Positions 1 to 39,032 of a stretch of DNA of 39,032 nt are shown here, piece after piece (position 1 is the stretch's first letter; the number at the start of each line of letters is the position of its first letter). The notes under the pieces were generated by a model that saw only the letters and a program-made list of their open reading frames with translations, made no database searches and was not told where the DNA came from. The DNA lies in the NCBI GenBank assembly GCA_016839765.1, contig JAEOTP010000040.1, positions 1 through 39,032 on the forward strand, in the 5' to 3' direction. The position numbers were made by a program, and so were the translations under genes. The DNA comes from Promethearchaeota archaeon. Its GTDB lineage: Archaea; Asgardarchaeota; Lokiarchaeia; Sigyniarchaeales; SOKP01.

Positions 1-175
1 AAAACTAATCCTTGATAGATCAACATCTGCAAAAAAAACTTTACTAATTCTACTTTTAAATTTAAATGTTGACATCCTTGAGATTTAGGAATAATTGAAT
101 ATAATATGTTTTTAGTTATCCATTAATTTAATATTTATGTAAGAAAAATTAAAAAAAGTTGAATTATAAATAAGT

Positions 176-652
176 ATGTCTAAAATTAAGAATATACTTC
201 TTGTATGTGCTGGAAATACAGCACGTTCTCCTGCAGCTGAGTATTTGGCAAAATATTATGCTAAAAAATATAATGTGAACTTATATTTTGATTCTTGTGG
301 CTTTTTTAACGCCTTTTCTTATATGCAACCAGAATCTAGAGAATATTTAGAGTTGAAAGGGATAAAACCTTCAGATTTTAGGCCAAAGATTTTAAATAGA
401 ACTCTATTAGAAAAACAAGATTTAATAATAACAATGGAACAATCTCAATCAAACGATATTATCAGAAATTATCCACAAATCAGCGACATTGATAAAAAAA
501 CTTTTACATTGAAAGAATTTAATGATGATAAAGGCAATCTAGATATCATTGACCCTTATTACACAAGTTATACCGTCTATAAGAAAGTACTTAATACTAT
601 TGATACCAATATTGAGATCATGATAAAAAAAATAATAGAAATGAATAAATAA
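176..652 (+). CDS. Low-molecular-weight protein tyrosine phosphatase-like protein
   Basis: A 158-residue cytosolic protein of the LMW-PTP/arsenate reductase fold. The P-loop signature C-x5-R-S is at residues 11-18 (CAGNTARS), right after the first beta strand (KNILLVC), as in the family. An Asp-Pro pair at 126-127 (DPYY) is placed like the general-acid DP motif near the C-terminus. Length is normal for the family (about 150). Known members dephosphorylate tyrosine or act as arsenate reductases; the sequence does not decide which, though the retained DP motif favours a phosphatase. The gene starts at ATG without an obvious Shine-Dalgarno. It is followed after 74 bases by a macro-domain gene on the same strand, which may be co-transcribed. 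Confidence 0.85.
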   Translation: MSKIKNILLVCAGNTARSPAAEYLAKYYAKKYNVNLYFDSCGFFNAFSYMQPESREYLELKGIKPSDFRPKILNRTLLEKQDLIITMEQSQSNDIIRNYPQISDIDKKTFTLKEFNDDKGNLDIIDPYYTSYTVYKKVLNTIDTNIEIMIKKIIEMNK

Positions 653-726
653 AGTTAATTTAGTGGATTTATGATATATTAAAATACTAAAAAAAATTAA
701 ATATCAATTGTTTAATTAAATATTTA

Positions 727-1260
727 ATGAACAAATTAACCTTTAATGATACTACTATAGAAATAGCCGTAAATGACATAGTTAACGCAGAATGCGATGC
801 TATAGTTATTCCTACTAATAGTAGGCTCTTACCTTCTGGAACAATAAGATGCAAAGTATTACGAAAAGCAGGTTCACAAGTACAAGTTGAATGTAATCGA
901 ATAATGCAAAAAATATCAAATATTTCTATGGGAGAAGTAGTTATAACATCTGGAGGAGATCTTAATTCAAAATTTATATTACATATTCGATCTGGTCATG
1001 ATAAAAAGAAATTAATTTTAGCAACCTGGAATTCATTAAAATTAGCTGATCAAAAAGAAAACATAAAGTCAATTTGTTTTCCTCCGATTTCATTAGAGGT
1101 TATTGGTTTCAATGCTCAAACTTGTGCTGAAATTATCCTCTCAACTATTAAAAAATATGTTTTGGAGAGGAATGTAAACATTAGAAATATTTCAATTTAT
1201 CTTGAAACTCTACCAGATTATAAAGAATTTGAAAAGACATTAGATAACTTGAATAAGTAA
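727..1260 (+). CDS. Diverged macro-domain (ADP-ribose-binding-like) protein
   Basis: A 177-residue single-domain protein that matches the macro fold in order: a strand with CDAIVIPTNSRLL at residues 23-35 (usual form D-AIVNAAN), a helix ending RKAG, MGEVVITSGGDL near 68-79 (usual GEA-x-x-T-x-G-x-L), a FILHIRSG strand, a W-NSL-x-A helix, and SICFPPIS near 115-122. The Gly-rich loop that normally follows the Asn is replaced by PSGTIRC, so ADP-ribose hydrolase activity is doubtful and the ligand may differ. Macro proteins usually bind ADP-ribose, O-acetyl-ADP-ribose or related nucleotides. The gene ends 12 bases before the stop of the convergent gelsolin-like gene. Confidence 0.75.
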   Translation: MNKLTFNDTTIEIAVNDIVNAECDAIVIPTNSRLLPSGTIRCKVLRKAGSQVQVECNRIMQKISNISMGEVVITSGGDLNSKFILHIRSGHDKKKLILATWNSLKLADQKENIKSICFPPISLEVIGFNAQTCAEIILSTIKKYVLERNVNIRNISIYLETLPDYKEFEKTLDNLNK

Positions 1261-1272
1261 TATCTTTTTTAG

Positions 1273-1884
1273 TTATACTTTTTTTTTAAAAAAATCTTTA
1301 CCAGATAAAATTTTAAGCTCAGAAATCAACCAACAAACTTCTTCATAAGTTGATGATGATTTAAAGATTTCTTCTGTTTTCTTCTTAACTTCACCATCAG
1401 TTATTTTTTTTTCTCCTTTTGTTATAGATAATTGAAGCTTCGCAAGCTCTCTACATAATCCTTTATAACCTTTATTTTTCTGAGCGAGTTCATATGCTGC
1501 TAGACTTATTTCAGCAATTAGATCTGGTTCTATTCCTGCTTCGATAAGTTCTTTAGTATCCTCTATTTCTAATTCTAGTTCAGGGCGTTTTTCCACAGCT
1601 TCAGTTTTGGTTTTCCCACCTTTTAAAGCATCCATAATTGCTAAAAATCCTCCAAATTCATTATTTTGTTGAATTATTTGAATTTTAGCAGTATTTTCTC
1701 TTGACTGATTCAATAAATTTGCCTTTTTCAAACTTAAGTCTTTTTTCTTTTTAGATGCTTTTTTACCCTGCCACAAGTAAATCATTTTGTTCTCATCAAT
1801 GAGATAAACCCTACTACTGTCATTAAAATCAACTGCTGTAGTTTTTCTCAATGCACCATTTTCAGCAACATTATATAAGAGCAA
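1273..1884 (-). CDS. Small protein with N-terminal gelsolin-like domain
   Basis: A 203-residue protein. Residues about 1-85 look like one gelsolin repeat: a strand RVYLIDENKMIYLWQGKKAS (residues 25-44) followed by a Lys-rich helix and a second strand AKIQIIQQNNEFGGFL. This matches the family pattern of a hydrophobic strand, 'iy-x-W-x-G-k-x-a' and a late 'E-x-x-x-F' element. Residues about 95-203 are helical, charged and unrecognised. The start is TTG; a stop codon lies immediately upstream in frame and a GGTG ribosome-binding sequence sits a few bases before it. Single-domain gelsolin-like proteins are known from Asgard archaea, where gelsolin homologues act on actin. Actin binding here is inferred from family only. 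Confidence 0.7.
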   Translation of the reverse strand: MLLYNVAENGALRKTTAVDFNDSSRVYLIDENKMIYLWQGKKASKKKKDLSLKKANLLNQSRENTAKIQIIQQNNEFGGFLAIMDALKGGKTKTEAVEKRPELELEIEDTKELIEAGIEPDLIAEISLAAYELAQKNKGYKGLCRELAKLQLSITKGEKKITDGEVKKKTEEIFKSSSTYEEVCWLISELKILSGKDFFKKKV

Positions 1885-1988
1885 TTATAGCACCAATAGA
1901 AAATCTATTTTGCTTTTTAGATTCTTTATTAATATATTAGAACTAATCAAATTTATTATTTAATTTTACAGAAAAAATAAAAAAGAAA

Positions 1989-3122
1989 TTATTGACATTT
2001 TTCTGGATTTAACTGACAAAATCTAAGAGACGATACTAAATCATCTTTGCCAATCAATCCTAGAATAAAATCGTCTCCATGTTCTTTTACTATAAGTAAT
2101 TGTGGTTTTGTCTCCATTTGTACAAATTTCTTCATAACCTGTTTTCCTGAATCATCATCGTAAATAGAAGGAAAATCATTTAATTTTCTCATCGTATATC
2201 CAACAATAAATTCTGATCTTTGCTCAACAGGAACTTTCTTAATATCATCAATATGGATAATTCCAATAATTAAGCCGTTTTTTATTACTGGAAAATATTC
2301 CTTTTTATATAGCATGAAAAATTGACTAATTGCTTCCAATAAAGTTAAATCAAAAGGTATTTCTAATCTTGGTACACTAATCATATCTTTTGCATTCAAG
2401 TGTGAAAGCCTTTCTTCATTTAAAACTTGAAGATATGATTGTCTTGTTTGATTATTTAGAAATGAACCAATGAGAATTAACCATATCCCGTTTAGTCCGA
2501 ATAATAGGAATTGTATAAAACCATAAGCTATGAGTCCATATGCGAAAAAAGTCCCAACTCTTGAGGCAGTTTTGGTAGCGGAAACTAAATCTTTACGTTT
2601 AGCCCATAGGGTTGCTCTTAAAATTCTACCACCGTCAACTGGAAACGCAGGCAATAGATTAAAAAGCCCTAAGCCTATATTAGAAATTCCAGAGTAAAAT
2701 AAAGTTATAGCTACTCCTAAAGGCAAACTAAGTGGAAGAGTATACAAGAATACTACTAATAAACCTCCAATTAATAAACTAGAGAGTGGTCCAACGGCAG
2801 AAATGATTATTTCACTCTTAGGTGTTCTAGGTTCTTCTTCAATCTTCGATGCTCCTCCGAATAAATATAGTTCAATCTCTTTAACTTTCAATCCATATCT
2901 TTGGGCTACAATAGAGTGAGCCAATTCATGAACTAAAATTGATGCTAATATGATTAATCCGTTAATTATTCCAACCAATAGTAGATCAATTAAAGATACG
3001 GTAGGAACCAATGTAGCATAAAAATTTGCAGCATAAAATCCCACTAAACCAATTATCAATAATGTACTTATACGTAATTTAATTTCTATTCCATAAATTT
3101 TACCGATTTTTATATTTAACAC
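1989..3122 (-). CDS. Site-2-protease family (M50) membrane metalloprotease with CBS pair
   Basis: A 377-residue integral membrane protein. The zinc motif HELAH is at residues 65-69 inside a membrane helix, and the third-ligand motif NLLPAFPVDGGR spans about 155-166 with Asp163. Five to six hydrophobic helices fill residues 20-225. Residues about 243-370 form two CBS-like units (AKDMISVPRLEIPFDLT..., then VGYTMRKLNDFPSI...), the usual C-terminal regulatory domain of the Rip/SpoIVFB-like archaeal subgroup, which may bind adenine nucleotides. These enzymes cleave substrates within the membrane; the substrate here is unknown. The first codon is GTG, preceded by GAAGG at about 11 bases. It is transcribed divergently from the hydroxyacyl-CoA dehydrogenase gene. 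Confidence 0.9.
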   Translation of the reverse strand: MLNIKIGKIYGIEIKLRISTLLIIGLVGFYAANFYATLVPTVSLIDLLLVGIINGLIILASILVHELAHSIVAQRYGLKVKEIELYLFGGASKIEEEPRTPKSEIIISAVGPLSSLLIGGLLVVFLYTLPLSLPLGVAITLFYSGISNIGLGLFNLLPAFPVDGGRILRATLWAKRKDLVSATKTASRVGTFFAYGLIAYGFIQFLLFGLNGIWLILIGSFLNNQTRQSYLQVLNEERLSHLNAKDMISVPRLEIPFDLTLLEAISQFFMLYKKEYFPVIKNGLIIGIIHIDDIKKVPVEQRSEFIVGYTMRKLNDFPSIYDDDSGKQVMKKFVQMETKPQLLIVKEHGDDFILGLIGKDDLVSSLRFCQLNPEKCQ

Positions 3123-3464
3123 CTCAAAAATAAACCTTCTTATAAAATTTTAAAATAATTACAAAAAACCCCAATAGTGTTTTCTAATATAAACTACTAA
3201 ATAGGATATAAATTTCTATGTATTATTACGATAAATTAATTTTGCCCTTATGATTATAAATAAAAATATAATCTGATACTGCTCTTTTAGATAAAAACCT
3301 TAAAAATACGATTAATTTAAGAAAATTAATATAACTTTTAAGGAAATAGATCATCGTATTACCTTTTCAGATAAAGAAAATGTCAAAAGTTATAAAAAAA
3401 ATAAGATTTAATTATTTATTAAAATCTTAAATTAAAATTATATTAAAGAAGGTTGAAATTAAAA
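3123..3464. promoter_or_regulatory. Divergent intergenic region, 342 bp
   Basis: The stretch separates the S2P protease gene (minus) from the hydroxyacyl-CoA dehydrogenase gene (plus) and must hold both promoters. It is almost entirely A/T with no open frame of note and no RNA gene that I can recognise. A TATA-like box for the plus-strand gene (TTATAAAA, about 3390-3397) would place transcription start near 3420. A perfect 7-bp inverted repeat lies just over that point and is listed separately. Confidence 0.5.
3403..3428. promoter_or_regulatory. Inverted repeat over the predicted start of transcription
   Basis: Arms AAGATTT (3403-3409) and AAATCTT (3422-3428) are perfect inverse complements with a 12-base spacer. 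They lie about 10-30 bases after a TATA-like box and about 37-60 bases before the dehydrogenase ATG. That is a sensible place for a repressor operator, but arms of this composition can arise by chance in AT-rich DNA. Confidence 0.3.
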
Positions 3465-4649
3465 ATGGTTGATGTAAAAAATGTATTAGTTCTAGGTGCT
3501 GGTTTAATGGGAAGTGGCATTGCTCAAGTATCTTTAATGGCAGGTTATAATGTTATTCTAGTAGATATAAAAGATGAATTTGTAGATAGGGGTTATGCTA
3601 AAATCGAGGAAGGTATGAAAAAGCTCGAAGCAAAAGGCGCTTTAGGAGGAGTAACTGCTGCAGATATTATGGTTAAATGCACAAAATCAATAGACTTAGC
3701 ATCTGCTGTCAAGAACGTTGATATGGTTATTGAAGCAGTAATAGAAAAAATGGATATTAAAAAGCAGGTCTGTAAGACAACAATGGATAATGGACCTTCA
3801 CATGTTATATTTGCAACAAATACCTCTACAATGAGCATTACGGAAATAGGTAAAGATTCAGGAGCACCGGATAGAGTATGTGGTATGCATTTCTTTAATC
3901 CTGTACCTTTAATGAGATGTATAGAAGTTATTAAGGGGGCTAACACATCAGATGACACATTTAATACTGCCATGGATTTTGCAGGTAAATTACCTTGCTT
4001 GAGGGGTCAAAGATATATTGCTCCTGTCTTAAAAGATAGACCCGGCTTTATTGTAAATAGAATGAATGCTCCAGTTATTATCTATTTGCACTGGGCTTTT
4101 GATGAAGCTGATAAACGAGGTATCCAATGGGAACGTTTAGATGCTGATGCGGGTGGTAAAATGCCAATGCCACCTTGTGTTTTGACAGATTTTACTGGTA
4201 TAGACACAAACTTTCATATTATGAATTATTATAAAGAAACTCTTTCTCCTGATTTTGAACCTGGAAAAGTTATAAAAGAATTAAATGAAAAAGGAGATTT
4301 AGGTCCAAAAACCGGAAAGGGATTTTACGATTGGAGCCAAGGAAGAGACTCAATTATGGAGAAAATTAAAAAAGCCGAACCAGCAGGCATATTTGATTTA
4401 AATACAATCTTTGCTATCATGTTAAATGAAGGCTGCCGTATCTTAGATGAAGGTATTTCAAGTGGTTTCAAAGTTATTGATGATGCAAACATGGCGGGAA
4501 TGAATGCACCAGGCCCTTTTGGTGCTGGAAAAAAGAACTATGAAGCATGGGCCAAGGTTTTAAACGATTTAGCCGACAAAACAGGTAAAGAATATTTTCG
4601 GCCCATAGACTTGATGAAATCTGGAGAATTCCTTAAAATGCGAAAGTAA
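3465..4649 (+). CDS. 3-hydroxyacyl-CoA dehydrogenase
   Basis: A 394-residue cytosolic enzyme that oxidises 3-hydroxyacyl-CoA to 3-oxoacyl-CoA with NAD. The Rossmann motif GAGLMG is at residues 11-16; the catalytic His is His142 in MHFFNPVPLM; the C-terminal dimerisation domain begins at DRPGFIVNRMN. A second, shorter copy of the C-domain starts about residue 310 (DLNTIFAIMLNEGCRILDEG), as in many archaeal versions. I prefer the ATG at 3465 because GAAGG-type ribosome-binding sequence precedes it by about 8 bases; a TTG four codons earlier (3453) is the alternative. With the next gene, an enoyl-CoA hydratase, it could form two consecutive beta-oxidation steps. No thiolase or acyl-CoA dehydrogenase lies nearby. 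Confidence 0.93.
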   Translation: MVDVKNVLVLGAGLMGSGIAQVSLMAGYNVILVDIKDEFVDRGYAKIEEGMKKLEAKGALGGVTAADIMVKCTKSIDLASAVKNVDMVIEAVIEKMDIKKQVCKTTMDNGPSHVIFATNTSTMSITEIGKDSGAPDRVCGMHFFNPVPLMRCIEVIKGANTSDDTFNTAMDFAGKLPCLRGQRYIAPVLKDRPGFIVNRMNAPVIIYLHWAFDEADKRGIQWERLDADAGGKMPMPPCVLTDFTGIDTNFHIMNYYKETLSPDFEPGKVIKELNEKGDLGPKTGKGFYDWSQGRDSIMEKIKKAEPAGIFDLNTIFAIMLNEGCRILDEGISSGFKVIDDANMAGMNAPGPFGAGKKNYEAWAKVLNDLADKTGKEYFRPIDLMKSGEFLKMRK

Positions 4650-4657
4650 TTTAATTA

Positions 4658-4685
4658 ATTCTTTAATTTTTTTTATTCTTTTTAA
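4658..4685 (+). terminator. T-rich terminator after the dehydrogenase gene
   Basis: Soon after the stop codon come several T runs (eight T, then five T) without a stem. Such oligo-T stretches on the coding strand are the usual intrinsic terminators of archaea. Confidence 0.4.
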
Positions 4686-4715
4686 TTGAAAAATTTATTT
4701 TGAAATTAAATTCTG

Positions 4716-4833
4716 TCCGATTTTTAAAATTTTTCTAAGAATGATTAAAATTTGAAAGTTTTTAATTTTAAAAATTATTTAACTATTTGTTTTAAAATAG
4801 AATATAATTAGATTGAAATAAGAAAAAATCGGA
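4716..4833. repeat. Widely spaced 10-bp inverted repeat upstream of enoyl-CoA hydratase
   Basis: TCCGATTTTT at 4716-4725 and its exact inverse complement AAAAATCGGA at 4824-4833 flank 98 bases of nearly pure A/T. The right arm lies about 20 bases before the start codon, near the expected transcription start after the TATA-like stretch at 4800-4810. The CCGA core stands out in this composition. It could be a pair of regulator half-sites; no partner is known. Confidence 0.25.
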
Positions 4834-4852
4834 TTAAAAAAAGGTTATTAAA

Positions 4853-5806
4853 ATGACGGAAGAGGCTAAATTTGAACATATAAAAATTGATTGGCCACCA
4901 TTGAAAGATGAAGAAGGAAATGTGATTCGCGAAGGAACCATTGATGGAAATTATGCTGTGATTTCAATTAATCGACCAGACAGATTAAATGCTTTAACTG
5001 AACAAACGGTCGCAGAAATTTCTCGAGCCCTCAGAATCATGGAAATGGATGGATCAATTCGAGCTGTAGTTTTGAGAGGCACGAAAGATTTTACAAAAAA
5101 GCCTGCTTTTTCGGCGGGTGCAGACCTCGCAGCAATGGTGGATCCAAGATTAAAAATGAATGTTCCCATGCATATGAGTATGGCAATGAGAATAAGACAT
5201 CGAGAGTACGACGAGATGGAACAATTTTCCAAACCTTTAATTGCTGCTGTAGATGGATTTGCTTTGGGCGGAGGATTCGAAATAGTTTTAACTTGCGATA
5301 TTGTTATTGCAAGTGATAGAGCCATTTTTGGGACACCAGAGATCCATCGTGGAATTTTTTCATCAAATGGAGGAGTTACAAGATTAACTGAAAGAATTGG
5401 ACTCAATAGAGCCTTGCGCGTAGGTTATTTTGGAGAACAATTTGATGCAAAAATTATGCTTGATTGGGGTTTGGTGACTTGGATGGCTCCTGCTGGAGAG
5501 GAATTCGAAAAACTAGTTCATGAAAAGGCAAAATGGCTCAGTGATGCTCCAACAACTGCTTTATTTATTATAAAGAAATGCGTCAAGTTTGGAACCCGAT
5601 ATCCACAATTAGGAATTATGATGGAGCAACTTGGTTTTGGCGTTAATAGCGCAAGTTTTGATTCTAAAGAAGGAATTGCGGCATTTAACAGGAAAGTCAG
5701 ATGTCCTGTCTGCAATGGTAAGGGCAAAATGGAAGATGGTAGTGCTTGTAAAAATTGTGGAGGAAGAAAAAGAATAAAGGACACTCCACACTTTAAAGGT
5801 CTTTAA
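4853..5806 (+). CDS. Enoyl-CoA hydratase/isomerase with C-terminal CxxCxGxG zinc-type tail
   Basis: A 317-residue crotonase-superfamily enzyme. The oxyanion-hole loops are FSAGADL (residues 86-92) and GGGFE (139-143). Both crotonase catalytic glutamates are in place: Glu143 in GGGFE and Glu163 in TPEI. This supports hydration of 2-enoyl-CoA to 3-hydroxyacyl-CoA, the step before the upstream dehydrogenase. Unusually, the crotonase domain is followed by CPVCNGKG (284-291) and CKNCGG (299-304), the paired Cys-x-x-Cys-x-Gly-x-Gly style of DnaJ zinc fingers. The family normally ends near 260-270 residues, so this is an added mini-domain of about 35 residues. It probably binds zinc and may mediate protein contacts; its role is unknown. 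Confidence 0.93.
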   Translation: MTEEAKFEHIKIDWPPLKDEEGNVIREGTIDGNYAVISINRPDRLNALTEQTVAEISRALRIMEMDGSIRAVVLRGTKDFTKKPAFSAGADLAAMVDPRLKMNVPMHMSMAMRIRHREYDEMEQFSKPLIAAVDGFALGGGFEIVLTCDIVIASDRAIFGTPEIHRGIFSSNGGVTRLTERIGLNRALRVGYFGEQFDAKIMLDWGLVTWMAPAGEEFEKLVHEKAKWLSDAPTTALFIIKKCVKFGTRYPQLGIMMEQLGFGVNSASFDSKEGIAAFNRKVRCPVCNGKGKMEDGSACKNCGGRKRIKDTPHFKGL

Positions 5807-5850
5807 TTAAGCTAAAATACTCTTTTTAAATTTTTTTTCTTTAAAAAATA

Positions 5851-6405
5851 ATGTGGCATGATATCAATATTGTAGAAGAAATTAATGATGGAACTCTTTT
5901 CTTAAGAAAAATATCTAAAGAAGATAATCATTTTTTTTATGAGAGCTTAAAGGATAAGAATATAACTGATTATTTATCTTTAGGTCCTTTAAGATCATTA
6001 GATCATTCAAAAAGTTTGATTAAAAATTATCTAAAGTATTGGGATAAATACATCCAATTCAATTACATAATAGAATTTAGAGAAGGTTCTAAACCTCTCA
6101 AGATTGGCTCTGTAAGTTTATGGAGCTTAAGTTGGCAGCACAAGAGAGCCGAAGTTGGAGTATGGCTTATTCCAAATTATTGGAAAAAAGGAATTGGTAA
6201 AAGCACTCTAGAAATGATAAAAAACATAGCATTTTCTCATCTTAAACTTAATCGGCTTCAAGCACATATCGCTTTAAAAAATTTAAGGTCAATAAATGCT
6301 TTTAGAAACTCTGGGTTTAGAGAGGAAGGAATTTTGAAAGAATATCTAAATTTGAATGGTAACTTTCATGATGCTATTATATTAGCATGTTTAAAGGAAG
6401 TTTGA
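5851..6405 (+). CDS. GNAT-family N-acetyltransferase (RimJ/RimL type)
   Basis: A 184-residue acetyl-CoA-dependent acetyltransferase. The N-terminal strand LFLRKISKED, the central AEVGVWLIPNYWKKGIGKS (acetyl-CoA pyrophosphate loop around 111-117) and the late strand-helix LNRLQAHIALKNLRSINAF plus SGFREEGILKEY are typical of the RimJ/RimL branch, which acetylates protein N-termini or small molecules. The substrate cannot be told. The gene is preceded by a T-rich stretch, and its last 15 bases overlap the 3' end of the convergent longin-like gene. Confidence 0.88.
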   Translation: MWHDINIVEEINDGTLFLRKISKEDNHFFYESLKDKNITDYLSLGPLRSLDHSKSLIKNYLKYWDKYIQFNYIIEFREGSKPLKIGSVSLWSLSWQHKRAEVGVWLIPNYWKKGIGKSTLEMIKNIAFSHLKLNRLQAHIALKNLRSINAFRNSGFREEGILKEYLNLNGNFHDAIILACLKEV

Positions 6406-6816
6406 CAATAAAGACCTTATTCCCTTAGATTTTAATACTTCTTCAAGATCATTTGAAAATGATTTAAAAATATTAATATTTCCATTAAAATCTATTAAAT
6501 AGCGCTTAAATTTGGCGATAAATTTATCAAAAATTTCCTGTGCTAACCGATCAATTGATTTTTTCCTCGTATTTTTATCATCCACTTTCACAATCAAATG
6601 ACATAGTTTTTCTGGATGAGTATAAAAATAAAATTCACTTTTATTTAATTTTAAAGTGACTAGACTTTCGCTAAAACGGTATTTAGTAAATCGACAAATT
6701 TGATCAAAATAACTAGCAATTAAGCGGTAATCATATTTCTCATTAAAATTACCGTCTAGTGTATGATTAAACAATGGAATTCCTGTATTAGATAAAATAA
6801 TGATTTCTTGGATCAA
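6391..6816 (-). CDS. Longin-like small protein (tentative)
   Basis: A 141-residue protein with a start that reads as the longin fold: strand MIQEIIILSNTGIPLF, a helix DYRLIASYFDQICRFTKY, paired strands (SLVTLKLNKSEFYFYTHP, LCHLIVKVD) and a long helix with IDRLAQEIFDKFIAKF. Longin and related domains in eukaryotes occur in SNAREs, adaptor complexes and TRAPP, and they are expanded in Asgard archaea. The fold call rests on secondary-structure pattern only, so I hold it loosely; a roadblock-like relative is possible. The start is TTG with no in-frame ATG available upstream. It is the last of a minus-strand run after the two helical proteins, separated from them by about 120 bases. Confidence 0.5.
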   Translation of the reverse strand: MIQEIIILSNTGIPLFNHTLDGNFNEKYDYRLIASYFDQICRFTKYRFSESLVTLKLNKSEFYFYTHPEKLCHLIVKVDDKNTRKKSIDRLAQEIFDKFIAKFKRYLIDFNGNINIFKSFSNDLEEVLKSKGIRSLLSNFL

Positions 6817-6933
6817 TTTTATCCAGAAAAAATATTCATTTTTGCATATTTAATAATTTCTTAAATAAAGTATAGATCTTAGATAAAATTTAAAATAGTT
6901 ATTAATCCGCTAATACAAGAGATGAGTGAGAAA

Positions 6934-8082
6934 TTACCTTGTTTTTGTAAAATTTACTAATTTTTCTCTAATTTCTTTAAATTTATTTAGTGCTAATGAA
7001 AAATCTCCTTTATCTAATGCGCTTAATGCCTCTTTATTCATAGAAATAAGGTTTCCTCTGAGGTTTTCAAATTTATCATATGCTTCAATTTTAGATTCAA
7101 TATCTGCAATGTATTTAGAATATTTATCCACATAATTTAATTTTCCAATGAATCTTGATATTTTTATAATTTGCTTACAATTATTTATAGCGTCATTAAA
7201 TAAGAAATTTTTAATATTTTGTTCGATTAAATTCTCTAGGCTTTCGATATCTTTTATAAGTTTATTATACTTTTGTTCCGCATCAAGGATTGATCTCTCT
7301 TTAATTTTTAACTCTTTTTGATAATCAGGAAAGGATTTCTCTTCAATTATTTGGTTTATAGAATTTAATAATTTTTTAGCTTCATCAAATTTATACTCAT
7401 CTGTTAATTTTGTAATTTCTTCCATTGAATTTTCAATTTCCTCTCGAAAATCATAACTAGTCTTAAGTTCAGTAAACATAGCTTCCATTGTCCCCCATCG
7501 TTCCAATAAAGCAGTATTCTTAAGGTTTTTTAAAAGGGGTTTTGCTTTTTGGAGAGTTTCCCTTGATAATATTACGTTATTAGTGCTTAAATAACTTTCT
7601 AATTGTATTTCCAGCGGTTCTAATTGGCTTTTTATTTTATTTTGCTCAGTAGAATATCTATTCCAAATTTTCTGTTCTTCTTCAAATAATTCTTTTATTG
7701 ATAAGTTTGGACTTAATTCAATTATTTTATCATATTTTTGCTTGAATTTTTCAACTACTCCATGAGCTTCCTCAAATCTTTTATTATTAGATAATTCTTC
7801 AAATATAATTTTTAAATCTTCAAAATCGTCAACGATAAAAGATTTTTGGTCTTCTTTTTCAATAATTTGATATATATTGGTTATAAATTTTTCTTGTTCC
7901 CTTATTATAGAATTCATTTCAACTTTTTTTGCATGGTCAATAATTTCTTTTGCGGTTTTTATAGCATCATCATATTTGCCCATAAGGTAATGATTATTTG
8001 CAATTACCTTTAACTCGTCAATCTCTGAAATAATGATGATCTTTTTTTTCCTATCTTCCAATCTTTCTGGCTCTAAACTCAT
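6934..8082 (-). CDS. Helical-repeat/coiled-coil protein related to the gelsolin-headed neighbour
   Basis: A 382-residue, highly charged, almost wholly helical protein without signal peptide or membrane segment. It begins with TPR-like hairpins (HYLMGKYDDAIKTAKEIIDH near residues 30-50) and continues as coiled coil. Segments such as FEELSNNKRFEEAHGVVEKFKQKY correspond in order to segments of the next gene upstream (FDNLNKAEEYKEAHKIVMEFRKKY), so the two are probably paralogues, this one lacking the gelsolin-like head. ATG at 8082 is chosen; a GTG three codons earlier (8091) is possible. Only 21 bases separate it from the upstream gene, so they are likely co-transcribed. Function unknown; a structural or scaffold role is an inference. 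Confidence 0.7.
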   Translation of the reverse strand: MSLEPERLEDRKKKIIIISEIDELKVIANNHYLMGKYDDAIKTAKEIIDHAKKVEMNSIIREQEKFITNIYQIIEKEDQKSFIVDDFEDLKIIFEELSNNKRFEEAHGVVEKFKQKYDKIIELSPNLSIKELFEEEQKIWNRYSTEQNKIKSQLEPLEIQLESYLSTNNVILSRETLQKAKPLLKNLKNTALLERWGTMEAMFTELKTSYDFREEIENSMEEITKLTDEYKFDEAKKLLNSINQIIEEKSFPDYQKELKIKERSILDAEQKYNKLIKDIESLENLIEQNIKNFLFNDAINNCKQIIKISRFIGKLNYVDKYSKYIADIESKIEAYDKFENLRGNLISMNKEALSALDKGDFSLALNKFKEIREKLVNFTKTR

Positions 8083-8103
8083 TAAAAACACAAATAAAAA
8101 AAT

Positions 8104-9150
8104 TTATTCGATAAATTGTTCTAATCTATCAATAATTTCGTCATAAATATCTATAGCTTTTAATATATTACGTTTTTTAAGAAAGTTAAGTGCATTATCA
8201 TTTAATTCTTCAAGTTCTTTCTTTTTAAGTTCCTTTATTTTTAAATAATTATTCCTTAATGAATCCCACTTATTTGTTATCTCTTTATCAATTACTTTAT
8301 CTGTTAAACTTTTATTTTCTTCTAAAATTCTTTCTGCTTGATTTAATTTGTTAATTGATATTAAACTCTCTATTTCATTTTCTAACACATCAATTTTGGC
8401 TTTTAGTAATTGTTCTTCTTGCCTTAAATTATAAAGCATATTTTCATCTTTTAATAGCAATTCTTGGGCTACTGATATTGAAAGCAAGTTATAATCGCGT
8501 TCGTATTTTTTTCGGAACTCCATTACTATTTTATGAGCTTCTTTATATTCTTCAGCTTTATTTAAATTATCAAATATTTGCATTTTAATTCTACATTCAT
8601 TTTCAATTTGATCTATTACCTCTTTAGCTTTCGCTCTAGACTTTGCCTCTTCAATAAAATTGAGGAGATTTATTTCGAGAGACTTATCATCAATTTCTTT
8701 TGCTAATTCTATAATTTTTTGAGCAAAAATAATTGACTTTTCATATTTTTCTGAAATGAAATTTTTATCTGCCTCATCTTTTAATCGATTTATTCCAGAT
8801 AATACTGGGAGTAATTTTGTTTCTAATTCATTAAGATACTCCCTATACTTCTCTTCTGAAATTTCAATAGCTTCAAAAAATGCTAAAGGTTCAGAACCAA
8901 ATTCTACGGTGAAATTACGTAGGATTTTTAAATTAGGATAATCTCTTAGAAATATTTCTCGAATCGAAGGAATATGACTTTTTAATGACTGAGGAGCTTT
9001 TTTACTAATCCAAATATACATGCGTCTTTGATTTAAAAGATAAAAAGTTAAAATATCAAATAATGTGAAACTTGTTAATATATCTTCTTGCGAAATCTCT
9101 TCTAAATTTCCAGAATACGTTAATTTAAAGACTTTAATATTGTCAATCAA
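8104..9150 (-). CDS. Gelsolin-like domain fused to helical repeats
   Basis: A 348-residue protein. Residues about 1-95 resemble a gelsolin repeat: IKVFKLTYSGNLEEI, then FDILTFYLLNQRRMYIWISKKAP (31-53), a helix (PSIREIFLRDYPNLK) and the closing strand VEFGSEPLAFFEAIE. The remaining 250 residues are helical, with TPR-like EADKNFISEKYEKSIIFAQK and long coiled coil. The start is TTG with a stop codon directly upstream in frame. Gelsolin domains in Asgard archaea bind and remodel actin filaments; this arrangement (one head plus a long helical stalk) would suit linking filaments to a partner, but that is inference. It lies just downstream of the four surface-protein genes on the same strand. Confidence 0.7.
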   Translation of the reverse strand: MIDNIKVFKLTYSGNLEEISQEDILTSFTLFDILTFYLLNQRRMYIWISKKAPQSLKSHIPSIREIFLRDYPNLKILRNFTVEFGSEPLAFFEAIEISEEKYREYLNELETKLLPVLSGINRLKDEADKNFISEKYEKSIIFAQKIIELAKEIDDKSLEINLLNFIEEAKSRAKAKEVIDQIENECRIKMQIFDNLNKAEEYKEAHKIVMEFRKKYERDYNLLSISVAQELLLKDENMLYNLRQEEQLLKAKIDVLENEIESLISINKLNQAERILEENKSLTDKVIDKEITNKWDSLRNNYLKIKELKKKELEELNDNALNFLKKRNILKAIDIYDEIIDRLEQFIE

Positions 9151-9286
9151 TTATAATAGCACTTGAATGGATATATTTTTTAAAATATTAGATTTAGTAT
9201 AAAATTAGTTAGGTTCCAATAAAATTATTTGTTCTTCTGAAAATATGTTAATAAAAATAAATTTAAAAATAATTATATTATTTTTT

Positions 9287-11014
9287 CTAAATATTGATTT
9301 TATCATTTGATGATTTTAGCGTTTCTTTGTCAATTTTTCCTAAAATTTTTTCTCTTAATACTTTACCATTAATTGGGGTACCTTTTAGAAATTTTGATGA
9401 TTTTTTCAATTCTGCCTGATATTTGGTATTAAACGCCTTTTCACGCTTAATAATTGGCTTATTGGGAGGCTCATCTTTGTTTAGAGAACTCCGATATTTA
9501 CGAATTTTTCTAACTGGAACAGGATATTTTAAATATAATTGATACGCGATAAGATAAGCACCTAAAATGACTGCACCAATACTTACTATTATAAATAACC
9601 CACTAAATAACCATGGCTCTGAGATTGGATCAGGAATAGTTTCTATATATGAAATTTCTAAAAAAACATCATCTAATGATAGGACAATATTTCTATCCAA
9701 GCGAAACTCATCTGCAAGGAAAACTTGAATAGAGAGATTCATTTTTTCATATGGATACATTATATCATATTCCATAAGGTCATACCCCTCGGGTTTTGCT
9801 TCTTGAAATGACGGTGAATATATATAATCAATTAACCAAATATACTCTTTATGTTCTCGATTGTTAATTAGAATCTTAATTTTAGAATTTTGTGATGCTG
9901 AAGTCCAATTTTGATCAATTTTATACTTGAATTTTAAATTTGCTTTAGTGATTTCAACGTTAGTACCGTTAATCTCTCTTAGTTCTTGATTCCAAGAAAC
10001 ATGGGTAGATTTATCCATTTTCTTTTCATATGTAAAAGTAAGATTACAGGATTTAATGAGTAATGAATACCATACGTCTAATTCATAATGCTCATAATTA
10101 TCTTCACTATCTATTTCTATCCCTAAAGTAACAGTAAAATTATAAGGATCATATTCAAAAACCTTATTAAGATTATAAATAAAGTCGTCTTCACTTATTG
10201 GTATCATAGAAGTATCGTTCAAAAAAGTCCTTGTAGTATAACTATAATCCCTACGTTCCGCAGTTCCATTGCCTAAATCATCTGTTCGATATGAAGCTAC
10301 TCTATAGGGCTTTTTATTTTCTAAATCCGAAATTTCTACATAAAAAAATGCATGATCATATAAAGATGCATAGGCATCACCACCGGAATCATCCCAAAAA
10401 ACACTATTAGAAGTTTCAACATCTTGATCTGCACTTCCAGCGACAATAGACGAAATTGAAGCAGTGGTAATTACATAATCTGACATATCAACTGTCATTG
10501 TAATGTTTCTTTTCCATAGGACTCCTGCTAGATTTGCAGTTTGATCTCCTGAATTCGGAAAAGGACCAGAACTATCTTCATCATATACATGTGACACATT
10601 ACATCCAAAATTACTATTAATTTCATGTGTCACAGGTAAAGGGCGAATAGAATGATTTACTTCAATCCAACCATCTTCTGGTTTAGGTACACCCGAGATA
10701 TCATCAAAAATACCATAATTCCCTAATACTTCAAAATTCACATGGCCTAGACTGGTAGATGTACTGGTGTCAGTCAAATCTCCCCCCTTATCCGAAAACC
10801 ATGTTGGCTCAATTGGATCTTCGAAAGTAGGATTAATTACCCATAGTAAATTCTCATATGGTATTACGCGTGAACTCTTAATATTAGGATAACTTTCAGT
10901 TCCATTTATGTATGAATTAAAATAAATCTGCGTAAAATGTAAATTCAAAATTAAAATAAATGAAACTAAAAGAAATATTAAAGCTATTCCGGATTTATTA
11001 AAAATTTTGCGCAT
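9287..11014 (-). CDS. Surface protein paralogue A: signal anchor, ectodomain, C-terminal TM and basic tail
   Basis: A 575-residue predicted membrane protein. A hydrophobic N-terminal segment (about 8-28) acts as signal or anchor; residues 30-465 are beta-rich, with many N-x-S/T sequons and the conserved Cys residues FGCNVSH and KSCNLTF, suggesting an extracellular disulfide. A membrane helix (about 466-492) precedes an 80-residue basic cytosolic tail with VRKIRKYR and REKAF. The start at 11014 follows GGAGGG by 10 bases and lies one base after the stop of the upstream paralogue, so translation is probably coupled; an ATG at 11032 is possible but would overlap. It is the last of four tandem paralogues. 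No enzyme motif is seen; adhesion, receptor or envelope roles are all open. Confidence 0.8.
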   Translation of the reverse strand: MRKIFNKSGIALIFLLVSFILILNLHFTQIYFNSYINGTESYPNIKSSRVIPYENLLWVINPTFEDPIEPTWFSDKGGDLTDTSTSTSLGHVNFEVLGNYGIFDDISGVPKPEDGWIEVNHSIRPLPVTHEINSNFGCNVSHVYDEDSSGPFPNSGDQTANLAGVLWKRNITMTVDMSDYVITTASISSIVAGSADQDVETSNSVFWDDSGGDAYASLYDHAFFYVEISDLENKKPYRVASYRTDDLGNGTAERRDYSYTTRTFLNDTSMIPISEDDFIYNLNKVFEYDPYNFTVTLGIEIDSEDNYEHYELDVWYSLLIKSCNLTFTYEKKMDKSTHVSWNQELREINGTNVEITKANLKFKYKIDQNWTSASQNSKIKILINNREHKEYIWLIDYIYSPSFQEAKPEGYDLMEYDIMYPYEKMNLSIQVFLADEFRLDRNIVLSLDDVFLEISYIETIPDPISEPWLFSGLFIIVSIGAVILGAYLIAYQLYLKYPVPVRKIRKYRSSLNKDEPPNKPIIKREKAFNTKYQAELKKSSKFLKGTPINGKVLREKILGKIDKETLKSSNDKINI

Positions 11015-11837
11015 TTTAATTGATCCCTCCATTTTTTTTCATTTGCTCTGTTGATTGATCAATTGACTTTTCTAGTAATGTTTCTTTTTTTATTTCTGCA
11101 AAGTTTTTGCCAATTTTATCATATTTTTCAGATTTTAAAATAGGTCTACTTTTCAAAATTTTCTTAGCTTTCTTTAATTCTTTTTGATAAGTTTCATCAA
11201 ACGCTTTTTCACGTTCTCGAATTGTTTTATGAGGTGCGTCCTCATTATTTAATGAACGCCGATACTTGCGAACTTTTCTTACTGGTTTCGGATATTTTAA
11301 AACTTTTTGGTATGCAATAAGATAGCCTCCCAAACTAGCAGCAATTATACTTCCTATAATTAGGAGTAGAAGAAATATTCCAGGTTCCGAGAATATATCA
11401 GGTTCATTCTCAATATATGATATTATAAGGTAAACATCCGTAATCGAAATTACAATTTTTTGGTCTAATCCAAAGTCTTCAGCCAAAAAAACCTGAATAG
11501 ATAGATTCATTTTTTCATATGGATACATAATATCATATTCCATAAGGTCATATCCATCGGGTTTTGCTTCTTGAAATGATGGGGAATAAATATAATCAAT
11601 TAGCTGAATATACTCTTTATGTTCTCGATTGTTAATTAGAATTTTAATTTTGGAATTTTCTGATGCTGAAGTCCAATTTTGATCAATTTTATATTTAACT
11701 TTTAAATTTGCTTTAGTGATTTCAACGTTAGTACCGTTAATCTCTCTTAATTCTTGATTCCAAGAAACATAGGTAGAGCTATCCATCTTCTTTTCATATG
11801 TAAAAGTAAGATTACAAGATTTAATCAATAATGAATA
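9727..11837. repeat. Near-identical 343-bp patch shared by paralogues A and B
   Basis: Positions 9727-10069 and 11495-11837 align without gaps at a constant offset of 1768 bases. By eye I count about 24 differences in 343, near 93% identity. The flanking parts of the two genes are much more diverged. The patch covers the second half of the ectodomain, from the KSCNLTF cysteine to the segment before the membrane helix. Confidence 0.8.
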
Positions 11838-12722
11838 AAAGATATCTAAATCAAAGAAATTGTAATTGTCTTCAGTGTAAATATCAATTCCTAATATAAT
11901 TGTAAAGTTATAAGGATCGTATTCAAAAACCTGATTCAAATAAAATATCAAATCTTCCTCATCATCATGAGTTATATAAGTGTCATTCAAATAGTCTATT
12001 GAACCTGGCCCATCTTTTCCTAAGTCTTCTGTTTTATATGATGCGATTCTACGTGGTGGTTCTTTATTTTCTAAATCTGAAATTTCAAAATAAAATATGG
12101 CATGATCATAAAAAGTAGCGAATCCAGAAAAGGAATCCGTTGGAGTTTCAAGGTTTCTATTAGCGCTTCCATTTATTATTGCGCTTAATGAAGCGGATGT
12201 TATGATATATTCTGTCATATCAACTGGCATAGTTATATTTCTTTTCCAATGTACACTGGGTCTGTTTCTTGATTGGTCAACACTCTCATCATAAGTATGG
12301 TTCGCCATACATCCTGTTCTATTATTGATTTCATAGTAATCTGGGAGTATAAAGTAAGAATTTTTCAATGCTTCCCAACTATCTTCTGGTTTCGGTATAC
12401 CTGAAACTTGGTTAAAAATTCTAGCTTCGCCTAAAAATTCAAAATTTGCCTGACCAGAGCTAGTAGTGGCATTGACATCTGCCAAATCTCCTTTTATCTC
12501 TGAAAACCAAGTAGGTTGGATAGGATCCTCAAAATTTGGATTTTCATTCCATAATAAATTTGAATGTGGAACAATACCAGAAAGATTTAGATTTTTTTGA
12601 ATTTGATTTTCTTTAGGATTTTGATTTAAATTATTATATTGAATAAATAATACTAAACAGAGAAATAACAAACTTATGCCAATAAGGCTTTTTTTTTTTT
12701 TTAACATCATTTTTGAATTCAT
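11016..12722 (-). CDS. Surface protein paralogue B
   Basis: A 568-residue protein with the same plan as its neighbour: N-terminal hydrophobic segment after a KKKK stretch (about 12-27), ectodomain with about ten N-x-S/T sequons and the conserved Cys pair (TGCMANH, KSCNLTF), a membrane helix around 455-480 (GIFLLLLIIGSIIAASLGGY), and a tail of about 95 residues with VRKVRKYRRSL and REKAF. The segment just after the N-terminus (NENPNFEDPIQPTWFS) has the look of a carbohydrate-binding-module style start, but this is only a resemblance. Its 3' half shares a nearly identical DNA patch with paralogue A. A GGTGAT lies about 17 bases upstream of the ATG; the 193 bases upstream may carry its own promoter. 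Confidence 0.8.
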   Translation of the reverse strand: MNSKMMLKKKKSLIGISLLFLCLVLFIQYNNLNQNPKENQIQKNLNLSGIVPHSNLLWNENPNFEDPIQPTWFSEIKGDLADVNATTSSGQANFEFLGEARIFNQVSGIPKPEDSWEALKNSYFILPDYYEINNRTGCMANHTYDESVDQSRNRPSVHWKRNITMPVDMTEYIITSASLSAIINGSANRNLETPTDSFSGFATFYDHAIFYFEISDLENKEPPRRIASYKTEDLGKDGPGSIDYLNDTYITHDDEEDLIFYLNQVFEYDPYNFTIILGIDIYTEDNYNFFDLDIFYSLLIKSCNLTFTYEKKMDSSTYVSWNQELREINGTNVEITKANLKVKYKIDQNWTSASENSKIKILINNREHKEYIQLIDYIYSPSFQEAKPDGYDLMEYDIMYPYEKMNLSIQVFLAEDFGLDQKIVISITDVYLIISYIENEPDIFSEPGIFLLLLIIGSIIAASLGGYLIAYQKVLKYPKPVRKVRKYRRSLNNEDAPHKTIREREKAFDETYQKELKKAKKILKSRPILKSEKYDKIGKNFAEIKKETLLEKSIDQSTEQMKKNGGIN

Positions 12723-12915
12723 AATAGAACTATATCACCATGTAGGTTTTTTTCGCTATTCTTATCTAAATAAAAAACCATTAACCATTATTATGGTAAC
12801 TATGTTGATCTTAATAATTTATAGTTTTAGTTATATACTTTACTCAATATAATGTAAAAAAATCAGATTTAAAAAGGAATATAAAGAATTTTTATTTTTT
12901 TATTGGTTTTTTAGC
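12723..12915. promoter_or_regulatory. Intergenic gap inside the surface-protein array
   Basis: This 193-bp gap is the only real break in the four-gene array, whose other junctions overlap or abut. It carries the repeated ACCATTA-ACCATTA followed by TTATGGT (12777-12797), giving a small imperfect palindrome (ACCAT 12784-12788, ATGGT 12793-12797) about 65 bases upstream of the paralogue B start. A second promoter for genes B and A is plausible, so the array may be two transcription units. Confidence 0.35.
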
Positions 12916-14553
12916 TTATTTTTTAAAAAGTTTATCTTTCTCAATTTTTCCATTAAGAGGAGGTCCTTTCAAAAATTTTGAGGTTCTACTTACTTCTTTA
13001 TGAAAACTACCTTTAAAAGCAGCTTCACGAGAAATAATCTTGACATCAGGGCCCTTCTCACTTGGTAAGGCTTTTCTATGTTTGCGTAGCTTACGAATAG
13101 GTACTGGAAATCTCCAAACTTTAATATATGCGATTAATAATCCCGATATCACAACGGCAGCTATAGCAGCGATAATGAATAATCCAGCATAGAACCAAGG
13201 TTGTTCTTCAGTTTCAGGTGTAAATACGGTATATGTGATTTGAAGTGAAACTTCTGTGATTGATAAAGTTAGATTTTGTATCAAAGGAAATTCATCTGCA
13301 AGGAATAATTTAATTGATAGAGTTATATTCACATCTTTTAATAACAAGTATGTCATATCAAATCCGCCCGTTTTAGCTTCTGTGAAGCTTAAACCCGCAG
13401 TGCTTAACTTTACAGACTCTAGAAGGGTATTATTATTAATAAAAATCTGTAGTTCTGAATTAGGAGATAATGATGTTGGCCAATTTTGATTAATCTTATA
13501 TTTAAATTTTAAGTTACCTCCAGTTATTTGCACATTATCCCCTGAAATAGTATTTCCTTTTTGATACCAGGATATTGTAGTGAACTGATCAATCTTTTTT
13601 TGGTAAGTGAAATTTAATTTGCACGATTTTATTAATAGATCATCCCATCTATCACGGTCACTCCACCAGTTATCTTCACACCATATTCTTACCCCCAAAG
13701 TAATAGTGAAATTATGATTATCACTAGATAAAACAGAAGTGAGGTAGAAAATCAAATCTTCTTGGGAAACATTTGCCATAAGAGTATCATACATATAATC
13801 ATAACTACCAGCAGAATCTTTTCCCAAATCTACGGTTTGATTGTAAGCGACTTCATAAACTTTTTCTTTTGTTAAATCTGATAATAATACATAAAATCTG
13901 ACATAATCGCCTATAAAAAATTGGGCATTATCACCTTGATTTGGCCCTGTTTGATCACCAGGAGTCTCTACGCCCCACCCTTGAGGAGAGCTAGAAATAG
14001 CACCCGGATATGCTGTAACAGTAGCATTCACTACTGCCGTAATAGAAGCTGAGGTTATAATGTAATCGGACATATCAACAGGGATTGTGATATTTCTATC
14101 CCAGTGCACACTTGGAGATTGATAGGCATCTTCATACCAATCATGTGAAACCCAACACCCTTCTGTTGTGATGTCAGAACTATCAGGATATGTTGGGAAT
14201 TCAGGATTATGGACTTTTGTCCATTCTGATAAAATTGGAGTTCCTGAAATTTCAGAAAATGTTCTTTGTTCGCCATAAATCTTATAGTTTGCTTGTCCTT
14301 CGGTAAATGTAGCATTAACATCTGAAGTATCACCGGATATTATAGAATTCCATGGATCTATTGTTCCAGAAAAATTATTATTATCTAACCATTCTTTTGT
14401 GAATTCGTCAATTGCAGATGTATTAATTTTTTGACTTATATCATTTCTAATTAGAGAATTTTGGTTTATGAAATAAAATGATAAAAAGAGTAAGCCAAGT
14501 ATTGTTAGGTAAATATATTTCTTTTTGATTCTAATTGTCTTATTCTTATTCAA
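12916..14553 (-). CDS. Surface protein paralogue C
   Basis: A 545-residue protein: N-terminal hydrophobic segment (about 14-29), long beta-rich ectodomain with sequons, three cysteines in TEGCWVSH, RIWCEDNWW and KSCKLNF, a membrane helix near 453-477 (YAGLFIIAAIAAVVISGLLIAY), then a tail of about 68 residues with IRKLRKHRKAL and REAAF. The third Cys is shared with paralogue D but not with A or B, so C and D form a subgroup. The start is TTG; its first T-T-G-A overlaps the TGA stop of paralogue D, and GGGGGTG (14564-14570) lies 10 bases upstream, which supports translational coupling and this rare start codon. Function unknown. Confidence 0.8.
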   Translation of the reverse strand: MNKNKTIRIKKKYIYLTILGLLFLSFYFINQNSLIRNDISQKINTSAIDEFTKEWLDNNNFSGTIDPWNSIISGDTSDVNATFTEGQANYKIYGEQRTFSEISGTPILSEWTKVHNPEFPTYPDSSDITTEGCWVSHDWYEDAYQSPSVHWDRNITIPVDMSDYIITSASITAVVNATVTAYPGAISSSPQGWGVETPGDQTGPNQGDNAQFFIGDYVRFYVLLSDLTKEKVYEVAYNQTVDLGKDSAGSYDYMYDTLMANVSQEDLIFYLTSVLSSDNHNFTITLGVRIWCEDNWWSDRDRWDDLLIKSCKLNFTYQKKIDQFTTISWYQKGNTISGDNVQITGGNLKFKYKINQNWPTSLSPNSELQIFINNNTLLESVKLSTAGLSFTEAKTGGFDMTYLLLKDVNITLSIKLFLADEFPLIQNLTLSITEVSLQITYTVFTPETEEQPWFYAGLFIIAAIAAVVISGLLIAYIKVWRFPVPIRKLRKHRKALPSEKGPDVKIISREAAFKGSFHKEVSRTSKFLKGPPLNGKIEKDKLFKK

Positions 14554-16217
14554 TTTTGCTCAGCACCCCCTGAAGTTTTTTCAATTGTTGTATTTCCCAA
14601 TTTATCGCTAATTTTAATAGATTTCTCTGTTGTACTTAATTTTAACAGCTTTGAAGTTGTACTTGTTTCTTTTTTAAAAACTTTATTGAAAGCGCTGTCT
14701 CTACTTGTAATACTTTTTGCCGGAGCAGACTCATTATTTAAGGTTTTTCTATATTTTCTAACTTTTCTTATAGGTATAGGATATTTCAAAATTCTTTGGT
14801 ACAAAATAAAGTAACCCCCTATTAAAGTTGCTGCGATAGCTGCAATTATCATCAACCAAAGAAAATATCCTGGTTCACCAGTTATATCTCCTAAGATTAT
14901 AAGATAGTATATCCATAATTCAGCATCATCAATAGATATAGTTAATGTCTGATTTAATAGGAATTCATCTGCTAAAAATATCTGTATTGAAAGTAATATA
15001 TCAACATCTTTTAACACTAAACTTGTAAGATTAAAGCCATCCACTTTAGCTTCTTGAAATTCAGTAATTGCTGACTTTAATTTGATTGTTTCTGGATGAG
15101 TATTATTATTTAATAAAATTCGAATTTCAGAATTCGGAGATAATAATTCTGGCCACGACTGATCTATTTTATATTTGAATGTCAAGAACGAGTTCGTTAT
15201 AATTTTATTTTCTCCACTTATGTCCTCACCTTCCTGATTCCAAGAAATTTTAGTGAATTGATCTATTTTCTTTTTGTAATCAAATGTCAAATCACATGCC
15301 TTGATTCTAAGAGAATCCCATTTGTCGTTGTCATAATTCCAATTATCAACACATTTAATTCTAATTCCTAGAGTAACTTTAAAGTGGAAGTTATCTCGGT
15401 CAAAAAGGGAAGTTAAATAGAAGATTAAAGCTTCTTCTAAAACTCTATTCATAAAACTATCTGCTATATAACTAATTTCTGGAAATTCATCTTGTCCTAG
15501 ATATGCAGTTTGGTACCAAGCTATTTCATATATCTCATTGCCTAGTAAATCTGATATTAATACGTAAAATCTTGCACTGTCATAATCTCCTGTTTGTGGA
15601 TATGTATCATTAATAGCATCTATTCCATAATTACTATTCTGTACTCCAGCACCCCCAGGCTTAGTGGTAACTGATGCATTAAAGACTGCTGAAACGGAAG
15701 CAGAAGTAATTACATAATCCGACATATCTACTGGCATAGTAATTATTTGCTCCCAATGAACACTCGTAGTTTGATTGGTATCATCAGGATCTTGCCATAA
15801 ATGGGAGGCTTTACATCCATGTTCATCTATTGTAACATTATCTGGTAAGACAGGAAAGAGTGGGTTAAGATTTTGTACCCAATCTTGAGAAGTGGGAGTT
15901 CCAGAAACTTCCGAAAAGGCTCTTTCATCTCCTAATATTTCAAAATTCGCTTGATTTGGTGTGTATGAAGTATTTACATCTGTTAAATCTCCTTCTTTTT
16001 GTGGAAACCAAGGCTGATAAGTACCAGAAAAACCTGGATTATCAACCCATAATCCTCCAGTAGGTATAGCAGTAGAACTTTTTAATTTTCTATCAATTTC
16101 ACTATATTGCAAATTTTGGTTTTGATTGAATTGGATTATTAATGCATTTAAAAGGATTAATGCGGTAATACAAAACAGATAAAGAATGATTTTTTTTTTC
16201 CTAAAAAATTTGATCAT
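14550..16217 (-). CDS. Surface protein paralogue D
   Basis: A 555-residue protein and the first gene of the array. It has an N-terminal hydrophobic segment after FFRKKK (about 10-26), an ectodomain with sequons and cysteines in HGCKASH, RIKCVDNW and KACDLTF, a membrane helix (GYFLWLMIIAAIAATLIGGYFI) and a basic tail of about 90 residues with IRKVRKYRKTL followed by SRDSAF. The ATG at 16217 is preceded by AAAGGTGA at the proper spacing; a GTG at 16226 falls inside that ribosome-binding sequence and is therefore rejected as the start. It is transcribed divergently from the winged-helix gene at 16521. No catalytic motif is seen. Confidence 0.8.
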   Translation of the reverse strand: MIKFFRKKKIILYLFCITALILLNALIIQFNQNQNLQYSEIDRKLKSSTAIPTGGLWVDNPGFSGTYQPWFPQKEGDLTDVNTSYTPNQANFEILGDERAFSEVSGTPTSQDWVQNLNPLFPVLPDNVTIDEHGCKASHLWQDPDDTNQTTSVHWEQIITMPVDMSDYVITSASVSAVFNASVTTKPGGAGVQNSNYGIDAINDTYPQTGDYDSARFYVLISDLLGNEIYEIAWYQTAYLGQDEFPEISYIADSFMNRVLEEALIFYLTSLFDRDNFHFKVTLGIRIKCVDNWNYDNDKWDSLRIKACDLTFDYKKKIDQFTKISWNQEGEDISGENKIITNSFLTFKYKIDQSWPELLSPNSEIRILLNNNTHPETIKLKSAITEFQEAKVDGFNLTSLVLKDVDILLSIQIFLADEFLLNQTLTISIDDAELWIYYLIILGDITGEPGYFLWLMIIAAIAATLIGGYFILYQRILKYPIPIRKVRKYRKTLNNESAPAKSITSRDSAFNKVFKKETSTTSKLLKLSTTEKSIKISDKLGNTTIEKTSGGAEQN

Positions 16218-16520
16218 GAAATTCACCTTTAAATACTTAATATTTTAATTATAAACCAACATATAGTTTAAATATTTTTAAATAAGCTAATAAAGTAAAT
16301 TTTATATTTAATTTAATTGTCAAAATATTTTACTTAATTATAGAATATAACATATCCATTTTCAATTATAAATTATTTGCAATCTTCGCAGTAATTCTTG
16401 ATAAAATAATGAATTTTAAATACTCTACTAGGTTAAATTTAATTTAATATATTACTTAAGAAATAATTATAAGAAAACAAAATTTAAAAAAATTAAAAAA
16501 TCTAAGAGCGCGACATCGAC
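16218..16520. promoter_or_regulatory. Divergent promoter region between surface array and winged-helix genes
   Basis: These 303 bases are strongly A/T-rich and without a credible gene. A minus-strand TATA-like TTTATAAT (16248-16255) faces paralogue D, and a plus-strand TTATAAG near 16467-16473 lies about 50 bases before the ATG at 16521. The only GC-richer patch is GAGCGCGACATCGAC just before that ATG. The shared region could let the winged-helix products control both directions, but no clear operator is visible. Confidence 0.4.
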
Positions 16521-17777
16521 ATGATTCAAGGAATATTGACTTTTAATTTTTTATTAAACCAAAATGAAACGACTGGTGAGATTAATCCAGAATTTAGTCC
16601 TATACAATTAGTTTTTCAAAATGAACAGTTCAATGAAGAAAATTATTTTGAATTAATTATTGAAAACGATATATTCGCTACATTTTATCAACACACAACT
16701 GGACTTTTTGGTACTAAGTATGGTTTTAGTAATTTTTATGAAGGCAAATTGAAAGAGACTCCTTATCAAGTGGTATCTTATTTCAAACAATTACCTGATG
16801 GTACTCAATATCTAACTACATCTATTTTCGAATTAGATGATGAGATTGAGCTTTTTGAAGATATACTTAAAGATATGGCAAAAAGATTAGATACTATCTT
16901 TGATAAATTAGCAAAAGCAACAAATACAAAACAGTTAGATTTGATTTCTAATGTAAATATTCGATTGATGAATGAATTAAAATATACTATTTTTCAAATT
17001 CAACGATTAAGTCAATTAGATAGACTTCAGAAAGTTGCATTGATATACAATAGCGACGTAAGATTGAAAATGTTGGAGACTTTACGAGATAGACCAATCT
17101 CCAAGGACGAAATGAAAAAAATTGTAGAAAAAATGAAACCTACAGCAAATATTGATATTCTTCTTCGTCCATTTGTTGAATTAAATTTAGTACGACGAGA
17201 TTGGATTAAGGGAGAGAAAGATAAAAAAACCGGAGTGATCAAAAATCAAGGAGAATATCTCTTTTTAATAAAAGACATAATGTTTTCGCGTATACCAAAT
17301 GAAAATTTGTTAAAACATTTTAAAGATACAAATAATGAATTAATAGAACCCTTTAAACAAAAAGCAATTGATTATTTTTCTCACTACGATCCTTATATAG
17401 AAGACGTTGAAGAAACAAAAAAACTAGCTTCAATTTTATTAAACCCCGACGTTTATGATTTTTTTGTATTGATGCGTTCCAATCATTATCCATTAGATAA
17501 AATTCCTAAGATTTTTAGCGAATTTGCGGTTACAGAGATTCTTTTAGATAATCTAAAAAAGCTTAATGTAATTACTGAGATAAAAGACGAAAATAAGAGA
17601 AGTTGGATATTACTGCTAACAGATATTAAACCTTTGACAATCTTTCCAGAGTATCTCCTCCCAAAAATCAGAGCTGCTTATAGAGATGAAGATTCAGATG
17701 GAAAAATAACCTATGAAGTTGCGAAAAAGGCGTTAGATTTATTAGAAGTATCTTATCCGGAGAAAGTGACATTTTAA
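16521..17777 (+). CDS. Large winged-helix protein with N-terminal alpha/beta domain
   Basis: A 418-residue soluble protein. Residues 1-125 make an alpha/beta domain (MIQGILTFNF ..., PYQVVSYFKQLPDGTQYLTTSIFELD, then a long helix) that may be a longin/roadblock-like sensor, though I cannot assign it. Residues about 165-255 look like a winged helix (VRLKMLETLRDRPISKDEMKKI ... LLRPFVELNLVRRDW), and a second such unit is likely at 300-385 (YDFFVLMRSNHYPLDKIPKIF ... LLDNLKKLNVITEI). This suggests DNA binding or a winged-helix scaffold. It is followed after 27 bases by the next gene, forming a likely operon, and is divergent to the surface-protein array. Function unknown. Confidence 0.65.
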   Translation: MIQGILTFNFLLNQNETTGEINPEFSPIQLVFQNEQFNEENYFELIIENDIFATFYQHTTGLFGTKYGFSNFYEGKLKETPYQVVSYFKQLPDGTQYLTTSIFELDDEIELFEDILKDMAKRLDTIFDKLAKATNTKQLDLISNVNIRLMNELKYTIFQIQRLSQLDRLQKVALIYNSDVRLKMLETLRDRPISKDEMKKIVEKMKPTANIDILLRPFVELNLVRRDWIKGEKDKKTGVIKNQGEYLFLIKDIMFSRIPNENLLKHFKDTNNELIEPFKQKAIDYFSHYDPYIEDVEETKKLASILLNPDVYDFFVLMRSNHYPLDKIPKIFSEFAVTEILLDNLKKLNVITEIKDENKRSWILLLTDIKPLTIFPEYLLPKIRAAYRDEDSDGKITYEVAKKALDLLEVSYPEKVTF

Positions 17778-17804
17778 ATTAAAATAAAGAGATGATGTAA
17801 AAAA

Positions 17805-19976
17805 ATGTATTTGTTCAAAGATAAAGATGTACTTGAAATCCCCTATTCCTGTAAGGTATGTTTAAAAGAAATAAAATTCAAGATAACAGCCGAAGAGTAT
17901 AAAGCTGTAGTTAAATTTCCGATTAAAAAAGAAATTTTACATGGAGACCCGCCTCATAAATTAATTATTTATCTAAATCAATACTTAGAAGTAGAAAACT
18001 TCGAAATTAAGGATGTTCTAAAAGTAGAAGAAGTTGCCTATTCAGAAGAGTTAACTAAACAAGTTTTGGGTGAAATTGGTTTAAATAATGAGGAAATTGA
18101 ATTATATTTCCGGACTACAGGAAGAGAAGCAGTTTCTATTGGTGAAATGGCACTTTTAATTAATAAACCAAAGGACTATTGTGAAGGAATAGCGAAGAAA
18201 TTTGTAGAAAAGGGATTATTCAAAGAAATTGTTGGAGCGAAACCTCATTACACTGCCTTACCTCCATATGCTGCATTAATTAGCCAATTACAAAAATTTC
18301 ATAAATATATCTCTAATATAAAAGCAAGTATCCCCTCCCAATTAAATAAATCATTTACAACAATAGAAACCACACCAGCTAAAGTAGCTCCAGCAGATTC
18401 TACTATGTTAATGAAAGAACTGAAAGATAACATGCTTTCTCAAATTCGTTCTCAGAAAAAAGAATTTGATGAGACTTTGGCAGTTATGGATCAAATTAGA
18501 GGAATTACAGAAGATATTTCAAAGCTGGAAGGAACCGCTCAAACTGTAACAACAGACCAGCTAGGTGATGTATCAAAGAAATTTGAAAATATTAACCAAA
18601 AAACTAATCAAATCATTAAAGGACAGATATCAGAATTAAAAAATGAATTTGACAATATTAAATCAACTGTATCTTCAAATTTGCAGAAACTTCGGTTGGG
18701 TGTTATTTCACAAACTGTTGATCAAGTACTTGAAAAAATAATTGATGCTAAATTAAAAGAAATTTCTGATGCGGTCAATGTGCAGCTAAGTGTTAGTCAA
18801 ATGGCCTTCTCAGATGAGTTAAAAAAAGCGACAACTGGAATTGATCCAGATGTTATTGCTAAGTTAAAGGATTCCTTACAAAGTACTATTCAAAATATTG
18901 ATGGACTTGCTTCAAAAGTGGAGGAAGATAAGGAGAAAATTTATGCTGATATTGCAGAAAACTTTAATAAAGCAGTAAAAGCTGCTGAAGATAAGATTGA
19001 GGGGATATCTGGAGGGGTTATTGAATCCTTTGGTGATATGAGGGATGTGTTTTCAAATCAAATCGTTTCAACTTTAAATAGTACTTTGGATGATATATTA
19101 CAGAAATTGGAAGTATCTGAAAGAGTGACAAGTGAATTCTGGAACCAAGCAAAAAAAGGGACTGGTTTTACCATGAAAGATATTTGGTTCATCAGGTCTC
19201 CTGAAAGTGCTAAAGCTCATATCAATGATGAAATTTCGAAAGCTAAAATGCGAATACTAATTGTTGCTCCCCAGTTAACCGATATTGATATAGAAGCAAT
19301 TAAAAATCGGCCTTCTCATATTAACTTTAGAATAGCTACCAGTATTGATCCAACAAATCCAACACACCAATCAATTATTGAGCGGTTTGATAGTATGGAT
19401 AATGTGGACTATAGACATCGAGCATTGCAAAATCTTTGGGGTATTAATAAAGATTATGAAGAAGTAGTTGTATGTGTACTTTCGAAAACCGAGATTAGAG
19501 GAGATGTTGTAACTGAAATTGCTGGAATAGGGAGCATAATTGAGGAACACATTAAAATCTTTGTCCCAATATTGGAGGATGCTTGGATGTCATCTAGAAA
19601 GGAAATAGTGCATGCCGTCAAAAAAGAAATTCTTGAAAAACCTGAGGCCCCAAAACCAGCTAAAAAGGTAAAACAAAAAGTTAAGGAAGAACCTCAAAGA
19701 GAAGTTCCCACTCCAAGTGTAGAAGCTAAATCCTTATTATCAAAACAATTTGATTTAGTCTCAGATGGCCTTGATAAGATGACTGGTCTTGAAATCTCTA
19801 AAGCCTTAGAGAAATTTCAAACTGAATACATCAATAAACAGGGTTATAATAGTGTTTTAAAAAATATTAATAACACTAGCAATGACCTGAAATCAAAAAC
19901 TTATGTACTTAGCCAACCAGAGAAAGAAGATTTAAAAATGAAAATGCAATTCTGGAAACAAAAGTTAAATCTCTAA
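17805..19976 (+). CDS. TrmB-like winged helix, long coiled coil and PLD-like domain protein
   Basis: A 723-residue soluble protein. The N-terminus carries one CxxC (YSCKVCLKEIKF, residues 15-26) and a HGDPPHKLIIYL segment. A TrmB-like winged helix follows (about 90-155: VSIGEMALLINKPKDYCEGIAKKFVEKGLF). Residues about 170-445 are coiled coil. Residues about 460-600 (WFIRSPESAKAHINDEISKAKMRILIVAPQLTD ...) resemble the C-terminal sensor domain of TrmB regulators, which has a phospholipase-D-like fold without needing catalysis. A Lys/Pro/Glu-rich linker and a helical end close it. GAGATGATG precedes the ATG at good spacing. The 270-residue coil is unusual for a transcription factor and suggests a structural or assembly role. 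Confidence 0.65.
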   Translation: MYLFKDKDVLEIPYSCKVCLKEIKFKITAEEYKAVVKFPIKKEILHGDPPHKLIIYLNQYLEVENFEIKDVLKVEEVAYSEELTKQVLGEIGLNNEEIELYFRTTGREAVSIGEMALLINKPKDYCEGIAKKFVEKGLFKEIVGAKPHYTALPPYAALISQLQKFHKYISNIKASIPSQLNKSFTTIETTPAKVAPADSTMLMKELKDNMLSQIRSQKKEFDETLAVMDQIRGITEDISKLEGTAQTVTTDQLGDVSKKFENINQKTNQIIKGQISELKNEFDNIKSTVSSNLQKLRLGVISQTVDQVLEKIIDAKLKEISDAVNVQLSVSQMAFSDELKKATTGIDPDVIAKLKDSLQSTIQNIDGLASKVEEDKEKIYADIAENFNKAVKAAEDKIEGISGGVIESFGDMRDVFSNQIVSTLNSTLDDILQKLEVSERVTSEFWNQAKKGTGFTMKDIWFIRSPESAKAHINDEISKAKMRILIVAPQLTDIDIEAIKNRPSHINFRIATSIDPTNPTHQSIIERFDSMDNVDYRHRALQNLWGINKDYEEVVVCVLSKTEIRGDVVTEIAGIGSIIEEHIKIFVPILEDAWMSSRKEIVHAVKKEILEKPEAPKPAKKVKQKVKEEPQREVPTPSVEAKSLLSKQFDLVSDGLDKMTGLEISKALEKFQTEYINKQGYNSVLKNINNTSNDLKSKTYVLSQPEKEDLKMKMQFWKQKLNL

Positions 19977-20066
19977 ATATTTATTTTTTATCAATATTTT
20001 ATTTTATTTTTAGAAGTTTTATTCTAAAAGAGAATAATTCATATTAGATATATAATTTCCTTTTTT
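19977..20066 (+). terminator. T-rich terminator and small hairpin between operons
   Basis: Runs of T directly after the stop (19980-20020) are followed by TATTCT-AAAAG-AGAATA (20020-20036), a perfect 6-bp inverted repeat with a 5-base loop. The T-runs probably end transcription from the winged-helix operon. The stretch ATATATAAT near 20047-20055 could belong to the promoter of the next gene. Confidence 0.4.
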
Positions 20067-21098
20067 ATGGTACAAGAACTAATTACTGTGAATTCAGGGA
20101 AAATCAATGATTATCTCCATCATATAGACGCAAAAGCTTATGGACAACCGCGTAGACTATCAGTGTACCTAGCTGAATTTGATGATTGTTCAATCCTATT
20201 TGATTGTGGTTCATCTCTAGAGGTAAACAAATTAATAAGATATTTTAAAAAAAACCAAATTCGTTTAGACTCGTTTAAGTATCTTGTTCCATCTCATCAT
20301 CATTTTGATCATGCGGGAGGAATGCATCTTCTATATGATATATTGAAAAAACATAACCCCGATATTAAAATTTTGACAAATCAGAAGACTAAAGAGTTAC
20401 TTAATAACTATAAACCTCATTTAAGTAGAGCAAGGCGAACTTATAGTAATCTAGTTGGTACTATGAGCCCTATTGATGATGCTGCCTTTGAAATTATAGA
20501 GCCTAGTGCCAAATTTTATTCTGATCCTAATAAGCTTGAAATAATTAATAGGTTTTTAAAGAATGGAGAAGAACTCAAATTATGCATATTAAAAACACCA
20601 GGACACGTTCCCGATCATCAAACACCTTTATTTGTTAAAGATAGTGAAATTGATTTCATTTATTTAGGAGAAGCATCAGGAACAATTTATAACACATCAA
20701 AGTTATTAACAATGCCAGTCTCGATGCCCATATTTTATAATCATGCAGAATATATGCAAACACTGAGTAATCTTAAAAAAATTACTCCATTAAAAGCTGG
20801 TTTTGGGCATTTTGGAGTTATAAATGGTAAAGAAAATGTACGTAGAGTATTATTGGAACATGAAGAATTTATAACATTCTTCAAAGAAAGTATAATTAAA
20901 TATTATAACGAGAAACCAGAAACAAAATACGTTTTAAGTAAGGTAATGTCATTATTAAGTCCTAGAACAGATTTACCTTTTGAGTATGCGTCTATTTTTA
21001 ATGGAGTTGCATTAGGAATTGTATATGGTATGATGATATCATTAGGTTTTCGCTCTATTTCCGAACAGGAAAAGAAATTTTTTAAACGTTATTCTTAA
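20067..21098 (+). CDS. Metallo-beta-lactamase-fold hydrolase
   Basis: A 343-residue MBL-fold metalloenzyme. The metal-binding motif HHHFDHAGG sits in LVPSHHHFDHAGGMHLL (around residue 75), preceded by the strand ILFDCGSS. The later metal ligands are plausibly His in LKTPGHVPDH (the HVPDH style), a carboxylate in IYLGEAS and His in FGHFG. Such proteins hydrolyse thioesters, lactones or phosphodiesters, or act with flavoproteins; the substrate cannot be named. The C-terminal 90 residues are helical. It is followed after 43 bases by a geranylgeranyl-reductase-like gene on the same strand. Confidence 0.85.
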   Translation: MVQELITVNSGKINDYLHHIDAKAYGQPRRLSVYLAEFDDCSILFDCGSSLEVNKLIRYFKKNQIRLDSFKYLVPSHHHFDHAGGMHLLYDILKKHNPDIKILTNQKTKELLNNYKPHLSRARRTYSNLVGTMSPIDDAAFEIIEPSAKFYSDPNKLEIINRFLKNGEELKLCILKTPGHVPDHQTPLFVKDSEIDFIYLGEASGTIYNTSKLLTMPVSMPIFYNHAEYMQTLSNLKKITPLKAGFGHFGVINGKENVRRVLLEHEEFITFFKESIIKYYNEKPETKYVLSKVMSLLSPRTDLPFEYASIFNGVALGIVYGMMISLGFRSISEQEKKFFKRYS

Positions 21099-21141
21099 TT
21101 TCTCATTTTAAATAATTTTTCCCGAAAACTTATAATTTTTA

Positions 21142-22362
21142 ATGTTATACAATCTCTTAATGGGCAGTAATTTCGAATATTTTGATATTTGCATCATTGG
21201 TGGTAGTATCGCGGGGAATTATTTGTGTTATTTATTAGCTAATACAAACTTAAAAATATCAATTATCGAGGAGCATCAACAAATTGGTTTACCATTTCAA
21301 TGTGCAGGAATTGTTTCCCAAAAACTAGCAAAGATAACACAAATTCCCAAAGAAATAATTCTAAATCGGGTTAAAATAGCCAAGATTATTTCACCCTCAG
21401 GAAAGCTTATTAAACTTTCTGGAGATGAGCATCCTTTCATCATTGATCGAGTGGGTTTAGACAAATATTTTTATGATAAGATTAAGGATAATCCTAATAT
21501 TGTCTACTTTCTTGGGGAAAAATTCAAAACTTTCAAATATATTAATAAAAGTAGTAAAAAACATATAGTAATTGAAACTTCTAAGCGAGTTATTAAAGCA
21601 AAAATGTTAATCGGGTGTGATGGACCGTTATCTCTAGTTGGAAAACACCTGGATATACAAAATGAAATTCTTTATGCCATGCAAATCCGTGTTAAAGGAA
21701 AATTTGATGAAAATGAAGCGGTTTTATATTTTAACCAAAAATGGAAAGAACTATTTGGCTGGATTGTACCTGAAGGAAATAAAGTTTATCGAGTAGGCCT
21801 AGCGACCTCACCACCTATTAAAAGAAAATTAATTTATTTCTTAAAAGAAATTGGGGTTAAATTTGAACAAAAGATTGACCAACAAGGAGGTATGATTCCT
21901 TTCGGTTTAATGAATAAATTAGCTTTCAATAATATTCTATTACTTGGAGATGCAGCAGGTCAAGTAAAAGCTACTACTGGTGGAGGAATAATTATGTTGT
22001 TAACAGCAGCAAAATTAGCTTCAAATTGTATAAAACTGTGCTTTAAAGAAAATGATTTCTCAAAAAGTTTTATTAAGAAAAAGTATGAAAAACCTTGCCA
22101 ATTTTCAATAGGTAAAGAATTAAAGACGCATTACTTAATAAGGCTTATTTTAGAGAGGTTTTCTGATAAAGATTTTGAAACTTTTTTTAAAGTAATTAAA
22201 ACACATCATATAGAAAATTTAATTTCTATATATGGCGATATGGATTTTCCAACAAAAATGTTAATTGAAATTATTAAAAATCCAATGGTATTAAAATTTT
22301 TATTTCAGTTTGTAATTAAAAATCCGTTTATATTGTTTAAAGCTTTGAGATTACTGAAATGA
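21142..22362 (+). CDS. Geranylgeranyl reductase family FAD-dependent oxidoreductase
   Basis: A 406-residue flavoprotein. The FAD-binding motif is FDICIIGGSIAGNYL near the N-terminus with a following acidic residue in IIEEH; CAGIVS near residue 52 and the signature LLLGDAAGQVKATTGGGI near residue 272 are hallmarks of the archaeal geranylgeranyl reductase group. Members reduce the double bonds of isoprenoid chains in archaeal lipids or quinones. Several paralogues per genome are usual, so the exact substrate is open. ATG at 21142 is used; another in-frame ATG at 21160 would still leave the FAD motif complete, and neither has a clear Shine-Dalgarno. Confidence 0.87.
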   Translation: MLYNLLMGSNFEYFDICIIGGSIAGNYLCYLLANTNLKISIIEEHQQIGLPFQCAGIVSQKLAKITQIPKEIILNRVKIAKIISPSGKLIKLSGDEHPFIIDRVGLDKYFYDKIKDNPNIVYFLGEKFKTFKYINKSSKKHIVIETSKRVIKAKMLIGCDGPLSLVGKHLDIQNEILYAMQIRVKGKFDENEAVLYFNQKWKELFGWIVPEGNKVYRVGLATSPPIKRKLIYFLKEIGVKFEQKIDQQGGMIPFGLMNKLAFNNILLLGDAAGQVKATTGGGIIMLLTAAKLASNCIKLCFKENDFSKSFIKKKYEKPCQFSIGKELKTHYLIRLILERFSDKDFETFFKVIKTHHIENLISIYGDMDFPTKMLIEIIKNPMVLKFLFQFVIKNPFILFKALRLLK

Positions 22363-22492
22363 AAAGCATCTTTACTTCTTTAATTCTCTTGATGAAAATA
22401 TAAATCTTTATTATTGAATAAATTAAACTATATACTAATATGACTTAACTGGTCTTTTTTATTATCATATCTTACAATTATGTGAAAAAATC

Positions 22493-23668
22493 ATGGAATG
22501 TAGAGAAAGAGTTCTTGCGACTCTAAATTTAGAAGAACCAGATCGTGTACCAAGTCATACGATATATATTGATGCGAATAATGTTGATAATATTCTTGGG
22601 AAACCTCAAATATCAGATTTTGATACATTAGAACAAATAAAGCGCGAAAATCCCGAGAATTGGAGGGAAGAAATGTCCAATTTACTTGAAAGTGTAGAAA
22701 CATCTGTTTTTTCTCGATGTGTTGAAGCTGCGATCAACGTTGGACTTGATTGTATGCAAGTAGGTATAATTCCCCTAGAATTTGTTGATGTTCCTGATGA
22801 TAAAAGAGATCTTATGAAAGACATATTTGGACGTATTTGGGAAGCAAAAAATAATGAGGGTAATTTTAATCCTTATTATTTATATGGTACTATGAATTCA
22901 CTTGAGAAATGGAAAGAAACTAAAGAAAACATTCAAGGCCCAATGACAGAGAAATATACTAAAATAGTGAAGAAATTTTATCGTCGAATAAATAAGAAGC
23001 ATAAAGATAAAATATTTGTTATTGTAACAAATGATTTAGCTGGTGTATTCGAAAGCGCCTCTCAAGGTATGGGTATGACGTACTATTCAAGAATGCTTCA
23101 TAAAAATCCAAGATTTATTAAAGAAGTTCATGAAGTTGTAGCCGAATTTACCGCAGAATGCTATAAAAGCTATATGGAAGCAGCTGCAGAAGTCTTTGTT
23201 GAGTCAGGAGACTTAGCATACCATACAGGCCCAATGATGAGTCCAAAAAAGTTTAATGAACTACTTTTACCAGCATACAAGATAATAACTGATACTGTTC
23301 ATGAGCGAGGAGGAAAAATAGTTCTCCATACGGATGGGCAAATTACTCCTCTATTAGATTTTATAATTGATTGCGGATTTGATGGCCTACACAGCCTTGA
23401 ACCTACTGCCAATGTTGATTTAGCGTTAGTTAAAAAGAAAGTAGGAGATAAATTATGCTTATTGGGTAACATAGATGTTGCACATGTCTTAACCTATGGA
23501 ACTAAACAGGAAGTTTATGATGCTGTTAAATATGCTATTAAAACAGCTGGGCCAGGAGGGGGTTTTATTGTGAGTGCTGCAAATATGCATCCGGCCGTGA
23601 AAGCCCCAAACTTACGCTGGATGGTTAAAGCAACAAAAGAATTTGGTAAATATCCTCTTAGATTCTAA
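22493..23668 (+). CDS. Uroporphyrinogen decarboxylase (URO-D) family methyltransferase-like protein
   Basis: A 391-residue TIM-barrel protein. The opening MECRERVLATLNLEEPDRVP is the usual start of the URO-D superfamily branch that contains corrinoid:coenzyme M methyltransferases (MtaA/CmuA type) rather than heme synthesis. Later landmarks are GDLAYHTGPMMSPKKFNELLLP, IVLHTDGQITPLLD, LHSLEPTAN and LLGNIDVAHVLTYG. The zinc ligands of MtaA-like enzymes are His and Cys residues in the last third; HTDG and the Cys in DCGFDG are candidates. No corrinoid protein gene is adjacent. The next gene, a GPH symporter, lies 123 bases downstream on the same strand, possibly supplying substrate. Confidence 0.85.
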   Translation: MECRERVLATLNLEEPDRVPSHTIYIDANNVDNILGKPQISDFDTLEQIKRENPENWREEMSNLLESVETSVFSRCVEAAINVGLDCMQVGIIPLEFVDVPDDKRDLMKDIFGRIWEAKNNEGNFNPYYLYGTMNSLEKWKETKENIQGPMTEKYTKIVKKFYRRINKKHKDKIFVIVTNDLAGVFESASQGMGMTYYSRMLHKNPRFIKEVHEVVAEFTAECYKSYMEAAAEVFVESGDLAYHTGPMMSPKKFNELLLPAYKIITDTVHERGGKIVLHTDGQITPLLDFIIDCGFDGLHSLEPTANVDLALVKKKVGDKLCLLGNIDVAHVLTYGTKQEVYDAVKYAIKTAGPGGGFIVSAANMHPAVKAPNLRWMVKATKEFGKYPLRF

Positions 23669-23791
23669 AAATAAAGTTAAAAATAGTTTAAAAAAATTTC
23701 ACTTTCTAATTCTAATTTTTAAAATCAATAAAACTATAAAAATATCAAAATCAAAAATAAATTATCAAAATTATATAAAATTTAACTAAAA

Positions 23792-25183
23792 ATGAGTAAT
23801 ATAAAACGTACTAGTGAAAAAATTTCAACAAAAACCACGATTTTTTATAGTTTTGCTGGGATTGCTGACACAATGTCCTATCAGATGTTTACATTCTATA
23901 TTTTCAACTTTTATTTTGCTGTAAAACAACTACCACTCGAATGGGTTACATTTGGCTTTATTATATGGACAATTTGGAATGCGATTAATGACCCTCTTCT
24001 AGGAGCGTGGTCAGATCGTACAATCTCTAAATGGGGTCGAAGAAAGCCTTGGATAATTGTTGGGTTAATAGCATTAACCGCTCTTGTGATATTAGTGTGG
24101 ACACCTCCATCTGGCTCAATTACAATTGAAATAGTATATTTTATGATTATCATTAATATCTTTGATTTCTTCTATACAATGTATAGTTTAAATCAAACCT
24201 CTCTATTCCCAGAAATGTTCGTAGATTTAGAACAAAGAGCGAAAGCTAACAACTATGTACAAATTTTCAATATAATTGGATTACTCTTCGCAGCATTAAT
24301 TCCCTCATTTTTCGTATCAGAGCAAGTAGAACCTGGACATGAAATGGAATACATAACAGCATCAGTAGTTATGGCTATATTGGTGGCTTTATTTGGAGTA
24401 ATTTTTATTACTTTAGGATTAAAAGAAAGAAAAGAATATTCAAAAGATCCTGAAAAAGCACCATCTTTCTTCAAATCAATAAAATTTACTTTTAAAAATA
24501 AAGCTTTTACAACTTACGTTATTACTAATTTAGCTGTGTGGTATGTTTTTGGGATTTTTCCAATAATTAGTCCATATTTCCTAAGATTTATTTTAGATAT
24601 CAAGGACGGTTTGATTCAATCTCTATTTTTGGCAATTATATTTGTTTCAGCAATAGGATTTACAGTTATTTGGAGTAAAGTATTTGCAAAAAAAGGAGCT
24701 AAAAAAGCTGAATTAATAGCTTTATTTTCCCTAATAATTACAATGGTTCCATTCCTTATAGTATGGGAAATAATCGGAGCAATCATAGCTTATATTGTTG
24801 TTGGGTTTGGTTTTGCGGGAATTATGTTTGGAAGAGATGTTATGATGAGTACAATAATTGATAAAGATGAGATTGATACAGGAGTAAGACGTGAAGGAGC
24901 TTATTATGGTGTTAATGCCCTTATTATACGACTGTCAACAATAGCAGTATATTTATCAATCTTTACAGTCTTCAATAATATAGGATGGAAGATTTACGAT
25001 CCCACGGTGGTAACAGATTGGACAATAATCGGGTTAAGATTTTTGATGTGTTTATTTCCAGCAATAGGTTTATGTTTAGGTGCTATATCTTTATGGAGAT
25101 TTCCGATAACTAGAGAGAAATATGAGGAAATAAAAGGTAAACTAGAAGAACTCCATGGAGAAAAAGTAGGAAAAGTATCTTAA
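23792..25183 (+). CDS. GPH-family (MelB-like) sugar/cation symporter, MFS
   Basis: A 463-residue transporter with about 12 membrane helices. The cytosolic loop between helices 2 and 3, AINDPLLGAWSDRTISKWGRRKPW, is the signature of glycoside-pentoside-hexuronide:cation symporters; the mid-protein loop (LKERKEYSKDPEKAPSF) and the later FGRDVMMSTIIDKDEIDTG with RREGAYYG are also typical. Members import sugars or sulfonated sugars with Na or H; the substrate is not readable. The protein ends in a short charged cytosolic tail. The start ATG has no clear ribosome-binding sequence. Confidence 0.9.
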   Translation: MSNIKRTSEKISTKTTIFYSFAGIADTMSYQMFTFYIFNFYFAVKQLPLEWVTFGFIIWTIWNAINDPLLGAWSDRTISKWGRRKPWIIVGLIALTALVILVWTPPSGSITIEIVYFMIIINIFDFFYTMYSLNQTSLFPEMFVDLEQRAKANNYVQIFNIIGLLFAALIPSFFVSEQVEPGHEMEYITASVVMAILVALFGVIFITLGLKERKEYSKDPEKAPSFFKSIKFTFKNKAFTTYVITNLAVWYVFGIFPIISPYFLRFILDIKDGLIQSLFLAIIFVSAIGFTVIWSKVFAKKGAKKAELIALFSLIITMVPFLIVWEIIGAIIAYIVVGFGFAGIMFGRDVMMSTIIDKDEIDTGVRREGAYYGVNALIIRLSTIAVYLSIFTVFNNIGWKIYDPTVVTDWTIIGLRFLMCLFPAIGLCLGAISLWRFPITREKYEEIKGKLEELHGEKVGKVS

Positions 25184-25250
25184 TTTTAATCTAATTATTT
25201 ATTTTTTCACTTTTTTTTTTATTTCTTATTTAATTTTGTTTTTAATAGGA
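25184..25250. terminator. Oligo-T region between convergent genes
   Basis: Ten or more consecutive T at 25211-25220, flanked by further T runs, follow the symporter gene and precede the 3' end of the convergent small membrane protein gene. It is a likely terminator for the plus-strand gene. Confidence 0.5.
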
Positions 25251-25616
25251 TTAGGGAGGAATCATAGAGAAAAAGGCAATCTCATTAAATAGGATATACC
25301 ATAAAACCATAAATACAATTACTATGATTGAAGAGACAAGTCCAAAACCTTTCACACCCTTAGGTATTCCCAAATCTTCATTTTTTCTCTGAACTATCGC
25401 TCTTATCATAGCAACAATATAAATTAAAGTAACAACTAAAGAAATAATCCATAAGAACAACGTAAATAAAGGAATTGTATATACAGGTCTTCCGTCCATT
25501 GTGAATGAATTTAACCATTGCCAATAGCTTACAATTAAGTAAGTAGGAATTGAGCTATAAATTGCAGCAGTTAAAAAGAATACAAAGCTCCATAAAAAAC
25601 CTTTAGCTGAGGACAT
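25251..25616 (-). CDS. Small membrane protein, three helices
   Basis: A 121-residue protein with three hydrophobic segments: LWSFVFFLTAAIYSSIPTYLIV, IPLFTLFLWIISLVVTLIYIVAM and LVSSIIVIVFMVLWYILF. Short polar loops (SFTMDGRPVYT; VQRKNEDLGIPKG) separate them. I do not recognise a family. ATG at 25616 is preferred over the TTG three codons earlier. It lies 140 bases after the start of the alpha/beta hydrolase gene upstream on the same strand, with which it may be transcribed. No function is proposed. Confidence 0.65.
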   Translation of the reverse strand: MSSAKGFLWSFVFFLTAAIYSSIPTYLIVSYWQWLNSFTMDGRPVYTIPLFTLFLWIISLVVTLIYIVAMIRAIVQRKNEDLGIPKGVKGFGLVSSIIVIVFMVLWYILFNEIAFFSMIPP

Positions 25617-25755
25617 GGTGATCAAAATTTTTTTTATTTGTTAATTTCTGATCTCTCTCTATTTTATTTAATATATTTTCTATAATTTATAAGATTTTTA
25701 TCTATAAGTTTCATACATTCTGATCTAAGTAAAAATAAAAATAAAAAAAAGAATT

Positions 25756-27453
25756 TTAAAAAAATCCTAGCAAAAATTCTAAACCACTTTGAGGTTGTGA
25801 TACTGTTATAATCAAAAATGTTGTTAAAAGGGCATTTATTATTGCTCCTGTAATGATATTTCCTGTCTTTTTATATGTTATTATAAAGACTGAAGAATAT
25901 AGCGTAAACATAACTAGAGCTATTGGAATGAAAACTCCAAAATAAAAGAAACTTCTTACCATAACACCTAGAATTAGCAGATATGTAAAATAATGCAGGA
26001 ACGGAAACACAAAACCTAAAAGTACAACTTTTAAGATATTTTTTAGAGAATTTGTGAATTTATTTTGAATTATTACTTGCATTAAAAGGGAATAAATTAT
26101 ATTTATAAAGAAGCAAATAATAAAATAGATGGGGATTGTCCAAATTTTAACTACTGAGGGAAGCAGTGCGAAATAATTCAATCCTATTGATAAATAGGAA
26201 ATGATATATAATATTGCTGCTAAAATTGTACCTAAAGCTAATCGTTTTAAAAATTTAATTTTTCCCTTGAATACATTCTTTAGCATTTCGGTAATAGGCA
26301 CTCTTACGTGTTTTCCTATCCTCCAGAGTAATATTATAATTCCAAAAGTTTGACCAAATAATAAAGCAACAATAAATCCAGCTATAGCTAAAGGAAGGAT
26401 TAATAGGATAGGTATGAAAATTATAAAACCTGGAATAGCAAGTAAAAATGAGTAAATTATAGTTCTAATTGATAAGTTTTTAATTGAAATATCTGGTGTA
26501 TCAATTTTATAAATTTCCAATTTTATTTCTCTATCTCTCTCTTCTTTTGATTGGATTATTAGTTTAGAAAAGGGTTCAATGATTAAAAAGAAAAATCCAA
26601 TACCTCCAACCACCTGTATCAACAATATAATTGCTCTAATGTTAACATAGAAGTTCTCATCCATTACATCGATATTGAATGAATTTATCGCCCAATCTCG
26701 TGCTACTCGTATAAAATCTGCATCCCAAGCAAGTTTTAGATGATTGCTATCATCATCTAAGTAAATCATTGTAGCATTGCCTTGTTGGAATGAACCATAT
26801 ATCTTATTTGAATCTACATTTGAAACGGAAATACCTACTCGAGTTGCCACACTTTCCTTTATTTCAGATAGCTCAATTGCTTCATCAAATAATGCTTGTA
26901 TCATAAGAATATGTAATGGATTAGTTGAATTACCTCTTCTTAGAGTAGGATATAACCAAGTTCCTATTCCAATAAAACATATGAAGTCTGAATCATTATG
27001 TACTACACTCTGACCTAAACCTCCCATACTATATCCAATATATCCTAACGAATTCATGTCAATATCCCCCCTAGAATTTAGATAATCTTTAATCGCAAGT
27101 ATGTCTTTATACATTGCTTCACTATCTCCAGAGGAGCTTTGACCAAAATTTCTAAAATCAAATGGAACCGCAACAAAGCCTGCTGCAGCTAATTCTATCG
27201 CGTAGCCTTTTAATATTTCTTTATTTGCCATAAATCCATGCCCAATTATGAACGCTGGTTTGTTTAATCCACCTTCTCTGGGTTCAAAAACATTGAATGA
27301 AATAGCTATACCATCATCAGTAGTAGTTGCAAGTCCATAAGTACTTTTAACACTGAAGGGTGTTAAAAAAATAAAAACAGTACCAATGATAAAAACTGCT
27401 AGAAAGATGCAAATTAATGTAATTCTTTTTTTTGTTAGATCAAGTTTATTCAT
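25756..27453 (-). CDS. Alpha/beta hydrolase fused to multi-helix membrane domain
   Basis: A 565-residue protein. After a first membrane helix (about 10-30) comes an alpha/beta hydrolase domain, residues about 40-260: GHGFMANKE oxyanion region at 71-79, FDFRNFGQSSSG at 99-109, and the nucleophile elbow GYSMGG at 140-145 with Ser142. A His in the DDDSNHLKLAW segment may complete the triad. Residues 264-565 contain eight or so hydrophobic helices with a short basic loop. The hydrolase would lie outside the membrane if the first helix is a signal anchor. Esterase or peptidase activity is plausible from the fold; the membrane part is unrecognised and may be a transporter-like or scaffold domain. 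Confidence 0.8.
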   Translation of the reverse strand: MNKLDLTKKRITLICIFLAVFIIGTVFIFLTPFSVKSTYGLATTTDDGIAISFNVFEPREGGLNKPAFIIGHGFMANKEILKGYAIELAAAGFVAVPFDFRNFGQSSSGDSEAMYKDILAIKDYLNSRGDIDMNSLGYIGYSMGGLGQSVVHNDSDFICFIGIGTWLYPTLRRGNSTNPLHILMIQALFDEAIELSEIKESVATRVGISVSNVDSNKIYGSFQQGNATMIYLDDDSNHLKLAWDADFIRVARDWAINSFNIDVMDENFYVNIRAIILLIQVVGGIGFFFLIIEPFSKLIIQSKEERDREIKLEIYKIDTPDISIKNLSIRTIIYSFLLAIPGFIIFIPILLILPLAIAGFIVALLFGQTFGIIILLWRIGKHVRVPITEMLKNVFKGKIKFLKRLALGTILAAILYIISYLSIGLNYFALLPSVVKIWTIPIYFIICFFINIIYSLLMQVIIQNKFTNSLKNILKVVLLGFVFPFLHYFTYLLILGVMVRSFFYFGVFIPIALVMFTLYSSVFIITYKKTGNIITGAIINALLTTFLIITVSQPQSGLEFLLGFF

Positions 27454-27582
27454 AATTTATTATTTCAACCTTATTTTATTTAAAAGAATTAGTTTTTAAC
27501 TTTATTTCCAGTTATATGGTTTTTTATCAATTAAAGATGTCCTAATTTTTTATTAATATAAGGTTTTTATCTTTCAAAAAAT

Positions 27583-27616
27583 CTAATTAAATTAATAATC
27601 TAATTAAATTAATAAT
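27583..27616 (+). repeat. Two tandem 17-bp repeats upstream of the acetate-type transporter
   Basis: The unit CTAATTAAATTAATAAT occurs twice without a gap (27583-27599 and 27600-27616), ending 17 bases before the ATG at 27634. The two copies are identical. A regulator binding site in the 5' leader or a simple replication-slippage duplication are both possible. Confidence 0.55.
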
Positions 27617-27633
27617 AGAAGAGTAAAAGAAAA

Positions 27634-28194
27634 ATGAATGATGAATTGGCAAATCCAGCACCCCTTGGTCTGATGGGGTTTGGTATGACTACTGTACTAC
27701 TCAATCTTCATAATGCTGGTTTATATACTTTAGGGACTATGATTTTAAGTATGGGAATATTTTATGGAGGAATTGCCCAAATAATTGCTGGTATTATGGA
27801 ATATAAGAAAGGAAATACTTTCGGGACAACAGCTTTTACATCCTATGGATTGTTTTGGTTGACATTAGTCTTTTTAAATATTTTACCAAATACAGGATTA
27901 TGGAATGTACCACCAGAGACATTTGCTATAGGATCTTATCTTTTGATGTGGGGATTATTTACTTTATTTATGTTTTTTGGAACATTAAAAAGGAATAGGG
28001 CTCTCCAGGTCGTCTTTTTAAGTTTAGCTATATTATTTTTTCTACTAGCTATTGGTGACTTTACTGGTATATCGTTAATTAAAATCATAGCGGGATATGA
28101 AGGAATATTGTGTGGTTCAAGTGCAATTTATTTGGCAATAGCAGAAATTATAAATGAATCATATGGAAGAAAAATTCTTCCAATTGGTGATTAA
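27634..28194 (+). CDS. Acetate/succinate uptake transporter (AceTr, GPR1/FUN34/YaaH family)
   Basis: A 186-residue membrane protein with six hydrophobic helices. The family motif [13 protein letters not shown] stands at residues 7-19, near the first helix as in SatP/YaaH and yeast Ady2. The second helix region [31 protein letters not shown] also agrees with the family. Members move acetate or succinate, with proton coupling in bacteria. In a fermenting or syntrophic archaeon it might export acetate, but direction cannot be inferred. Two identical 17-bp repeats sit in the leader. Confidence 0.9.
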
Positions 28195-28204
28195 TTAGCA
28201 ATTA

Positions 28205-28238
28205 TTCCGCTATTTTTTTTATATATTTTTTTTTAAGA
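28205..28238 (+). terminator. T-run terminator after the transporter gene
   Basis: Two strong T runs (eight, then about ten T) lie between the stop of the transporter and the stop of the convergent M42 peptidase gene. This fits an archaeal oligo-T terminator. Confidence 0.45.
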
Positions 28239-29306
28239 CTAAAGATTAGCAGGATTCCTTACAAAAGCTTCTAGCAATCTTACTGTATTAGCTATATCTT
28301 CTAACTTAAGTAAAGATGTTGGAGAATGTATATAGCGACATGGAACAGATACTACTGAGCTAGGTACACCTTCACGTGTCAGTTGAATTTTCCCTGCATC
28401 TGTTAAACCATACATTGGTTTTTTGATTTGGTAAGATAATTTTTCAAATTTTGCATTCTCTATTAGTCTTTTATTTATATGAGGTGAACATATAATGGAC
28501 TTATCTGCTACGGTGATTGCTGGTCCTTTACCAATAAAAACTGGGATTTGTGAATCCTTTATACCCGGTACATCTGCAGCAGTAGTATTTTCTACAGCAA
28601 TGGCCATGGTTGGTTTTAATTTAAAAGCACCAGTTACGGCACCAATTCTACCAAATTCTTCTTGTACTGCAAAATTAAATAGAATTGTGTCATTAATTGG
28701 TGAACTTTCTTTTAATTGCCTCATCAAGTGTAGAAGGACATTACATCCCGTACGATCATCAAAAGCTTTTCCACGAACCATATTATTAGGAAAGTCTTCA
28801 AAAGGGTCATATAACGTGCCAACAGTACCAATATCTATGCCAGCTTTAATTACTTCTTCATTAGAGCTCATACCAAGATCAATATACATTTGAGTAGCAT
28901 CAGTTATTTTTTTCCTTTCTGTTGCTGTTGTAAGATGCGGTGGTTTTGATCCGATTATTCCATGTAAGAGTTCTCCAGATTGCGATTTTAAAATTACTGC
29001 TTGTCCTTGTAAAATCCTTATGTCCCAACCACCGATCAAAACAAATCTTAAAAACCCAGATTTCTCAATGTAAGAAACCATGAATCCAATTTCATCAGTG
29101 TGAGCATCAAATAGAATTCTATTTTGGTCCTCACTACTTTCTTTTATGGCAAGTACATTTCCTAGAGGATCCTTCCATGTTTTGTCGGCTAAATTTTCAT
29201 TTTCAATCATATTCAAGATGAAATTACTTACCTCATCTTCAAATCCAGAAACACCAAATAGATTAGATAGTTGTTTTTGAAGATTTTTAATGCTTTCTAA
29301 GTCCAA
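28239..29306 (-). CDS. M42-family metallo-aminopeptidase
   Basis: A 355-residue cytosolic di-metal peptidase of the TET/FrvX group. Metal ligands are recognisable as His69 and Asp71 region in FDAHTDEIGF, Asp183 in FDDRTGCN, the catalytic Glu in VQEEFG (216-217), and a late His in RYIHSP. One ligand position usually Asp reads VEN here (Glu239), which is tolerated in some members. These enzymes trim peptides, often as large dodecamers. The start is TTG, supported by AGAGGTTT about 6 bases upstream on the coding strand and by the absence of a nearby ATG in frame. Confidence 0.92.
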   Translation of the reverse strand: MDLESIKNLQKQLSNLFGVSGFEDEVSNFILNMIENENLADKTWKDPLGNVLAIKESSEDQNRILFDAHTDEIGFMVSYIEKSGFLRFVLIGGWDIRILQGQAVILKSQSGELLHGIIGSKPPHLTTATERKKITDATQMYIDLGMSSNEEVIKAGIDIGTVGTLYDPFEDFPNNMVRGKAFDDRTGCNVLLHLMRQLKESSPINDTILFNFAVQEEFGRIGAVTGAFKLKPTMAIAVENTTAADVPGIKDSQIPVFIGKGPAITVADKSIICSPHINKRLIENAKFEKLSYQIKKPMYGLTDAGKIQLTREGVPSSVVSVPCRYIHSPTSLLKLEDIANTVRLLEAFVRNPANL

Positions 29307-29471
29307 TTTAAAACCTCTTAAATTTATTAATCCAATTACTTTTATGTGATAATTAATAGTTTGACCAATCTAAAATAAAATTAACCAAATTTATCAATTA
29401 TGCTAAAAAGAATAGAAAAAATAAGAATTTAGAAAAATATTACCCAATTATTATTAAAAGTTTAAGAAAAT

Positions 29472-31166
29472 TTATTTACCTCTCTTTTTAAGTTCAGTAA
29501 TTGCTTTTTCGGCAAGCACTATCGCATCAGTATATTTCGATCTATATTTTTGTAGTTCTGCTTCTAACTCTATGGTTTTATTTTGCAAATCTATAATTGC
29601 TCCACTACTTTCTTCACCTAATTGAGGAAATGATTCTGGATTTTCCAAAGTTTCTTTAAGGTAATTATACTTTTCTTGCCATACTTTTAATTCCGTTTGT
29701 AGTTCCTCTACCTTCTCGTCTATATTTTCCGCTGTTAAAGGTACTCCTTCTGCTTCACCTGATTCTAGTTCAACCACTTTATCTTTAAGCATTTCGATTT
29801 CCTCTTCAAGTTCCTTTATTCTTACTTTCAAAGCGCCTATTTCATCTATATATTCTGCAGACGTTTTTGGAGCAGTTATTTCTTCAAAAATGGCTTTTCC
29901 AGTTTCCAGTTCATTTGCGCTTTTATCTCCAAGAATTCTTTGCCTTCTCAATGTCAACTCTTCTACTGTTTGTTTAGGTAGGAAATCCAATGGATTAAAA
30001 CCAATTCCACCATGTTCTGTTCTTCGTTTTCGAATTTTTACATATAATGGGATACCCTTGACTGCCTCCCCACAAATTATTGATTCTCCTTTATCCAAAC
30101 CTGAAATATCTTTTTTATTGTCGCGACTTAAGTCTTCGGCACTTGAAATAGTAACATCAATATCTCGAATATCTGTAAGATTATGAACAACCCAACTACC
30201 CGCTTGCGCACGAATAGTTGTGTCTAATAATTGGGGCCTCTGTGTACCTATTACTAAATTAGCCCCGAATTTTCTTCCCTCCTGAGAAAAGAGTTTAACA
30301 GTTTCACATGTTTCAGTTCTTTTTTTACCAGCAAAAAGATGAGCCTCATCTAAGAACAAATAGAATGGTAGAATTCTTCTTGAAGTACTTGCTTGATATA
30401 ATTTTTTAAGCAATTTACCAGCAATCATTTCTTGAACACTTAAATCCATTCCTCTCATATTTACTATTGTACATAGATTAGGAGCAACAATGTCCCCAGC
30501 ATCTAAAGAAAATAAATATTCGACATCAATATCACCACCCTTGTTAATTTTCAAATCTGCAAATTCTATAATTTTATCCACAAATTCACTTTGTCCGCTT
30601 TCACCTTTTTGATTATCATCTTTAGCTGCTACTTTAAGAGATCCATATTCTCCATGGCGATCTAATATAACAATAGGTATCCCTTTTTTCATAAATTCCT
30701 CACATAATACACCCATCGTATATGATTTTCCAGAGCCACTCTTTCCTGTAATGAATATCCTTCCAAAATTCTTAACTAATAAATTGACATCAAATTTATA
30801 GCCAAGCAACTTTCCCAAAGAAACTGATTCTTCAGGGGGGTTATAAATACCTAATAATCTTGTAATTTGCTCCTCTTTTGCTTTATATACTTCAGCACCT
30901 ACTTCAAATGGTCTTTTTGGTCTTTCTCCTAAGACAGATAAGATGGCTAACATTCCTGATTGATCGCTCCACATATCTAAAATACTAAGTACATAATGGG
31001 CCTTGTTTCCTTCTTTATCTTTTTCTCCATATATGGTAAGATACGTTTTTTTAAATACAGAAGGATCTTGAACTTGCATAGTAACTTCGTAAGCCGTTGT
31101 CTTTCCGATTAATCTACCAACAGGCATTTCTTGCTTTTGACCTTCTTTACTTTCATCTTCAGACAT
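29472..31166 (-). CDS. HerA-like hexameric ATPase
   Basis: A 564-residue ATPase of the HerA/FtsK-like (DUF87) group. A beta-barrel-like N-domain (VGRLIGKTTAYEVTMQV, FEVGAEVYKA) leads to Walker A GKSGSGKS at residues 141-148, Walker B FLDEAH with Asp273-Glu274, and the sensor GTQRPQLLD with a downstream arginine. Residues about 420-564 add a coiled coil (ELEEEIEMLKDKVVELE ...), longer than in DNA-repair HerA. Classical HerA works with the nuclease NurA in end resection; no NurA, Mre11 or Rad50 gene is nearby, so it may serve another task. ATG at 31166 follows GTGAT at good spacing and is chosen over a TTG two codons earlier. Confidence 0.88.
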   Translation of the reverse strand: MSEDESKEGQKQEMPVGRLIGKTTAYEVTMQVQDPSVFKKTYLTIYGEKDKEGNKAHYVLSILDMWSDQSGMLAILSVLGERPKRPFEVGAEVYKAKEEQITRLLGIYNPPEESVSLGKLLGYKFDVNLLVKNFGRIFITGKSGSGKSYTMGVLCEEFMKKGIPIVILDRHGEYGSLKVAAKDDNQKGESGQSEFVDKIIEFADLKINKGGDIDVEYLFSLDAGDIVAPNLCTIVNMRGMDLSVQEMIAGKLLKKLYQASTSRRILPFYLFLDEAHLFAGKKRTETCETVKLFSQEGRKFGANLVIGTQRPQLLDTTIRAQAGSWVVHNLTDIRDIDVTISSAEDLSRDNKKDISGLDKGESIICGEAVKGIPLYVKIRKRRTEHGGIGFNPLDFLPKQTVEELTLRRQRILGDKSANELETGKAIFEEITAPKTSAEYIDEIGALKVRIKELEEEIEMLKDKVVELESGEAEGVPLTAENIDEKVEELQTELKVWQEKYNYLKETLENPESFPQLGEESSGAIIDLQNKTIELEAELQKYRSKYTDAIVLAEKAITELKKRGK

Positions 31167-31285
31167 AAACAATCACATAATATTCATTTTTATGGTATTA
31201 TAAGATAATTATGATTTATTAATCCTTACTAACTAGATTTGTCAATTAAAAAGAGTATAAAAATCTTCACTATTCCATTCCTTAA

Positions 31286-32215
31286 TTACTCTTCTTTATG
31301 ATAGATTATATTTTTTTCTACCATTCGAATCGGTTTATAAGCTTCTTTTGCCCGTCGTAAACCGGGAATTCCTAAATCTTGTTCTCTATTCACATATTTT
31401 ACGTTTTTGCCAAACTCTTTTAGAAATAAGTTATTAATAGCTTGGTATGAACCCTCGTATTCTATGTGAGCTTTCTCTATATGTATAACCAAAGTATCTT
31501 TATTTATCATTTCTCCTAAAGTATATGCTACACATTTATTATCGACACCAATTATACCGCCAAAAATTCCTAGATCATTAAAATTTTCTAATGCTCTTTT
31601 TATTGCTTTTTGTTCCTCAATTAAATCTTCATTACTTTGACATTCATTTTGATCACACCATTCCAATTGTAGTTCAAGTGCTTTATCTATTAAACCATCC
31701 GAAATTATATTAAATTCATAATTATAAATTTCCAAGAACTTGTTTAACCAACGTCTTTTTTGACGAAATTTATTCCCTGGTAAATCGATGAGAGAGTCAA
31801 TCTCATAAATATAATCCCAATTCATCCTATCTTCATGTATATCTAAATTTAAGACTTGATATTTTGGTTCTCTAATTACTTTTTCTATGACATCTTTGGG
31901 AACCCTATGAATTTCAATATTATCAAACTTTTCAAATAAGTTTATTATCATTTTTTCTGGTGTAAGACCAATAGGGGTTAAGAAAAATATTCCGTCATCT
32001 AAATTAGAAATTGATTTTTTCCAATTTTTAAAATAATCTTGCGAAAAAATAATTAGATGATTATCTTGTTCTAGAAATAAGAAATTATAATAATTTTTCC
32101 AAATAAAAAGATTGGTAAACGTAAATTCTGAGATTTCAGGTTGAAATTCTTCGAAATACTTATCAAATAATTTCTTATCCTCAATTTCTATTTGTCGAGC
32201 AGAGCTTAAATTCAT
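31286..32215 (-). CDS. DUF2156/phosphatidylglycerol lysyltransferase-like protein
   Basis: A 309-residue soluble protein with the layout of the DUF2156 group (tandem GNAT folds, like the C-terminal part of MprF). Landmarks are the N-terminal SEFTFTNLFIWKNYY, the central LPGNKFRQKRRWLNKF, and the second GNAT half with IFGGIIGVDNKCVAYTLGEM, HIEKAHIEYEGSYQAINNLF and YVNREQDLGIPGLRRAKEAY. Family members transfer an acyl or aminoacyl group, in some cases from aminoacyl-tRNA to lipid; no membrane domain is present here, so lipid modification is uncertain. It is divergent to the methyltransferase gene at 32318. Confidence 0.8.
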   Translation of the reverse strand: MNLSSARQIEIEDKKLFDKYFEEFQPEISEFTFTNLFIWKNYYNFLFLEQDNHLIIFSQDYFKNWKKSISNLDDGIFFLTPIGLTPEKMIINLFEKFDNIEIHRVPKDVIEKVIREPKYQVLNLDIHEDRMNWDYIYEIDSLIDLPGNKFRQKRRWLNKFLEIYNYEFNIISDGLIDKALELQLEWCDQNECQSNEDLIEEQKAIKRALENFNDLGIFGGIIGVDNKCVAYTLGEMINKDTLVIHIEKAHIEYEGSYQAINNLFLKEFGKNVKYVNREQDLGIPGLRRAKEAYKPIRMVEKNIIYHKEE

Positions 32216-32317
32216 GAATAATCTAAAATGGGAGAATATAAAAATTTATTCCTAATAGATAAAATTAAAGATTCTTTTTGATTTACCAATCTACTAATAG
32301 GTGAACTTGATTAAAAA

Positions 32318-32983
32318 ATGTCTAATTGGTTGCTTATAATCCAAAACATACTTTTAATTCTGCTAATAATCTTTTTTTGCCTTCTTTTTTGGATATTTAT
32401 TTTGGCAAGGATAATTAGAAAATTATATAAGTTTCCTATTCCCTCATTCACAACTCGATTAATTGATAATCCCATTAGAAGACGATTTATTCAAAAACCT
32501 GAAATTATTGCTAAAAGACTGAAACTTAAATCAGAGATGATTGTTGTAGAAATTGGGCCAGGAAAGGGCAAATATACTAAGGCTGTAGCAGATAAAATAC
32601 TTCCTCATGGAAAAGTATATGCTATTGATATTCAAGAAGCAGTTATTAAAAGATTAAAAGAAAGAGTCGAAAAAGAAGACATTCCAAACATAATTCCAAT
32701 GATAGATGATACGTATAATCTTTCCTTTGAAGATGAATCTGTTGATCGAATTTTTGCAATAGCATGTCTTCCAGAAATTCCAGAACCTGTTAGGGTACTT
32801 AAAGAATTTAAGAGAATTCTAAAATTAGATGGAATTATTTCGCTTTGTGAACTTTTTATAGATCCAGATTATCCACTTCGTAGGACAGAAAAAAAATGGG
32901 CAAAAGATGCGGGATTAGAATTTATTCAGGGTTTTGGTAATTGGTTTGTATATCAATTAAATTTCGGTAAATCACTTAATTAA
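32318..32983 (+). CDS. Membrane-anchored class I SAM-dependent methyltransferase
   Basis: A 221-residue protein. A strongly hydrophobic helix at about 5-30 should anchor it in the membrane. The SAM-binding motif I is MIVVEIGPGKGKYT, motif II region VYAIDIQEA, and the later VDRIFAIACLPEIPEPVRVLKEFKRILKLDG is the usual post-motif segment of the UbiE/Methyltransf_11 type. A lipid or membrane-bound substrate is suggested by the anchor; this is inference. AGGTGA at 32301-32306 lies about 12 bases upstream of the ATG. Confidence 0.87.
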   Translation: MSNWLLIIQNILLILLIIFFCLLFWIFILARIIRKLYKFPIPSFTTRLIDNPIRRRFIQKPEIIAKRLKLKSEMIVVEIGPGKGKYTKAVADKILPHGKVYAIDIQEAVIKRLKERVEKEDIPNIIPMIDDTYNLSFEDESVDRIFAIACLPEIPEPVRVLKEFKRILKLDGIISLCELFIDPDYPLRRTEKKWAKDAGLEFIQGFGNWFVYQLNFGKSLN

Positions 32984-33010
32984 ATTTCCAAAAAAAATTA
33001 ATATGCAAGC

Positions 33011-33018
33011 TTTATAAG
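33011..33018 (+). promoter_or_regulatory. TATA box for the gene at 33059
   Basis: TTTATAAG preceded by GCAAGC agrees well with the archaeal TATA element. Expected start of transcription is about 33040, leaving a leader of roughly 20 bases. Confidence 0.5.
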
Positions 33019-33058
33019 TTTTCTTTTTCTATTTTTACTAAGAAGTAAATATAAATAA

Positions 33059-33784
33059 ATGTACGGAGTGGGATTCGAGATCGAAAAGAAAAAGAGAAAT
33101 AAACTAATAGCTGTTGTTATTTTATTAGCTTCTTGTATTTTATTAATACCTATCTTAACTAATATTACAGAAGCGTTAGGAATTGGACACTATAATACTA
33201 ACAATGACTTCAATATTTCTTTGAGTGGAGGGACAGGAGGTTTAAATGTTGATTTTGATTTAGACCTCATTTCAGATAATAGACATACAGGGACAATTAC
33301 TTGTAGAACAATTTCGAGTGGTTCAGTTCAACCGATTGGAATTGTTTATATCTCCTATAACATTTACAGAGAAGTTCAAATATTAGATCATTTTCATGAT
33401 TCATATAGTACTCCAAGAATTTCGTTTCAAAAAACTCATATCAATCTCCAAGGCGAAAGAAATAGTGAACTAAAATGCATTGGAACCGCCAATGTAAAAT
33501 TTTTGGTTGGAGGAATAGAACAAGAAGGAACTATTGATTTTGATTTAAGTACAATCATTACCGTCTCATCAGGAGATATATCATATTACTGGGGTATAGC
33601 ACAAATTTGGCTTCTAATATTAGATGGCATCGCAATTGTTGTTGTAGTTATCATATTAGCAAAAGTTATAAGAAGTATTCAGTTTGATAAATGGTATACT
33701 GATGAGATGAAGAATGAAGATGAAGAATTCTTCGAAAAAGTGCGAGAATACGTCCGAGATAAAAAAGCTCCACAATCCTCCTAG
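33059..33784 (+). CDS. Unrecognised membrane protein with extracellular beta-rich domain
   Basis: A 241-residue protein with a membrane helix at about 15-37 (LIAVVILLASCILLIPILTN) and another at about 179-203 (IAQIWLLILDGIAIVVVVIILA). The 140 residues between them are beta-rich, with alternating hydrophobic residues (GGLNVDFDLDLISD, GTITCRTISSG, TIDFDLSTIITVSSG) and two cysteines, and should lie outside the cell. A charged cytosolic tail of about 35 residues ends the protein. No family is recognised. It has its own TATA box and stands alone on this strand. Confidence 0.6.
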   Translation: MYGVGFEIEKKKRNKLIAVVILLASCILLIPILTNITEALGIGHYNTNNDFNISLSGGTGGLNVDFDLDLISDNRHTGTITCRTISSGSVQPIGIVYISYNIYREVQILDHFHDSYSTPRISFQKTHINLQGERNSELKCIGTANVKFLVGGIEQEGTIDFDLSTIITVSSGDISYYWGIAQIWLLILDGIAIVVVVIILAKVIRSIQFDKWYTDEMKNEDEEFFEKVREYVRDKKAPQSS

Positions 33785-33797
33785 ATTTATCAAATTT

Positions 33798-34211
33798 CTA
33801 TATTGTATCTTCTTTTTTTAATTTTTTAATAATATCCTCTAGAATTTTGATGATTTTTTTTCTGTATGAGATTTGTTCAGGATAATTATAGCTAAACATT
33901 CTCCAATGGGGGCGTTTATGACCCAATTTAAATTTAAAACCGTTCATATTTGTCATATAAGAATTACTATCCAGTTTAGTAGCTATCTGATCTGCTATAA
34001 TATACCAATGAAATTTTGAACCTATACTGGCTCCTGAATTGACAGGGGCTGCATGCATACGAGTTTTTATACTTTTAAAATTTATCGTCCATTTATTAGG
34101 AGTAATTTTAGTTTCAGACCATTTTCCATTATTATATTTCCAATTATGAGAGGCTCCAATTTTCATCCCAGTATATATTTTACCTTTATATTCCTTTAAT
34201 ATATCATACAT
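33798..34211 (-). CDS. Unrecognised small Trp/Lys-rich protein
   Basis: A 137-residue basic, soluble protein with many aromatic residues: GMKIGASHNWKYNNGKW, KITPNKWTINFKSIKTR, then APVNSGASIGSKFHWYIIADQ and KFKLGHKRPHWRMFSY. The dense run of Trp, His, Lys and Gly looks conserved and catalytic- or nucleic-acid-like, but I cannot assign a family. It has no signal peptide. It is convergent with the gene before it (13 bases apart) and lies upstream of GAPDH transcription-wise with about 130 bases between. Confidence 0.6.
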   Translation of the reverse strand: MYDILKEYKGKIYTGMKIGASHNWKYNNGKWSETKITPNKWTINFKSIKTRMHAAPVNSGASIGSKFHWYIIADQIATKLDSNSYMTNMNGFKFKLGHKRPHWRMFSYNYPEQISYRKKIIKILEDIIKKLKKEDTI

Positions 34212-34342
34212 TGTTATTTAAGTATAGTTTAATAATTATGATATTACATCTAACATGATTTAAATAAAATAGAAGACTGAAAGTTTTTTATTAATTGAAA
34301 TTAAAAATTAAAAATAAAAAAAAGGATAATTTAGTGTAAAAT

Positions 34343-35350
34343 TTATAAGTTCTTAACAATTAAGTCTGCTAAACGATTACTATATCCCCACTCGTTATCA
34401 TACCAGCTTACCACACTTGCCAAATTTCCAATTACCTTTGTCCAAAGTCCAGTAAATATGGAACTTGCTGGATTTCCAATAATATCAGTACTTACAATAG
34501 GATCATCCGTATATTCTAAAATTCCGTTAAGATATCCATTAGCAGCTTCTTTCATTTTATCATTAATTTCTGCAGCTGTCGCCGGTCTTTCTAAATTACA
34601 TTTTAAATCAACAACAGAACCATCAGGAGTTGGAACACGCATCGCAATTCCATCTAACTTTCCATTTAGCTCAGGAAATACAACACCAATAGCTTTAGCT
34701 GCTCCAGTTGAAGTTGGTAAAATATTTGCTGCAGCAGCACGACCCCGAATCATCTTAACAGGATCTCCTGCTCTTGCTGTATCAACAGTTCTTTGATCAC
34801 CAGTATAAGAGTGAATAGTTGTCATTATACCGTTTTGGATTCTAAAGCTATCTTGTAATACTTTTACTACTGGACCTAAACAGTTAGTTGTACAACTTGC
34901 ATTACTGATGATTTTATGTTCGTCATTAAGTCCTTGATCGTTACACCCAATAACTACAGTGTAATCTGGATTAACTGCTGGAGCACTAATGAGCACTTTT
35001 CTAGCACCCGCTTCTAAATGCTTAGCTGCACCTTCTCTCTTTGTAAAAAAACCAGTACATTCTACAGCAACATCAATATTATTGCTGCTATGTGGTAAAT
35101 TCGCAGGATCTCTTTCAGCTGTAATTGGAATTGTCTTTCCATTCACAATTAAAGAATTTTCTCCTGCCTCCACTGTACCTGGAAATTTTCCAAAGACCGA
35201 ATCGTATTTTAATACATAAGCTAAAAATTTAGGTTCGAATAAATCATTAATTGAGACAACATCTATATCATTTGGATATTTCTCCGAAAGTGCTCGAAAG
35301 AAATTGCGCCCAATTCGTCCGAATCCATTAATAGCAATTCTTTTTGTCAT
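34343..35350 (-). CDS. gap: Type I glyceraldehyde-3-phosphate dehydrogenase
   Basis: A 335-residue glycolytic enzyme that makes 1,3-bisphosphoglycerate from glyceraldehyde-3-phosphate. NAD-binding GFGRIGR is at 9-15, the cofactor-selecting Asp is in SINDLF (Asp36), the catalytic loop SNASCTTNC gives Cys153, and His180 in TTIHSYTGDQ is its partner. The end, SWYDNEWGYSNRL, is also canonical. Asp36 favours NAD over NADP. This is the bacterial/eukaryal form (type I); most archaea carry the unrelated-looking type II enzyme, and type I is found in some archaeal groups including Asgard. The start ATG has GATCAGAT just before it. About 160 bases separate it from the gene upstream. Confidence 0.96.
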   Translation of the reverse strand: MTKRIAINGFGRIGRNFFRALSEKYPNDIDVVSINDLFEPKFLAYVLKYDSVFGKFPGTVEAGENSLIVNGKTIPITAERDPANLPHSSNNIDVAVECTGFFTKREGAAKHLEAGARKVLISAPAVNPDYTVVIGCNDQGLNDEHKIISNASCTTNCLGPVVKVLQDSFRIQNGIMTTIHSYTGDQRTVDTARAGDPVKMIRGRAAAANILPTSTGAAKAIGVVFPELNGKLDGIAMRVPTPDGSVVDLKCNLERPATAAEINDKMKEAANGYLNGILEYTDDPIVSTDIIGNPASSIFTGLWTKVIGNLASVVSWYDNEWGYSNRLADLIVKNL

Positions 35351-35511
35351 ATCTGATCATTTTTTAACTTTTTAGTTTAATTCTTTTTAGAATGTCAATC
35401 TAATATGTGTTAGATTGTTTTTTAATTTTTTAGTTTTAGGTTTATTCAACCATCCAATCTAATTTTAAAAAAATACTAATCTTTCTATATGAACCAAAAA
35501 CTAGTCTTGAA

Positions 35512-36009
35512 TTAGGTTTCTAAACATGGAAGATTTTTTACTTCCATCGAGGTCCCGGTAACCTTAATTAATTTCCGAAAATCAGGTCCAGGAATTTGTA
35601 ATGTCTCGGTATTAACGTTTGGATGGCAACAAATCTCGTCAGCATTCCATATAATCTCATCTACCATGAAGATTACCTCATTATTAGTATCATTAACTAA
35701 TCCAAGTGGAGATACAGCACCAGTACTAATACCTAATATTTCAGAAAGTTCTTCAGGTCTAGCAAAGCGAATTTTTGGAGCACCTATCATTCTACGGAAT
35801 TGATTTAAGTCTAATCTATTTTCATGAGGGATGGTTACTAAATACAATTGTCCTGACTTTTTATTCTTGAGAAATAAATTTTTACAATGAGTTCCGGGGA
35901 TGTGTCCACAATGTTCTCTCGCCTCAGGTACAGTGAATACTGCTGGGTGAGAATGTAAAACATATTGAATATTATGCACTGCCAACCATCGCTTTAATGA
36001 ATCTTCCAT
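35512..36009 (-). CDS. Prolyl-tRNA editing (YbaK/ProX-type) deacylase
   Basis: A 165-residue single-domain protein of the YbaK/ProRS INS superfamily. The pattern HSHPAVFTVPEAREHCGHIPGTHCKNLFLKNK near the start, YLVTIPHENRLDLNQF in the middle and GAVSPLGLVNDTNNEVIFMVDE later matches the ProX/PrdX subgroup that clears Ala from mischarged tRNA-Pro. The catalytic-type Lys is in HCKNLFLK. ATG at 36009 (MEDSLKRW) fits the family start; a TTG at 36033 would add eight basic residues. AGAGATCC lies a few bases before the ATG. Confidence 0.88.
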   Translation of the reverse strand: MEDSLKRWLAVHNIQYVLHSHPAVFTVPEAREHCGHIPGTHCKNLFLKNKKSGQLYLVTIPHENRLDLNQFRRMIGAPKIRFARPEELSEILGISTGAVSPLGLVNDTNNEVIFMVDEIIWNADEICCHPNVNTETLQIPGPDFRKLIKVTGTSMEVKNLPCLET

Positions 36010-36162
36010 TTTGGATCTCTTTTTTTTGTTCAATTATTAAAAAAAGGCATTCTTAATGAAATTTTTATAATTAAAATTTTTCCAAGAAAAAATAATATGT
36101 GGTTTTAAAACTTAATTTGAATTACATAGTTAAAAGAAATTTTAAAACAAATTAAAAAATAT

Positions 36163-36171
36163 AAGGAGGAT
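36163..36171 (+). promoter_or_regulatory. Strong Shine-Dalgarno
   Basis: AAGGAGGAT lies 7 bases (from the last G of GGAGG) upstream of the ATG at 36177. It is one of the best ribosome-binding sequences in the window and argues that the following short frame is a real gene. Confidence 0.75.
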
Positions 36172-36176
36172 ATAAG

Positions 36177-36386
36177 ATGAAGATTGGCACCATCTCAATA
36201 AATTTACTTGCTCATTCTTTGAGTCATGCTAGTTCCTCTGGAGTAAAAACGATGAAATTTGAAAAAAAGGGATTCTACCAAGAAGCTTTAACCTATATGG
36301 AAGATTATATGACCAAAAATGGATACGATCTCGTAAATGTGCATGGTTCAGAGCAAATGTATGTTTTTCATTTAATAAAACGATAA
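36177..36386 (+). CDS. Short protein of 69 residues, possibly DUF4177-like
   Basis: The frame encodes 69 residues beginning MKIGTISINLLAHSLSHASSSG and ending in a segment ALTYMEDYMTKNGYDLVNVHGSEQMYVFHLIKR. The last part (helix, G-YDLV-V, strand with -LIKR) loosely recalls the DUF4177 small-protein pattern, but this is too weak to name it. It has no membrane helix. The strong Shine-Dalgarno supports expression. It stands between divergent ProX and a convergent polyferredoxin gene, 39 bases from the latter. Confidence 0.6.
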   Translation: MKIGTISINLLAHSLSHASSSGVKTMKFEKKGFYQEALTYMEDYMTKNGYDLVNVHGSEQMYVFHLIKR

Positions 36387-36425
36387 ATGTTATCTAAAAA
36401 AAGTATGTAAAAAAATATAAATAAA

Positions 36426-37199
36426 TTAAGTATCCTCTTTTTCTTCTAATTCTTTTCCCATTAACCTTATCACCGCATCGGCAAGTTTATTTTGACTCCG
36501 ACTCATTATTCCTTTGATTTTTCCTTCCACTCCAGTGACCCTGAGCATTATACCATTCCAAACTGAGCTAGGCTCTCCTTTAACCTTCTTAAATCTATCT
36601 CGAAATACTTTTACTTCGATGTTATCATAGTTTTTCGCAGCTTCAGAACACTTGAAACAAAGAATACATTTATCTTTATCAACTATAATATCTTTACCGT
36701 CTCGTGACATTGCTTCAACTGAACATTCATCAACGTATCTATCAATAATTTTTGTGTCTTTTTCATTACAAGTTATGGTAATTGAACCATCTACTACTTT
36801 ACGAACTTTTCGTCCGTCATCAAGCGTTCGAACTTCTTCTTCAAATTCGGGAAGAGAACCATTTTCAACAAGTAATATCTTGTTTTCACCGTTAATCAAT
36901 AGTTCCAAGGTATATCCAGGGCAAATCCACGTGCAACTTCCACACCAGATACATTTTTCTGTATCTACTACAATTTTTTTATCAGATTCGATTCTCATTT
37001 CCTCTGGGGTCCCAATAGCTGTCTTCTTTAGGGGTTCATCATAGATTGAGACCGTTACAGGACAAACACGGTGACAAAATCCACACTCAATGCATTTTGA
37101 CTCATCATATTTTAGAATCATCTCATGATTGAGCATTTTATAAACGTAATGAGTGATACTATCATCAACTTGAATTGCTTTTTTAGCAGGTAATGACAT
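36426..37199 (-). CDS. Polyferredoxin-like protein with three iron-sulfur sites
   Basis: A 257-residue cytosolic protein. Two complete CxxCxxCxxxCP motifs are CIECGFCHRVCP (Cys36, 39, 42, 46) and CIWCGSCTWICP (Cys83, 86, 89, 93). A third site is likely from Cys178-181-184 (CILCFKC) with Cys159 in ECSVEAM, which sits like the fourth ligand of a ferredoxin half. Cys144 is unassigned. The C-terminal 60 residues carry no cysteine. It probably moves electrons among redox enzymes such as heterodisulfide reductase- or FrhB-type proteins; the FrhB/FdhB-like gene lies about 0.9 kb upstream on the same strand. Its exact partner is unknown. Confidence 0.82.
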   Translation of the reverse strand: MSLPAKKAIQVDDSITHYVYKMLNHEMILKYDESKCIECGFCHRVCPVTVSIYDEPLKKTAIGTPEEMRIESDKKIVVDTEKCIWCGSCTWICPGYTLELLINGENKILLVENGSLPEFEEEVRTLDDGRKVRKVVDGSITITCNEKDTKIIDRYVDECSVEAMSRDGKDIIVDKDKCILCFKCSEAAKNYDNIEVKVFRDRFKKVKGEPSSVWNGIMLRVTGVEGKIKGIMSRSQNKLADAVIRLMGKELEEKEDT

Positions 37200-37395
37200 A
37201 TTTTCTTTCTCTTATTGCAATTTTTCTAATCTATATTTTATATTTAACAAGAAATAATAAAAATTTTAATTTCGTAGATAATGTTTGTTATTAATTAAAT
37301 TAAGCACTTGTTAAAAATTTAAAGATTAATATTTGTATAGGAGCTAACAATATTTTTAAAAAGGAATAAATTGTATTTGATTGAGAGCTAGGTAT

Positions 37396-37926
37396 TTAAC
37401 TTTCAGGTTTAATCGATTTAAGCGCTTTCCTTTTCTTTTTCCTCCTAACTACCACTAAAGCAACAATTGCCCCAACAGCTAACCCACCTAGGCTCACAGA
37501 AATTCCAATGATGGATAGAAGGTCCAATATACTTTTCTTTTCAATTTGGTATCTTAATACAATGGTCCCTACATAATCATTAAAGAATTGTACGCAATAA
37601 TCATTATCGGAAGGAACTTCATATGCCCAATGATCACTCATGGAATTATCCTCATATAATAAATATGAACTTGGTTTACCCATTATAATCAGATGTGTTC
37701 CTGTTACTAAATAGGCATCAATTCCACCAGGACCAGATAAAACTTGGTATTGAATATCTAATGTTATACCTCCTCTACAATTTGGAATGTTGATAACTAA
37801 AACTTGACCTCCTGGTATATCTTTTTGGTCCCATGCTTTTGATATTTTAACATTTCCAAAAAAGCTGAGTGTAAATGTGATTAGAAGAAGATAAAGAATA
37901 GTTTTATTAAATTTATTTCTCGCCAT
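37396..37926 (-). CDS. Exported GOLD/p24-like type I membrane protein (tentative)
   Basis: A 176-residue protein. An N-terminal signal peptide (about 1-31, ending near VKISKA-WDQ), a beta-rich ectodomain of about 100 residues with two cysteines, a membrane helix at about 136-158 (LLSIIGISVSLGGLAVGAIVALVVV) and a short very basic tail (RRKKKRKALK). The stretch DHWAYEVPSDNDYCVQFFNDYVGTIVLRYQI resembles the final strands of GOLD-type domains, and the overall plan equals the p24 family of eukaryotes. This is a pattern-level match only; any archaeal small beta-sandwich protein could look alike. It stands alone with long gaps on both sides (196 and 173 bases). Confidence 0.5.
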   Translation of the reverse strand: MARNKFNKTILYLLLITFTLSFFGNVKISKAWDQKDIPGGQVLVINIPNCRGGITLDIQYQVLSGPGGIDAYLVTGTHLIIMGKPSSYLLYEDNSMSDHWAYEVPSDNDYCVQFFNDYVGTIVLRYQIEKKSILDLLSIIGISVSLGGLAVGAIVALVVVRRKKKRKALKSIKPES

Positions 37927-38099
37927 AAAGATTACTCATTTTATAATTGGAATATTATTAATTTAAACTCTTTTATATATAAACATTCTGTAAAATTCGT
38001 TGTTAAGGAGTCATCTTAACAATTTTGCACAATAGATTTGAATAAAAAATCTTGTTAAGTACAAATAAGATAAAAATAAGTAAGTATAAAAAAATTAGA

Positions 38100-39032
38100 T
38101 TAGACTTTTTCTAATTCCATTTGCTCAATGGCTTTCCCGGATCTGAAAGGGATATCATCAATACTCTCACCAGCCGTATATTTAAATTTCTCTTTAAATA
38201 CTTCATTTAAAGACTGGAAGTATAATGATAAAGGTAAGTGAACAGGACAGTTATTATCGCAATTTCCACATTCTACACACCGGTCCGCAACGTGAGCTAT
38301 ACGTGTTAATTGGTAGCTTTCTTTATTTATAATTTTATCTTTCCGTTTTTTCTGTAAAATACAATCAACACAATAACAGACAGGGCAACCTCTGATGCAC
38401 ATACCACACATAGTGCATGCCTGTAATTTCGCAATTTTCTCTGCTTGAGGAAGTTTATCCCATTCTTCTAAATCTTTTGCTCTTTTAGCAAGTGCATTTT
38501 CCTTAAGCTCTTTGATTTTTTCAATATGAGCCGTTTTAATATCAGCAGGAAGGTCTATCTTTGTGATTTTAGATTTTTCGACAAGATCAGCTCCTTTATC
38601 AGAATAGACCTTAAGAATTACATCCTCTGAATCAATAGGAATTCCAAGGTCACTTATGCCTAAATCAGCTACCACAGGAATTTTTCGAATGCATCGTGTG
38701 CAGTTTTCAGCAATATTTAGATCAACTTCTTTTGTTTTCCCATCATCTAATTTGAGAATTAAACCTTTATCTCCAATTTTCTCTTTTACTACTTTTGTAG
38801 GATCAACATCTTTGATTTTTTTTATTTCTCTTGAAGCATTGATAACCATTCCTCTATCTTCAAATGCAATAATAAAGAGATTATCTAAATTGACTTGTTT
38901 TATTTTAGCCAATTCAATTAAAGCTCTGGTGTCGCATGGTCGAGCAATAAGTCCTACTTTCTCTTCCATTGCTCCATTAACAGATTTATGTAAGAATTTT
39001 GCTGCCGAATCAGTTCTGGCATAGCCATATGA
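38100..39032 (-). CDS. FrhB/FdhB-like iron-sulfur flavoprotein subunit, 5' part missing
   Basis: The frame is open to the right edge of the window, so the gene starts beyond it; the codons before the ATG at 38969 (YGYARTDSAAKFLHKSV) clearly belong to the protein. Visible are 310 residues: the FrhB-type region KVGLIARPCDTRALIELAK, a Cys pair in ENCTRCIRK, then CTMCGMCIRGCPVCYCVDC and CVECGNCDNNCPVHLPLS, which give two [4Fe-4S] sites plus extra cysteines. The plan matches coenzyme F420 hydrogenase/formate dehydrogenase beta subunits, which transfer electrons between F420 or flavin and iron-sulfur partners. Its catalytic partner should lie to the right of the window. Confidence 0.85.
   Translation of the reverse strand, partial: SYGYARTDSAAKFLHKSVNGAMEEKVGLIARPCDTRALIELAKIKQVNLDNLFIIAFEDRGMVINASREIKKIKDVDPTKVVKEKIGDKGLILKLDDGKTKEVDLNIAENCTRCIRKIPVVADLGISDLGIPIDSEDVILKVYSDKGADLVEKSKITKIDLPADIKTAHIEKIKELKENALAKRAKDLEEWDKLPQAEKIAKLQACTMCGMCIRGCPVCYCVDCILQKKRKDKIINKESYQLTRIAHVADRCVECGNCDNNCPVHLPLSLYFQSLNEVFKEKFKYTAGESIDDIPFRSGKAIEQMELEKV

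Follow-up and report, generated by a model that had tools for sequence, protein, structure and literature searches.

What do four tandem paralogous membrane proteins do at the surface of an Asgard archaeon, and which neighbouring genes work with them? We addressed this question in a window of 39,032 nucleotides (the whole stretch of DNA that was analysed), in which the original prediction had placed four consecutive genes encoding anchored surface proteins of one plan.

Architecture and relationships of the four surface proteins

The array and the segments within it lie as follows.

9287-11032, minus strand: surface protein A of 581 aa, encoded second in the coupled B-A pair
11016-12722, minus strand: surface protein B of 568 aa, encoded first in the B-A pair
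12916-14553, minus strand: surface protein C of 545 aa, encoded second in the coupled D-C pair, with a third conserved Cys
14550-16226, minus strand: surface protein D of 558 aa, encoded first in the D-C pair, with a third conserved Cys
14553-14786, minus strand: basic cytosolic tail of D, with a juxtamembrane KYPxPxRKxRK motif
9290-9529 (A), 11019-11297 (B) and 12919-13113 (C), minus strand: equivalent tails with the same motif
9748-9988, minus strand: gene-conversion-like tract shared by A and B, 92-94% identical in nucleotides (A codons ~349-429)

The reading frames agree with four consecutive paralogues; that of D opens at GTG 16226, and ATG 16217, where the original prediction had D begin, is an internal, alternative start. 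Because their frames overlap, by 17 bases in B/A and by 4 bases in D/C, both pairs look translationally coupled, as had been proposed, and a gap of 193 bases separates B from C. A reading of the C-terminal 'GG' of the pairs' first genes as a ubiquitin-like tail was rejected: the DNA of D ahead of the C start is GGGGGTG, so that its 'GG' is more simply explained by constraint from a ribosome-binding site.

Computed directly, the common plan consists of an N-terminal anchor, a beta-rich acidic ectodomain, a C-terminal membrane helix and a basic tail. The two hydrophobic segments lie near residues 21-24 and 460-487 (with a crude cut-off, at which C passes for the second only). The ectodomains, of about 400 aa, have a pI of 4.3 and a net charge of -30 to -39, and the tails, of 65-93 aa, a pI of 10.0-10.9 and a net charge of +11 to +15. 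The claimed richness in N-x-S/T held as a modest excess, with 8-12 sites per ectodomain vs 4.0-5.3 in shuffles (p 0.001-0.035). Two cysteines are common to all four proteins and a third is limited to C and D, again as predicted. In an AF2 model of D (m592b4aeaafbf), the ectodomain is beta-rich, mostly at pLDDT > 90, and the N- and C-terminal helices are long.

The proposed division into A/B and C/D subgroups was recovered, with pairwise identities of 61% for A/B and 47% for D/C against 40-41% for A vs C/D. The A/B similarity is partly inflated because of the conversion-like tract; outside it, nucleotide identity of A and B is mostly 54-70%. A family profile finds members in related genomes with E-values down to 1e-248, far beyond chance, and the large members carry Big_1-like repeats. 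Genes of the C and D types fall into distinct clades; they recur in pairs of fixed order and, in several genomes, are joined into one polypeptide, which makes hetero-oligomers plausible.

In keeping with the absence of a named family in the original prediction, searches of Pfam, NCBIfam, PHROGs and PDB sequences linked A-D to neither an S-layer nor an enzyme family, and none of the Pfam and NCBIfam families, Ig families included, passed its cut-off. An S-layer or enzyme identity was rejected for this lack of any profile match. A viral origin was likewise rejected, with no relatives in IMG/VR or phage records and no PHROG match for A-D. Foldseek searches with the ectodomain gave weak matches (TM < 0.3, rmsd > 16 A); a full-length fold match was discarded on that rmsd, and the result counts against the explanation favoured below. 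We take these matches as no more than a hint of jelly-roll or carbohydrate-binding-like sandwiches.

Partners on the cytosolic side

The original prediction missed that the proteins belong to a wider module, which includes winged-helix partners in the cytosol and, for this genus, also a gelsolin-fold gene. These genes flank the array on both sides.

16521-17777, plus strand: WH418, cytosolic, with an acidic N-domain (net -14) and two winged-helix-like regions; divergent, upstream of the array
17805-19976, plus strand: TrmBcc, 723 aa, with a probable TrmB winged helix, a long coiled coil and a conserved C-terminal region
16434-16461, plus strand: conserved promoter-region element upstream of WH418, TAAATTTAATTTAATATATTACTTAAGA
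8104-9150, minus strand: gelsolin-fold protein, 348 aa, with an N-terminal domain (residues 1-97) and a helical C-terminal part
6934-8091, minus strand: TPR-like helical protein; the C-terminal part of the gelsolin-fold protein is its paralogue
6391-6816, minus strand: small conserved protein, 141 aa, at the module end

A WH418/TrmBcc partner lies nearby in 99 of the 106 tail-bearing family genes, the other 7 being near contig ends. None of the 8 intact solitary paralogues that lack the tail and have another cytosolic end has a winged-helix partner nearby. Partner genes track the tail, not the ectodomain. Distant WH418 homologues adjoin double-anchored ectodomain proteins, without similarity to the family ectodomains, in 17/21 cases vs 16/117 for other genes of the same loci (p 2e-9). 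Furthermore, giant proteins of 1900-2670 aa (L143, L160, L161, L162) carry a fused WH418 homologue on the C-terminal side of their last membrane helix, and WH418 is present in 136 of 196 Asgard genomes. The four proteins make up the surface portion of a larger conserved module, one that is widespread among Asgard archaea.

The first winged-helix region of WH418 (WH1) is basic (pI 9.8). The best winged-helix match, to the ArsR-type family NF033788, was obtained with the homologue L138 (E 1.8e-8; 34 bits vs a cut-off of 55). WH418 of the window itself gave a weak match below curated cut-offs, the clear ArsR-type match being found in homologues only, which counts against the favoured explanation. 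In TrmBcc, a coiled coil of about 270 residues lies between the winged helix and a C-terminal region that resembles, by eye, the PLD-like domain of TrmB. Pfam TrmB was matched above cut-off by a paralogue in the same genome (L040:1304-3307; E 4.5e-11) and by two other members, and the TrmBcc profile matches TrmB 3qph (E 8.7e-6). The window protein alone gave no Pfam TrmB match at E <= 0.1, and its TrmB region is not basic (pI 5.4), which also counts against the favoured explanation. A phrog_167 match of this protein falls in the coiled coil and is uninformative.

The best matches of the element TAAATTTAATTTAATATATTACTTAAGA are confined to the WH418 locus and weaker ones are no commoner than in the control, so a regulon marked by it was rejected. 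A longin identity, suggested by eye for the 141-aa protein, the cytosolic end of the solitary paralogues and the WH418 N-domain, was unsupported by hhalign and PDB profiles (17 columns, P 0.003 in the hhalign comparison).

Residues 1-97 of the 348-aa neighbour have a gelsolin/ADF-H fold: a profile search matched 7c2f_B (E 1e-4), which was also the top Foldseek match of the AF2 model (TMt 0.87), and the 50 top matches listed were gelsolin-family entries except for one of Sec23/24. In 17 of 18 genomes, the gene immediately follows the array on its 3' side. Many family arrays lack it; this restriction of the gelsolin link to some genomes counts against the favoured explanation.

Ectodomain replacement between close relatives

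Recurrence of similar arrays in related genomes was observed; a fixed size and order was not, the array being reshuffled between near relatives. Ectodomain blocks are replaced while tails and inside partners stay constant. Two blocks distinguish the genome G000 from its close relative G023.

13201-16100, minus strand: replaced block from the D ectodomain through the C ectodomain, ~70% nucleotide identity to G023, with 92-98% identity on both sides
9500-12750, minus strand: replaced block in the A/B region, a separate pair here and, in G023, one fused doublet (1126 aa) that belongs to a different clade

The flanks of G000 and G023 are 96.8-97.3% identical in nucleotides (dS 0.11-0.16) vs 69% for the ectodomains (dS > 1), and the junctions lie near the anchor/ectodomain and ectodomain/TM-tail boundaries. 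The last ~200 bases of the A gene (9287-~9500) are 84-99% identical in G023, and the remainder of A has no match there. Other close pairs show similar turnover, as in L051/L082 (WH418 95%, arrays 43%). Mis-joining of paralogous repeats could occur in MAG assemblies, and nearly all of the genomes are MAGs; the near-identical A/B tract and the similar tails would also favour such an artefact. We nevertheless regard it as very improbable as the source of the variation: flanks are clean on both sides, reading frames are intact, several genome pairs agree, and the variation is also visible as differing gene sizes.

Proposed function and comparison with known systems

On balance, we lean towards A-D being diversifying surface recognition receptors, with constant tails that would bind a winged-helix complex in the cytosol, gelsolin-linked in this genus. 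Both ends of each protein would be anchored in the membrane, leaving an ectodomain rich in beta-sandwiches on the outside and a short basic tail on the inside, and the two products of a coupled pair would most likely form a heteromer. The earlier proposal of hetero-oligomers in a receptor or adhesin set is plausible on this point and partly supported overall; it left out the module partners. The ligand of the ectodomain would vary and would most probably sit on other cells (kin, a syntrophic partner or a virus). We infer that the constant juxtamembrane/tail segment engages WH418, with its acidic N-domain and two winged helices, and that WH418 works together with TrmBcc. The gelsolin-fold and TPR-like proteins, presumed to be co-transcribed, would probably provide a link to the actin cytoskeleton in this genus. 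As output, gene control and a structural or cytoskeletal role appear about equally likely. Cryo-ET of Lokiarchaeum, in a study that was not on the A-D proteins, revealed complex surface proteins and an actin cytoskeleton but no S-layer of ordered form (PMC9834061), a picture that we take to fit surface recognition.

Gene regulation would be the output if the tails hold WH418 at the membrane until ligand binding releases or switches it, to act with TrmBcc. This split ToxR/CadC-like arrangement, a special case of the receptor reading, is a tentative possibility. It draws on the ArsR-type match in a WH418 homologue (E 1.8e-8), the above-cut-off TrmB match in a TrmBcc paralogue, the basic WH1 (pI 9.8) and the conserved element upstream of WH418, which has its best matches at that single locus; against this, the element marks no regulon, and the giant fusion proteins would keep their winged helices at the membrane permanently. 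Alternatively, A-D could be structural adhesins, forming an irregular coat or adhesive fibres. The cytosolic partners would then be scaffold proteins that link this coat with the cytoskeleton and take no part in signalling, their winged helices serving as protein-protein modules as in ESCRT-II. The Big_1-like repeats of large members, the adjoining gelsolin-fold and TPR-like genes, the very long TrmBcc coiled coil and the cryo-ET surface densities (PMC9834061) are all compatible with such a coat. We consider it unlikely, as the constant pan-Asgard partner is a winged-helix protein rather than a cytoskeletal one, many arrays have no gelsolin gene, and recognition suits rapid ectodomain replacement better than a scaffold does.

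Tandem paralogues with a signal-like N-terminus and a C-terminal anchor are common among archaeal envelope proteins, and A-D resemble them in plan. An ordinary S-layer or envelope protein expansion beside functionally unrelated neighbours is nonetheless highly improbable, given the conserved basic tails of 65-93 aa, the co-occurrence and fusion of partners, the lack of an S-layer family match and the lack of a visible ordered S-layer in Lokiarchaeum (PMC9834061).

The receptor reading might extend to a pan-Asgard system of transmembrane signalling, with interchangeable ectodomains on a constant tail, a tandem winged-helix readout, exchange between strains and gelsolin/actin coupling in one genus. 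We hold this extension to be possible though doubtful; if true, archaea would possess a recognition receptor with a cytoskeletal connection. The module is a concrete, widespread gene set that could account for Lokiarchaeal surface proteins. Diversification is rapid in its external parts, the internal machinery being constant, and a gelsolin-fold gene adjoins the array in one genus; these features make the module a candidate, open to testing, for recognition between cells in the closest archaeal relatives of eukaryotes.

Among known systems, VARTIG modules of Thermococcales encode a large variable extracellular protein and recombine between strains, with self/non-self recognition among the proposed roles (PMC8416519). 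Both are archaeal surface gene modules diversified by recombination, a likeness of description; recombinational hypervariability between close strains is seen here in the G000/G023 blocks within flanks of 97% nucleotide identity. Unlike in the array, the variable part of VARTIG is a C-terminal Ig domain, and a C-terminal membrane helix is predicted in only 8 of 30 proteins (PMC8416519). The VARTIG paper mentions neither wHTH, winged helix nor Asgard (Makarova et al. 2021; PMC8416519).

The 348-aa neighbour shares the fold of its residues 1-97 with the Asgard gelsolin-like proteins ProGel and 2DGel (7c2f, 7whf, 7whg) and differs from them in its fused helical/TPR-like part and in adjoining a surface array; its actin binding is putative. 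The TrmBcc family has the N-terminal winged helix of TrmB regulators (PF01978; 3qph) and differs by its inserted coiled coil, sugar binding being putative. In ToxR/CadC-type and ArnR-type regulators, one membrane protein carries both an external domain and an internal winged helix. Such a one-chain plan is found in the giant fusions L143 and L160-L162 only, the window having it split over two genes. In contrast to these regulators, the Asgard module usually comprises two genes, places tandem winged helices on the C-terminal side, presents very large variable ectodomains, and includes an extra third partner, the coiled-coil TrmB protein.

Architecture and distribution of the surface genes

The surface genes and their two divergent neighbours lie as follows.

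9287-11032, minus strand, surface gene A
11016-12722, minus strand, surface gene B
12916-14553, minus strand, surface gene C
14550-16226, minus strand, surface gene D
16521-17777, plus strand, WH418 (predicted cytosolic two-winged-helix protein), divergent from D
17805-19976, plus strand, TrmBcc (TrmB winged helix and long coiled coil), divergent from D

Transcription runs in the order D, C, B, A, with overlaps of 17 bases between B and A and 4 bases between D and C. As originally predicted, these are four paralogous ORFs of one plan (N-terminal anchor, beta-rich ectodomain, C-terminal membrane helix, basic tail), 40-61% identical along their whole length, with two cysteines conserved across A-D and a third in C and D; the claimed richness in N-x-S/T is a modest excess over shuffled sequence. 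Both proposed subgroups, A/B and C/D, were recovered, but a conversion-like tract spanning about 80 codons inflates the apparent closeness of A and B. No family match to A-D was found in Pfam, NCBIfam, PHROG or PDB sequences. An AF2 model of D built with 28 relatives had a mean pLDDT of 80, and its ectodomain (about residues 53-444) was nearly all strands, mostly at pLDDT >90, and lay between a long N-terminal helix and the membrane helix at the C-terminus. Since Foldseek matches to the ectodomain were weak (jelly-roll or carbohydrate-binding-like, TM <0.3), the modelled ectodomains can be said to be beta sandwiches, with no finer fold claim.

Family relatives occurred in 49 of 58 related genomes and in 54 of 196 across the phylum. 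GTDB genome contigs gave 91 matches at 71 loci, confined to MAGs named Lokiarchaeota/Lokiarchaeia, Prometheoarchaeum or Helarchaeota; a search of viral contigs and phage records found no relatives. An ectodomain tree split C-type from D-type proteins, each forming a supported clade represented in many genomes. Genes of the two types repeatedly occur as neighbours in a fixed order, and one-chain fused doublets preserve this order in several loci. In loci from public genomes, numbered L here and below, giant members of 1227-1353 aa (L040:4460-8521, L043:2474-6175, L044:7636-11469, L106:2524-6207) have the common TM-tail and repeated beta domains that match Big_1 weakly; the family ectodomain is missing from some of them. 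Elsewhere in the window, 4853-5806 appears by eye to be enoyl-CoA hydratase-like, with a C-terminal CxxC...CxxC zinc-finger-like extension, and a metallo-beta-lactamase-fold gene (20067-21098) adjoins a geranylgeranyl reductase family gene (21142-22362; TIGR02032, E 7.4e-47).

Association of the tail with WH418 and TrmBcc

TrmBcc gave a profile match to the solved TrmB structure 3qph, and its paralogue in the same genome (L040:1304-3307) matched Pfam PF01978 (E 4.5e-11), of which the window copy alone fell short in the Pfam search. WH418 contains two winged-helix-like stretches; because the clearest match, of ArsR type, sits in a homologue (L138, E 1.8e-8) and below the curated cut-off, the window copy is a likely but not certain winged-helix protein. 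WH418 homologues were found in 136 of 196 Asgard genomes. Homologues of the two genes accompany surface genes either divergently, as in the window, or in a co-directional layout; many co-directional loci (for example L040, L106, L124) have a gene for a 267-aa short-chain dehydrogenase-like protein ahead of the surface genes.

WH418 or TrmBcc was present within the fetched stretch for 99 of 106 distinct intact tail-bearing family genes, the remaining seven being near the edge of a contig, in most cases no more than 3 kb away. By comparison, partner genes accompanied none of eight intact solitary paralogues with another cytosolic end of about 230 aa (Fisher p 1.3e-6, a value that overstates independence given kinship among the sequences). 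The three genes that lack the tail yet lie near a partner seem to be one short fragment and two genes interrupted by a frame break. The solitary paralogues (L041:5740-7911 on G000:C28, L056, L085, L090, L095, L096, L100 and L109) keep the family ectodomain; a longin-like reading of their conserved cytosolic end, made by eye, received no support from hhalign.

A large protein with a membrane segment at each terminus neighboured 17 of 21 WH418 genes against 16 of 117 other genes from the same stretches, in 15 hand-chosen loci mostly of the same class, with some genomes represented more than once. Ectodomains of these large proteins did not match the A-D family, and their juxtamembrane segment did, mostly weakly. 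Giant proteins in L143, L160, L161 and L162 carry WH418 as a direct fusion, behind their final membrane helix and juxtamembrane segment. In L160 (G034:C9:445500-465400) and L143, about four such proteins of nearly 2660 aa stand in tandem, each with a C-terminal fused WH418 domain. Cumulatively, the co-occurrence, the neighbouring double-anchored proteins, the shared juxtamembrane segment and the fusions argue, at the level of sequence, that tail and WH418 work together at the inner face of the membrane. We infer that they touch directly, helped by opposite charge (+11 to +15 for the tails, -14 for the WH418 N-domain). The pairing is not universal, as WH418 has other neighbours in more distant classes such as f8. 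WH418 in f8 genomes (L154-L158, L170) adjoins a conserved group of genes for small membrane proteins, not large ectodomain proteins.

Ectodomain replacement between close relatives

Between the window and G023, its closest relative compared, DNA identity was 97.3% for TrmBcc (dS 0.11), 96.8% for WH418 (dS 0.16) and 95.6% for the first 152 codons of the gelsolin-fold gene (dS 0.12), and 69.5% for D and 72.3% for C (dS >1). In 100-base steps, identity was 88-100% from 18,300 to 16,101, mostly 50-80% from 16,100 to 13,201 and 92-97% from 13,200 to 12,801. Matching sequence then disappeared through B and the greater part of A, a region occupied in G023 by a fused doublet from a different clade, and resumed in the A tail at about 9,500. 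This places the junctions close to where the D N-terminal anchor ends, close to where the C membrane helix begins, and inside the A tail. Saturated synonymous change in D and C means that diverged alleles were imported or exchanged, not that point selection acted alone. Short-read assembly errors could possibly produce such variation in a single case; they do not easily account for a series of close genome pairs, including L051/L082 (WH418 95%, surface genes 42-43%), L043/L048 (WH418 97%, 550-aa genes about 51%) and L068/L069 (WH418 98%, one doublet retained at 95% and the others different).

Downstream of A, 348-aa, 385-aa and 141-aa genes follow in the same direction. The N-terminus of the 348-aa protein has a gelsolin fold, as indicated by a profile match to 7c2f_B (E 1e-4) and, by AF2/Foldseek, a TMt of 0.87 to Thorarchaeota ProGel; among the top 50 matches listed, all were gelsolin-family except one Sec23/24 entry. 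Of the 18 genomes that matched the gelsolin-fold gene strongly, 17 had a surface-gene tail within about 1 kb of it on the same contig; in the 18th (G021), the contig lacked a surface match. In other genera the gelsolin-fold gene is located elsewhere and arrays occur without it.

Proposed role and related systems

Most probably, ectodomain pairs bind something that differs from one population to another; molecules carried by other cells or by viruses are the likeliest candidates. In the cytosol, the constant tail would engage WH418, which with TrmBcc would relay a signal or organise the site, the output being gene control or structure. Gene control is favoured by the winged helices and by a conserved element in the promoter region upstream of WH418, and a structural role by the coiled coil, the gelsolin-fold gene and the giant fusion proteins. 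In published Lokiarchaeum tomograms, complex surface proteins and an actin cytoskeleton were seen, and an ordered S-layer was not (PMC9834061), so a place exists for proteins like A-D.

The A-D/WH418/TrmBcc module was not found described in a literature search whose coverage was weak for subscription journals and preprints. The nearest published system found was VARTIG of Thermococcales, which is likewise archaeal and extracellular, recombines between strains and is of unknown function, but is built differently (PMC8416519). Membrane-bound winged-helix regulators are nearest to the A-D/WH418 module in plan.
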